Shown here: positions 1 through 41,444 of the stretch, piece by piece
Position numbering within the stretch: position 1 is the first letter of the stretch
Layout of the letters: each line of letters opens with the position of its first letter
Virus record (IMG/VR): IMGVR_UViG_3300008120_000112
Location: 1-41,444 of that record
Source: a virus
Reading direction: 5' to 3' (one strand)
DNA: 41,444 nucleotides
Made by a program: the position numbers and the translations under genes
The notes under the pieces: model-generated
Seen by the model: the letters and a program-made list of their open reading frames with translations, nothing else
What the model was told of the DNA's origin: nothing
Databases searched by the model: none

Positions 1-228
1 ACGCACACACGAACGAACGCGGGGAACGGGCGCGAGCGCTCAGCCGATGCGGCCGGGCGTCGTCGGCGTCGGCGTCTACGATCGGTCGAAGGTAGACGCG
101 CGGCCGCGCGCGACGCCGGACCGCGGCCGCGGGCGCCGATCGTATTCACCGGACCACGGGGGGGGAGGGGTCGTACAAACCCCCCTCCCAACGAACTGAC
201 CCTCTGGAACTTTCCGGGGCATGGTTGT
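1..228. other. Left window edge, no confident gene
   Basis: No gene can be supported here. Frame 1 is open from the first base to a TGA at 250-252, and frame 2 is open from base 2 to a TGA at 197-199 with GC-rich third positions. The gene at the right edge (40551 onward) has no stop, so if the molecule is circular it could run into this stretch in frame 1. The predicted residues there are arginine- and proline-rich and do not look like a natural ending. The stretch is very GC-rich and holds one strong hairpin. Confidence 0.4.
163..189 (+). terminator. GC-rich hairpin, possible terminator upstream of terL
   Basis: GGGAGGGG at 163-170 pairs perfectly with CCCCTCCC at 182-189 across an 11-base loop. 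No T-tract follows, so it is only terminator-like. It would separate right-edge transcription from the packaging operon if the genome circularises. Confidence 0.35.
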
Positions 229-251
229 TTGACCCCCGTGTGTGCAGATTG

Positions 252-271
252 ATCGCAACAAAACTTGCGTT
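252..271 (+). promoter_or_regulatory. Palindromic operator-like site A1 upstream of terL
   Basis: ATCGCAACAAAACTTGCG at 252-269 matches 17 of 18 bases of the site at 26507-26524 in front of the recombination operon, in the same orientation. It is an imperfect palindrome (CGCAA, 6-base spacer, TTGCG). A TTGCAG hexamer begins at 281, 29 bp after the site start. In the 26.5-kb promoter the -35 TTGACA begins 28 bp after its site start, so the geometry is nearly the same. No convincing -10 is visible here. Confidence 0.6.
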
Positions 272-293
272 AGACGCTCGTTGCAGACAGCGA

Positions 294-315
294 AATCGCA
301 AATGTTGTTGCGATT
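294..315 (-). promoter_or_regulatory. Palindromic operator-like site A2 upstream of terL (inverted copy)
   Basis: AATCGCAA at 294-301, six bases, then TTGCGATT at 308-315 form a perfect 8-bp inverted repeat. Read on the minus strand it matches 20 of 22 bases of the 26506-26527 site. It lies about 43 bp from site A1 in the opposite orientation, and it overlaps an upstream in-frame ATG (302), which argues that translation of terL begins further down at 344. Confidence 0.6.
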
Positions 316-343
316 GTGGGTCTGTTGTCTAGGATGCGTTCTG

Positions 344-1777
344 ATGACGCAGGTGGGCGATCTTTCGTTGGACGAGTTCTGGTTCGGCTGTCGCGAGGCG
401 CCGCATTGGTTTGTGCCGTATGTGCTTGGGTTCGAGAATTCGGGCCTGCACGACGAGCTGCAATGGCATCTGACGGACAACGACGATGCGTACTGCGAGC
501 TGCCTCGCGGTCATGGGAAGACGAATCAGATGGTTGGTCGGGTGTGCTGGGAGATCGGTCGCGATCCGCACATCCGGGTGAAGATCGTCGGGTCGTCGGA
601 TGACGAGGCGACGAAGACTGTGACGATGATCCGGAAGATCGTGCAGTCTGAGGAGTTTCGGAACGTGTTTCCTGGGGTGGAGCCTGACAAGGATTCGTCT
701 TGGGGGAACACGGCGTTCACGGTGAAGCGCAGTAAGTTCATGCGCGACCCGACGGTGGAGGCTGTGAGCGTGTTTGGTCGTGCGGGCGGTCGTTCGGACC
801 TGCTGATTCCCGACGACATCTGCGATCTCCGGAACTCGGTGCAGCAGCCTTCCATGCGCGAGCAGGTGAAGGAGGCGTGGACGACGATCTGGTTGCCGAC
901 GCTGGACAGGTCTGGCGAGAGGCCGAGGATCTGGAAGTTTGGCACGCCGTACCATGTGGCGGACATCACGGCCGACTGGCGGGCGTATCACGACGATCAT
1001 GGCGGGGTGTTTCGCCGGCCGGTGCGTGGGTATGAGAGTCCTTGGCCGGAGGTCTACACGTCGGAGATGATGCAGAAGCTCCGGGCGCAGTATGGGCCGA
1101 TCGCGTATGCGCGGGCCTACGAGCTGTCGCCTGTTTCGAGCGACCAGTTGGTCTTCGACCATTGGTGGCTAGATCGGGCCTTCTACGAGAACGCGATTCC
1201 GGATTTCGTGCGTGCGACGGGGGAAGTCATTGCCGCCACGGACTTTGCGTTCAGCGAGAAGACGGTTCGCAAGGGCGACCCGGACTACTCGGTTCTTGTC
1301 GTCGGCGTTCGTTCCCTCGACGGCATGTGCTATCTCGACAAGGTGATCCGTGCCCGCGTTCCGTTCCCGGAGTGGATGCGGATCTGCGCTCGCGAGTGTC
1401 GTCAGATGGGCGTGTCGATGCTGATGGCGGAAGGCAACGGTCCGCAGGCCGGCCTGGTGCAGCAGCTTGCGATGGCCTGCGAGACGACGAGCGTGATCCC
1501 GGTGATCCGGACGAAGGACAAGCTTTCGCGCGCGAGCGAGAAGCAGTCTTTCGTCGAGAGCGGCCGGCTGCGGCTGCGCGGCGAGAAGGGCCGCGTGAGC
1601 AGGGAGCATGCGGTGCTCTACGAGGAGATGACTACGTTCCCGGCCGGCGACCATGACGATACGGTCGACGCCGTGGTGGACCTGATGGAGGCTTGCATCA
1701 GATCCGGTTATGGCATGAGCGACAGGCCGAGGCTGACCGAGAGCGGCAAGGGCAGGTACTGGAGGCTTTATGGATGA
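344..1777 (+). CDS. terL: Terminase large subunit
   Basis: Motor ATPase and nuclease that packages DNA into the prohead, 477 residues from this start. The ATPase shows a Walker A variant PRGHGKT (about 54-60), a Walker B LLIPDD (about 153-158) and a coupling-like FGTP (about 199). The RNase H-like nuclease domain begins near ATDFAFS (Asp about 300) and ends with GDHDD (about 435-439), typical acidic positions. The ATG at 344 is chosen because AGGA lies nine bases upstream and earlier in-frame starts (242, 302) overlap the palindromic sites. No small terminase gene was recognised nearby. The gene overlaps the portal start by eight bases, indicating a head operon. Confidence 0.93.
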   Translation: MTQVGDLSLDEFWFGCREAPHWFVPYVLGFENSGLHDELQWHLTDNDDAYCELPRGHGKTNQMVGRVCWEIGRDPHIRVKIVGSSDDEATKTVTMIRKIVQSEEFRNVFPGVEPDKDSSWGNTAFTVKRSKFMRDPTVEAVSVFGRAGGRSDLLIPDDICDLRNSVQQPSMREQVKEAWTTIWLPTLDRSGERPRIWKFGTPYHVADITADWRAYHDDHGGVFRRPVRGYESPWPEVYTSEMMQKLRAQYGPIAYARAYELSPVSSDQLVFDHWWLDRAFYENAIPDFVRATGEVIAATDFAFSEKTVRKGDPDYSVLVVGVRSLDGMCYLDKVIRARVPFPEWMRICARECRQMGVSMLMAEGNGPQAGLVQQLAMACETTSVIPVIRTKDKLSRASEKQSFVESGRLRLRGEKGRVSREHAVLYEEMTTFPAGDHDDTVDAVVDLMEACIRSGYGMSDRPRLTESGKGRYWRLYG

Positions 1778-3950
1778 GCTGATGAACGCCGGCGAGGCCG
1801 ACGTGCAGATTCCGCGCGAGATGGCCGCTCCGATCGCGCTTCCGATCGAGATGCAGCGCACTTTCTTCGCGAGCGTCGCGAAGATGCTGCGCAATCCGTC
1901 CCTTGCGTACCGCAAGGACCGGACGCTGATGAAGCAGATGAGGAACGACCCCGACTGCATGGGGCCGCTCAACCAGCTTCAGGTCTCGATCGCCGGTCTT
2001 GAATGGCAGGTGAAGCCGTTCGACTCGCGCGACCCGATGCAGGAGGAGATCGCCGAGCGCACGCAGGAGATCTTCGCGCGCACGCCGCGTCTCGCGGACC
2101 TGATCCGGCATCTCCTCGACGCCGTGTGGTACGGGTCGAGCGCCGCGAACATCATGTACGAGCGCAAGTCCGACGGCGTGGTCGTGCCGTCGGACTGGCT
2201 TCCGTTCCATCCGGACACCCTCGCCGTCAACCTGGAGGGCGAGCCGGCGATCCGCGTCGGACCGCGGTACTACTCGGACATGGACGGCACGGGTGGAGAG
2301 ACGCAGCAGGGCTTCGACTCGCGCGTCCACGTCCTGACTCCGATCGAGCGGCGCGCGGTCGTGTGGCACCGCTACATGGTGACCGGGCCCGACTTCGACG
2401 ATCCCTACGAGACGGCGTATGCATATCTCGGCAAGGGCGTGCGCGACACGGTTTGGTGGTACTGGAACCTGAAGCAGGCCGTGCTTCAGAACTGGGCCAC
2501 GTTCGCGGAGCGCTACGCGCAGGGCATCCGGGTGGGCTACTACCCGATGGCGGTCAAGGGCGGCAAGGAGGAGATGGAGAACATCCTGCGCAACCTCGTC
2601 GGCGACGTGAGCGCGGTCGTGCCGCGCCAGACGCCGGGGCAGAAGGATTACGAGATCGAGATCAAGGAGCCTGCGGCCGCTCGCGCTCAGGTGTTCGCCG
2701 ATCTCTGCGAGTGGCTCTCGAAGAACATCAAGGAGCTCATCGTCGGGCAGAGCGCGACGAGCGAGGCCGTCAGCACGGGTCTCGGGTCGAACGTCGCGAG
2801 CCAGCATCAGAAGACGTTCACGCGTCAGATGAAGTTCGTCGCCGAAGGTCTCGGCGAGACGATCACGCACCAGTTCCTGCGCGAGATCGTCGACATGAAC
2901 TTCGGACCGCAGGACGTGTATCCGCGCTTCGAGTTCTCCGTCGAGAGCCCCGAGCTTGAGAAGAAGCTTGAGGCCGTCCGCATCTTCGTCAACGAGCTCG
3001 GAGGATCGGTCAGCGAGGCCGAGACCCGCAAGATGCTCGGACTCGGAATTCCCGAGATCGACGAGCCCGTGCTGACCGGCAAGATCCGCGACGTGATCCC
3101 GGAGATCTCCGACGGCGCTCCTCCCGAGGACGACGACGGGCAGAAGGTGCTGTCCTCCCGCGAGGTCTTCTCGCGCATGTCGGAGAAGGAGCTGCGTCGC
3201 GAGGCGGTCCGCCGCCGGCGCAAGGGCAGGAAGGCGAGCGGAAACTGCGGCAACGGCTTCGGCGGATTCACCGACTCGAACCGCTGCGCGGCCGGCGAGC
3301 ACGACTACCCGAAGGACCGGAAGAAGCCGCGCAAGAGCAGGAACGCGCGCGAGGTCGGCGACTGCGTCGTCGAGAAGCACCGCGTGCTCGTCGGAGAGGG
3401 ATACGACGACGACCAGGCGTGGGCGATCGCCTACGAGATGTGCGGGAAGACGGAGAACCGCCGTCGTCCGCAACACTCGACCGACAGCCAGGCCGCTCTC
3501 GACCGCATCGAGGATCTCGTCGGCGACGGCATGAGCGTCGAACAGGCCGTGCGAGTCACCGACCGCGAGTCGATGCGCACCGACGAGTTCGAGCGCGATG
3601 AGAAGAAGGGCGAGAAGGAGACGTTCGAGGACGGCTTCAAGCCGCCGGAGTCCGTCGCCTCGAACGCGCGTCGAGCGCTTGAGGTCCGCGACGGCAAGCC
3701 CGAGTCGGAGCGAGGCATGACGAGCGTCGGCCTCGCGCGAGCCCGAGATCTCGCGAACAGGCGCAGCCTCTCCGAGGACACCGTCCGTCGCATGGTGAAG
3801 TACTTCACCCGCCATCAGTCCGACAAGAAGGGCGAGACCTGGGACGACAAGGGCAAGGGCTGGCAGGCGTGGAACGGATGGGGCGGCGACGAAGGATGGT
3901 CGTGGGCCCGCGGAATCGTCGAGCGTCTCGACAAGGAGCGTGGCTCTTGA
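1770..3950 (+). CDS. Portal protein (DUF935 / Mu gp29-like) with C-terminal extension
   Basis: Forms the dodecameric DNA entry ring at the head vertex. Residues about 1-440 fit the DUF935 portal family: RKDRTLMKQMRNDPDCMG near the start, the Trp-rich WHRYMV and YWNLKQAVLQNW stretch, and IVGQSATSEAVSTGLGSNVAS, the usual Gly/Ser-rich region. At 726 residues it is much longer than ordinary members. The extra 280 residues contain a Cys-bearing segment (about 487-565, with EGYDDDQAWAIAYEMCG) and a final domain (about 628-726, with VGLARARDLANRRSLSEDTVRRM, YFTRH and WNGWGGDEGWSWAR). I know these two modules from other phage head proteins, but not a function. An alternative ATG lies at 1782. Confidence 0.88.
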   Translation: MDELMNAGEADVQIPREMAAPIALPIEMQRTFFASVAKMLRNPSLAYRKDRTLMKQMRNDPDCMGPLNQLQVSIAGLEWQVKPFDSRDPMQEEIAERTQEIFARTPRLADLIRHLLDAVWYGSSAANIMYERKSDGVVVPSDWLPFHPDTLAVNLEGEPAIRVGPRYYSDMDGTGGETQQGFDSRVHVLTPIERRAVVWHRYMVTGPDFDDPYETAYAYLGKGVRDTVWWYWNLKQAVLQNWATFAERYAQGIRVGYYPMAVKGGKEEMENILRNLVGDVSAVVPRQTPGQKDYEIEIKEPAAARAQVFADLCEWLSKNIKELIVGQSATSEAVSTGLGSNVASQHQKTFTRQMKFVAEGLGETITHQFLREIVDMNFGPQDVYPRFEFSVESPELEKKLEAVRIFVNELGGSVSEAETRKMLGLGIPEIDEPVLTGKIRDVIPEISDGAPPEDDDGQKVLSSREVFSRMSEKELRREAVRRRRKGRKASGNCGNGFGGFTDSNRCAAGEHDYPKDRKKPRKSRNAREVGDCVVEKHRVLVGEGYDDDQAWAIAYEMCGKTENRRRPQHSTDSQAALDRIEDLVGDGMSVEQAVRVTDRESMRTDEFERDEKKGEKETFEDGFKPPESVASNARRALEVRDGKPESERGMTSVGLARARDLANRRSLSEDTVRRMVKYFTRHQSDKKGETWDDKGKGWQAWNGWGGDEGWSWARGIVERLDKERGS

Positions 3951-4846
3951 TCGAGATGCGCAGGGTCGAGGGCATGATGGACCGCGTGTGGATGCGCGGG
4001 CTTTCCTCCCGGCTCTGGCGTCGGATGGGTGTCGAGGTCGGCAAGGCGCTCGTGGATTCGCACCAGCGTGGTGCGTCCATGTACATGACGGTCCCAAACG
4101 TCCGCGCCGACCTCGACGCCTTCCGCAGGCGAGGCATGGAGATGGCAACTGTCGCCGAGGCCGAGACGGGTCGGAGATACGGGAATGTCGCCGCGATCCA
4201 CGGAGACGAGCTGACGGCGATCCTGTACCTGCTGTTCTTCGACGCCGACCCTGCGAACGTCCGTCCGGTCAGACGCGGTATTCCCGCGGCGATCTCGCGG
4301 CGCGCCGCATTCAACGACATCCCGATGGCCGCGGCGCGCCGTGCCTTCGAGGTCATAACGGAGGACGATGTTGCTCGCGATCTCGCTCTATCTTTTCCTT
4401 CGCGCTCTCGTCTCGCGGCTCGGACGGAGGTCCGAAGGGCACTCAACGTCGGAATCGCGGACGCGGCTATATCCGAAGGTCGTGATCCTTCGGTCGCCGA
4501 CCCGATGAGGCCGTTCGTTCGAGAGGTGACCTATCCGCTCTGGGAGATCCGGGAAATCATGGACCGGCGGACGCGCGGAAATCCGAACGGCGACTTCCCC
4601 GAGGGTAGCCATTGGCAGGTCAACGGGTACATCAGCACGATGGAGGAGATCGTCCGTCAGGACTGCGTCCCGCCATGCGGATGGAACTGCCGCGCCGCGC
4701 TCGTCCCGGTCGGCTTTGAGCGCGCGCGTCGGCTCGGTCTGCTGCGCGACGACGACCGGATCGACTGGGAGGCGCTGCGCCTCTACAACCAGACTAGGCA
4801 ACCTTACATCGACAACGGGCTCTATCCCGACCGGGGATTTAGATAA
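3947..4846 (+). CDS. MuF-like minor head protein
   Basis: Phage head morphogenesis protein of the Mu gpF / SPP1 gp7 type, normally internal and portal-associated. The C-terminal half carries the family pattern: ARTEVRRALNVG, then ITYPL-like REVTYPLWEIREIMDRRTRGNPN, and the Cys-containing closing motif CVPPCGWNCRAALVPV. A TTG start at 3947 overlaps the portal stop (TTGA) and has AAGGAG eight bases upstream. The first ATG at 3956 would be about 17 bases from that site, so TTG is preferred, giving 299 residues. Position directly after the portal is typical. Confidence 0.85.
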   Translation: MIEMRRVEGMMDRVWMRGLSSRLWRRMGVEVGKALVDSHQRGASMYMTVPNVRADLDAFRRRGMEMATVAEAETGRRYGNVAAIHGDELTAILYLLFFDADPANVRPVRRGIPAAISRRAAFNDIPMAAARRAFEVITEDDVARDLALSFPSRSRLAARTEVRRALNVGIADAAISEGRDPSVADPMRPFVREVTYPLWEIREIMDRRTRGNPNGDFPEGSHWQVNGYISTMEEIVRQDCVPPCGWNCRAALVPVGFERARRLGLLRDDDRIDWEALRLYNQTRQPYIDNGLYPDRGFR

Positions 4847-4949
4847 CTGTTAGATGAAACGGAACTATAAGTTCCATTATCTACACTTTTATCGTCCGTA
4901 ATGATGGTTTCTTATTGCTTTTAATGCGCTTCGCGCTGTCAATACCGGC
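4847..4949. other. AT-rich spacer with hairpin before the protease gene
   Basis: This roughly 100-bp gap is clearly richer in A and T than its surroundings. GGAACT and AGTTCC (about 4860-4874) form a perfect 6-bp stem with an ATA loop. There is no clear T-tract terminator and no convincing promoter. The following gene begins at ATG 4950 without a strong ribosome binding site. Confidence 0.4.
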
Positions 4950-6110
4950 ATGACGGGATCTCATGCCATTGCGGAGAACGGTGACAAGGTCGTCATTCGG
5001 CGGCTTGAGCTGTTCTCCGGATACGACCCGTCGATCGACGATGGCTCGGACGATGAGATTCGGAAATTCAACCGCAGCAAGGTGCGGCGAATCGTCGATC
5101 GGACGCGTCAGTTCATCAACAGGCGCCAGCATCCGCGGATCGTGATCCTCCATTCGCAGGAGGACCACAGCGAGCCGAAGGAAGCCGTGGGAGCCGTGAT
5201 GAACGTGGAGCTTGAGGAGCGCGAAGGCGTTCCGTTCATCGTCGGCGATGTCGAGATGTCGCGCCAGGACTTCGACGAGTACATCGCGTCCAACAGGTTC
5301 CCGCGGCGTTCCGCGGAGATCTGGTCGGACGATCACATGAGCGAGATCGCGCTGCTCGGACGTGACACGCCAAGGCGTCCGCTTCCGGACACGCGGTTCT
5401 CCAAGCAGGGCGACAAGATTCGCTTCGCAATGGAATGCTCCTCCTGCTTCGAGGCCGCGCCGGGAGTGGGCAACGTGTTCGTACCCGGCGCGACCGGAAC
5501 CAAGAAGGAGTCCAGCATGGACGAGAAGAACGACGAGAAGAAGGACGAGATGGCAAAGCTCATCGCCGAGAAGGACGCTGAGATCGCCAGGCTCAAGGAA
5601 GAGAACCGCAAGATGTACAACCAGACCCACGTCGACATCGACTCGCACGAGGGCGACGAGGACGAGGACGAGGGCGAGGAGAAGGAGGAGGACAAGAAGA
5701 AGTCCTCCAAGACCTGCTCGGCGCGTCCGGCCGGCGACAAGATCGAGTTCGCCCGCATGAAGGAGAAGTTCGAGAAGCGCATCGCCGCTCTTGAGACCGA
5801 ACTCGCGAAGGAGCGCTTCTCCCGCGAGCTCGACTCGATGGCGTCCGAGGGCTACTCGGTCGATTGCTGCCGCGAGGAGATGATCGCGGAGCTCGTCGAC
5901 TCGCGCGACCCGCAGCGGAAGATCGCGTTCTGGCGCGAGAACTTCCGTCGTGATCCGATCAACACCCGCGTCGCCGCGGCTCCGCGCAGCGGCGCCAAGC
6001 CGGCGCCGTCCGGCGTCGACCGTGAAATCGTTGCCAAGCTCGTCGCAGAGGCGGCTGGCGATCCCGAGAAGTTCAAGACCCTGATGGCCCGCGCGAAGAG
6101 CGGCGCCTGA
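4950..6110 (+). CDS. Prohead protease-scaffold fusion (Mu gpI-like)
   Basis: Capsid maturation protease fused to a scaffold, 386 residues. The N-terminal part (about 55-145) has the Mu gpI-type layout: HPRIVILHSQ with a candidate His68, then VGAVMNVELEEREGVPFIVGDVEM, then RRSAEIW with a candidate nucleophile Ser121, and ALLGRDTP. The second part is a highly charged Lys/Glu/Asp coiled coil (about 190-300) and an Ala-rich C-terminus, typical of scaffolding proteins. An internal start at 5517 would yield the scaffold alone. It sits between the MuF gene and the decoration/capsid genes, the expected place. Catalytic assignments are by pattern only. Confidence 0.75.
   Translation: MTGSHAIAENGDKVVIRRLELFSGYDPSIDDGSDDEIRKFNRSKVRRIVDRTRQFINRRQHPRIVILHSQEDHSEPKEAVGAVMNVELEEREGVPFIVGDVEMSRQDFDEYIASNRFPRRSAEIWSDDHMSEIALLGRDTPRRPLPDTRFSKQGDKIRFAMECSSCFEAAPGVGNVFVPGATGTKKESSMDEKNDEKKDEMAKLIAEKDAEIARLKEENRKMYNQTHVDIDSHEGDEDEDEGEEKEEDKKKSSKTCSARPAGDKIEFARMKEKFEKRIAALETELAKERFSRELDSMASEGYSVDCCREEMIAELVDSRDPQRKIAFWRENFRRDPINTRVAAAPRSGAKPAPSGVDREIVAKLVAEAAGDPEKFKTLMARAKSGA
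5517..6110 (+). CDS. Nested scaffold protein from internal start
   Basis: An in-frame ATG at 5517 has AAGGAG at 5505-5510, six bases upstream, which is a better ribosome binding site than that of the full-length gene. It would produce a 197-residue acidic coiled-coil protein made only of the scaffold part. Nested scaffold genes of this kind are established in lambda (C/Nu3) and in Mu (I/Z). The coiled-coil region (KLIAEKDAEIARLKEENRK) begins directly after the start. That both products are made is inferred. Confidence 0.65.
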   Translation: MDEKNDEKKDEMAKLIAEKDAEIARLKEENRKMYNQTHVDIDSHEGDEDEDEGEEKEEDKKKSSKTCSARPAGDKIEFARMKEKFEKRIAALETELAKERFSRELDSMASEGYSVDCCREEMIAELVDSRDPQRKIAFWRENFRRDPINTRVAAAPRSGAKPAPSGVDREIVAKLVAEAAGDPEKFKTLMARAKSGA

Positions 6111-6131
6111 TCACAAAGGAAGGCTCCACAC

Positions 6132-6518
6132 ATGAGCTCGTACTCCGACACTCCGTCGCTCGTCGCAAGCGGAAACTGCAACCCCTACCGTTTCGTCAAG
6201 GTCAGCGGCCGCAACACCGGCATCACCTGCTCGGCCATCACCGACATCGCGGTCGGCGTCGCCGATGGCTCGACCAAGGCATTCAACAGCTCCCTGCACG
6301 CTGAGGACAAGGATCCGATCAGCCTCCAGGGCGGCAGCGTCGTTCTCGTCGAAGCCGCTGCCGGCATCACCGCCGGCGCCCGAGTCGCTCCATCCGCAAA
6401 CGGCCGAGCGCAGGCCGCAGTCGCCACTCAGTACCCCTTCGGAATCGCCCTTGAGACCGCCGGCGGCGCCGGCGAGATCATCCGCGTCTTCAAGCAGACC
6501 AACACGGTCCATGCCTGA
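6132..6518 (+). CDS. Head decoration protein
   Basis: A 128-residue protein directly before the major capsid gene. It has the beta-rich, Gly/Ala/Val-rich look of DUF2190-type decoration proteins: NPYRFVKVSG, AITDIAVGVADGS, VLVEAAAGITAGARVAPSANGRAQA and FGIALETAGGAGEIIRVFK. It probably binds the outer capsid surface. The start is preceded by AAAGGAAGGCTCCACACATG, whose last part (CCACACATG) recalls the starts of the minus-strand operon. Assignment is by size, position and composition. Confidence 0.7.
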   Translation: MSSYSDTPSLVASGNCNPYRFVKVSGRNTGITCSAITDIAVGVADGSTKAFNSSLHAEDKDPISLQGGSVVLVEAAAGITAGARVAPSANGRAQAAVATQYPFGIALETAGGAGEIIRVFKQTNTVHA

Positions 6519-6551
6519 TCCGTCCGCACACCAACCGTGAGGTAAACACAC

Positions 6552-7604
6552 ATGGCAGATGCAAACATCGGTGGCGGACTGAACACGTTCGTTCCCACCT
6601 TCTCCGAGGCGACCGGCCTCATCCAGACCGAGTTCACGCGGAACGTCAATTCGTTCGCGCTGAACCGCTACACCAAGCTCGTCCCCGTCTCGACCGTCAG
6701 CGGCTACTACCTCAAGATCAACTCGGACGAGGCCGTCCGCGTGGTCGATGAGAACGACTTCCGCTGGGCCTACGGCGAGGACCGTCCGACCGGCGTGAAC
6801 AACGACTTCGACTTCGCGCAGTTCGTCACCAAGCGCTTCGAGCGCGGCTTCCACATCCCCTACGAGACCGCGAAGGTCGCGGCGTGGGACATCGTGGCCC
6901 AGCACGCCCGCAGCCGCGCGACCCAGCTGATGACGCTCCGCACGCAGCGGGCGCTCAACGTGCTGACCACCGCCGGAAACTGGACGAACAACGTCAACTA
7001 CTTCGCCGACTTCGACGCGCTGGCCTATGGAACGGCCACCACGACGAACGGCGTCTATGACAGCGATTCCTCCACCGCGACCGGCGTTCAGAAGCTCTTC
7101 CAGACCGCGATCGAGAAGATCATGGTCAACACCGGTGGAGCGGTCCAGCCGCAGGACATCATCTGCGTCATGGGTCCGCAGACGGCGCACAAGCTGTCGC
7201 AGACCGCTCAGCTCCGCGAGCTGATCAAGTACACGCAGGGCGTGCAGCTCATGCAGGGCCAGGGAACCTACAGCCGCTACGGCCTCGCTCCCGGCCTGTT
7301 CGGCATCGGCGACATCGTCATCGAGGACGCCGTCAAGGTCACGAACCAGAAGGGCGTGGCTCGTTCGGCGAGCTACATCCTGGGCCTTGACAAGGTGCTC
7401 TTCCTGTCGCGTCCGCAGGGTCTCGTCGGAGTCGAGGGTGGCGCGAATTTCGCGACCATCACCAACTTCGTCTACGAGGACATGACCGTCGAGACGATGG
7501 ATGATCCGCGCAACCGCCGGACCATCGGCAGCATTGTTGACAACAGCGTTCCGGAGCTGACCGCTCCGCTCGCCGGCATCTACGTCGCCAACATCGGCGC
7601 CTGA
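6552..7604 (+). CDS. Major capsid protein
   Basis: A 350-residue coat protein assigned from its place between the decoration gene and the connector genes, its length, and typical segments: a hydrophilic N-terminus (NTFVPTFSEATGLIQTEF), a middle FERGFHIPYETAKVAAWD, PQDIICVMGPQTAHKLSQ, and IVIEDAVKVTNQKG near the end. It most likely has the HK97 fold. GTGAGGTAAACACACATGG gives the ribosome binding site. A strong hairpin follows the stop, suggesting high expression with a transcription boundary after it. Confidence 0.82.
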   Translation: MADANIGGGLNTFVPTFSEATGLIQTEFTRNVNSFALNRYTKLVPVSTVSGYYLKINSDEAVRVVDENDFRWAYGEDRPTGVNNDFDFAQFVTKRFERGFHIPYETAKVAAWDIVAQHARSRATQLMTLRTQRALNVLTTAGNWTNNVNYFADFDALAYGTATTTNGVYDSDSSTATGVQKLFQTAIEKIMVNTGGAVQPQDIICVMGPQTAHKLSQTAQLRELIKYTQGVQLMQGQGTYSRYGLAPGLFGIGDIVIEDAVKVTNQKGVARSASYILGLDKVLFLSRPQGLVGVEGGANFATITNFVYEDMTVETMDDPRNRRTIGSIVDNSVPELTAPLAGIYVANIGA

Positions 7605-7626
7605 TCCAGACCCCTCTCTTTCACCG

Positions 7627-7656
7627 GGGCAGGTGGGGATTCGTCCCCACCTGCCC
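7627..7656 (+). terminator. Hairpin after the major capsid gene
   Basis: GGGCAGGTGGGG at 7627-7638 and CCCCACCTGCCC at 7645-7656 form a perfect 12-bp stem with the loop ATTCGT. Only a single T follows, so it may be a partial terminator or an mRNA-stabilising end that raises capsid message relative to downstream genes. Confidence 0.7.
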
Positions 7657-7670
7657 TATGTGGAGGCGGC

Positions 7671-8162
7671 ATGCCCGTTCCATACGCCACGGTCAACCAG
7701 TTCAAGGAAGCCGTCGATGAGCGGCTTCTCGCCGAGCTCGGCATCGATGCCGAGGCCGATGGCGTCGTGGACGGCAGCAACACCATCATCGTGGCGGCTC
7801 TGACAAGGGCCAGCCACGAAATCCAGTCGTTCGCCCTTCGGGGCGGCGTCTACACCGAACCCGATCTCGACCTGCTCCAGTCGCAGACCAATTGGGTTCT
7901 CATCGGCGTCACCTGCGACCTTGCTCTTGGCATCCTGATGGCCCGCCGTGGCGGTCCGTTCGGCGAGGCCATCCGAGACCGGATCGACAAGGCGAACGGC
8001 ATGCTGTCGGATCTGCGCGATGGGATGAGGCTGTTCCCGATCGGGGACAACATCGCCGCGAGCAAGCCGGCGCTTTCGATCATCACCCAGGTTCAGCGCG
8101 GCAACCTGGGAATGGTCGCCGACAGCGAGTTCTTCCCGCGCAGGAAGTACACCGCTTCGTGA
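7671..8162 (+). CDS. Head-tail connector protein (DUF1320 / Mu gp36-like)
   Basis: A 163-residue protein that fits the DUF1320 family: YATVNQFKEAVDERLLAELG at the start, ALTRASHEIQSFALRGGVYTEPD in the middle (an 'A...A..ID/IQS' helix followed by an RG segment), and KANGMLSDLRDGMRLFP near the end. Members adapt the portal to the tail. GGAGG lies six bases before the ATG. It shares a 4-base overlap with the next gene. Confidence 0.72.
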   Translation: MPVPYATVNQFKEAVDERLLAELGIDAEADGVVDGSNTIIVAALTRASHEIQSFALRGGVYTEPDLDLLQSQTNWVLIGVTCDLALGILMARRGGPFGEAIRDRIDKANGMLSDLRDGMRLFPIGDNIAASKPALSIITQVQRGNLGMVADSEFFPRRKYTAS

Positions 8163-8740
8163 ACCGCCGTCGCCGCCGCCGAAGGATCCAGAATCTCTTC
8201 GTGACCCGCATGGCTCTTGCCTATGCGGAGGCTCTGCGCGACAATATCCGCATGTCGATCGGAAGCGACGGTGAATCCGACAGCGAGTTCATGCCGCTCG
8301 GCATCTGGGACAAGGCCAACTTCCGCACTCGCGGCGTCTCGGGCGGTTGGGTCAAGGCCGACCGCACGAACAAGGACAAGCCCCTTCTCGACACCGGCAG
8401 GCTCCTGAAGTCGATTCAGATCGAGTCGGTCAGGATGATCAGCGCGAGCATCACGACGACCGGCCGACCCGGAACCGGATATCGAGTCGTCATCTCCGCG
8501 GCTCCACACGGACTCGAACAGGCCAGGGGTGGAAGGTTCGACGAGATCCTGCTCGGACGCACCAGATCGATCCGAGAGTCGAGGAACTTCGGAGATCTGC
8601 GGCAGAACTACGATTACGTCGTCAAGCGCAACGTCACCGTTCCCGCTCGTCCTTGGAACAACATGAGCAGGACAAGAATCCGAAACATCGCAAGAGATGT
8701 GATGCAGGGCATCACGGGAGCGAACAATGCCAGCAACTGA
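8159..8740 (+). CDS. Virion morphogenesis / tail completion protein (Mu gpG-like)
   Basis: The family hallmark KPLLDTGRLLKSI is present, followed by a beta-rich part (TGYRVVISAAPHGLEQ) and VPARPWNNM near the end, matching the 'P.RPF' motif of this family. 193 residues from a GTG at 8159 that overlaps the previous stop (GTGA). The N-terminus then begins with a run of arginines. An alternative is ATG 8210, which has no clear ribosome binding site. It probably acts in head-tail joining or tail completion. Confidence 0.7.
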   Translation: MNRRRRRRRIQNLFVTRMALAYAEALRDNIRMSIGSDGESDSEFMPLGIWDKANFRTRGVSGGWVKADRTNKDKPLLDTGRLLKSIQIESVRMISASITTTGRPGTGYRVVISAAPHGLEQARGGRFDEILLGRTRSIRESRNFGDLRQNYDYVVKRNVTVPARPWNNMSRTRIRNIARDVMQGITGANNASN

Positions 8741-9281
8741 CTTCCACGTCAACGGTCCAACAAACATCTACTGGGGCATCGGCGGCTCTTCTCCGAACCC
8801 GGCAACGAAGCTTGGATTCACCGACAACGAGGATCTGATCCGCATCACCATGCGCGATCATGTCCGCACCTTCACCCGAAACGACACCGGCGACATGATC
8901 TCGGAAGCCGTCGTTTCGGGAACGACCGCGACGATCGACTTCACGCTGGTCTCCTGGGATCAGACCGAGCTTGAGAAGCTGATCAAGCGCGTCCGACAGG
9001 GCGGAACGGCTACGGCCGGAATCGGGAACGAGGGCATGTTCGCCACGGTCGGCGGCGTCGTCATCAATTCCGGAACGACACCGCGAACCGTGTCGCTGAA
9101 GATCGAGCCGACAACTGCCGGAAAGACCGTCTACATGTTCGGCAACCTGATGCTCGCGAGCGGACCCGAGTACATCGACTTCGGAAACACCCTGAAGCGC
9201 ATTGCGCTTTCGTTCGTCAGCGTGGCGATCACTTCCGATCAGGCTCAGACCCTGATCGCCACGACTACCACTAAGGCTTGA
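8727..9281 (+). CDS. Major tail tube protein
   Basis: A 184-residue beta-rich protein ahead of the chaperone pair, where lambdoid phages encode the tube. Alternating polar/hydrophobic strands such as VVSGTTATIDFTLVSWDQ and KTVYMFGNLMLASGPEYIDFG are typical of tube folds. It overlaps the previous gene by 14 bases, with GGGAGCGAACA before its ATG. Identification is from position, length and the following frameshift cassette. Confidence 0.7.
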   Translation: MPATDFHVNGPTNIYWGIGGSSPNPATKLGFTDNEDLIRITMRDHVRTFTRNDTGDMISEAVVSGTTATIDFTLVSWDQTELEKLIKRVRQGGTATAGIGNEGMFATVGGVVINSGTTPRTVSLKIEPTTAGKTVYMFGNLMLASGPEYIDFGNTLKRIALSFVSVAITSDQAQTLIATTTTKA

Positions 9282-9294
9282 AAGAGAGGACATC

Positions 9295-9555
9295 ATGCCC
9301 GGACAGCGAATCGACATCGAATCGGACGACTGGAACATCACCTTCGTGAAGGGCGAGCGCGAGTACAGGATCGACTCGCTCGTCTACACGAGCCTCCTCA
9401 TGGACCGCACGAAGTCCGATGAGGAGCCGCCGCGAGAGACCGTCGTCGCCTGCATGCGCGAGGCGATGTCTTCGAGCGACGGTCTCTCAGATCACGAGAT
9501 CTGGGCGATGTCCGTCCGGCTCGCGAAGCACATGGGCAAGGCGGGAAACGTCTGA
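9295..9555 (+). CDS. Tail assembly chaperone, gpG-like
   Basis: An 86-residue protein that ends at a TGA (9553-9555) just past a slippery GGGAAAC. Together with the following reading frame it forms a lambda G/GT-type pair, whose products bind the tape measure and recruit tube subunits. The sequence is acidic and helical at the end (SDHEIWAMSVRLAKHMGKAGNV). GAGAGGACATC lies before the ATG. The identity rests on the frameshift geometry and on gene order (tube, chaperones, tape measure). Confidence 0.75.
   Translation: MPGQRIDIESDDWNITFVKGEREYRIDSLVYTSLLMDRTKSDEEPPRETVVACMREAMSSSDGLSDHEIWAMSVRLAKHMGKAGNV
9543..9549 (+). promoter_or_regulatory. Programmed -1 frameshift site GGGAAAC
   Basis: The zero frame reads G GGA AAC followed by GTC TGA, so the heptamer is in the correct register for a simultaneous -1 slip to GGG AAA. 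After the slip the frame continues without a stop through the 9567-9809 reading frame. Lambda uses the closely related GGGAAAG in its G/GT pair. Confidence 0.8.
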
Positions 9556-9809
9556 AGGCGGCGGCGATGTTCGCTGCCGCCTACGGGTTTCCTCCGAGCG
9601 CATGCAAGGACGAGGAAGAGGCAATGGGACTGTTCCAGAACATCCGCATGGCACTTGCGATCAGGAGCGCCACGTTCGCCAGAGGCGTCGCCGCCTGCCT
9701 GTCTCAGGACGCGAACGCGGATCTCCTCAAGGACTGCGGAGCCTCTCCCAAGTCGGTCGCCAAGATGAAGCTTGATGCCATGCGGCAGAAGGCTGGGTTC
9801 CCGGCATGA
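9549..9809 (+). CDS. Frameshifted T-domain of tail assembly chaperone (gpGT-like)
   Basis: This is the -1 frame reached from the GGGAAAC site. The fusion would run from 9295 to 9809. The extension is about 86 residues: FAAAYGFPPSACKDEEEAMG, then a helical part ending KMKLDAMRQKAGFPA. An ATG at 9567 could in principle start an independent 80-residue protein, but GCGGCGGCG before it is not a good binding site, so translation as a fusion is more likely. It overlaps the next gene by four bases. Confidence 0.75.
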   Translation, partial: RLKAAAMFAAAYGFPPSACKDEEEAMGLFQNIRMALAIRSATFARGVAACLSQDANADLLKDCGASPKSVAKMKLDAMRQKAGFPA

Positions 9810-10606
9810 TGTACGCGACGCAGGACGAGATCTATCGATCGCTCAGGCAGCGCCTAATCAGCGCCGCCGGCATCGAGCCGTCCCGCGTGTACCTCACCCA
9901 GGAGCCCAACTTCACCGAGGCGATGGACTATGCGGTTCAGATCACGCCGATCGCCAGCGGCGCGACGAACGAGCTGAACCGCACGGGACTCGGCTTCATC
10001 AACGAGCGGTTCGCCGTGACCACCTTCATCCGGTCCGCGTCCGACAACGCGAACAAGATGACCCGCATGCTCGCGGGAATCGACCGCGGCGTCATGTTCC
10101 GGCAGCAGGAGATCAGGTCGGCCCTGATTCAGGACACGCTCGACGGCCTTCTTCAGGTCGCGATCCGGTTCGTTTCAAGCGGACCGATTCGCGTCGAGCC
10201 GAGGTCGGGCAACTACATCAGCTCGACCGACATATTCGTATGCGGATATGCGCTGGCATGGCCCGTGGCGGGCAAGTTCCGCTACGGCTTCTGGCCGAGC
10301 CGACCGACCTGGGCGCAGCTCTCCGGAGAGAATCAGTACATCAACGAGGTCAAGTACACGGCGACGGCAACCCGTACTTCGAGCGCGCCGAACTGGTTCT
10401 GGTTCGCCTTCCCGCAGACCCTGCACAACATGGGAATCACGATCAGCACCGTGAATGGAGAAGAGCCGTTCTACAGGACCGGCTTTGCGCCTCCGAGCGG
10501 ACCGACAGTCGGCACGATCGAAAGCGGCGGAGTGACCTACGAGCTGTACCGGCGTGCATACGAAACGACCTCTCAAATCCTTAGTTACACCATCGAGGCG
10601 GGTTGA
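9806..10606 (+). CDS. Tail protein of unknown function before the tape measure
   Basis: 266 residues, between chaperones and tape measure. I do not recognise a family. The first part (about 1-140) has a layout that could fit a tail terminator: EIYRSLRQRLISAAGIEPSRVYL, then AVQITPIASG and DNANKMTRMLAGIDRGVMF. The second part is Trp- and Tyr-rich (FRYGFWPSRPTWAQL, NWFWFAFPQTLHNMGITI), as in receptor or fibre-adjacent beta domains. The start overlaps the previous stop (ATGA), so it belongs to the tail operon. Confidence 0.6.
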   Translation: MMYATQDEIYRSLRQRLISAAGIEPSRVYLTQEPNFTEAMDYAVQITPIASGATNELNRTGLGFINERFAVTTFIRSASDNANKMTRMLAGIDRGVMFRQQEIRSALIQDTLDGLLQVAIRFVSSGPIRVEPRSGNYISSTDIFVCGYALAWPVAGKFRYGFWPSRPTWAQLSGENQYINEVKYTATATRTSSAPNWFWFAFPQTLHNMGITISTVNGEEPFYRTGFAPPSGPTVGTIESGGVTYELYRRAYETTSQILSYTIEAG

Positions 10607-12072
10607 TGAGCGGAATACCCACCAACATCCTTGAGGTGAACTTCAACGACGGAGGCGACGGCGATCGCGATCCCGATGTTGAGATGCGGGCGGTCATCGA
10701 CGCACTCCGGGGCGTTCAGAACTCCGTCGCCGCGATCTCGGCCAACGTCCGGGCGATCCTTGAGACTCTCCGGGTCATCGCCCGGTCCGGTGTTCGTGGA
10801 GGCGGTGGCGGTGGAGGAGGGCGTGGCGGAGGTGGCGCCGGCGGAGGTGGACGAGGAGCGGGCGGAGGCGGTCCCGCCGGCACTTTCGGCGCAGACATCC
10901 TCGAATACCGAACCCGCATGCAGCGCAGCGCGGGCCTTCAGATCCGGGACATCGCCTCTGAGTCGCATCGAGCGCTCCTGACGCGCTACCACGACGAGGG
11001 CGAGCGCTCTCGGATGACCCGTCAGGAGATGTCGCAGGCTCTTTCCCTGCGGCGCTTGGAGATCTTCGGCGAGCAGCAGAGCGGATCGATCACCGCCGAA
11101 GCTGCGCGGGTCATGTACCGCGAAGAGCGCGAGCGTGTCCGGACGGCCATGCGTGACGCTCGCCGCAACGAGGTCGCCGACGTTCGTGCCGCCGGTCGCC
11201 GGATGTCTTCGGAGATGCAGCAGCGTCTCGACGATCTCCGTGCGCAGGCTCGCCTCCCCGGAGCGACCGCCGCGTCCATCGGCCTCACGGCGCAGGAGCA
11301 GGCCGTTCTAGCGGGCCAGGCTAGCCCGTCCGGCCTTCCGGGAACCCGAGGGTACTTCCGGGGCGTCCGGAGGATCGTAGAGGGTCTGGAGGCGCCTGTG
11401 CCGGCTCCCGAGGCTCCGCAGGGCCGGTTTGCCGGAGTCATGGGAATCATCACCGTGATCGGGCGCGTTCTGTCGGTTGCCCGGCTGATTTCGGGTCTGA
11501 TTCAGACGATTCTCGGATTCATTCGGTCGATCGTGCAGGGCGCCGAGAATCAGCGCAAGGCATTTGCCGCCATCGATCCGTTCTTCGCCATGCAGCAGGC
11601 ACAGGTCGAGATCGGGGCGATACGGTCGAACATGGCGGTTGCCCAGAGTCCGCTTGTCCGCTCGACCGCCGCCGAGTTCACTCAGATGCAGCTCGCGCGC
11701 CAGCAGGCCGGAATTCCGCTGCGACAATATGGATCTGCGGCGAGAAACAAGCTCGCCACTCGATTTGAGTCGTATTTTCTTAGTCTCGAACTGTTCTATG
11801 GTGGTTTGTACACCTTAAACACGAACAGCATCGGATCAGGTCTAGGATTCGCAGCGGCTGCGTACATCGATACCACGATAATTGGTGCGGGCGGATTCCT
11901 TGGCGACTACATTCGGCAGGCGCTGATTAAGTTTCTCAACACCAGCCCCGCGACCAACAATCAGCTCTTCATCGATGACCTACGATCCATGACCGGAGGT
12001 CGGTTCGAGCCGGATCGCGCCTATCCGATGCGCAACGGGAACCAGACCAACTGGTGGACTGGAAGGCCGTAA
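10606..12072 (+). CDS. Tape measure protein (short)
   Basis: 488 residues. An N-terminal helix is followed by a long glycine/arginine-rich linker (about 63-92), long charged helices, and one hydrophobic stretch (FAGVMGIITVIGRVLSVARLISGLIQTILGF) of the kind tape measures insert into the membrane. It sits directly after the chaperones. At roughly 0.15 nm per residue it would set a tail of only about 70 nm. ATG 10606 overlaps the previous stop (TGATG). The last 120 residues are encoded by more AT-rich DNA (about 11715-11960). Position supports the call more than sequence does. Confidence 0.65.
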   Translation: MSGIPTNILEVNFNDGGDGDRDPDVEMRAVIDALRGVQNSVAAISANVRAILETLRVIARSGVRGGGGGGGGRGGGGAGGGGRGAGGGGPAGTFGADILEYRTRMQRSAGLQIRDIASESHRALLTRYHDEGERSRMTRQEMSQALSLRRLEIFGEQQSGSITAEAARVMYREERERVRTAMRDARRNEVADVRAAGRRMSSEMQQRLDDLRAQARLPGATAASIGLTAQEQAVLAGQASPSGLPGTRGYFRGVRRIVEGLEAPVPAPEAPQGRFAGVMGIITVIGRVLSVARLISGLIQTILGFIRSIVQGAENQRKAFAAIDPFFAMQQAQVEIGAIRSNMAVAQSPLVRSTAAEFTQMQLARQQAGIPLRQYGSAARNKLATRFESYFLSLELFYGGLYTLNTNSIGSGLGFAAAAYIDTTIIGAGGFLGDYIRQALIKFLNTSPATNNQLFIDDLRSMTGGRFEPDRAYPMRNGNQTNWWTGRP

Positions 12073-14141
12073 TGAGCGAAACGAAGATCATCTATCGCGG
12101 CATCACGCTGACGCAGGTCCGGATCGAGGAATACCGGATCGACAACGTCGCAAGTCCGGACAGCCCGTCCACCGGAATCCTGCGGCACACGATCATCGGC
12201 GAGGCTCTCGTCTTCGAGTACCAGCAGGGCGGAATAGGCAACACGTCGAACAAGAAATTCACCGACCAGTTGATTCAGGTCTTGAATTCCCCGCGAGGCG
12301 ATCTTCTTGTCGAGATCGCGACCGGAGCGAGCAACAACAGCAAGTACACCGTCTTCAACAACTATCTCGGAAGTTCTCCGATCGATGTCGATGAGATGAA
12401 CGGCCCGTTCTTCAAGGCGAACATCACTCAGATCACGGGAACGAACGCCGTGATCGTGAACTTCACGATTGAGTTCGCGAAGAGCGCCGAGAGTGGAAAC
12501 CGGATCAAGAACCTGGTCTGTCTCGCGTCCTTCAGCATCGACGAGGTCGGACTCACTACCATCAGGAAGACGGGATCGATCCAGCTCGCCTCGCAGTCGT
12601 CGTTCCTTGCGGGATCCCCGGCGACCGTTCAGGGATTGAAGACCGACACCGTCGGTTCTCCCGATACCGCGACATTCAACAACAGGTATCTCGTCGGTGA
12701 TGGACGGCGTAACGACATCATCGTGGACTTCGTGACGGCAAGCTCTGGCGCGAATGGAAACGAGCAGCCCGACTTCTACAGGCGCCTCATCAGCGGCAAC
12801 CTGGATCGCGGATTCCGGCGAATTCGTCAGGAATATGCCATCGACGAGAGCAGGACGAGGCTCCTGTTCGACATCGTCGATCAGGAATTCACCCGAGGTC
12901 TGCCCGCGCCGGCCCGCGTCGGCGACTGTCACTACAGCTTCGAGCGGCAGCTCGGAGAGAACAACGCGATCGGCTTGAAGCACTTCGTAGCCACGGTCAA
13001 GGGCGATCGGAACGTCACTTCGGGCGCCCTGCTGACGCTCTGCATTCGCCTGTCGCAGAACCGGATCGACTACAAGAAGGATCTCATCGTCCGGGTCAAG
13101 GTCGCCGAGAACAACATGCTCTCGGAGAACTCCCTGACCTACGAAGTCGCCGCGAAGGCGACCTCGTCGCAGAACTTCCAGGCATCCGACGGGCCTCCTG
13201 AAACCGGCGGAATCGCGACGCCGATCGACAACAGCCTTCTCCTGAAGAACATCCTTTCCCCGATCCCGATGGCGTCGGTCGGAAATCAGGCTCAGGCATT
13301 CGAGTTCTTCCCGGCATTCCAGCCTGACGCTTACGGCTCTGCGACGATCGTGCGAGTCGTTCCGAGCGCCTACAACCATCAGACCGCCTCGTCGCAGCTC
13401 AATCTCGCTTCGACGATCAAGATCAACGAGCAGAATCCGGTGATCTACCAGTTTCCGAAGGGAACCTTCGATACTGCGGAGCAGTTCGAGGACGGGATCA
13501 ACTACTACATCAAGAAGGACACCGCGGCGGTTCCCACCGGGCCGAACAGGGGCGATCTCAGCAAGGCAAGGGACGCGTCAAATCCGAATGCGCCGGCCAA
13601 CACGCAGAACCCCGCCTACGTCAGCAAGGGCGGTCAGAAGATCGAGGTTCGCACAGGCATCATCGTCGTTCCGTCGCTCTGCGTGAATGGAGGCGCTGCC
13701 CTGTTCCAGATGGGAGCTCCGACCGCCGTGGTCACCGACTATCTCGACGGATCCCGCAAGAACGAGCCTCCCGTCCGTGCGCTTACCGACAAGCCCGCGA
13801 CATCGGCGATCGCCTCCTATGGCATGGCGGTGTCTTCGGGCATTCCCGACGCGAACGGAAACCGCGTGCTGACCGCGGCTCACGACCGGGTCGCGATTGT
13901 CTATCCTCCCGACGACATCACGGAGGCCGACTTGGACGCAGACCCGCCGGTTCCCGGAGGCTCGATAGCCAATCCCGCATACAAGATCGTCACCGCGTCG
14001 GTCAATGGTCAGAACTTCCGGCACATCGCATTCTTCCCGAACAAGCTCGACATGCCGCCTGACGAGACGCAGGGAACCTTCAACGACGACGCGCCTCCGA
14101 CCTATACGACCGGCCTAGGAACGCCGGAGGTGCTGGCATGA
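12072..14141 (+). CDS. Large tail/baseplate protein, unknown family
   Basis: 689 residues, beta-rich with many Asn, Ser and Thr, no signal peptide and no recognised enzyme motif. The order after the tape measure suggests a distal tail or baseplate component. The N-terminus reads IIYRGITLTQVRIEEYRIDNV, and a segment TSNKKFTDQLIQVLNSPRGDLLVEI follows. The ATG at 12072 overlaps the previous stop (TAATG) with GGAAGG five bases upstream. The next gene overlaps by four bases. A structural role is inferred. Confidence 0.6.
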   Translation: MSETKIIYRGITLTQVRIEEYRIDNVASPDSPSTGILRHTIIGEALVFEYQQGGIGNTSNKKFTDQLIQVLNSPRGDLLVEIATGASNNSKYTVFNNYLGSSPIDVDEMNGPFFKANITQITGTNAVIVNFTIEFAKSAESGNRIKNLVCLASFSIDEVGLTTIRKTGSIQLASQSSFLAGSPATVQGLKTDTVGSPDTATFNNRYLVGDGRRNDIIVDFVTASSGANGNEQPDFYRRLISGNLDRGFRRIRQEYAIDESRTRLLFDIVDQEFTRGLPAPARVGDCHYSFERQLGENNAIGLKHFVATVKGDRNVTSGALLTLCIRLSQNRIDYKKDLIVRVKVAENNMLSENSLTYEVAAKATSSQNFQASDGPPETGGIATPIDNSLLLKNILSPIPMASVGNQAQAFEFFPAFQPDAYGSATIVRVVPSAYNHQTASSQLNLASTIKINEQNPVIYQFPKGTFDTAEQFEDGINYYIKKDTAAVPTGPNRGDLSKARDASNPNAPANTQNPAYVSKGGQKIEVRTGIIVVPSLCVNGGAALFQMGAPTAVVTDYLDGSRKNEPPVRALTDKPATSAIASYGMAVSSGIPDANGNRVLTAAHDRVAIVYPPDDITEADLDADPPVPGGSIANPAYKIVTASVNGQNFRHIAFFPNKLDMPPDETQGTFNDDAPPTYTTGLGTPEVLA

Positions 14142-16540
14142 CGAGCGTCATTCCGCAGGGAGCCGCTGCGATCGAGATCTCGTGCCCCGAGTTCGGGACC
14201 GTTACAGGCCGTCGCGAAGTATGCGCGCTGCTCCTGACGCCCGAGATCGTGGCGATGATGGAGCGTCAGAATCTCGACCCGTCGGATGTCAACTCGATGA
14301 AGTGGCCGATCTTCGGCCTGAGCCGGCATGCGACCTGCAAGCTGCTGATGAACCGGCGCTCTCTCATCGATCTCGTTGCAAGAGATCCCCAGGTCATTGC
14401 TCCGGTTGGTGGTCAAAACACGCTTGTGGAGTGGAATAGCGAAGCTGCGTACCGAATTTGGTTCATCTGTGGATCGAAGGCCGAAAGCGGCACGACTCGA
14501 TTTGATCGCATGCGACTTGCGGAGATCCAGCCGCTTGTATCCGTGGAGATGGGCGATCCCGTCATTGGCGACGCGCTTTACATCGTGACGTTCAAGTGCG
14601 ATCGATGGGCTTGGAAGGGGTTCAGGTCTACAGTTGCTTGGAGAAAAACCAGCTCCGTAATCAATTGGCCTGACACACACCCGTCAGTTAGGTCAGATTT
14701 TGTTTACGGAACCCGTGCGTATCAGGGTTTTACATCGAATTCAATTACTCCGGATTTGAAATGCGGACAATTTGACGAAAGCGATGCCCGGCTTGAATAT
14801 TTCTTGAATTCAATAGCATACGAGTTTGAAGACAACACAATTGATAATCCGGACTTTAGTAGTGCTGAATTTATTCAGATTCAAGATGTGTTGTTTGTTG
14901 ACCCCGCAGTAGATAGAAAGTTTTTCAGGTACTTTAATCTGCTTGCAGAATCAGCTCCGGTGTTCGTGGAAATCGATAGGGTGCTGGGGTGCATTGGTGC
15001 GCCGGTGCATTATTTCCCAATAGAACCTACCCCCCAAGATCCTTTTGGAGATCGTGGAGTCTTTGAGATAGGTGTCCAGCCCCGAATCGGTATTGTTGCG
15101 GACGACGTAGGTAGAATTGAGGATAAATATAAGACTCGCCTCATCGCTGGAACTATCGGCAGGATGGAGCGATCTGAAAACGATGCCCTTAATGCAAACG
15201 AGACCACCGCACAGGATGGCTCGTATCCGTTCTACGTCGATTTCAGCGAGATCCGGTACAACGAAAGCTCGTATTGGGACATTGTCGCAATGCCCGTTGC
15301 GTCATCTCCCGATGGATATGTCGGGGAAATTTGGCGGAATTATTGGCGATGGGATAATCTAAAAAATTCAACTCCGGTTACTCAAATTCCGACGCAAGGC
15401 AGCGGGACGGATTTGATCCTGAAATATGCGTATTTCCCTCATAACCCATTTTCTGACCAGCGTTTCATCTCCTTCTGCCTGCCGTCGCTGAATCAGTCTC
15501 TTACAGCTCCAAAGGATGCTCCGACTTTTGGGCCGTTTGCAAACGTGTATGTGGCTCCGGACTTTGCCACGCATGTCAGCTCTATGGATATCCAATCCCA
15601 GGGCTCGCGACTTCCGGTTACATCGCCGATAAGTCCTGATCGTAGTACAGTTATTGCTGCCAAACCAATTCCTTCATTTGCGTATGGGTTTGATTTACCG
15701 TCATACTCACAATCTAGTACTGGCGCTACAAACAATGGAAGATTGAAGATTGATTCAGAACTTTGGTTTTCCGGATGGTTCCTCCCTGATTATGGCATTA
15801 TGACTTCAGGGACTTTTGCATGGGTTGAGCTTCGACTTCAGACCGATGGAAAGGGTTTTCCGCACCCGGTTACAAAGCTTTGGGGAAAGAAGCTCGACCC
15901 GATCATGCGCCCGGTTCCGGATGATGGGCAGAGGGAAATCACCTGCTCCGGTCTTGCAAAGACCTGGAAGACGATGGATGGAAAGACGCGCATCCACGTC
16001 GAATATCCGTTTGGGATTCCGATGCTGCTCAAGGTCATCGACTCCGAGTTGATCGCGCCCAATCAATGGAAGTACACCTGCGAGCACGCTCTCAAGAGCA
16101 ATATTTCCACGCAGATCACCGGAGGTCAGGCGACGTTCGGCATCAATACATTCAGCCCGGACATCGAAGACTTTTCCGCAACATGGGGGGCGGGAAATGG
16201 ATACCCTCCATTGGAAGCGCAGAAGTACTACGCATACAACCTTGCAGAGCGGGGAAATGGCGCCGGATTTGCCGGACCGGGATACAAGCTTCCGCTATCG
16301 CAGACCGGATTCAACGTTCTGCCGATCGGAAAGGACCGCGATGGCGTCCAGCATGAGGTCTACGTCCAGGCGATGGTGTATCTCGCCGGCGCCGGTCGGC
16401 AAGCAACAGATCGGGAGCCCCAGGAAGAATTTGCTTCGGAGGCGATGGCCTACTTCTGCATGCCCAACGCGATCGACGGCGAGTGCGACACTCCGCTCGT
16501 CTCGGAGTCCGACTACGACGGCGGAACCTTCGGAACCTGA
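14138..16540 (+). CDS. Large tail tip protein, unknown family, mosaic composition
   Basis: 800 residues, not recognised. Cysteines occur near the start ([16 protein letters not shown]). The centre is rich in Trp, Phe and Asn and looks beta-structured, and the end has [15 protein letters not shown]. The first 230 bases and the last 700 follow the GC-rich codon use of the neighbours, but about 14600-15820 uses A/T-rich codons, so the middle was probably exchanged with another phage. It may be the tail hub or a receptor-contact protein, by position between the baseplate-like gene and the fibres. Confidence 0.6.
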
Positions 16541-16542
16541 CC

Positions 16543-17799
16543 ATGCCGAGAATTCTGCTCAAGCGATCCACGAATCCCGGCGACGTTCCGGCGCTTGGTG
16601 ATCTGTTCATCGGCGAGCCGGCGCTCAATGTCGCGGACGGCAAGCTGTTCATCCGCAAGTCGAACAACACGATCGCCGAGATCGGAATCGTGGCGGACGG
16701 CGGCAAGGGCGACGTGTCCGTCAGCGCGAACGGCAGCGTGTGGACGATCAACGACAACTCGGTGACCGTTGCCAAGATCAACGCGACCGGAACGCCGTCG
16801 GCGTCTACGTTCCTTCGCGGAGACGGGTCGTGGTCGACTCCTGCGGGAGGCGGCGTCTCGGACGGCGACAAGGGCGACATCACCGTCTCGGGCTCCGGCG
16901 CGACCTGGACGATCGACAACGGCGTCGTCTCGCTCGCGAAGCTCTCGGCGACGGGAACGCCGTCCGCGTCGAACTTCCTCCGAGGCGACAATACCTGGGC
17001 GGCTCCTGCTGCCTCAGCTCCGGTCGGCGCGCAGTACCTCACGCTCGCGGCAGACGCGACTCTGACGAACGAGCGCGTACTGACGGCCGGGAACCACGTC
17101 ACGATCTCGGATGCGGGAGCCGGCGCGGCCGCGACCCTGAACTGGCGGTACGACTACGCGAAGCGGCAGACCGTCTACTCGGAGATGGTCGTGATCCAGC
17201 CGTGGGTCTCTCAGACGAGCGGCACGGGCGCGGCGGTCTCAAGCACGACCACGGGCCTGAGCGATGCCGACCACTTCGGCGTCGCGCAGGCCACGACCGG
17301 CACGACCACGACCGGTAGAGCAGCACTTAGCGGCAGCACGATCGACATGGTGAGCTTCGGCACTATCGCAAGCCGAATCACGGGCGAGTTCAAGCTGGCG
17401 AACCTGAGCGATGCGACGAACACCTATACGGTGCTCTTTGGGTTCAACGACTCGTATACGGCGCTCGGCGTCGATTCCGTCTGCTTCACCTACACGCACG
17501 GAACGAACTCAGGACGCTGGCAGGCGCATTGCCGCAGCAACTCGACGACCGCCGGAGGCGTCGACACCGGCATCACCGCCGACACGAACTGGCACCGATT
17601 CGACATCGAGGTCAACGCCGCCGGCAACGAGGCGAATTTCTACATCGACGGCGCGCTCGTCTCGACGCAGACGGCGAACATCCCGACCGGGACGGCCCGG
17701 GCGACCGGCATCGTCTGCGGACTCTTCAAGTCCGCCGGAACGACGGCGCGTCTGATGAACATTGACTTTCTTGCCTTCGAGAGCGAGGTCAACCGATGA
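16543..17799 (+). CDS. Tail fibre with fibre repeats and lectin-like C-terminus
   Basis: 418 residues. The N-terminus ([27 protein letters not shown]) is the phage-fibre attachment type seen in tropism-determinant proteins. Two copies of a repeat (pattern [16 protein letters not shown] and [16 protein letters not shown], then [21 protein letters not shown]) follow at about 50-155. The C-terminal 200 residues resemble a concanavalin-type jelly roll ([32 protein letters not shown]). It probably binds surface glycans. It starts three bases after the preceding gene. Confidence 0.78.
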
Positions 17800-18158
17800 G
17801 GTGGGCGATCCTCGACGAGAACCGCCGGGTCGTCTCGATCGTCGAGCAGGAGGAGCGTCCTGCGAACGGCGTGAAGGGATTCGACCCGTCCTGCGCGGTC
17901 GGACGCATCTTCGACGGATGGAACTTCCGCGCGCCTTCGTGGACGGCGTACCAGTTCCTCCTCCGCTTCACGGCATCGGAGCGCGCGGCGTTCCGCGCGG
18001 CCGCGGCAGGCGATCCGGCCGTCGCGGACTTCCAGCAGCTCGCGCAGGCGGCGCAGGAAATAGTCGCCGACGATCCGATGACGGTCGCCGGCATGGACTA
18101 CCTTGTGGCACAGGGACTATTGACCCGCGCCAGGGCTGATGAGATACTCGGAGGTTGA
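17796..18158 (+). CDS. Small fibre-associated protein
   Basis: 120 residues. The beginning ([20 protein letters not shown], then [16 protein letters not shown]) has the form 'W.vld..grVv ... vG..fdG..F' common to small proteins encoded next to tail fibres. The remainder is Ala-rich helix. It overlaps the preceding fibre gene by four bases. The role, possibly fibre assembly or capping, is inferred from position only. Confidence 0.6.
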
Positions 18159-18159
18159 C

Positions 18160-19755
18160 ATGCCATACAATGAATCGGTCTACAAGCTTGGCGTGCCGAT
18201 CGCTCCTACGGAGCCCGAGGATGTCAATCCGACTCATATCGCCGAGTACGGTCGCGGTGGACTCATGTCCGTTGCGACCCTTGCCGCGCGGGATGCGATT
18301 CCGGCCGGACGCAAGACCGTCGGCATGCTCGTCTACGTCAGCGCGGAATCGAAGTACTACACGCTGACGACGCTTCCCTCGACCTGGGTCGAACTACAGA
18401 CCGGCGGCAGTCCTTCGATTCCCGATCCGCTCACGATCGTGGAGTTGAACGCCGAGCGCATCGACTTCGATACGACTCCTGCCGACCCGACGACCGACAC
18501 GGGTCGCATGGTCTGGAACACGGACTACCGAACCGTCATGCTCGGCATGAACGGAGTCGTCGTTCCGCTTGGACAGTCCATGATGAAGCTCGCCCACAAC
18601 GCGACCGGACAGCCGATCGCGAAGGGAAGCGTCGTCTACATCGCCGGATCGCACGCGAACACATCGCTGCTGATCGATCTCGCCGACGCCAATAGCGAAT
18701 CGATGTCGTCTAAGACGATCGGACTTGCTGCCGAGACCATCGCGAACGGCGATGACGGGTTCATCATCACCGAGGGTCTGCTCTCGGGGCTGACGACAAA
18801 CGGGCTTTCTGGATCCTCTGGAACGGCGATCTGGCTTTCCGAGACCGCCGGAGAGTTCACCTCAACGAAACCTTCCGCGCCAAATCACGGCGTGTTCCTT
18901 GGGTGGCTCGTCAAGAAGGCCGGGTCGGGAGCCGGAAGCGTCTTCGTCAAGATCATCAACTATCCCGAGCTCGACGAGCTGCACGATGTCCTGATCACGA
19001 GCATCGCGAACGACGATGCGCTGATCTGGGACTCGGGCGCGGGAGTCTGGCGCAACGAGAAGATCGGACTATCTTCTCTTGCGTCGATAAATGCCGCAAA
19101 GCTGATTGGTCGTCGTTCGGGAACTTCAGGAACTCCGGAGGAAATCACCGTCAGCACGGGCCTGAAGATCAGCTCGACAGGCGTCCTCACGACGGATGCC
19201 GTCCCTTCCGACACTCGATCCATTAATGCCGGAACAGGGCTCACGGGAGGCGGAGACCTCTCCGCCGACAGGACGTTCTCCGTCGACTTTGCGGCAAGCG
19301 GAGAATCGAGCACGACCAAGGCCGTTCGAGCCGACGACTCGCGTCTTTCCGATGCCCGACCCGCGCTTGGATCGGCTTCGACGGCGCTATCCGCAGACGT
19401 GACGATGACCAACGCCGACACCTGGTACGACGGTCCGTCCGTCTCGCTCTCCGCGGGAACGTGGGTGATCGACAGCATGGTCACGATCCTGAAGGCGAAC
19501 GTCACCGGAACGGATGCGCTTGCGGTCCGGATCACCGATGGAACGAATCACTATTCGTCCGGCAATCAGTCGTGGAACACGCGATTGCAGGCTTTGACAA
19601 CCATGTCGTGCTCAAGCATCGTGACTCTCGGATCTACGACCACGATCAAGATCCAGGCGGCATCGCAGTACGCCGGATGCACGATCAAGGCGGCAACGAC
19701 CTACCAGGCTTCTGGAAACACCGCAAGCAACATCAACGCCGTGAGAATCGCATGA
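18160..19755 (+). CDS. Second tail fibre protein
   Basis: 531 residues. The segment TRSINAGTGLTGGGDLSADRT, then GESSTTKAVRADDSRLSDARP is the well-known phage fibre repeat. An N-terminal part with DTGRMVWNTDYRTVMLGMNGVVVPLGQSM also recurs in fibres and appears to be the attachment end. ATG 18160 is chosen because GGAGG lies five bases upstream. An in-frame ATG at 18139 lies inside the previous gene. The C-terminus is beta-rich and Thr/Ser-rich, as expected for a trimeric tip. Confidence 0.78.
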   Translation: MPYNESVYKLGVPIAPTEPEDVNPTHIAEYGRGGLMSVATLAARDAIPAGRKTVGMLVYVSAESKYYTLTTLPSTWVELQTGGSPSIPDPLTIVELNAERIDFDTTPADPTTDTGRMVWNTDYRTVMLGMNGVVVPLGQSMMKLAHNATGQPIAKGSVVYIAGSHANTSLLIDLADANSESMSSKTIGLAAETIANGDDGFIITEGLLSGLTTNGLSGSSGTAIWLSETAGEFTSTKPSAPNHGVFLGWLVKKAGSGAGSVFVKIINYPELDELHDVLITSIANDDALIWDSGAGVWRNEKIGLSSLASINAAKLIGRRSGTSGTPEEITVSTGLKISSTGVLTTDAVPSDTRSINAGTGLTGGGDLSADRTFSVDFAASGESSTTKAVRADDSRLSDARPALGSASTALSADVTMTNADTWYDGPSVSLSAGTWVIDSMVTILKANVTGTDALAVRITDGTNHYSSGNQSWNTRLQALTTMSCSSIVTLGSTTTIKIQAASQYAGCTIKAATTYQASGNTASNINAVRIA

Positions 19756-20021
19756 CAGACGACAACAAGCGCACGTCCCAACTCATCGCCTCGTGGGCTC
19801 AGTTCGTTGCCATGTGCATCGGCATCGGCACGATCCTGATCTACATGGGTCGCAAGGATCAGCAGCTTGCTACCACCACGGAGCAGGTGAAGGAACTCAG
19901 CAACATCGTCTCCGATCTGACCAAGGCTCAGGTCGGATTCACTCTGTCCGACAAGCAGACCGAAGATCGTCTGCGTGAGCTTGCCGCCCGGCTGGAGCGG
20001 CTTGAAGGAAGACGACCATGA
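19752..20021 (+). CDS. Holin-like membrane protein
   Basis: 89 residues with one transmembrane helix near the N-terminus (SWAQFVAMCIGIGTILIYMG) and then a charged coiled coil (VKELSNIVSDLTKAQ, LRELAARLERLEGR). The size, a single membrane segment and the position between fibres and a lipoprotein suggest a holin or holin-associated protein. Its start overlaps the fibre stop, and the next gene overlaps its own stop (ATGA), so it is translationally coupled. Confidence 0.55.
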   Translation: MTDDNKRTSQLIASWAQFVAMCIGIGTILIYMGRKDQQLATTTEQVKELSNIVSDLTKAQVGFTLSDKQTEDRLRELAARLERLEGRRP

Positions 20022-20572
20022 AGGATTGGCTGATCGAGAACAAGGCTGCGGCGTTTCTTGGCATTCTGACCGTCATCGTCGCTCTGTTCATGGCGACGCT
20101 GTCCGGCTGCGACCTCCGCAAGATGATCGATCTCGACGTTCCGCCGGCGGTCGCGCAGTCGATCGACCCGGCCGGCGCGCTGCCTGGTCCCGGCGTCGAT
20201 CCGAAGTACTACACGCTTGCCGACGCCGACCGCGTCGTCGAGGACTGGAAGCGCTTCGTCGATACGGCGACTCGGCAGCTTGAAGCGTCCATCGACGCTG
20301 CGAACGAGCGCCACGCCGTGCTGGCGTCGGTCGTCGACCTAGGCGTCGCGACCGTGAACGAGATCGCGCCGACGCTGCCGGGCGGTGCTTTCTTCGTCGG
20401 TGGACTGAGCCTGCTGACCGGAATCTTCCTCAAGCGCCCCGGAGAGGACAAGCGCGTCGCGAAGGAAAAGGAAGACTCGTACAACGCCGGCATGAAGAAG
20501 GCGCAGGCGCAGCTCCTCGACATGCTGACGAAGGCCCGAAACCCAGGCGACGATCCCAACAAGCAGGTCTAA
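20018..20572 (+). CDS. Putative lipoprotein with C-terminal hydrophobic segment
   Basis: 184 residues. An N-terminal hydrophobic segment (AAAFLGILTVIVALFMATLSGC) ends in a lipobox LSGC with Cys near residue 31. A second hydrophobic stretch (GGAFFVGGLSLLTGIFL, about 128-144) is followed by a positively charged tail and helix (DSYNAGMKKAQAQLLDM). After the lipobox comes DLDVPPAVAQSI, a form I recall from other phage lysis-region proteins. It is probably anchored in the envelope, perhaps with a spanin or holin-like part in lysis. Function is not proven. Confidence 0.6.
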   Translation: MKDWLIENKAAAFLGILTVIVALFMATLSGCDLRKMIDLDVPPAVAQSIDPAGALPGPGVDPKYYTLADADRVVEDWKRFVDTATRQLEASIDAANERHAVLASVVDLGVATVNEIAPTLPGGAFFVGGLSLLTGIFLKRPGEDKRVAKEKEDSYNAGMKKAQAQLLDMLTKARNPGDDPNKQV

Positions 20573-21445
20573 ATGCCGAACCTCGACCGTGTTCAGGTAA
20601 GAAAACCTGATAAGTCGATCTTACGGATCGACTATCGGGTCGAACGCGCGTCGGACTATCTTGAGTTACTTCTCCGGTCGGATGCGCACCATGACAACTC
20701 CCATTCCGATCAGGACATGGAGCGCCGACACCTTGAGGAGGCCAAGCGCCGAAACGCCCTGATCCTCGATAATGGCGACCTCCATTGTGCCATGCAGGGC
20801 AAATGGGACCGGCGCGCGAGCCGGGACGCCATGAGGCCGGAATACCAGTACGGCAACTACCTCGACCGGCTGGTCGACGAGGCCGTCCGGTTCTACGAGC
20901 CGTTCAAGCGCAATTGGTGCATGATGGGGCTCGGGAACCATGAAACGGCGATCCTGAAGCACCATGAGACCAACCTGACCGAGCGCGTCGTCGAAGCCCT
21001 GAAGCCGAAGGGCGCCGTCAACCTGCACGCCTGCGGCTACGCCGGATGGGTCAGGATCGTCCTGCACGGCCACAGCGGCTCCAAGACGGGTTCCATATGG
21101 CTGTACCGCCATCACGGCTACGGCGGCGGAGGCCCGGTTACCCGCGGAACCATTCAGACAAGCCGGATGGCCGTCTACCTTCCGGACGCCGACCTGGTCT
21201 GGACCGGACATACCCATGACCAATGGGTCATGCCTATCGAAAGATACCGGGTTACCGGATACGATAGAACGTATCTGGACAGGCAAACGCACGTCCGGAC
21301 GCCGGGGTACAAGGAAGAGTTCTCCCAGCAGGACGGCTGGCACATTGAGCGGGGCGGGCCTCCGAAGCCACGCGGAGCCCTTTGGCTGAAGGTGTGGCTC
21401 GCGAACAACTCAATCGCTCACTACGAAATCTCGGAGGCCAGGTAA
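20573..21445 (+). CDS. Calcineurin-like metallophosphoesterase
   Basis: 290 residues with the metal-binding motif series in order: SDAHHD (36-41), DNGD (66-69), GNHE (121-124), HH (180-181) and GHTH (212-215). These identify a dimetal phosphoesterase. The substrate cannot be told from sequence: nucleic acid ends, cyclic nucleotides or phosphoproteins are all used by the family. It begins directly after the lipoprotein stop and runs one base into the next gene. Its place among lysis and tail genes is unusual for a DNA-metabolism enzyme. Confidence 0.85.
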   Translation: MPNLDRVQVRKPDKSILRIDYRVERASDYLELLLRSDAHHDNSHSDQDMERRHLEEAKRRNALILDNGDLHCAMQGKWDRRASRDAMRPEYQYGNYLDRLVDEAVRFYEPFKRNWCMMGLGNHETAILKHHETNLTERVVEALKPKGAVNLHACGYAGWVRIVLHGHSGSKTGSIWLYRHHGYGGGGPVTRGTIQTSRMAVYLPDADLVWTGHTHDQWVMPIERYRVTGYDRTYLDRQTHVRTPGYKEEFSQQDGWHIERGGPPKPRGALWLKVWLANNSIAHYEISEAR

Positions 21446-21795
21446 TGTCGGCAGCAAACTACAACTTCACCATCGAACAGGGCGTGACGCACGTCAAGGT
21501 CATCACCTACGCGGACGCCGACAACAACCCGATCAACATTACGGGATATTCGGCGCGCATGCAGATGCGACCGACCATCGGCAGCGTCGTCAAGTACCTC
21601 GACCTGACCAGCTCGCCCGCAGTCGGCATCGCCATCAACGGTCCGCTCGGCCAGATCACGATCACCATCAGCGCCGCGACGAGCTCGACGGTTCCCACCG
21701 ACGGCGTCTACGACCTTGAGATTGTCGATGGATCCGGCGCCGTCACCCGTCTGCTTCAGGGAACCATCACCGTCTCGCCGGAGGTCACGCGATGA
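21445..21795 (+). CDS. Small beta-rich baseplate/fibre-associated protein
   Basis: 116 residues. NYNFTIEQGVTHVKVITYAD, then NNPINITGYSARMQMRPTIGS and GVYDLEIVDGSGAVTRLLQGTITVSPEV give an immunoglobulin-like or baseplate-upper-protein N-domain pattern often seen beside phage spikes. It overlaps the metallophosphoesterase stop by one base (TAATG) and overlaps the next gene by four bases. It probably helps attach or fold the spike. Confidence 0.6.
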   Translation: MSAANYNFTIEQGVTHVKVITYADADNNPINITGYSARMQMRPTIGSVVKYLDLTSSPAVGIAINGPLGQITITISAATSSTVPTDGVYDLEIVDGSGAVTRLLQGTITVSPEVTR

Positions 21796-23849
21796 GTCGC
21801 CTCACCATCACCGAGATCATCAACACGGTCGGAATCAACACGACCACCACCAACATCACCGTCTCCGACCAGCTTGCTTCGAGCGCCGGAGGCGATCTCA
21901 GCGGTAACTTTCCGTCGCCGTCCGTCGTCAAGATCCAAGGGCGCTCGGTGCAGAACCACGCCCCCCTCGACGGCGAGTCGCTCATCTGGGTCAACGCCAA
22001 CAGCCGATGGGAGCCCGGATTCCCGGCCACCACGGGTCTGTCGTGGACGTGGTACGTCTCGGCGGAAGGCGATGACACGGCTGATGGAAAGAGCCCCTCA
22101 ACGGCATTCCTGACGCTCGCCAAGGCGCTGACCGTCGTGAATCCCGCAGATACCGTAAAGCTTCGTCGCGGCGACACTTGGACGGAGTCGTTCGTGAACC
22201 TCCTTCTCGACGACATCACCATTGAGTCGTACGGCGCGGGAGATCTTCCGACCATCGATTGCTCGGACGATGTTTCGGGTCAGACGTGGACGCTTGTCAG
22301 CGGATCCATATACAAGACCGCGACGATCGACTTCTCCGACCTGAACAGCTACCCCGGCAAGATCCATGCCGGCGTCTACGTCGACGGAGTGCAGCTCGTC
22401 GAGGCCGCGTCCTCTGCCCTCAACGCGGGCGAGTTCTACGTCGACACCGTCAACGAGGAGGTCTTTGTCCGCCTTGTCGGCGGAGGAAGCCCGGCAGCGG
22501 CGAACATCAGGTTCACGACCCGCGCCCTTGGAATCGGGCTGAAGGACCGCTGCACCGTCCGGGGAATCCGGACCATGCGCAACGCGCACGACGACGGCTC
22601 GATCCGCCTGAGCCTCAACGCTCTCGTCGAGGACTGTGAGTGCAACGACGGCTCGAAGCACAATCTGTTCGTCGAGAGCGGATACGTCAAGAACACGCTC
22701 TGCTATAGCGCCGACAAACGCGGAACCGGCGATGCCAACATGAACTCGGCGACCATGTTCGTCGCGTACTCAAATGATCCGAAGAACTTCCAGGTCGTCT
22801 TCGAGAACTGCCGCGCGATCATGCCGGGATACAACTCCGCGTTCAGCGCCACGGGAGGCACGGTTGCCGGCTTCTACTGCCACGGCCAGAACAGCAGCAA
22901 CTACTACGGCAAGATCGCCTTCAAGGACTGCTACGTCGAGAACATGGATCTCGCGTACTCGGGCGACTGGAAGACCTGCCTTCTGTACCGCGCGAAGTCG
23001 GTCGGATCCCTCAAGTTCTGCACCGGAGGATCGACGACCGCCGGATCGGCGACGTACCTGATCGAGTGCATCAGCAACATGATCAACGAGTACTTCGGAT
23101 TCCCGAGCGGGAAGCAGTCTCGCCCCGTGGAGCTCGTCACGCGTTCCGTCGTCATGCGCGACACGCAGATCGTCAACCGGTCGTCCCAGGACTTCCTCGT
23201 CGACAGCATCTCGAACAGCATCACGGTCTACGACATCCAGTACTGCACGTTCCTGCTTGCTCCGAACATCCGTTCGTTCACCGAGGGCATCATCAAGGTT
23301 CGGTCGAATCAGACGCTGACGATGTCGAACTGCGCCCTCTTTCAGGACGAGGAGGCTGCGAACCCGGACAGCGACGTGGCTCCGGTCGTCGTCGTCGACA
23401 CCGGCGCGACCTACACCGGCAGCAACAATCTGTATCACGCCGGATACCGGGCGAACCAGACCGATGCTCGGCGAGTGCGATTCGACTATCTCGGGACGAT
23501 GTACACGAGCGAGGCGACTCCGAGCGGCAACGGCAGCACTTCGGCCCTTTGGAAGGACGGATCGAACAACACCGGAACATTCGACGGAACCTCCGGAAAC
23601 GGTCCGGTCCTGCCGCGTTCGACGCGCCTGCCGTGGGATGTCGGAGGCGACGGCGTCGAGTTCGAGCTGCGCGGCATGACGGATGCGCCGATCGTCAATG
23701 GGGTGTCTCGGCTCAACTATCCGCGCAAGTCCGGCGTCGCGATCTCCGGCTTCATCTCGTCCGGATCGGATCCGGTCAAGGTGTACGGGTCGGGTCACTA
23801 CCCCAAGAACCACAAGGCGACTCTGGCGATCTTCGACATCCGACCGTAA
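21792..23849 (+). CDS. Tail spike with right-handed beta-helix
   Basis: 685 residues. The first about 75 residues (GGDLSGNFPSPSVVKIQGRSV) match a fibre-type attachment head. Then comes the usual entry of pectate-lyase-like spikes (WYVSAEGDDTADGKSPSTAF, LAKALTVVNPADTVKLRRGDTW), and a long repeating pattern of short strands with Asn, Cys and Gly (for example VEDCECNDGSKHN, VFENCRAIM, AFKDCYVEN). This suggests a depolymerase or glycan-binding spike. I do not see a definite catalytic pair. Confidence 0.75.
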   Translation: MSRLTITEIINTVGINTTTTNITVSDQLASSAGGDLSGNFPSPSVVKIQGRSVQNHAPLDGESLIWVNANSRWEPGFPATTGLSWTWYVSAEGDDTADGKSPSTAFLTLAKALTVVNPADTVKLRRGDTWTESFVNLLLDDITIESYGAGDLPTIDCSDDVSGQTWTLVSGSIYKTATIDFSDLNSYPGKIHAGVYVDGVQLVEAASSALNAGEFYVDTVNEEVFVRLVGGGSPAAANIRFTTRALGIGLKDRCTVRGIRTMRNAHDDGSIRLSLNALVEDCECNDGSKHNLFVESGYVKNTLCYSADKRGTGDANMNSATMFVAYSNDPKNFQVVFENCRAIMPGYNSAFSATGGTVAGFYCHGQNSSNYYGKIAFKDCYVENMDLAYSGDWKTCLLYRAKSVGSLKFCTGGSTTAGSATYLIECISNMINEYFGFPSGKQSRPVELVTRSVVMRDTQIVNRSSQDFLVDSISNSITVYDIQYCTFLLAPNIRSFTEGIIKVRSNQTLTMSNCALFQDEEAANPDSDVAPVVVVDTGATYTGSNNLYHAGYRANQTDARRVRFDYLGTMYTSEATPSGNGSTSALWKDGSNNTGTFDGTSGNGPVLPRSTRLPWDVGGDGVEFELRGMTDAPIVNGVSRLNYPRKSGVAISGFISSGSDPVKVYGSGHYPKNHKATLAIFDIRP

Positions 23850-23859
23850 GGGGGGGATC

Positions 23860-24102
23860 GTGGCGAAGCAGCAGAAGGACGACGATGAGATCGGCCCGCT
23901 CTATGCGGCAGAGCGGGCTGCTCGTCTTGTCATCGAGGAGACGGGCGCGGACGCCGTCGTCATCCTTTGGACATGCCAGAAGAAGCGGAGCACGCGCTTC
24001 TACCGACATCAGTTCGGCAATGCCATGCTGTGCAGCGCGATGGTGACGAAATCCGCCGAGGATCAGGATGCTGCCGAGGCCGAGGAGGATGACGACGAAT
24101 GA
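23860..24102 (+). CDS. Small acidic hypothetical protein
   Basis: 80 residues from a GTG at 23860, preceded by GGGGGG. The core (AAERAARLVIEETGADAVVILWTCQKKRSTRFYRHQFGNAM) looks like a small alpha/beta domain, followed by an acidic tail of Asp and Glu. The function is unknown. It overlaps the cysteine-rich gene by four bases, so the two are probably coexpressed. Confidence 0.6.
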   Translation: MAKQQKDDDEIGPLYAAERAARLVIEETGADAVVILWTCQKKRSTRFYRHQFGNAMLCSAMVTKSAEDQDAAEAEEDDDE

Positions 24103-26087
24103 CGATTAGCCGGCAATGCTGCTGCGGCGGGAAGACGTGCGAGCGTGACTGCCTGTTCAGCTCGGAGGTCAATTCCGGGTGCTGTCACAATCAGGAGACG
24201 CTCGTCCTGTGGTGCGAGAGACCGGGGTACAGCTTCAGTCAGCACTACCGCATCTCTCCTCCGATTCCCGGTGCGACTCCATGCGAGGTCAACTACACGA
24301 TCTCCGTTCCGACGATGGAGCCGGTGCAGGCGATCTATCGGTTCCACTCCTGTCGATACGTCGCGAGATTCGCAGACGACCCGATCGAGCTGGTCACTCT
24401 CCCGGAATATGACTGGGTTGGAGGCGAAGCCTGCAAGGATCCATGCTGCTTCCCTCAATATCAGAACGACGTGTGCTGCCAAACCCAGGTGTTCAATCCG
24501 ACCTGCTTGTGCAACACTTGGTTCGGACCCGGACTGGGAGGACTTTCTCGTGCGCGTAAGGATGATCTTGCCGCAGACCCGATGACTCAATGGTTCATCG
24601 ATCTCGTCTGCCATAAGGACGGACAGGCGCTGTCCGGAACCGTCGGCCGATTATACGATGAGTTTCTCTGCATGATCTTCTACGAGCGATGGTGGAAGAT
24701 CGCCGACACCTGCGCTCCCGCGGTTCGGATCTACGTTCCCGGATGCAACCAAGGGGTGGGGAATCCGCCGCAAAGCGATTGCGGAGGCATTCCTTTCCAA
24801 GAGGACGACCTCGTTCCGAAGTGGTGGCACTACGCGTGCAGCGGCGTTCCGCTGTTGATGAGCGATGTCGGTGATGCCGTCAGTCTTGGAATCATCACGG
24901 GCGACGAGGTTTCGTCGCTACTCAATTCGATCACGATCAAGCAGCAGCCTGATCAGGACATCCTTCAGAAGCTTGCGGATGCCGGGATCATCAGGGCTCG
25001 CGACTGGAGACCGGAGCAGCGTCAGGCATTCTTGGACCTGAACAGCAAGTTTCCGGGAGCCGGATATGGAGCATGCATCGAGGATCTCAATGCGATGGAC
25101 ACGCTTGGTCCGTTCCGAAAGCGGCTGTGCGAGCTGACGGTCGGAGTGGACAACCGTCCCGTGCTGCATAAGGACGACGTGTTCACGGGCATCGCGGGGC
25201 TTCAGGCGAACTGCATGATCAACTATCCGGGAAACCCGACGAACCAAGCTGACTACGACTACTGGCGCTCGCGTCAATGGGTCTACTTCCGAGCCGTTCC
25301 GGGCGGATGGGCGTGGAGCGGGTGGAACGTCACCGCTGGGTTTCCCGGTCTGACCGAAGAGGAAGCGATCGCGCAGGGATACAACCGGAATCCGGGCATT
25401 GGCGGTCCCGAGGTCATCGATGCTCCGCTTCAGGCATTTCGAGGAGATCCGATGCCGCCTGGGTTGTGCTCGTCCGGAAGCGGCGTCTGTCCTCCGCCAA
25501 CCGTCTTCTGCAACAACTGCATTCAGAATTGCGGCGCCATCTGCGGAACCGCCCCTCTCGCAGGATGCGATCCGCCGGAGGTCTGCCGGAAGTTCAACAT
25601 CTATCCAGGATGCGAGGGCGTCCGATTCGTTTACTCGCAGTACTACTGGAAAAACACGCTTTCGCAGGATTGCGAGGCGAGTGGCGAATACGTCTGCCTT
25701 CGATCGGTCAAGTCGTATCTCGTAGGAGCGGAGAGGACGCGAGATTCGTGGCTCGACGCGATCCCGTATACCTGCCGCAACGAGTCTCCCTCGCTCCCGG
25801 CTTTTAACAACTGGCCCGAGGTCGCATATGCGCACCTTGGGCTTGACCCGATGTGCTTGGAGATCACCGAGCCTGCGGATCCGCTCAATCCTCAGTACGA
25901 CATTTCTGATCTCTGCTGCGGCGGATACTGCATCGAATATCCGCTTGTTCCGTGCGGCGAGGGAGACGCGATCTGTCCGCAGCTCGGCCCCCACAACGAT
26001 TGTCCGGCAGTTGACGACTGCCCTCCCCACGACACCCCTCAGCAGGAGGCGTGCATCGGTCGGCCGATCGATTGCACCGAGATATGA
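24099..26087 (+). CDS. Cysteine-rich 662-residue protein, unknown
   Basis: By my count about 48 of 662 residues are cysteine (7%), in clusters at the N-terminus (CCCGGKTC, CERDC, SGCC), around 150 (DPCC, VCC, TCLC), around 465-510 (CNNCIQNCGAICG) and at the end (CCGGYCIEY). There is no signal peptide and no domain I recognise. The middle contains ordinary helical stretches and Trp/Tyr-rich segments. It is in the late operon, between the spike and a zinc-ribbon protein, so it is likely virion-associated. The cysteines might form disulfides outside the cell or bind metal. Confidence 0.7.
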   Translation: MTISRQCCCGGKTCERDCLFSSEVNSGCCHNQETLVLWCERPGYSFSQHYRISPPIPGATPCEVNYTISVPTMEPVQAIYRFHSCRYVARFADDPIELVTLPEYDWVGGEACKDPCCFPQYQNDVCCQTQVFNPTCLCNTWFGPGLGGLSRARKDDLAADPMTQWFIDLVCHKDGQALSGTVGRLYDEFLCMIFYERWWKIADTCAPAVRIYVPGCNQGVGNPPQSDCGGIPFQEDDLVPKWWHYACSGVPLLMSDVGDAVSLGIITGDEVSSLLNSITIKQQPDQDILQKLADAGIIRARDWRPEQRQAFLDLNSKFPGAGYGACIEDLNAMDTLGPFRKRLCELTVGVDNRPVLHKDDVFTGIAGLQANCMINYPGNPTNQADYDYWRSRQWVYFRAVPGGWAWSGWNVTAGFPGLTEEEAIAQGYNRNPGIGGPEVIDAPLQAFRGDPMPPGLCSSGSGVCPPPTVFCNNCIQNCGAICGTAPLAGCDPPEVCRKFNIYPGCEGVRFVYSQYYWKNTLSQDCEASGEYVCLRSVKSYLVGAERTRDSWLDAIPYTCRNESPSLPAFNNWPEVAYAHLGLDPMCLEITEPADPLNPQYDISDLCCGGYCIEYPLVPCGEGDAICPQLGPHNDCPAVDDCPPHDTPQQEACIGRPIDCTEI

Positions 26088-26506
26088 ACTACATCCCGGT
26101 CGGACGAACAACATCGGCTAAGGACATGAAGCCGAGCGTGCCACAACTTCCCGTCGTGAAGGACGAGCCTCCGATGGAGCGGAACGTCACGCCTGCGAAC
26201 GTGAAGAAGTACCTGAATGCCGAGGCGAGCCTGCATCTGTACGGCCCGGTTCCGCAGGAAGTCTTCGAGGAGCGCAAGGCTCAATGCATCGCATGCCCGA
26301 AGCGCATGGTTACCGACAAGATCCCGGATGAGATCGGGTTCTGCGCGAGCTGCGGCTGCGGCATCTCGCAGCGCGCTCGTCTCACGGTCAAGCTGACAAT
26401 GCCGGCGTCGACCTGCCCGCTCGGAAAGTGGGGCGAGGCAGACGGACGGCATCCGGGCTTCATCGACAGAATCAAGGCGACCATCGCAAAATGGGTGCTC
26501 CGCTGA
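26084..26506 (+). CDS. Zinc-ribbon-like small phage protein
   Basis: 140 residues. A Cys pattern CIACPKR, then GFCASCGCG, then CPLGKW spans about 66-120, which would hold one or two metal ions. I recall this 'C..C ... CG.CGC ... CP..KW' arrangement from late regions of other tailed phages, but not a function. ATG 26084 overlaps the previous stop (ATGA). The gene ends a few bases before the operator at 26507, so it closes the late operon. Confidence 0.65.
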   Translation: MNYIPVGRTTSAKDMKPSVPQLPVVKDEPPMERNVTPANVKKYLNAEASLHLYGPVPQEVFEERKAQCIACPKRMVTDKIPDEIGFCASCGCGISQRARLTVKLTMPASTCPLGKWGEADGRHPGFIDRIKATIAKWVLR

Positions 26507-26526
26507 ATCGCAACAAAATTTGCGAT
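26507..26526 (+). promoter_or_regulatory. Palindromic operator of the recombination operon (site B)
   Basis: ATCGCAACAAAATTTGCGAT is a perfect 7-bp inverted repeat around a 6-base spacer. Its first 18 bases match site A1 near terL at 17 of 18, and the inverted site A2 matches at 20 of 22 over a slightly longer stretch. It ends eight bases before the -35 box, a place from which an activator or a repressor could act. Confidence 0.7.
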
Positions 26527-26534
26527 CGGAGCGC

Positions 26535-26563
26535 TTGACAACCATCTAACACGAATCTACAGT
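26535..26563 (+). promoter_or_regulatory. Sigma-70-like promoter of the exonuclease-bet operon
   Basis: -35 TTGACA (26535-26540), 17-bp spacer, -10 TACAGT (26558-26563). Transcription would begin near 26570, leaving a leader of about 113 bases before the ATG at 26683. Confidence 0.75.
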
Positions 26564-26569
26564 TCCCGC

Positions 26570-26682
26570 GAGCCACCAGAACCGCCCGGAACACCCTTCC
26601 TCCCTGCCGCACGTTTCGCTCACGCGAGGTGGCTCCCCGCATCGGTTCATGGCGTGCGGCAGGGGGGATTTCCGAGGTCATC
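26570..26682 (+). promoter_or_regulatory. Structured 5' leader with interleaved stems (possible pseudoknot)
   Basis: Two complementary pairs interleave. GAGCCACC (26570-26577) can pair with GGTGGCTC (26628-26635). CCCTGCCGCACG (26602-26613) pairs with CGTGCGGCAGGG (26653-26664), and this stem extends to 16 pairs (26598-26613 with 26653-26668, one G-U). Because the second member of stem 1 lies in the loop of stem 2, the two must form a pseudoknot or exclude one another. The ribosome binding site GAGG (26674-26677) directly follows stem 2. This fits control of translation or attenuation. No known riboswitch class was recognised. Confidence 0.55.
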
Positions 26683-27498
26683 ATGGAAGTGAAGATCGTC
26701 AGGGGAATGCCGGCCGCGGAGTATCACGCGGTGCGCGCAGCATCGTCGACTCGGCTGAAGGAGATTCTCCGCAGCCCGGCGCATCTCAAGTGGATGGACG
26801 AGAACGGGAAGACGGCGGATTCGCTTGCGCTCGGCGAGGCGTTCCACATGGCTACGCTGGAGCCTGAGAAGTTCTTCGAGCAGTTCATCGTCATGCCGAA
26901 GTACGACCGCCGGACGAAGGACGGTCGCGCCGCGTTCGACATGTTCCGCGACGCCAACGCCGACAAGAAGGTGATCGATCAGGACGACTACAACTCCGTC
27001 TGCTCGATGCGCGACGCCATCATGGACCATCCCGCCGCCCACGACCTGCTCTCGATGCGGTCCGAGACCGAGCTCTCGCTGTTCTGGACCAACATGCTCG
27101 GACAGCCGTCCAAGGCTCGGATCGACGCGTACAGCGACCTAAGCCGGTGCGTGGTCGATCTGAAGAGCACGGTGTCTGCGGATCCCGGAGAGTTCGCTCG
27201 ATCGGCCTTCAAGTACGGCTACCACCTTCAGGCGGCGTGGTATCTCGATGCCGCTCGCATGGCGGGGCTCAAGACCGATTCAATCGTCTTTGTCGCCGTC
27301 GAGAAGACGCCGCCGTTCGGCGTCGCGTGCTACAGGTTCGACGAGGATTCCATCGATGCCGGCCGCGTCTCCTACATGCGGGCTATTGCGATCCTCCATG
27401 CGTGCGAGAGTTCGCGCGAGTGGCCGGGCTATTCGCCGATGATCGAGACCATCCGTTTCCCGAAGTGGCGCACCCCTGAAAGAGAGGAAGTCCTGTGA
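26683..27498 (+). CDS. Exonuclease VIII-like nuclease (PD-(D/E)XK)
   Basis: 271 residues. ETELSLFW (about 128-135), KARIDAY (144-150), VVDLKST (157-163, the D and K of the PDDEXK core) and [14 protein letters not shown] (177-190) are the ordered motifs of the RecE C-terminal / DUF3799 family. It degrades double-stranded DNA ends to leave a 3' single strand for the annealase. The ATG at 26683 has GAGG upstream. The stop overlaps the start of the Bet-type gene, as expected for a Red-like pair in one operon. Confidence 0.85.
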
Positions 27499-28385
27499 GC
27501 AACCTGGCACGAATCAATCTCGACGATGGAAAGATCGGTCTGATCTCCCGGACCATCGCGAAGGGCAGCAGCCCTGATGAACTAGAGCTCTTCATTGCGA
27601 TCTGCCGTCGCACCGGGCTCGACCCGTTCGCCCGACAGATCTACGCGATCCGTCGGTGGGACGGCCGCGAGCGACGCGAGGTCATGCAGACGCAGGTGTC
27701 GATTGACGGCGCACGCCTTGTTGCGCAGCGCAGCGGCGAGTACGCCGGTCAGGACGGCCCGTACTGGTGCGGTGAGGACGGCGTGTGGCGCGACGTTTGG
27801 CTGTCGAAGGTTCCTCCGACCGCGGCTCGCGTAGGCGTGTCCCGGAAGGGCTTCGTCGCGCCTCTGTATGCGGTGGCGCTCTGGTCTGAATACTGCCAGC
27901 GGAACAAGGAAGGTCAGCCGACCGGACAATGGCCGCGCATGCCTGCGCTCATGCTCGCCAAGTGCGCCGAGATGCTCGCCTTGCGCAAGGCATTCCCAGC
28001 CGAGCTGTCCGGGCTGTACAGCGCCGAGGAGATGAGCCACGCCGACGAGGCTCCGGCATTCTCCCCATCCGTCCTGAAGGCCGCGCATTCGGCCGAGGAT
28101 GCCCGCCAAGACGATGGGCATGACGATGCGCCCGAGGAGGCCCAGGACGAGGCCGCGACTCCTGCGGCATCCCAGGCGCCCGCAATGATGGCTCCGGCCG
28201 ACATCCGGGCGATGTTGAAGGCTCTTTCGTCCAAGGGGCTGACTCTCGACGACCTGCGTTCGGCAATGGCGAAGGCCGGGTTGTCCGGAGGCGAGAACCC
28301 CGACGGGTGGCCGGCCGAGTGGGCTGCTCGCATCAAGTCGTGGATCAAGTCTCAGAAGAGCCGAAATTCCGAAACGAGTGCCTGA
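27495..28385 (+). CDS. bet: Phage recombination protein Bet-type single-strand annealing protein
   Basis: 296 residues from a GTG that overlaps the exonuclease stop (GTGA). The Redbeta/Bet family sequence is plain: [55 protein letters not shown] and [22 protein letters not shown], then EEM. The C-terminal 100 residues are Ala- and Glu-rich and end in a small helical domain (about 230-295), probably a protein-contact module. It anneals complementary single strands in recombination and replication. A strong terminator-like hairpin follows. Confidence 0.92.
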
Positions 28386-28392
28386 CTCCGAC

Positions 28393-28428
28393 GGGGGCGG
28401 TGAGGTAGGTGGATGCCTCATCGCCCCC
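28393..28428 (+). terminator. Terminator-like hairpin after bet
   Basis: GGGGGCGGTGAGG (28393-28405) pairs with CCTCATCGCCCCC (28416-28428), 13 pairs with one G-U and a 10-base loop. The following tract is only GGTTCC, so termination may be partial. Confidence 0.65.
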
Positions 28429-28504
28429 GGTTCCTTGCACTCAATAAAGAGATAGAAGGGCATTTCGGAAACAGCATGAAACAAGCCGATTCCGAGGTCA
28501 TGGT

Positions 28505-28541
28505 GTAGCGGCTACGCTACATCGAGTAGCGGGTACGCTAC
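28505..28541 (+). promoter_or_regulatory. Two tandem palindromes upstream of the RepL-like gene
   Basis: GTAGCGGCTACGCTAC (28505-28520) and GTAGCGGGTACGCTAC (28526-28541) differ at one base, and each is an inverted repeat of GTAGCG/CGCTAC around four bases. They start exactly 21 bp apart, two helical turns, so bound proteins would lie on one DNA face. They end 11 bases before the ATG at 28553. They could be autoregulatory operators or iteron-like sites for the initiator. Confidence 0.7.
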
Positions 28542-28552
28542 AGGTGGACGTT

Positions 28553-28972
28553 ATGCAGCGCAGGATCGCGCAAATCGACCAAAGCACCGGCGAGGTTCTC
28601 GAAGGCGTCGTCGCGTTCGTTTCGTCGAAGCGGCGGAACGGCTTTGGCAAGGAGTGGTTTGCGATGGGCATGAATGCGGCAATGGAATTCGCTGTCCGGA
28701 AGTTCTCCGAGTCGGACTACCGAGTCCTGTGGGCGCTGCTTGCCAGGTTGGATTTCGAAAACCACGTCGCCATCGGACAGACGGAGCTCGCGACGCTTCT
28801 GAGCATGCATCGCGTGACGGTCAATCGAAGCATCCGAAATCTCGTTCGGGAAGGCGTGCTTCTCGAAGCAGGAACCCGTCCGAACGGGTATCGTCTCAAT
28901 CCGAACTTCGCATGGCGAGGATCCGGTCGATCGCACCGGGACGCTCTGAGCCATCTGAAGCTCGTCAAATGA
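28553..28972 (+). CDS. RepL-like winged-helix replication initiator
   Basis: 139 residues. A winged helix is visible: SESDYRVLWALLARLDFENHV, then IGQTELATLLSMHRVTVNRSIRNLVREGVLLEAG and YRLNPNFAWRGSG. The phrase 'YRLNPNFAWRG' is characteristic of the RepL family found in plasmids and phages, which start replication. The start is ATG 28553 with AGGTGG five bases upstream. A GTG at 28544 is also in frame. The tandem palindromes just upstream suggest either autoregulation or an origin. A plain transcription regulator with the same fold is the alternative. Confidence 0.65.
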   Translation: MQRRIAQIDQSTGEVLEGVVAFVSSKRRNGFGKEWFAMGMNAAMEFAVRKFSESDYRVLWALLARLDFENHVAIGQTELATLLSMHRVTVNRSIRNLVREGVLLEAGTRPNGYRLNPNFAWRGSGRSHRDALSHLKLVK

Positions 28973-28987
28973 ACCTTTCCCCTGATG

Positions 28988-29019
28988 GCCCTGTCTGCCT
29001 CGCGGCAGATGGGGCTTTT
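28988..29019 (+). terminator. Rho-independent terminator overlapping the next gene's start region
   Basis: GCCCTGTCTGCC (28988-28999), loop TCGC, GGCAGATGGGGC (29004-29015) and TTTT (29016-29019). Twelve pairs including two G-U. It ends three bases before the ATG at 29023. Confidence 0.7.
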
Positions 29020-29022
29020 CCT

Positions 29023-29724
29023 ATGAGCGAAACACAGATCACCACCGCGGAAATCAGCAGGCTCGAACACCTCGAACGTGTCATCGAGAACGGGATGCGC
29101 TCGTTTCTTGAGGTCGGCTCGGCCCTCGCCGAGATCCAGCAGAGCCGTCTCTACCGTGCGCAGCACCTGACGTTCGAGTCGTACTGCCAGGAGAGATGGG
29201 AATTCACCGCATCCCGCGGCCGGCAGCTCATCGCTGCGGTAGGCGCGATCGCGTCCCTGCCAGACGACCTTCCCAAGCCGGTCAACGCGGCGCAGGCCCA
29301 AGCGCTTGCCAAGGTCGCGGAGGACGAGCGAGCGGACGTGTGGCGCGAGGCAATCGAGGACGCCGAGGTCGACGGTCGCACCGTGACGGCGGCTGATGTC
29401 GAAGGCGCTTCGCGTCGTCGGGCCTCGTCGAAATCCGAGTCGCTCGGTCAGTCTAACATCGATGCGGTCAATCCCGTGTTCGACGAGCTGCTCGCGACCA
29501 TACGGAAGGCCACATCCCTTGCGGACGATCTGTCGAAGTCGAGCGCGTCCGCATGGCTGCTGACTTCAGGAGCAACTCTGCTGAAGCATCTGCGCGACGC
29601 GAAGGATCATGTGATGGCTGCTCGGCCCGCCGCGGCATGCCCGGAATGCGGAGGACATGGATGTCGCAAGTGCCTCGACACGGGATGGGTGAACAAGGCC
29701 CGTTTGCAGACCCTGAAGAAGTGA
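29023..29724 (+). CDS. Phage/plasmid helical protein with C-terminal zinc motif
   Basis: 233 residues from ATG 29023, or 251 if translation begins at ATG 28969, which overlaps the previous stop (ATGA) but would read through the terminator hairpin. The N-terminal region (ERVIENGMRSFLEVGSALAEI, then SRLYRAQHLTFESYCQERW and ASRGRQLIAAVGA) matches a family I recall from phages and plasmids without a proven role. The C-terminus has a DnaJ-like Cys cluster CPECGGHGCRKC. It could be a DNA-binding or replication accessory protein. Confidence 0.65.
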   Translation: MSETQITTAEISRLEHLERVIENGMRSFLEVGSALAEIQQSRLYRAQHLTFESYCQERWEFTASRGRQLIAAVGAIASLPDDLPKPVNAAQAQALAKVAEDERADVWREAIEDAEVDGRTVTAADVEGASRRRASSKSESLGQSNIDAVNPVFDELLATIRKATSLADDLSKSSASAWLLTSGATLLKHLRDAKDHVMAARPAAACPECGGHGCRKCLDTGWVNKARLQTLKK

Positions 29725-29969
29725 TGACCACGAACACCCTGACCGTCCTTGCAGTCGTGAACCGCGTGTTCCCGCAGCCGATGTCCGAGCAGCAGGCGAG
29801 CATGCGGCGTGAGATCGTCATCGGGTTGTGCCGCGACAGGTTTACGAGCAGCTGGGATCACTTGGCGCGCCTGACCTGCGAGACGCCTGAAAGCGTTCGA
29901 GACCTCTGGCTGTCATGGAACAGACGGCCGGCGAAGTTCCGCCAGGAGTGGCAGAACCTGTTCAAGTAG
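29724..29969 (+). CDS. Small hypothetical protein upstream of the helicase
   Basis: 81 residues, not recognised. Alpha-helical, with several Trp and Arg residues near the end (VRDLWLSWNRRPAKFRQEWQNLFK) that could bind nucleic acid. The ATG at 29724 shares one base with the previous stop (TGATG). It ends eight bases before the helicase start, so it is in the same operon. Confidence 0.6.
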   Translation: MTTNTLTVLAVVNRVFPQPMSEQQASMRREIVIGLCRDRFTSSWDHLARLTCETPESVRDLWLSWNRRPAKFRQEWQNLFK

Positions 29970-29977
29970 GAGCCATC

Positions 29978-31654
29978 ATGCAGTTGAGGCCATATCAGAG
30001 GGAATGCGTGTCTCGGATCTGCGAGAAGCTCAGGGAGGGACGTAGCACGGTCGCGGTGCTCGCGACCGGACTTGGCAAGACAGTCGTGTTCTCCGATGTC
30101 ATTCGTCTCGGATTGCAGCGCGAGGGTCGGCGAGCGATCGTCTTGGCGCATCGCGAGGAGCTGATCATGCAGGCGGTCGAGAAGATCCGTGAGGTCACCG
30201 GGCTTGAGCCGGCGATCGAGATGGGCGACTACAGGTCCATCGAGGACGGGGTCTACGGTCGGTCGTCCGTCGTCGTATCGTCCATACAGACGCAGACTGC
30301 TCGCAGCGGCGACGGCCGTCGCATGGAGCGATTCGACAACACGCACCCTTGGATCGTCGTCGTCGACGAGTGCCACCATGCGGTCAGCAAGTCTTACAAG
30401 GACGTGATCGCGCACTACATGTCGCATCCGGAAAGCAAGCTGCTTGGCGTGACTGCGACTCCCGACAGGCTCGACAAGAAGGCGCTTGGTCAGGTGTTCG
30501 ACACGGTCGCGTACCAGTTTGATGTATCCGATGGGATACAGCAGGGCTGGCTCGTCCCGGTCAGGCAGCGGTTCGTGCAATGCGAGAGGCTTGATTTCTC
30601 CGCTGCCCGCAAGAGCGGCGGAGACTTCCAGTTGAACGACCTTGAGGAGGCGCTTGAGAAGAGCCTGCTTGAGATGGTCTCTCCGATGGTCGAGATCGTC
30701 GGAGACAAGCGCACGCTGATATTCGCCGCGACGGTGAAGCATGCCGAGCGCATCGCCGAGCAGCTCAACCGTCCTGGCATGAAGACGGGCGCGGCGGCGA
30801 TCGTGCATGGAGGGACGCCGCGTGACATCCGCCGGCAACTGTTCCGCGAGTACGCCGAGGGCAAGCTCCAGTATCTTGTCAACGTCGCGGTCGCGACAGA
30901 GGGATGGGATGATCCCGCCCTCGACGGACGTGGCGTTCAGGTGATCGCCATGATGCGTCCCACGCAGAGCCGAGCCCTGTATGTGCAGATGCTCGGTCGA
31001 GGCACGCGCACGCTTCCGGGCGTCATCGCAGGTAAGGAAGATCCCGAGGACCGCGCGCGGGCGATTGCCGAGAGCGCGAAGCCAAGCATCCTTGTGTTGG
31101 ACTTCCTGGGAAATTCAGGTCGCCACACTCTTGTGCATGCCGGCGACGTGCTGGGCGGAAGCATGGATGACGCCACGTCCAAGCGTTATCACCGGGAATC
31201 GAAGAAGAAGGGCGTCGCGGAGGAAATCGACGTTCTTGAGATGATCAGTCACGCGGAACGCGAGCAGAGGAGGGCCGAGGAGGCGAAGCGTCGGCTGCAT
31301 ATCGTCGGCCGCGCCACGTTCAGGACGCAGGACATCGATCCGTTCGAGGCGCTCGGGATCGTGCCAAGAACCGTTCCTTGGTGGCAGCGCAGGATTCCTG
31401 CGACGGATCGACAGAGGGCGATGCTTGAGAAGGCAGGAATTCCGACGCGCGATCTCGACACCGGACGGGCAAGTCAACTCATAGATCACCTGATGTCGAA
31501 GCCAAGCGAGAAGCAATCTTGGGTGCTCCGTCGCGCCGGCATCGATGCATCGTCCGTGGATCGAAAGAAGGCGAGCGAGCTGATCACGATGATCAAGGGC
31601 GGAAGGGTCGATGAAGCCCGAAATATCGCCGCTCAAGCCGCAAATCCTGTTTGA
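29978..31654 (+). CDS. SF2 DEAD/DEAH helicase
   Basis: 558 residues. Motif I ATGLGKT (29-35), motif II DECH (130-133), motif III TATP (159-162), motif V-like NVAVATEGWDDP and motif VI QMLGRGTR identify a superfamily 2 helicase of the type common in phages. An RPYQ at the N-terminus is the Q-like motif. The C-terminal about 90 residues add a module (PATDRQRAMLEKAGIP, then TGRASQLIDHLM) often seen at the end of phage DNA enzymes. AGGAG sits six bases before the ATG. It presumably unwinds forks or recombination intermediates. Confidence 0.9.
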   Translation: MQLRPYQRECVSRICEKLREGRSTVAVLATGLGKTVVFSDVIRLGLQREGRRAIVLAHREELIMQAVEKIREVTGLEPAIEMGDYRSIEDGVYGRSSVVVSSIQTQTARSGDGRRMERFDNTHPWIVVVDECHHAVSKSYKDVIAHYMSHPESKLLGVTATPDRLDKKALGQVFDTVAYQFDVSDGIQQGWLVPVRQRFVQCERLDFSAARKSGGDFQLNDLEEALEKSLLEMVSPMVEIVGDKRTLIFAATVKHAERIAEQLNRPGMKTGAAAIVHGGTPRDIRRQLFREYAEGKLQYLVNVAVATEGWDDPALDGRGVQVIAMMRPTQSRALYVQMLGRGTRTLPGVIAGKEDPEDRARAIAESAKPSILVLDFLGNSGRHTLVHAGDVLGGSMDDATSKRYHRESKKKGVAEEIDVLEMISHAEREQRRAEEAKRRLHIVGRATFRTQDIDPFEALGIVPRTVPWWQRRIPATDRQRAMLEKAGIPTRDLDTGRASQLIDHLMSKPSEKQSWVLRRAGIDASSVDRKKASELITMIKGGRVDEARNIAAQAANPV

Positions 31655-31679
31655 CACCATCAAACAAAGCCGATATGCT
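31651..31679 (+). promoter_or_regulatory. Sigma-70-like promoter for the sigma-like gene
   Basis: -35 TTGACA (31651-31656, overlapping the helicase stop codon), a 17-bp spacer and -10 TATGCT (31674-31679). A transcript would begin near 31686, 30 bases before the ATG at 31716. Confidence 0.65.
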
Positions 31680-31715
31680 TTCCATGTGAACGAGTCGCGG
31701 GAGCGAGGAGTTCAC

Positions 31716-32180
31716 ATGCATGAGAAGCCGGGCATATGGGACCGATATCGGATCAGTCTTCGCACCGCAGAGTTTGCGTTTCGCAAGCTTGGTCGGAATT
31801 CGATCGACGGGAAGGAAACCCACGACATCGCGATGCACTCCCTCTTCTCTCCCGCGTGGAGCGTCCATCGCGTCAGGCTCGACGTAATCGACGCCTACCG
31901 GAAGGAAAGAGGAAGGCGAGCGCGAACCGGAGAACCGCTCCGGCGCAAGTTCCAGCAGATCCCATCCGACCTCGCCACCCGCGATCCGCCTCATCATCCG
32001 GACGACTGGATGAATGCATGGACCATGACGGAAGCCGAAAAGCGCGTGGCCGTTCTGATCGCCGCAGGATTCACCAAGACGGAAACCGCTAAATGGCTTG
32101 GAATCACACAGACTGCTGTCTGGGACGCGCTCAGACGCATCGGCCAGAGGAAAGAGAACTGCAAAGGAGAACGGCAATGA
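31716..32180 (+). CDS. Sigma-70-like small protein
   Basis: 154 residues. Residues about 10-70 resemble region 2 of sigma-70 factors (a run ending VRLDVIDAYRKERGRR, similar to the 'R..a.d..R' of the -10-contacting helices). Residues about 100-142 hold a helix-turn-helix like region 4 (TEAEKRVAVLIAAGFTKTET, then AKWLGITQTAVWDALRRI). ATG 31716 is taken because GAGGAG lies five bases upstream. An in-frame ATG at 31611 lies inside the helicase gene. It could direct host polymerase to phage promoters. A plain HTH regulator is the alternative. Confidence 0.55.
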   Translation: MHEKPGIWDRYRISLRTAEFAFRKLGRNSIDGKETHDIAMHSLFSPAWSVHRVRLDVIDAYRKERGRRARTGEPLRRKFQQIPSDLATRDPPHHPDDWMNAWTMTEAEKRVAVLIAAGFTKTETAKWLGITQTAVWDALRRIGQRKENCKGERQ

Positions 32181-32461
32181 TTCAGAGCAACAGGATTGAC
32201 GGCGAGCTGAAGATCGGTCTCGATATCTCGGATCTCGACATCGACAAGCCGGCGATGGAGCTCGTGGCGGGCGTGTATGGACACTCTCTCGGAGAGGACG
32301 ACGAGCCGAGCGTCACGCTCTTCACGCGTGCTCCTGGAGACGACGACGGCTGCGAATCGCTGTGGATCATTTCGGTCCGCAAGCTGCGCGCCCTCTGCGA
32401 CATGGCCGAGTCGCAGCATCGTCTCGGCGTCCTTCAGCTCGAAGATGGAGGTGACGAGTGA
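32177..32461 (+). CDS. Small hypothetical protein, acidic
   Basis: 94 residues, acidic, with beta-strand-like pattern GELKIGLDISDLDIDKPAME and an Asp/Glu-rich end. No family recognised. AAAGGAG lies upstream and the ATG overlaps the previous stop (ATGA). Confidence 0.55.
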   Translation: MIQSNRIDGELKIGLDISDLDIDKPAMELVAGVYGHSLGEDDEPSVTLFTRAPGDDDGCESLWIISVRKLRALCDMAESQHRLGVLQLEDGGDE

Positions 32462-32754
32462 ACAAGTACCCGTCTTCCGTCATCGAGTTCCACGTTGGTG
32501 AGATCGAGATGTGCGATCGAAGGCTCGTCGACCTGGCGATCAAGGGCAAGAAGATCAGGAAGGACGACGCTGAACTGAGCGCACGCGTCTGGTACGAGTT
32601 CGACGACATGCCGAACTACGTCGACCTTGACCTGCGGGTGCGCACGCCTTCCGAGTACATCGAACTTGCCACGATCCGAATGTCGCTTGAAGAACTTGAG
32701 GCAATCGTCGCCGTGATGCGGAATCGCGTCGAGTCGCTGAAGGTGCAGCCATGA
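32458..32754 (+). CDS. Small hypothetical protein
   Basis: 98 residues from a GTG overlapping the previous stop (GTGA) with GGAGG upstream. The pattern IEFHVGEIEMCDRRLVDLAI, then YVDLDLRVRTPSEYIELATI and a long helix at the end suggests a compact alpha/beta protein. Function unknown. Confidence 0.55.
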   Translation: MNKYPSSVIEFHVGEIEMCDRRLVDLAIKGKKIRKDDAELSARVWYEFDDMPNYVDLDLRVRTPSEYIELATIRMSLEELEAIVAVMRNRVESLKVQP

Positions 32755-32858
32755 TGATCGCCTGGATCATGGCCGGCGCCGCGATGGTGTTCGCCGGCAT
32801 CGCGTGTCTCTCGGTGTTCTGGTTCGACCACGAGGAGGTGAAGCGTGATGACCGATGA
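32751..32858 (+). CDS. Small membrane protein (35 residues)
   Basis: ATG overlaps the previous stop (ATGA). It reads MMIAWIMAGAAMVFAGIACL, then SVFWFDHEEVKRDDR: one transmembrane helix followed by a charged tail. Its end overlaps the next gene, whose ribosome binding site GAGGAGG lies within it. No function known. Confidence 0.45.
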   Translation: MMIAWIMAGAAMVFAGIACLSVFWFDHEEVKRDDR

Positions 32859-33414
32859 CATCGTGGCGCGGCTGCGGTTGACTCCAGTTTTGATTCGAGC
32901 GGATGAGCTAGGACAAAGCAGGATCGACTATGAGGCTTGCAAGAAGTTCGTGAATCAGGAAGGCGTGAAACTCATGCGCGAAGCCGCCGACGAGATCGAG
33001 CGGATGCGGAGCGATGTCAAGGGTGTCAAGGGGCTGCACGAAGTTGTCGAGGCTTGGCGTCTCTATGCAGTCAAGGCCGAACGAGATATCCGTGAGCTCC
33101 GCAATGCCTTGCACGCGGCGATGATTCGCAATCCGCGCGCGATTTCTCCGGAGCAAAGGAAGAAAGACATGTTTGCAGCGCGCACCACCGCAGCGACCTT
33201 CGAGCATCACTCCAATCCTTGGATCAAGACGCTTCAGAATGCGATCGACGAGGCAGACCGCATTCGCGCCGAGCGCGACGAGGCTCGCCGAACCGTCTGC
33301 CATCTGACCGCCGAGCGCGACTCGGAGGAGAGCAAGATGGCCGTGTCCGCGGAGAGCATCGCGGACGAGTTCAAGTGGGAATGCTTCAAGGTCGAAGAGG
33401 AGGAGGAGGAGTGA
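32848..33414 (+). CDS. Coiled-coil hypothetical protein
   Basis: 188 residues (ATG 32848; GTG 32845 is also possible, both served by GAGGAGG). Mostly helical with several heptad-like parts (LMREAADEIERMRSDVKGV, then DEADRIRAERDEARRTVCHL) and a poly-glutamate end. It is not recognised. It sits in a run of small overlapping early genes. Confidence 0.55.
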   Translation: MTDDIVARLRLTPVLIRADELGQSRIDYEACKKFVNQEGVKLMREAADEIERMRSDVKGVKGLHEVVEAWRLYAVKAERDIRELRNALHAAMIRNPRAISPEQRKKDMFAARTTAATFEHHSNPWIKTLQNAIDEADRIRAERDEARRTVCHLTAERDSEESKMAVSAESIADEFKWECFKVEEEEEE

Positions 33415-33461
33415 ATCCCTACCTGATCGAGCAGCCCTGGGTGATTGGACAGACACCATGA
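33411..33461 (+). CDS. Possible 16-residue leader-like ORF
   Basis: GTG at 33411, directly after GGAGGAGGA, opens a frame MNPYLIEQPWVIGQTP that ends at a TGA overlapping the ATG of the next gene (33458). The strong binding site with no other nearby gene to serve suggests it is translated, coupling the two larger genes. Confidence 0.3.
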   Translation: MNPYLIEQPWVIGQTP

Positions 33462-33715
33462 ATAAAAGAGAACTGATCAGCCAGGTGGATGAGTCGGCTT
33501 TGTTCATTGACGGGCAGGATGACGCGATCGTCGGTATCGGAGAGCGTTGTGGTCAGCCGACAATGGTGGTGTACGACAGGAATTTGCTTCATGCCGGATT
33601 TGTGGCGCAAGGCATGACAGAGGAAGAGGCAAGTGAATGGATCGACTACAACATCGCCGGCGCGTGGATTGGCCCGAACACGCCCTTGCTCCTGACGAAG
33701 CTGGAGGACATGTGA
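33458..33715 (+). CDS. Conserved small phage protein
   Basis: 85 residues. GQDDAIVGIGERCGQPTMVVYD, then GMTEEEASEWIDYN and IAGAWIGPNTPLLL fit a small family I recall from several tailed phages, without known function. The ATG overlaps the stop of the 16-codon ORF. Single compact domain. Confidence 0.65.
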   Translation: MNKRELISQVDESALFIDGQDDAIVGIGERCGQPTMVVYDRNLLHAGFVAQGMTEEEASEWIDYNIAGAWIGPNTPLLLTKLEDM

Positions 33716-33921
33716 GCGAATTCGCCGCCGACTCCATCGTCTACATGCGCGCGCGCGTCGCGTCGAACATCAACGAGACCACGCTCGGCAGGGAGTGCGC
33801 CGTGATCGAACCCGTCGACAAGTCGGGGAAGGTCATCGAGGGCGCCTGGCCCTATACCGTTCCGGTGGAATGGTTGATTCCGATCTCCGAGATGCGCCGC
33901 ATCGCAGGGAGGAAGGACTGA
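33712..33921 (+). CDS. Small hypothetical protein
   Basis: 69 residues from a GTG overlapping the previous stop (GTGA). The sequence VYMRARVASNINETTLGREC, then VPVEWLIPISEMRRIAG suggests a small beta domain. Unknown function. Confidence 0.5.
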   Translation: MSEFAADSIVYMRARVASNINETTLGRECAVIEPVDKSGKVIEGAWPYTVPVEWLIPISEMRRIAGRKD

Positions 33922-34772
33922 TGTTCAGCCTGACGGACCGAGCGACGGGTGAGGTCGTCTTCGACGGCATCCGGGTCAGCCGGCGGACGAAGTGCCCTAT
34001 CTGCGAGCATGACAGCTGGTGTCTGATCGACATCGCGCGAGGAGTCGCCATCTGTCAGCGCATCGAGAGCGACCGCAAGATCGGAGATGCGGGTTGGATG
34101 CATCGTGGGGAGAATGTTCCTCGCTCGACTGCCGTGGAACATAGGGATCAGGACATCCCCGAGATGATCTCCGCGGGTCAGATGCAGGCGCGTTTCCTTC
34201 GGCAGGGATCGCCTCGCCTTGGGCTGCTCGCGCTGTCTCTCGGTCTTTCTAGGGAGTCTCTTGAGCGTCTCGGCACGGGGTGGAACGGAAGCGCGTGGAC
34301 GTTCCCGATGCGGAACCATCGCGAGGAGATCGTGGGGTTCCGGACCCGTCTTGAGAGCGGTCAGAAGCTTGCCATCAAGGGAAGCCGTAGCGGCATGTTC
34401 ATTCCGGAGCGCCGCACGAAGGATGAGGTTTGGATCGTCGAGGGTCCGACGGATGTCGCCGCGATGATGGACATGGGCATGAACGCCATTGGCAGGCCGT
34501 CCTGCCGCGGACAGGAAAAGGAGATCGTTCGATGGATTCGCGGAACGAGGACGGCGGTCGTGGTCGCCGACAACGATGGACCCGGTCTTGGCGGCGCCGA
34601 CGCCCTGGTTCGGATGCTGCATGGGTCGGTGAGCAGCGTGGCGATGATCCTGCCCCCGTGGGGGATGAAGGACGCGAGGGAGGTGGCGAATCACGGTGGG
34701 ACGAGGTCCGATTGGCTGGCACAGCTCACGGCTTCAAGCGAGCGGAGGAGTACGAATGGCCGGCAAGCGTGA
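33921..34772 (+). CDS. DNA primase with zinc motif and TOPRIM domain
   Basis: 283 residues. A zinc-binding part near the start has C25, C28, H30, C34 and C45 (CPICEHDSWC, GVAIC). The TOPRIM core follows: VWIVEGPTDVAA with Glu174, and VVVADNDGPG with Asp217 and Asp219. This is the layout of a short bacterial-type or phage primase, although no separate helicase domain is fused. It would make primers for replication started by the RepL-like protein. The ATG at 33921 directly abuts the preceding gene. Confidence 0.82.
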   Translation: MFSLTDRATGEVVFDGIRVSRRTKCPICEHDSWCLIDIARGVAICQRIESDRKIGDAGWMHRGENVPRSTAVEHRDQDIPEMISAGQMQARFLRQGSPRLGLLALSLGLSRESLERLGTGWNGSAWTFPMRNHREEIVGFRTRLESGQKLAIKGSRSGMFIPERRTKDEVWIVEGPTDVAAMMDMGMNAIGRPSCRGQEKEIVRWIRGTRTAVVVADNDGPGLGGADALVRMLHGSVSSVAMILPPWGMKDAREVANHGGTRSDWLAQLTASSERRSTNGRQA

Positions 34773-34978
34773 AACTGACGGGCATGGAGACGCCTCGCGA
34801 CCTGGAGTATCTCCACTACATCGCGACGGCCGGTCAGATCGACGAGGTGATCGCGAGACGCCGGTTCGGAAAGACGTGCGCTCCGGCGATGTGGGCGCTG
34901 ATCCATCTCGGGCATCCGATCGTCGAGACGAACGACCGGGGGGGCAGGCGATGGATGTGGCTGGCCGCGATCGAGTGA
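34769..34978 (+). CDS. Small hypothetical protein after primase
   Basis: 69 residues from a GTG at 34769 overlapping the primase stop (GTGA). MKLTGMETPRDLEYLHYIAT, then FGKTCAPAMWALIHLGHPIV has an HTH-like helical look, with a beta hairpin near the end (NDRGGRRWMWLAAIE). No clear ribosome binding site nearby, so coupling to the primase is likely. ATG 34784 is an alternative start. Confidence 0.5.
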   Translation: MKLTGMETPRDLEYLHYIATAGQIDEVIARRRFGKTCAPAMWALIHLGHPIVETNDRGGRRWMWLAAIE

Positions 34979-35514
34979 ATCTGTTCCTGCCTCAGCACGG
35001 CTCTGACCTGACGATCTACAAGCGGATGCTCCGTGCCGGCGCGATCCGGCCCTACGAGATGCCCGAGGGCATCGAGCGTCTCGCCGAGCATCTGATGAAG
35101 ATGCTTGAGGTCGCGCAGGCTTCAGGGAGGAACCGCGACGCGATCAAATGCATCGAGATCCTCCGGATGCTCCAGGCCGACAACCGCGCGATGGCTCTTG
35201 AGCTCGACAAGATCGAGCGACTCGACGCCGGCAAGCCGACGACCATCAGCGGGCAGGTCGCTCCCGAGGTTCAGGACCGGATCAGGCGGATCGTCTCGAC
35301 GCAGCGTGCCCGGTCGATTCCGGCGCAGGAGGAATCCAATGACGGATCGAGGAAGGATGATGCTCCGGGCCTACATGCTCGCGCAGCAGGCGCTCGACAC
35401 GAACAGCATGCTGAAGCCGGCGGTGGTACGGCATCTGATGGACGAGATCATCAGGCAGCGCCGGATCATCGAGGCGCAGGAGCGCCGAATACGGAGACTG
35501 GAGAGGGAAGATGA
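34975..35514 (+). CDS. Helical hypothetical protein with out-of-frame tail
   Basis: 179 residues from GTG 34975 (overlapping the previous stop). The first about 120 residues look real: FLPQHGSDLTIYKRMLRAGA, then EHLMKMLEVAQASGRNRDAI. From about 35339 onward the codons lose the GC-rich third position, and the residues (His, Gly, Ala, Arg repeats) look like a shadow of the gene in the +1 frame (35339-35617), which has its own ATG and AGGAGG. It may be a gene that lost its stop codon, or a sequence error may hide one. Function unknown. Confidence 0.5.
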   Translation: MNLFLPQHGSDLTIYKRMLRAGAIRPYEMPEGIERLAEHLMKMLEVAQASGRNRDAIKCIEILRMLQADNRAMALELDKIERLDAGKPTTISGQVAPEVQDRIRRIVSTQRARSIPAQEESNDGSRKDDAPGLHARAAGARHEQHAEAGGGTASDGRDHQAAPDHRGAGAPNTETGEGR

Positions 35515-35617
35515 ACGAGTACAGGTTCACGGCGAACGCGATCCCCAAGGGACAGCCGAGGGCTCGGGCGACGATGTTCGGCAACAGGGCTCGGATGTGG
35601 ACTCCGAGCACGGCTGA
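35339..35617 (+). CDS. Small coiled-coil protein overlapping both neighbours
   Basis: 92 residues from ATG 35339, with CAGGAGGAA five or six bases upstream. The first 58 residues (MLRAYMLAQQALDTNSMLK, then RHLMDEIIRQRRIIEAQERR) are well formed and helical, with GC-rich third positions. The last 35 residues fall inside the RusA gene and look non-coding in this frame. The ending therefore may be a run-on past a lost stop. Confidence 0.5.
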   Translation: MTDRGRMMLRAYMLAQQALDTNSMLKPAVVRHLMDEIIRQRRIIEAQERRIRRLEREDERVQVHGERDPQGTAEGSGDDVRQQGSDVDSEHG

Positions 35618-35948
35618 TGTGTTCAAGGCCGCGGTCGGCATTGCGGCTCGGGAGTGCGTCCCCCCGGAGATCACTCCCATCAGGGGAGCGATCGAGCTGC
35701 ATTGGATCGCCTACCTGCCCCGTCCTCAGAGGCTGTGCCGGCGAGGATCGGACGCGGGTCCGGTCGTCTGCCTTGCAAAGCCCGACCGTGACAACATCGA
35801 CAAGGCGATCTGCGATGCGTTGCAGGACGCCGGGGTGATCGCCGACGACCGGACGATCTACCTGGGATCGCAGGCCAAGTACTACGCGGAGATCGACGGC
35901 GCCCCGCGCGCCGAGATCTGCATCCGCTGCACGAATACGGAGGACTGA
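35511..35948 (+). CDS. rusA: RusA Holliday junction resolvase
   Basis: 145 residues. The family core is clear: KGQPRARATM near the N-terminus, and KPDRDNIDKAICDALQDAGV, then IADDRTIYLGSQAKYYAE, which includes the Asp residues that hold the catalytic metal. It resolves recombination or replication junctions and fits with the annealase and nuclease. ATG 35511 overlaps the TGA of the gene reading up to 35514. A CGAATACGG lies just ahead of the start (35486). Confidence 0.9.
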   Translation: MNEYRFTANAIPKGQPRARATMFGNRARMWTPSTADVFKAAVGIAARECVPPEITPIRGAIELHWIAYLPRPQRLCRRGSDAGPVVCLAKPDRDNIDKAICDALQDAGVIADDRTIYLGSQAKYYAEIDGAPRAEICIRCTNTED

Positions 35949-36229
35949 TGGCTGTTCGCTTCACAGAGGTTCTGAGGCAGGTTCTGCATCGATACTCGCG
36001 CCCGGACGCGGTCGACATCACGCAGTCGGACATCGCCGAGGAGTTCGGCAGGAACCGCGCGACGATCCATTCGCATTGCAGCCGCCTCGTCGAGCTCGGG
36101 TATCTCCGCCGACATCGGCAGGGGCAGTACGAGATCACGGCCGACGGCAGGTCCGCGCTCGACCGTCGGCAGACATCAGCCGCCCGCGTCATCCGCTGCC
36201 CCAGCTGCAACCACAGGTTCGTGTTCTAG
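35948..36229 (+). CDS. Winged-helix protein with Cys-pair tail
   Basis: 93 residues. FTEVLRQVLHRYSRPDAVDI, then QSDIAEEFGRNRATIHSHCS and RLVELGYLRRHRQGQYEITADGR form a MarR-like winged helix ending in a wing strand. A tail IRCPSCNHRFVF has a Cys pair that may hold a metal with a partner. It probably regulates phage promoters. It ends the plus-strand run and overlaps the last 54 bases of the convergent recombinase gene. Confidence 0.65.
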   Translation: MAVRFTEVLRQVLHRYSRPDAVDITQSDIAEEFGRNRATIHSHCSRLVELGYLRRHRQGQYEITADGRSALDRRQTSAARVIRCPSCNHRFVF

Positions 36230-36916
36230 GACGATCCTGCGCACGGTCATCGGCGACAGGCGCGAGCATCCCCGGCCGCGGATGCCTTCGGCTGCGAGAG
36301 CCTGGGCGATCCTGCGGAACCCGAGGCCGTCGGCATGGAGCTGCCGGGCCCGCGCGATAGCGGCCTGTTCGTGCGGGTCGGCGATCAGAATCTTGCGTTC
36401 CCTGCCGCCGGAAACCTCCGTACAGGCGATCCTGAATCCGAAGGGCACGGCGCCCCCGGTCTTCTCTCCGCGGCCGCGCTTGGCCTCTAGCGCCTTCTGT
36501 GTGCGCTCCCGGATCAGCTCCCGCTCGTACTCGGCGAGCAGTTTCATCATGCCCCGCATGAGGAACGCCGCCGCGCCGGCGCCTTCGGTTCCCTCGCCCG
36601 CGACGGAAACGAGTTTCGCCTTGCGAATACGGAGAGCGGCGTCGGCGTCGAGAAACACCTGGCCCTCGCGGCCGAGCCGATCCATCTTCGCGACGACGAG
36701 AACGTCGCCGCGCTGTAGCCAATCCAAGGCCGCGCAGAGACCTGGGCGGTCCTCGACCGGCGTAGCGCCCGAGACGCCCTCATCGGCGAACACGGCGACG
36801 CATTCAGCGCCGAGCTCCGTCGCCTTCCGCTCGCATGCGGAGCGCTGCGCCGCGAGCCCCAGCCCGCTCTGCGCCTGTTCGTCTGTAGAGACCCTAATGT
36901 AGATTGCCGCCCTCAC
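36176..36916 (-). CDS. Serine recombinase (resolvase/invertase family)
   Basis: 246 residues. The catalytic domain is plain: YIRVSTDEQ with nucleophile Ser10, then VVAKMDRLGREGQVF and EYERELIRERT, the usual Arg-bearing region. The C-terminal part has a helix-turn-helix (RIAQALAAEGIRGRG, then SPMTVRRIV). It lacks the long zinc-ribbon C-terminus of large serine integrases, so it may act as a resolvase or invertase, or be a small integrase. It is the last gene of the minus operon, and its start overlaps the stop of the gene before it by four bases (36913-36916). Confidence 0.85.
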   Translation of the reverse strand: MRAAIYIRVSTDEQAQSGLGLAAQRSACERKATELGAECVAVFADEGVSGATPVEDRPGLCAALDWLQRGDVLVVAKMDRLGREGQVFLDADAALRIRKAKLVSVAGEGTEGAGAAAFLMRGMMKLLAEYERELIRERTQKALEAKRGRGEKTGGAVPFGFRIACTEVSGGRERKILIADPHEQAAIARARQLHADGLGFRRIAQALAAEGIRGRGCSRLSPMTVRRIVLEHEPVVAAGAADDAGG

Positions 36917-37224
36917 TTATCGGACTCCTTTGACGGAATCATCCGCCCTAGAACATCGACCCGGTCGATCGACCGATACACCGGGTACGTCACTTGGTCG
37001 TTGACCCAGTCGCGCCATCCGATCCCGCATCCGGAGCTCTGCGCGATGCCGATGGCAACGCGGCCGAGATCGTCTTCGTAGAGCGCGTAGATCGCTCGGC
37101 CCGAGTCGGCCGGAATCTTCATGGCTCGGGCGAGCTGACCGGCGGTGAGAACGCGCTTGCCGACCTGGAACCGAAGGTTCGGATCGATCAGCATGAACGA
37201 CTCGCGCAGCGTGATCCCGCTCAT
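36913..37224 (-). CDS. Hypothetical protein in minus operon
   Basis: 103 residues, mixed alpha/beta (MLIDPNLRFQVGKRVLTAGQ, then LARAMKIPADSGRAIYALYE). Not recognised. GGGAGG lies upstream of the ATG. It is located between the recombinase and a helical, possibly DNA-binding protein. Confidence 0.55.
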   Translation of the reverse strand: MSGITLRESFMLIDPNLRFQVGKRVLTAGQLARAMKIPADSGRAIYALYEDDLGRVAIGIAQSSGCGIGWRDWVNDQVTYPVYRSIDRVDVLGRMIPSKESDK

Positions 37225-37508
37225 GGTTCCTCCCGTCCAATACGGATGGGCTTGCGAGCGCGCGCTTCGTCGGCTTCGAGGATTTCGAGAACAGCCACAT
37301 ACAGGCTGGAACCGATCTGTTCCTGCAATCCCCCGCCCCAATGGTTGATGGCGGCTCGGCACGCGAACCCGTTGGATTCGACCTGGGCGGCGAGCCAGTT
37401 CCATGTGCGCCCGAGACGACGCAGCCTCGCCTCTACATCGCCGCGAATACGGTCGTTGTAGCGTGCGAGGTTCGGGCGTCGGGTCGGGCTCGTCTTCGTC
37501 TTCGGCAT
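37221..37508 (-). CDS. Helical protein, possible HTH regulator
   Basis: 95 residues. RLRRLGRTWNWLAAQVESNG, then FACRAAINHWGGGLQEQIGS vaguely recalls a Cro-type helix-turn-helix (a 'W..LA..V' first helix, a recognition-like helix and a helical end LYVAVLEILEADEA). The similarity is weak and not conclusive. GAGGAAACACC precedes the ATG. The gene overlaps its downstream neighbour by four bases. Confidence 0.5.
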   Translation of the reverse strand: MPKTKTSPTRRPNLARYNDRIRGDVEARLRRLGRTWNWLAAQVESNGFACRAAINHWGGGLQEQIGSSLYVAVLEILEADEARARKPIRIGREEP

Positions 37509-37519
37509 GGTGTTTCCTC

Positions 37520-37864
37520 TCAGGCGCATCGGGTGCAGAAACGGAACGGACCTTCGTCGGGCCCGCCGCACAATGTGGTTTCGGATTCGGGAACATGGCG
37601 ATGGCATCCGTCGCACTCGCACTCGCCTTCCCGCGGGGGCAGCTTGACGATCGTATGTGAATCCCGAATCTTCAGGGTCCGGGCGACGCGCTCGGCATCG
37701 GCGCGATGATCGAACCGCGCGGCTTCGTCGGCGATGATGGTCATCGACCGGATGCGCCACTCGGGAATGAATGGCGCGTGCGGCTCCGAAGCGCTCCGGA
37801 GCTGATAGACGCCCTGCACGAACATTGCCGGGCAACCTGGGGCATTGATCTTGATCGCGTACAT
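37520..37864 (-). CDS. Hypothetical protein with C-terminal zinc finger
   Basis: 114 residues. The C-terminal 40 residues have a Cys cluster, ECECDGCHRHVPESE and CTRC, arranged as two CxxC-type pairs that could bind zinc. The N-terminus (MYAIKINAPGCPAMFVQGVY) is beta-rich. Its start has the shared signal AAAGGAGCCACACATG (plus-strand 37862-37877). Function unknown. Confidence 0.55.
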   Translation of the reverse strand: MYAIKINAPGCPAMFVQGVYQLRSASEPHAPFIPEWRIRSMTIIADEAARFDHRADAERVARTLKIRDSHTIVKLPPREGECECDGCHRHVPESETTLCGGPDEGPFRFCTRCA

Positions 37865-37882
37865 GTGTGGCTCCTTTGTGGT

Positions 37883-38218
37883 TCAACCAATGACCGAGCT
37901 TCGCGCATCGCGATTCGCAGCCGCCTTTTCGACCGGCATCGGAACGCGAAGGTTCTCGCAGGTCTTCCGCATATCCGAATACGCCTCGTCAAGAACGAAC
38001 CGGATTTCATCCGCCGAATACGGAAGCGTGACGGTGATTCGGGCCAGGAACTCGGAATCCGCCTTGCGAATCTGATCTTCCAGGTAGTTAAGCGTGCGGG
38101 AGAGAACCGGAGTTTCGTCGGGGAATGCCCGTGCATTCAGGCACGGGCCGTAGGATCGAAGGGCTCCGATGAGAGCTCGGACAGACGGGATGTACAGACT
38201 TGAAAGTTTCGTTGTCAT
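37883..38218 (-). CDS. Hypothetical protein in minus operon
   Basis: 111 residues, mainly helical (SVRALIGALRSYGPCLNARA, then SRTLNYLEDQIRKADSEFLA, and ADEIRFVLDEAYSDM). No family recognised. Its intergenic sequence upstream is nearly identical to that of the neighbouring 37520-37864 gene. Confidence 0.55.
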   Translation of the reverse strand: MTTKLSSLYIPSVRALIGALRSYGPCLNARAFPDETPVLSRTLNYLEDQIRKADSEFLARITVTLPYSADEIRFVLDEAYSDMRKTCENLRVPMPVEKAAANRDARSSVIG

Positions 38219-38238
38219 GTGTGTGGCTCCTTTGTGGT

Positions 38239-38583
38239 TCAACCGGCGACGGCTTCGTCCTCGCACGCTTCGGCGATGCCGCTGCTGAAACTGTCGGCGA
38301 CTTCCTCTAGCGTCCGCTCGCCGAAGATTCGGACGGCATCGGTCGGAATGTGGAGGCGCCAGCCGGTGACGACGCCGCCGTCGGTGATCGCGACTTCGGC
38401 GACGCTCGCGTAGACCATCAATGGATGGCTCGGGAATGCCGACGGCGTATATGCGAGACGGGTAACGAACACGGTCGATCCCTCGGGAATGACAAGCTTG
38501 CCGTAGACGAGGTTGTCATTGTCGACGATGTTTCGGGAAACGGTTCCGATGGCGACGGTGCGGGTCGGTTCAAAGGCGGTCAT
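38239..38583 (-). CDS. Hypothetical beta-rich protein in minus operon
   Basis: 114 residues with strand-rich segments (TVAIGTVSRNIVDNDNLVYG, then SHPLMVYASVAEVAITDGGV) and an acidic C-terminal helix. Not recognised. The start has GGAGCCACACATG, preceded by the palindrome at 38593-38609, so this gene could begin its own transcription unit. Confidence 0.55.
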   Translation of the reverse strand: MTAFEPTRTVAIGTVSRNIVDNDNLVYGKLVIPEGSTVFVTRLAYTPSAFPSHPLMVYASVAEVAITDGGVVTGWRLHIPTDAVRIFGERTLEEVADSFSSGIAEACEDEAVAG

Positions 38584-38592
38584 GTGTGGCTC

Positions 38593-38609
38593 CGAATACG
38601 GTCCGTATT
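38593..38609. promoter_or_regulatory. CGAATACGG palindrome before the 38239-38583 gene
   Basis: CGAATACGGTCCGTATT is identical over 17 bases to 39637-39653. The central 15 bases (38595-38609) are a palindrome around T602. It overlaps the ribosome binding site region of the gene that starts at 38583 on the minus strand. Confidence 0.6.
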
Positions 38610-38673
38610 GCTTTGGGCGACGGTCGCCCGCACCGCGCCCGGTCGCATCGGGCGCGTAGCGGAGGATCGGCGG

Positions 38674-38865
38674 TCAGTCTCGGGCGCGATAGAAAACCTC
38701 GTTATGCCAGCTGCGAATCTCGCGCGCGTCCGCGGTCAGAATCCAGTCGATATGCTCGGCGACCGTCTCGGTATGCGGGTCCATATCCACGATCTCATGT
38801 GCGAACGGCTCCAACCCGATGGATTCCAGCCGGTCGATCGCGCGGCGTCTCAGGGTCGAATTCAC
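38674..38865 (-). CDS. Small hypothetical protein
   Basis: 63 residues from a GTG at 38865 that overlaps the previous stop (GTGA on the minus strand). RLESIGLEPFAHEIVDMDPH, then VAEHIDWILTADAREIRSWH is helical. GGAAGGGGG lies upstream. Between this gene and the next (38584-38673) are two hairpins, GCGCCCG/CGGGCGC at about 38635-38656 and GGGCGA/TCGCCC around 38615-38629. Confidence 0.5.
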   Translation of the reverse strand: MNSTLRRRAIDRLESIGLEPFAHEIVDMDPHTETVAEHIDWILTADAREIRSWHNEVFYRARD

Positions 38866-39539
38866 GCAACACCCCCTTCCGGGCAGGTGATCCACATGTT
38901 CGCGATCGATTCCGCCGCGGCGAGCTCGCGCTCGCATCGCGTGATTTCGTAGCCGTACATTGCGTCGCGCCCGGCCTCGGCCGAGCCGGGAATCCGGAAC
39001 GCCTTGACGGGAACCGCGCGACCGTGAATCACGTCGGCGCCGGTGCGGCATTCCCGGCGAAACTTCGCGCGGACGCGCCGGAGATCGGCGACGCGCGTGC
39101 GCCAGTAGTCGCGGGTCGCGACGGCGTCCGCCGTCGTCGCCAGGCGCTTCAGGTCGTCGGGAGCGGAGAGGGACGCGCGGACGTCTCGCGCCATCATGCC
39201 GACGAGAATCACCACATGCTCGCCAGCGATGCGCATCGTAACTTCGATTCCACCGGCTCCGTTGACTCGGAATCCGCAGCGGATCGCGCGATCCTGAGCG
39301 GCGTAGCTCCCGAACTCGGTCGCCTCGGAACGCGCGTGATCCCGGATCATGCGCTCGGCGCGACGGATCAGCGTATCGCCGACGCCGCCGGGCGTGCTCC
39401 AAATCTCATCGGAGATGATGAGGAAATTCGGCGCGATGGCGCCGGTCTCGGCGAATTCCGGGAAGCGGTTCGCGATGTACTGCGCGGTCGCATCTTCGTC
39501 AATGCTCCCGATCTCGCGCAGGCAGACGATCGATTCCAT
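38862..39539 (-). CDS. First gene of minus operon, hypothetical
   Basis: 225 residues, not recognised. The N-terminal part is alpha/beta (SIVCLREIGSIDEDATAQYI, then APNFLIISDEIWSTPGG). The middle has a beta pattern with Gly and Val (VTMRIAGEHVVILVGMMARD), and the rest is long charged helices. It begins at ATG 39539 with AATAGGAGCCACACATG, the leader shared with the plus-strand operon at 40096. It is the first gene after the divergent promoter. Confidence 0.6.
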   Translation of the reverse strand: MESIVCLREIGSIDEDATAQYIANRFPEFAETGAIAPNFLIISDEIWSTPGGVGDTLIRRAERMIRDHARSEATEFGSYAAQDRAIRCGFRVNGAGGIEVTMRIAGEHVVILVGMMARDVRASLSAPDDLKRLATTADAVATRDYWRTRVADLRRVRAKFRRECRTGADVIHGRAVPVKAFRIPGSAEAGRDAMYGYEITRCERELAAAESIANMWITCPEGGVA

Positions 39540-39577
39540 GTGTGGCTCCTATTCTGCGGCCGAGCCGCGTTAGTGGA

Positions 39578-39606
39578 AAGATAGCACTACCATCGGCGCG
39601 ATGCAA
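39578..39606 (-). promoter_or_regulatory. Promoter of the minus operon
   Basis: On the minus strand: TTGCAT (39601-39606), a 17-bp spacer and TATCTT (39578-39583), with TG two bases before the -10 (extended -10, TGCTATCTT). A short hairpin GCGGC/GCCGC (39556-39568) lies at the start of the transcript, then the ribosome binding site. Confidence 0.55.
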
Positions 39607-39612
39607 CCCGGA

Positions 39613-39655
39613 GTCTAAATTTTTCTAGACGCCCATCGAATACGGTCCGTATTCG
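39613..39655. promoter_or_regulatory. Two palindromes upstream of the minus-operon promoter
   Basis: GTCTAAATTTTTCTAGAC (39613-39630) is an imperfect palindrome with 5-bp perfect arms. CGAATACGGTCCGTATTCG (39637-39655) has perfect 9-bp arms around one base. Both lie upstream of the -35, where a regulator could act. Confidence 0.6.
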
Positions 39656-39660
39656 CGTAT

Positions 39661-39880
39661 ATGCGCGGGCGCAGCGCGCGCGATCGCGCGGGAATGCATG
39701 CGGCCGGACGATGCGAGCCGACTGCGGAGCCAAGTCGCTACCGGCGCCGATGCGACGGACGCGCGCCGATGGATCGAAGCTGCGACACATGCGAACATGT
39801 GTAGCAGCATCCCGGATGCGCGCGGATGCACGCGCGAAGCGACGCGATCGCAACGGGCGGACCGGCCTGGCGACGGCGGT
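39661..39880. promoter_or_regulatory. GC-rich intergenic stretch with large inverted repeats
   Basis: No gene seen. CGCGCGATCGCGCG (39677-39690) is a perfect palindrome. GCTGCGACACAT (39779-39790) and ATGTGTAGCAGC (39797-39808) form 12-base arms with one mismatch around GCGAAC. The codon-free GC-rich composition suggests a control or origin region. Confidence 0.5.
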
Positions 39881-39928
39881 CGACCCTAACAGATCCCGAC
39901 CCTAACAAACCCCGACCCTAACGGACAC
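39881..39928. repeat. Three tandem 16-bp repeats (CGACCCTAAC core)
   Basis: Three units begin at 39881, 39897 and 39913, each starting CGACCCTAAC and followed by AGATCC, AAACCC and GGACAC. The first ten bases are identical in all three. They could be protein-binding iterons. Confidence 0.75.
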
Positions 39929-39989
39929 CAAAAATTTCCAGCGCTCCAGCGCCCGCAATCCGGTCCGGCCGAGCCGAACGGCGACGCCC

Positions 39990-40062
39990 AAAAAACTCGG
40001 AAAACTTCGCGAAAAACTGCGCAGCGGCGCCGCATCGCGCCGATGATATAGTACAATCGTAC
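39990..40062 (+). promoter_or_regulatory. Plus-strand promoter with phased A-tracts
   Basis: A-tracts begin at 39990 (six A), 40001 (four) and 40012 (five), 11 bp apart, suggesting curved DNA or an UP-like element. The extended -10 TGATATAGT ends at 40052 (TATAGT 40047-40052). No clear -35 hexamer exists, as is usual when an extended -10 is used. Confidence 0.55.
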
Positions 40063-40063
40063 C

Positions 40064-40078
40064 GCGGCGCTACGCCGC
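40064..40078 (+). promoter_or_regulatory. Leader hairpin of the plus-strand operon
   Basis: GCGGCG (40064-40069), loop CTA, CGCCGC (40073-40078). It is followed by AGAATGGAGCCTACACAATG. The minus-operon transcript has the same arrangement (hairpin, AGAAT, GGAGCC, ACAC, ATG). Confidence 0.6.
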
Positions 40079-40095
40079 AGAATGGAGCCTACACA

Positions 40096-40209
40096 ATGAA
40101 TCGCCGTACCTTTACCCGTGCGCAGGCCGACCGCGAACTTGCCGCCGTCGGAGCCTTCCTCATCATCGTCCCGATCCTCTTCGGCATCGCCGCCGCCATC
40201 ATCGGATGA
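40096..40209 (+). CDS. Small membrane protein (37 residues)
   Basis: MNRRTFTRAQADRELAAVGA, then FLIIVPILFGIAAAIIG: one transmembrane helix at the C-terminus and a charged N-terminal half. The ATG at 40096 has GGAG nine bases upstream. The stop overlaps another in-frame ATG at 40206, but the next gene more likely starts at 40224. Confidence 0.55.
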   Translation: MNRRTFTRAQADRELAAVGAFLIIVPILFGIAAAIIG

Positions 40210-40223
40210 ATGGAGCTAATGCA

Positions 40224-40508
40224 ATGACGAACCCGACCCCCGCCGCAATTCTCGCGCGACTCTCCGAGTCGGAGTATCCGTCCGCGCGCCGCGCCGCGCG
40301 GACGTTCCGAACTGTGATTCGCGCGACTAAGACCGGCGACCGGCGAGCGCTCAACCGCGCGATTGATCGCCTCGACCGCGCCGGGCACGGCACGGGCGCG
40401 ATTCCGCCCGACGCCATCAACACGCTTGATGCGTTGACTTGGGCGCAAGAATACGCCCACGGTTGGCGCGCGGATTCTGTCATCGTCTTCTTTCGGCCGC
40501 GCGCCTAG
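40224..40508 (+). CDS. Small basic hypothetical protein
   Basis: 94 residues from ATG 40224 with GGAG eight bases before. Helical and arginine-rich (SARRAARTFRTVIRATKTGD, then RALNRAIDRLDRAGHG), ending LTWAQEYAHGWRADSVIVFF. It could bind nucleic acid, but no family was recognised. An earlier in-frame ATG at 40206 overlaps the preceding stop. Confidence 0.55.
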   Translation: MTNPTPAAILARLSESEYPSARRAARTFRTVIRATKTGDRRALNRAIDRLDRAGHGTGAIPPDAINTLDALTWAQEYAHGWRADSVIVFFRPRA

Positions 40509-40550
40509 CGGAAACTTTTTCCCCCCAGCCCCCAACCCAAAAGGGAAACC

Positions 40551-41444
40551 ATGAACATCGCACTACCTCAGATTCACCCCGCCGCGCGCGCAGCGCTCGC
40601 GCTTCCCCCGTTCGAGACTCCGGAATGGCGCGCCGACTTCGGACGCGGCATCCGGCTCGCGCTCGGCGCGGCCGGCGCGCGCCCTGGATACCTCGCGCTC
40701 GCGATCGATCGCATGCGCGATGCCCTCGAGGGTACGGACCTTTACGAAGTTTCGGCGCCGGGCGCGAGCGGAAATACGAAGCTTGCGAAAAATGCCGCCG
40801 TTACGCTCGCATTCACCGGCGCGAGCGGCGCCGATTCGGGCACGTTCAACCCCTGCCCGGCGCTCGGGGCGTGTGCGAGTTTTTGCGTGCTCGGCGCCAC
40901 CTGCGGGCGCGCGCGAATGGCGCCCGATGCCATCATCGGCGCCCGTCGTCGTCGCCTTATCGCGATGCGCGCGCATCCCGTCGCTGCGGGCGCCATGCTC
41001 GCGAGCCGCGCGGCCGCGGCTCGGCGACTCGCGAACGCGCTCGGCATCCGATGCATCGCGCGGATGAATGTCGGAACCGATATCGGATTCGAGTCGATCC
41101 CGGAACTTACCGACATGCTCGGCCGCTTCGCGATCGACGCTTACGCGTACACTAAGCGCCCGGCCGCGGTCCGCTCGGCGATGCGCGGCGCCGGATACGC
41201 GGGAGCCACTCGCATCGTTTACAGTTATTCCGAACGGGCTTCCGACTCGCTCGCGTCGCAGTATCTCCGCGCGGGCGGAAACGTCGCCGTCGTCGTCGGC
41301 GGGCTCGGCCGCACCGACCCGGCCGAGAGTTTCGATACCTTCGAAATCGCGGGCGAGCGCTTCCCGATCGTCTCGGGCGACGCGACGGACGATCGGACGA
41401 CCGACGCGCCGGGTAGCGTCGTCGCCCTGCGCGGCAAAGGGCCG
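40551..41444 (+). CDS. Cys-containing protein like phage 'gene product 88' family (partial)
   Basis: At least 298 residues, still open at the window edge. FNPCPALGACASFCVLGATCG (about 100-120) carries a cluster of Cys in a pattern I know from a phage protein family sometimes labelled gene product 88, found in actinobacterial and marine phages. Other conserved-looking parts are NTKLAKNAAV, RMNVGTDIGFESIPEL and VVALRGKGP near the right edge. The product has no known biochemical role. GGGAAACC lies before the ATG. The true end is outside the window, or across position 1 if the molecule is circular. Confidence 0.65.
   Translation, partial: MNIALPQIHPAARAALALPPFETPEWRADFGRGIRLALGAAGARPGYLALAIDRMRDALEGTDLYEVSAPGASGNTKLAKNAAVTLAFTGASGADSGTFNPCPALGACASFCVLGATCGRARMAPDAIIGARRRRLIAMRAHPVAAGAMLASRAAAARRLANALGIRCIARMNVGTDIGFESIPELTDMLGRFAIDAYAYTKRPAAVRSAMRGAGYAGATRIVYSYSERASDSLASQYLRAGGNVAVVVGGLGRTDPAESFDTFEIAGERFPIVSGDATDDRTTDAPGSVVALRGKGP

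Follow-up and report, generated by a model that had tools for sequence, protein, structure and literature searches.

Early recombination genes and late packaging genes of phages are usually thought to be separately controlled. In phage P1, one repressor, C1, acts on many asymmetric operators that stand in front of unrelated operons. Regulators of the MarR/ArsR/IdeR type usually target palindromes of 20 bp. In Cluster A mycobacteriophages, one repressor protein acts at several places in the genome, through stoperators that are numerous, asymmetric, and bound by the monomer (PMC9283540, PMC6550527). Finally, the RinA/Ltr late regulators of Gram-positive phages, for example Ltr of phi13, bind at repeated sites that precede the packaging operon (PMC13123087).

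Our results concern a palindrome that stands before both the packaging and the recombination genes of one group of uncultured tailed phages. The source is an IMG/VR viral record with 62% GC, analyzed over its whole length of 41,444 bp (the window). A megablast search with positions 1 to 20000 returned no match, the phage is without a close cultured relative, and matches to its TerL among phage records were all below 60% identity. Since another contig (L004) matches both ends of the window exactly and joins them via 422 bp, the map is circular, at about 41.9 kb. Most genes run rightward, from terL, portal, capsid, and tail genes to exo, RecT, helicase (29915), primase (33795), and RusA (35511). 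Relatives were found in two MAGs, one actinobacterial (a complete phage contig) and one alphaproteobacterial (a short contig), membership in a MAG being no proof of host. The complete relative (G027, contig C349, loci L166-L168) measures 45.7 kb, has a 141-bp end repeat, and lies in the MAG of an uncultured actinobacterium, a possible hint of the host.

Table 1. Coordinates of the operator copies, predicted control elements, and associated genes in the window.
Feature	Position	Strand	Remarks
Operator A1, upstream of terL	252..271	+	ATCGCAACAAAACTTGCGTT; 2 mismatches; PWM 27.3
Operator A2, upstream of terL	295..314	-	AATCGCAAATGTTGTTGCGATT region; 1 mismatch; right half overlaps possible -35 TTGCGA
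terL (terminase large subunit)	344..1777	+	First gene of packaging/structural operon; phrog_38, E 9e-60
Operator at exo-RecT promoter	26507..26526	+	ATCGCAACAAAATTTGCGAT; exact; PWM 29.9
Predicted exo promoter	26535..26563	+	TTGACA-17-TACAGT; 10/12 consensus match
Pseudoknotted exo leader RNA, H-type	26570..26682	+	Starts at predicted +1
Exonuclease (exo VIII-like)	26683..27498	+	phrog_412, E 2e-85
RecT/Bet-like annealing protein	27495..28385	+	phrog_2780, E 3e-66
Candidate regulator (basic, 93 aa; winged helix, CPxC tail)	35948..36229	+	Last gene of rightward early (exo-to-RusA) operon, after RusA
Small serine recombinase	36176-36916	-	In short leftward block; homologue typed as Resolvase

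The sites themselves are as originally predicted (Table 1). A1 had been described as matching the exo site at 17 of 18 positions (252-269) and an inverted A2 at 20 of 22 (294-315), and these counts are right by eye. When the window was searched for the 20-mer with up to three mismatches, exactly the three claimed sites were returned, compared with none in 100 dinucleotide shuffles. A1 and A2 are 43 bp apart, centre to centre, and the central dinucleotide differs among the copies. The half-site ATCGCAA has further scattered copies in the window; the full palindrome, with a 6-bp gap and at most one arm mismatch, occurs only at the three sites. An extended 60-bp palindrome with GTTAGAC flanks was considered as the true operator and rejected: the flanks are symmetric at some terL regions and offset relative to the operator at exo. 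Because of this shift in position, we treat them as a separate motif. Other motifs occupy the same regions. One of them, GTTAGACGGTTGT (269-281 and 26538-26550), is found in terL control regions, often as two copies, and in reverse at exo, where it overlaps the -35 and spacer. Upstream of terL (about 220-245), a GACCCCC..TATGTG block lies between GTTAGACG repeats and is kept in relatives such as L010, L012-L016, and L023; it is a possible cos or packaging site.

The operator is conserved among relatives, with the consensus ATCGCAAGAA·TTCTTGCGAT, a palindrome of 20 to 22 bp. A search with the TerL protein gave 26 loci, and about 19 of the 22 contigs that cover the region carry the operator where the terminase operon begins, before terL or terS-terL (the window/L004, G001, G002, G004-G014, G018-G021, G023, and G027). 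No full site was found near terL at L019, L021, and L026, where some upstream DNA is present; the other terL contigs end before the operator position is reached. At the exo-RecT promoter, the operator is present in the window, G004, G005, G018, and G029. A half-site is left there in G013 and a degenerate site in G027, and G030 and G031 have no site. The most widely conserved location is terL, which also has the sole full site in the complete genomes G013 and G027. Extra copies occur in the gap separating the leftward operon from the rightward genes (G002, G004, G005, and G023) or downstream of the helicase gene (G018 and G031), and each genome has one to three palindromic sites. PWM scores split cleanly, with accepted sites at 16.4 or above and background at 15 or below in 476 kb of relatives; shuffled DNA gave 12 background matches at a much lower threshold of 8. 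The site scoring 16.4, in G031, is weak, yet it lies within a promoter at the same place as that of G018. In 73 more distant exo loci there was no operator, and on these comparisons the motif is group-specific. The idea that the operator is widespread in phages was rejected, as other viral contigs with ATCGCAAGNNNNCTTGCGAT are unrelated, single-copy, and at roughly chance level.

Since the motif recurs at both places in relatives and is specific to the group, the notion of one operator serving two operons is supported. The original prediction had gone further, to one regulator for early recombination and late head genes. Its shared operator is upheld by conservation at both terL and exo; the exo site is not universal, and the promoter geometry was not borne out. 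A shared, conserved site of this kind suggests that one phage-made regulator acts on both operons, whose early and late timing we infer from gene content.

The most likely binder, going by its fold, its gene position, and its occurrence together with the operator, is the 93-aa winged-helix protein (wHTH) listed in Table 1. It has a pI of 10.2 and matches PF12802 (MarR_2) at 30 bits against a cut-off of 27. The model, of the monomer only (pLDDT 74), is a winged helix (H-H-H-E-E-H) with structural matches to MarR/ArsR/IdeR (E about 1e-3, TM 0.6-0.7); the chain is too short for the MarR dimerisation helices. The recognition-helix core RNR is invariant among wHTH relatives, and the search of viral contigs gave matches solely within this phage group. 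Every genome with a strong match (G004, G005, G009, G012, G013, G018, G023, G027, and G031) has the operator, with a weak site in G031, while G064 alone has a 1-mismatch site among 36 other RecT phages without a strong match. The association (Fisher 2e-9) is inflated by shared ancestry, since common descent confounds the test and several genes, the wHTH among them, are conserved in the group. In the window, this gene converges with that of the leftward serine recombinase (35948-36916), their 3' ends overlapping by 54 bp, and the arrangement is similar in relatives. Farther along, another palindrome, CGAATACGGTCCGTATTCG, lies before the leftward operon (39637-39655), with a second copy at 38593-38611 that has two mismatches. 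It is found with at most one mismatch in G004, G005, G009, G012, G013, G018, G027, and G031 and is perhaps a second operator or a recombinase site.

We propose, with a probability of about one-half, that the palindrome is the DNA operator of a small phage-encoded regulon, likely bound by a dimer of the wHTH acting mainly as a repressor. The operator would stand at the start of the packaging/structural operon, which opens with terL or terS-terL, and in several lineages also at that of the exo-RecT/replication operon, and the dimer would sit on its two half-sites. Repression would be exerted from within the -35/-10 spacer (helicase-distal promoter), from a place abutting or shortly before a near-consensus -35 (exo), and possibly from downstream of TTGACA (terS). 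The protein would thereby close a negative-feedback loop on its own operon and would hold or time the packaging operon. We infer the regulator, and its sign still more tentatively.

The promoters bear on the sign. In relatives, the exo promoter reads TTGACA-17-TAGAGT/TACAGT/TAACAT (TAGAGT in G004 and G005), and the operator centre lies at -53.5 from the predicted +1 in the window, -44.5 in G004 and G005, and -49.5 in G018. The helicase-distal promoter of G018 and G031 reads TTGACC/TTGACA-16-TACAAT, and there the palindrome fills the 16-bp spacer. At terS in clade 2, the only good -35 is upstream, which would put the operator near +16, with about 15 bp from it to the ATG. The terL promoters have no good -35 boxes; a search of positions 1-420 of the window found no promoter-like pair, and the best candidate, TTGCGA-16-TAGGAT (309-336), overlaps A2. 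It had been suggested that a -35-like hexamer lies 28 or 29 bp downstream of the site start in both promoters. Hexamers do occur there, TTGACA at 26535 (28 bp) and TTGCAG at 281 (29 bp from the A1 start), but only the one at exo has a recognisable promoter. A common -35 spacing had to be given up: TTGCAG is without a -10, and in relatives TTGACA or TTGCAT lies 19 bp (G004 and G005) or 24 bp (G018) from the start of the exo site. Overall, the distance from the operator to the best candidate promoters ranges widely, from -92 to +16, a spread that weighs against the proposal, as do the relatives that have no exo site or no full terL site. On promoters that are strong in other respects, a site that changes place points to repression. 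Where the promoters are clear, the placement agrees with repression and a negative-feedback loop more readily than with activation, the sign being predicted only; the terL promoters are uncertain, and activation may still occur there. A further feature is seen at the terL starts of clade 1 (L012-L016), where a hairpin, GTGGAAGTTTATCTTCC(AC), stands between an AAGGAG-like ribosome-binding site and the GTG start codon, as if bringing the two together.

An alternative with the opposite sign at packaging makes the same wHTH a late activator, similar to RinA/Ltr: from the operator it would turn on the terL operon, and at exo it would silence or tune the early operon. The wide retention of the terL site, together with its being the only full one in the complete G013 and G027, would be expected from such a protein, as would terL promoters without good -35 boxes. 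Yet the operator is not at a constant position relative to the candidate promoters, it is found inside a near-consensus spacer in G018 and G031 and about 15 bp from the start codon of terS in clade 2, and the wHTH gene is not beside the late promoter. On this evidence, we consider late activation rather unlikely, while giving it more weight than the readings that follow.

Because many bacterial regulators typically have palindromic sites of about this length, a host transcription factor could bind the sites, the phages having recruited a host regulon. The genomic distribution makes this improbable: in the two MAGs with relatives, the sole near-perfect site is on the phage contig, other MAG matches are GC-rich with two mismatches and without the internal consensus of the motif, and the other viral contigs that carry the motif are the unrelated, single-copy ones described above. 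Slightly less probable again is that the terL palindrome serves terminase or packaging as a recognition element (cosB-like), or is a site for partition or recombination. It adjoins terL with other repeated motifs (GTTAGACGGTTGT and GACCCCC..TATGTG), as in a cos region, and the phages encode a small serine recombinase; however, the same sequence stands before exo, the helicase-distal promoter, and the leftward operon, where packaging is not expected, and its central dinucleotide is variable. Last, the palindromes could be RNA hairpins or chance similarities, which we judge very improbable. Any palindrome can fold as RNA, and the clade-2 terS copy would be within the leader if transcription is driven from the upstream TTGACA, but the exo site is upstream of the -35 and hence outside the exo transcript, while chance is ruled out by the shuffles and the conservation.

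Our study also reveals a conserved, undescribed folded RNA at the head of the exo transcript, which is a better supported novelty than the proposed regulator. In its first helix, S1a (GAGCCACC, 26570-26577) pairs with GGTGGCTC (26628-26635); in its second, S2a (26598-26615) pairs with 26651-26668. In all close relatives, the stretch from the exo promoter to the exo start codon holds an H-type pseudoknot with the order GCCACC, S2a, GGTGGCTCC, S2b, and in each phage the structure starts 6-7 nt past the -10, i.e., at the predicted +1. The core pairs of S1 are invariant across close relatives. When both strands come from one phage, S2 forms 13-16 Watson-Crick pairs, against usually 4-9 when the partners come from different lineages, with higher values only among G004, G005, and the window. 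This long helix has been rewritten throughout yet remains paired in eight lineages: pairing stands at 100%, and in 11 of 12 pairs both partners have changed. The covariation score was 0.627, compared with 0.159 for shuffles and at most 0.165 for slid controls, in counts for which the paired segments were cut out and joined by hand, giving an alignment that leans toward this structure.

The leader is present in 7/7 close exo relatives from viral contigs, in the window, and in G027, and it is retained where the operator has been lost. No such structure was found at the 73 more distant exo loci. An Rfam search of the window gave no family at or above the gathering score for the leader; miRNA-type matches were set aside as sub-threshold hairpin matches. 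Beyond the group, a search by pattern also gave no convincing leader, the second helices of other matches having at most eight Watson-Crick pairs, and a literature search found no described phage exo/recT pseudoknot leader on point. In G004, G018, and G031, the S1b sequence GGCTCC could alternatively pair with GGAGCC at the ribosome-binding site, which is not the case in the window or G005; such pairing would be a possible switch. The predicted role of the leader is that it probably adds post-transcriptional control of the exo transcript.

A broader reading, which we offer as a tentative one, is that the locus represents an unrecognised module: one small winged-helix protein would command recombination and packaging via one operator, and a new family of H-type pseudoknot leaders at +1 would form a second control layer, for example by protecting the 5' end or sequestering the exo ribosome-binding site. 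With a shared operator, one protein could couple the timing of DNA recombination to packaging. Regulator and operator are small, orthogonal, and useful as parts. The leader would add a new family to the structured RNAs of phage mRNA, and its covariation is strong enough to allow direct tests of structure and function.

The proposed system resembles RinA/Ltr in having repeated sites upstream of the packaging operon. It differs in that the 93-aa protein has no match to that family, the sites are palindromes rather than direct repeats and are also found at the exo promoter, and the sign is probably negative. In addition, the gene is not directly upstream of the late promoter, with recombinase genes in leftward orientation and another rightward block separating the wHTH (36229) from terL. 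The winged-helix fold and the MarR_2 match above cut-off are shared with MarR/ArsR/IdeR regulators, whereas the protein is only 93 aa long, with a single CPxC tail and neither a ligand domain nor MarR dimerisation helices. The stoperator system of Cluster A is similar in that one phage repressor has multiple sites in the genome, but here there are one to three palindromes at operon heads instead of many asymmetric sites. As with C1 of P1, the operators stand before unrelated operons; those of P1 are asymmetric and many.

Follow-up and report, generated by a model that had tools for sequence, protein, structure and literature searches.

A probable 5'-terminal pseudoknot in the leader of exonuclease-recT operons from one phage clade

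The leader of an exonuclease-recT operon in an IMG/VR virus record is very probably a real RNA element, judging from its conservation in relatives: a 5'-terminal H-type pseudoknot that is kept within one phage clade. (We refer to the record, the 41,444-base stretch of DNA that was analysed, as the window; the leader is positions 26570-26682, and the features of the leader and operon that we locate below are on the plus strand.) Phage recombination is driven by pairs of an exonuclease and an annealing protein, and recombineering is built on such pairs. We are not aware of any pair of this kind that is controlled by a structured RNA, and in the open-licence literature we found neither a named case of such control nor a leader of this sort. 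A strongly covarying pseudoknot lies at about the first base of the predicted exonuclease-recT mRNA in a clade in which exonuclease identity has fallen to about half. A knotted fold that is kept while its letters are rewritten suggests that these recombination genes have a switch or shield that has not been described before. We class the leader with the pseudoknotted cis-regulatory leaders, a kind of element that is already known.

The leader and its operon

The leader contains two helices, S1 and S2. S1 is 8 bp long, with a 5' arm (GAGCCACC) at 26570-26577 and a 3' arm (GGTGGCTC) at 26628-26635. S2, which is supported by complementarity and by covariation, has its 5' arm at 26598-26615 and its 3' arm at 26651-26668. 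Its core of 16 paired positions (26598-26613 with 26653-26668) is 94% complementary, the sole non-Watson-Crick position being a T-G wobble, and it can be extended to 18 pairs (26598-26615 with 26651-26668) with terminal wobbles. The strand order is S1a, S2a, S1b, S2b, so the two helices interleave, just as an earlier note on this DNA had described for an 8-bp and a 16-bp stem. The note also placed the ribosome binding site directly after the second stem, and there we read a Shine-Dalgarno sequence, GAGG (26674-26677), ahead of the ATG at 26683.

The first gene of the operon (26683-27498) encodes an exonuclease (Pfam DUF3799, PDDEXK-like; PHROG exonuclease VIII), and the second (27495-28385) encodes a RecT-family single-strand annealing protein (bet). 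Upstream is a sigma-70-type promoter, TTGACA and TACAGT separated by 17 nt (26535-26563, 10 of 12 matches), which predicts an RNA start at about 26570.

A palindromic, operator-like site (ATCGCAACAAAATTTGCGAT, 26507-26526, no mismatches to the pattern) lies upstream of this promoter. The site, ATCGCAAnnAAAnTTGCGAT, is present in three copies in the window, at 252-271, at 295-314 (the terminase end), and at 26507-26526 before the exonuclease promoter. The pattern gave five strand-matches at these three places, as compared to a mean of 0.07 in shuffles, and none of 100 shuffles had as many. The same site abuts the -35 element in the related loci L004 and L005. It is possibly the operator of a phage repressor or activator. 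The gene directly upstream of the leader (26051-26506) encodes a small protein with a CxxC...CxxCxC pattern; it has no Pfam family at E 0.001, and tblastn segments in other records of the family are 52-65% identical to it. A cysteine-rich ORF of 662 amino acids (24099-26087) also has no Pfam family at E 0.001.

Related leaders

A search of viral_contigs for RecT gave 134 loci, and we kept the best 80. In six of these 80, a close exonuclease lies upstream (at 44-54% identity to that of the window), and a leader of the same plan precedes all six of these exonucleases; in eight more, the upstream exonuclease is at 26-34% identity. Searches with an exonuclease alignment added L105, and genome_contigs added L186. 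(L186 is a 45.7-kb contig in a MAG labelled as an uncultured actinobacterium, a label that does not establish the host.) The family comprises nine records with eight distinct leaders: the window, L003, L004, L005, L006, L008, L105, and L186. L007 is near-identical to L006 and was left out of the counts. The exonucleases of the eight distinct members are 45-77% identical to each other, and an exonuclease gene of the same type lies downstream of the arrangement in all eight. The common plan is GCCACC, loop L1, S2a, loop L2, GGTGGC-TCC, loop L3, S2b, two or three T, the Shine-Dalgarno sequence, and ATG. Although the RecT query found these relatives, a single-sequence exonuclease query of viral_contigs found none, and blastn of window positions 26400-26900 against phages gave no match.

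We also searched by pattern. A pattern of the conserved letters hit 18 stretches of viral_contigs, and four of them are from the family (L090, L092, L095, L098); the other 14 have neither a strong S2 nor a tblastn match to the exonuclease and were rejected. A second pattern, with CTTTGGAG, had one match (L235), which we judged to be due to chance. A pattern of the promoter plus S1 hit 12 stretches, including four from the family (L090, L092, L098, L244). Among the eight others, L239 has, on its reverse strand near position 519 of the reverse complement, a promoter and then, at the same distance, GCCACCGG...CCGGTGGC. Its 7-bp crossing helix holds a Shine-Dalgarno-like GGAG and precedes another phage gene; we treated it as likely chance.

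The element is not general to operons of this type, as the exact motif GCCACC(35-75)GGTGGC was absent from up to 300 nt before the exonuclease match in 73 of 80 loci in each of two exonuclease sets. (This search would miss a leader with another S1 core, and in one of the sets some loci have less than 300 nt upstream, with less than 50 nt for L112 and L136, so that absence is not shown for those.) The motif was present in seven of the 80 best exonuclease loci in each set, and these were the same seven records. For the 73 loci of one set that lack the motif, we calculated scores for crossing helices; we inspected 26 of these loci, and none of them resembles the family. In a genome_contigs set of 49 loci, checked for matches near position 2950, CCACC...GGTGG was found on the plus strand in L186, L197, and L234; in L197 and L234 the motif is inside the matched gene, and L186 alone fits the family. 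Among 50,697 phages records, the best exonuclease is 36.6% identical to the window's (among the best 40 of 1,734 records) or 38.6% identical to that of L003 (among the best 12 of 920), and both values are below the family range. So far, the element marks one clade that is known from metagenomes.

Conservation and covariation of the two helices

Both helices are retained in all eight distinct leaders. In S1, the six core pairs (GCCACC with GGTGGC) are identical throughout, as is GGTGGCTCC on the 3' side, so the core contributes no covariation. The letters of S2 differ widely: compare CGCCTCTGTCACCGC in L003, GCTCCCGACAGACGCG in L006, and CCCCCGTCCCGCGCG in L008. The earlier note had asked for compensatory changes among aligned relatives, and this comparison, which could have gone against the helices, found two-sided changes in 12 of the 13 outer S2 pairs. 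In the whole structure of 6 S1 pairs and 13 outer S2 pairs, these 12 are all of the pairs with two-sided changes. None of 500 shuffles reached any of our measures (the covariation score was 0.68, as compared to 0.16 ± 0.04 in shuffles), and sliding the partner strand by 1-3 columns reduced pairing from 100% to 42-62%. As the 13-bp S2 arms were chosen as paired stretches, their 100% pairing holds by construction; the support for S2 comes instead from the presence of a long interleaved helix in every leader together with the two-sided changes. The register of S2 across divergent leaders was set by hand from the outer end, and the counts per column assume that register.

When members were compared two at a time, two-sided changes affected 4-10 of the 13 outer S2 pairs in every comparison except those within two close pairs of leaders (one pair changed for L004/L005 and three of 13 for L006/L105). 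Comparisons within close pairs depend less on the hand-set register, and L004 and L005 also differ on both sides at two of nine S1 pairs. L008 and L186, with exonucleases that are 71% identical, differ on both sides at seven outer S2 pairs. When we swapped S2 strands among leaders, the 5' strand paired best with its own 3' strand in all eight leaders, and the 3' strand paired best with its own 5' strand in six of eight, the exceptions being within L004/L005 and L006/L105.

S1 is supported independently of its invariant core because its inner extension covaries as well, a second outcome of the comparison that the note had suggested. The extensions are AAG/CTT, ACA/TGT, TATGA/TCATA, CGG/CTG, and TG/CA, with none in the window, L003, or L008. 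They total 16 pairs, which 4 of 20,000 shuffles reached. In swaps, a strand's own partner gave a mean of 2.00 as compared to 0.70 for others, but some foreign strands paired better (up to 7). Very probably, S1 and S2 have both been selected as RNA helices.

Another way to account for covarying arms is that the inverted repeats are kept as DNA, either as half-sites for a protein or as a structure in single-stranded DNA. Covariation alone cannot separate RNA from folded single-stranded DNA, and with only 5 G-U among 121 S2 pairs, there is little information as to the strand. However, the element lies between a promoter (a good one in seven of eight) and a ribosome binding site, and the spacing from GCCACC to GGTGGC varies from 37 to 66 nt among the leaders, which argues against a rigid pair of half-sites. 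Selection at the DNA level seems very improbable.

Coexistence or exclusion of the helices

The earlier note allowed for either a pseudoknot or mutually exclusive folds. The first of these stands: the retention of both helices in all eight leaders favours coexistence over exclusivity, and S1 and S2 look sterically compatible, judged by the lengths of the loops. It is highly likely that the two helices coexist, and an H-type pseudoknot fits better than alternative folds do. If the folds were mutually exclusive, they could form an attenuator with S2 as the stem of a terminator, and attenuation was among the functions that the note had suggested. S2 has a high G+C content, and the 8 bases that come after it include 2-5 T. 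However, in a scan of three of the eight distinct leaders for terminators, the window and L105 had no terminator-like site and L008 had one weak site that overlaps S2. This lends no support to attenuation, and S2 seems an unlikely terminator. Also, S2 is far stronger than S1 in every member (the S2 duplexes are at −28 to −40 kcal/mol), which makes a balanced switch unlikely. Together with the apparent compatibility of the helices, this leaves the attenuator as a very doubtful explanation.

The best crossing-helix score of the window leader and of each of the seven other distinct leaders exceeded those of all 300 dinucleotide shuffles. (The best-scoring crossing pair is not always S1 with S2: it is S2 with the third helix, S3, described below in L003 and L008, and S2 with a helix between S1b and the Shine-Dalgarno region in L105.) Within the window, the leader has the top score of 4,134 tiles from both strands. 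On the other hand, among 48,781 plus-strand tiles of the fetched loci, unrelated G+C-rich tiles reach 64.5, which is inside the range of the eight whole leaders (58-72), so the score alone is not diagnostic and conservation in relatives decides. The minimum-energy fold of 26570-26700 is at −56.9 kcal/mol, as compared to −47.1 ± 3.6 for shuffles (z = −2.7), and 1 of 200 shuffles folds as well. The minimum-energy folds of all eight distinct leaders keep S2 and drop S1; a nested fold can hold just one of two crossing helices. The tiles that rank next after the leader for crossing helices (21-180 and 40881-41020) are strong G+C-rich inverted repeats near the ends of the record.

A third helix, a small hairpin, and conserved loop letters

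In the four long leaders (the window, L003, L008, and L186), a helix of 6-7 bp can form between the beginning of L1 and the final bases of L3. In the window, the arms of this helix are GAACCG (26579-26584) and CGGTTC (26643-26648), and the other pairs are GAACGCA/TGCGTTC, GAGAACC/GGTTCTC, and GGAACGT/GCGTTCC. The Fisher P value is 0.0003 when just the long leaders are taken and 0.0027 with all eight; the four compact leaders alone give 0.28-0.53. The test was post hoc, as the helix was noticed before it was tested. When arms were swapped among the long leaders, their own partners were not cleanly favoured. S3 is probably real. It would cross both S1 and S2, and in the standard H-type layout it would be close to where S1 and S2 join. 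No convincing S3 was seen in the compact leaders (L004, L005, L006, and L105); instead, their S1 is longer by 3-5 bp.

Between S2a and S1b there can be a small hairpin. In the window it is TCGC-TCAC-GCGA (26616-26627), with 4 bp; L003 and L186 have 5 bp of other sequence, L008 and L105 have 3 bp, and L004, L005, and L006 have 0-1 bp.

The loops also hold conserved letters, with ACACCC in L1 in six of the eight leaders. Together with the invariance of the S1 core and of the letters on its 3' side, this suggests recognition beyond pairing. The anti-Shine-Dalgarno-like CCTCC to which the earlier note drew attention is another matter. It is present in S2a of the window, but it is found in only four of the eight leaders and has no fixed place (S2a in L004, across L1 and S2a in L008, and L2 and L3 in L186), so we rejected it as a conserved working part.

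Placement relative to the promoter and the start codon

A TTGACA-type promoter with 9-11 of 12 matches precedes seven of the eight leaders, and from the end of its -10 element to GCCACC there are 6-9 nt. The exception is L006, which lacks a good promoter (6 of 12 matches); the promoter of L105 is weak (9 of 12 matches; 51 of 1,000 shuffles are as good). Transcription is taken to start 7 nt after the -10 element. By this rule, the predicted RNA start precedes the S1 core by 0-3 nt in seven of the eight leaders, and for the window it coincides with the first base of S1 (26570). At the other end, the distance from S2 to ATG is 13-21 nt in all eight. The motif GCCACC(36-66)GGTGGC, which is its own reverse complement, occurs at one place, the leader, in each of eight virus records, several of which may be fragments. 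In the 2.3-Mb MAG of L186 there are 31 such places, as compared to 28 for a reversed control, so these are mostly due to chance.

Coding does not explain the leader: the GTG in S1b is in the frame of the exonuclease in four of the eight leaders, and in L004 there is a stop codon 15 nt upstream of the ATG. We rejected this GTG as an alternative start for the same reason (the frame is shared in 4/8).

Possible functions

Control of the recombination genes at the level of translation, which the earlier note had proposed, is plausible. In particular, we propose, with a little less than even confidence, that the leader is a translational operator that would be recognised by a protein and would work like the leader of T4 gene 32. 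In this model, the leader is a cis-acting RNA, an H-type pseudoknot that forms the very start of the exonuclease-recT mRNA and is conserved throughout the phage clade. Transcription would start at S1 or within a few bases of it, and S1 could close first; S2b would then pair with the loop of S1, and the pseudoknot would be complete before the ribosome binding site is made. Its end, 13-21 nt upstream of the ATG, would be at the edge of the site of the initiating 30S subunit. A protein, for which the operon's own single-strand annealing protein and exonuclease are the likeliest candidates, would recognise the invariant S1 core and the loop letters. Once bound, it would stabilise the pseudoknot or spread from it and lower translation when there is sufficient recombination protein. 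We favour the operator because the letters of the core are frozen while those of S2 are free, because the fold is just upstream of the ribosome site in all eight leaders, and because T4 gene 32 is a worked precedent (PMC535899). Against it, the unstructured, UUAAA-rich half of the gp32 operator has no counterpart here, and the geometry is accounted for just as well if the pseudoknot stabilises the mRNA constitutively.

That stabilising role leads to the main rival of the operator, which is that the pseudoknot is a shield: it would pair the first transcribed bases and block decay that depends on the 5' end, while leaving the ribosome binding site open and sensing nothing. The predicted start within 3 nt of GCCACC in seven of eight leaders (by the 7-nt rule), the very stable S2 duplexes, and the fact that S2 is followed merely by a short stretch with the Shine-Dalgarno sequence and ATG all fit with this. 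However, a plain 5' hairpin would suffice as a shield, and the invariant S1 letters and the frequent ACACCC would be unexpected for a mere clamp. We consider the shield to be a possible but rather doubtful explanation.

A third possibility is a small-molecule riboswitch or another RNA switch, in which S1b would pair either with S1a, leaving the ribosome site free, or with the Shine-Dalgarno region. The sequence GGAGCC, which complements the invariant GGCUCC, follows S2 in L004, L006 (and its near copy L007), and L105, and in L105 the helix between GGCUCC and GGAGCC is the best crossing partner of S2. (The Shine-Dalgarno region of L105, at 2990-2998, reads GGAGCC(A)(C), as do those in the tails of L004 and L006; this is the complement of GGCUCC at the end of S1.) GGAGCC is absent from the other five leaders (the window, L003, L005, L008, and L186, the last having GGAG only), and with three of eight distinct leaders having it, we rejected such a switch as a mechanism for the whole family. 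Also, we saw no gene context related to a ligand, and phage recombination genes would be an unusual target for a riboswitch. A switch of this type seems unlikely.

Finally, the leader could be a put-like antitermination RNA, acting on RNA polymerase as soon as the early transcript begins. The 5'-terminal position, the single copy in each phage record, and the stable structure are consistent with this, and HK022 putRNA is a precedent (PMC9378689). In contrast, the distance of 13-21 nt from S2 to ATG in all eight leaders is a constraint that antitermination does not need. We know of no requirement for put to lie at a fixed short distance from the ATG. Antitermination is quite improbable here.

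Returning to the operator, we can also frame the leader as a new family of 5'-terminal phage RNAs, in which the long form would be a three-helix pseudoknot, with S1, S2, and S3 crossing each other, and the leader would sense a recombinase. We regard this fuller description as speculative and rather unlikely in its entirety. If it is true, then the leader would bind a phage recombination protein through the invariant letters of the S1 core and those of the loops, and the exonuclease-annealing pair would be made in no greater amount than the replicating genome needs.

Comparison with known systems

Rfam 15 had no matches at the gathering score, either in the whole window or in eight leader loci (the window, L003-L008, and L105). 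A permissive search with the window leader matched seven microRNA-precursor models and a hammerhead model, each at below half of its gathering score; the best match, mir-2766 (E = 0.00024), is on the S2 hairpin, and in our reading it reflects the length of that hairpin.

The topology, S1a-S2a-hairpin-S1b-S2b, resembles P1-P2-P3 of the HDV-like ribozymes. In every member of that class, a P3 hairpin lies between the P2 and P1 strands, whereas L004, L005, and L006 lack the hairpin, so we rejected an HDV-like ribozyme. In the permissive Rfam search with the window leader, none of the matches was to an HDV-like model. Also, unlike in an HDV-like ribozyme, the predicted RNA start would coincide with the would-be cleavage site.

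STAXI is a pseudoknot RNA that is often near genes for DNA-handling proteins and is repeated two or three times (PMC2864571); the element here is instead in one copy, 5'-terminal, and before the exonuclease gene. The leader may also resemble HK022 putRNA, a structured phage RNA that acts from early transcripts (PMC9378689).

A further likeness is to the gene 32 operator of T4 and RB69. It is described as a 5' pseudoknot in a phage mRNA leader whose structure is similar while its sequence diverges; the pseudoknot spans about 28 nt, and downstream of it come over 40 nt that are less structured and contain UUAAA or UAAA repeats (PMC535899). As in gene 32, the leader here has a 5' pseudoknot on the mRNA of a protein that acts on single-stranded DNA (PMC535899), and the pseudoknot is 5' of the translation initiation region. 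The element in the window differs in that it is about 99 nt long with a long S2, precedes exonuclease and recT genes rather than that of a single-strand binding protein, has no UUAAA repeats, and leaves 13-21 nt between S2 and ATG. The leader allows for a cheap and precise test of whether phages outside the T4 group count their single-strand DNA proteins via RNA. Gene 32 is under autogenous control, and by analogy, its putative counterpart here would be control of the exonuclease-recT operon by one of its own products.
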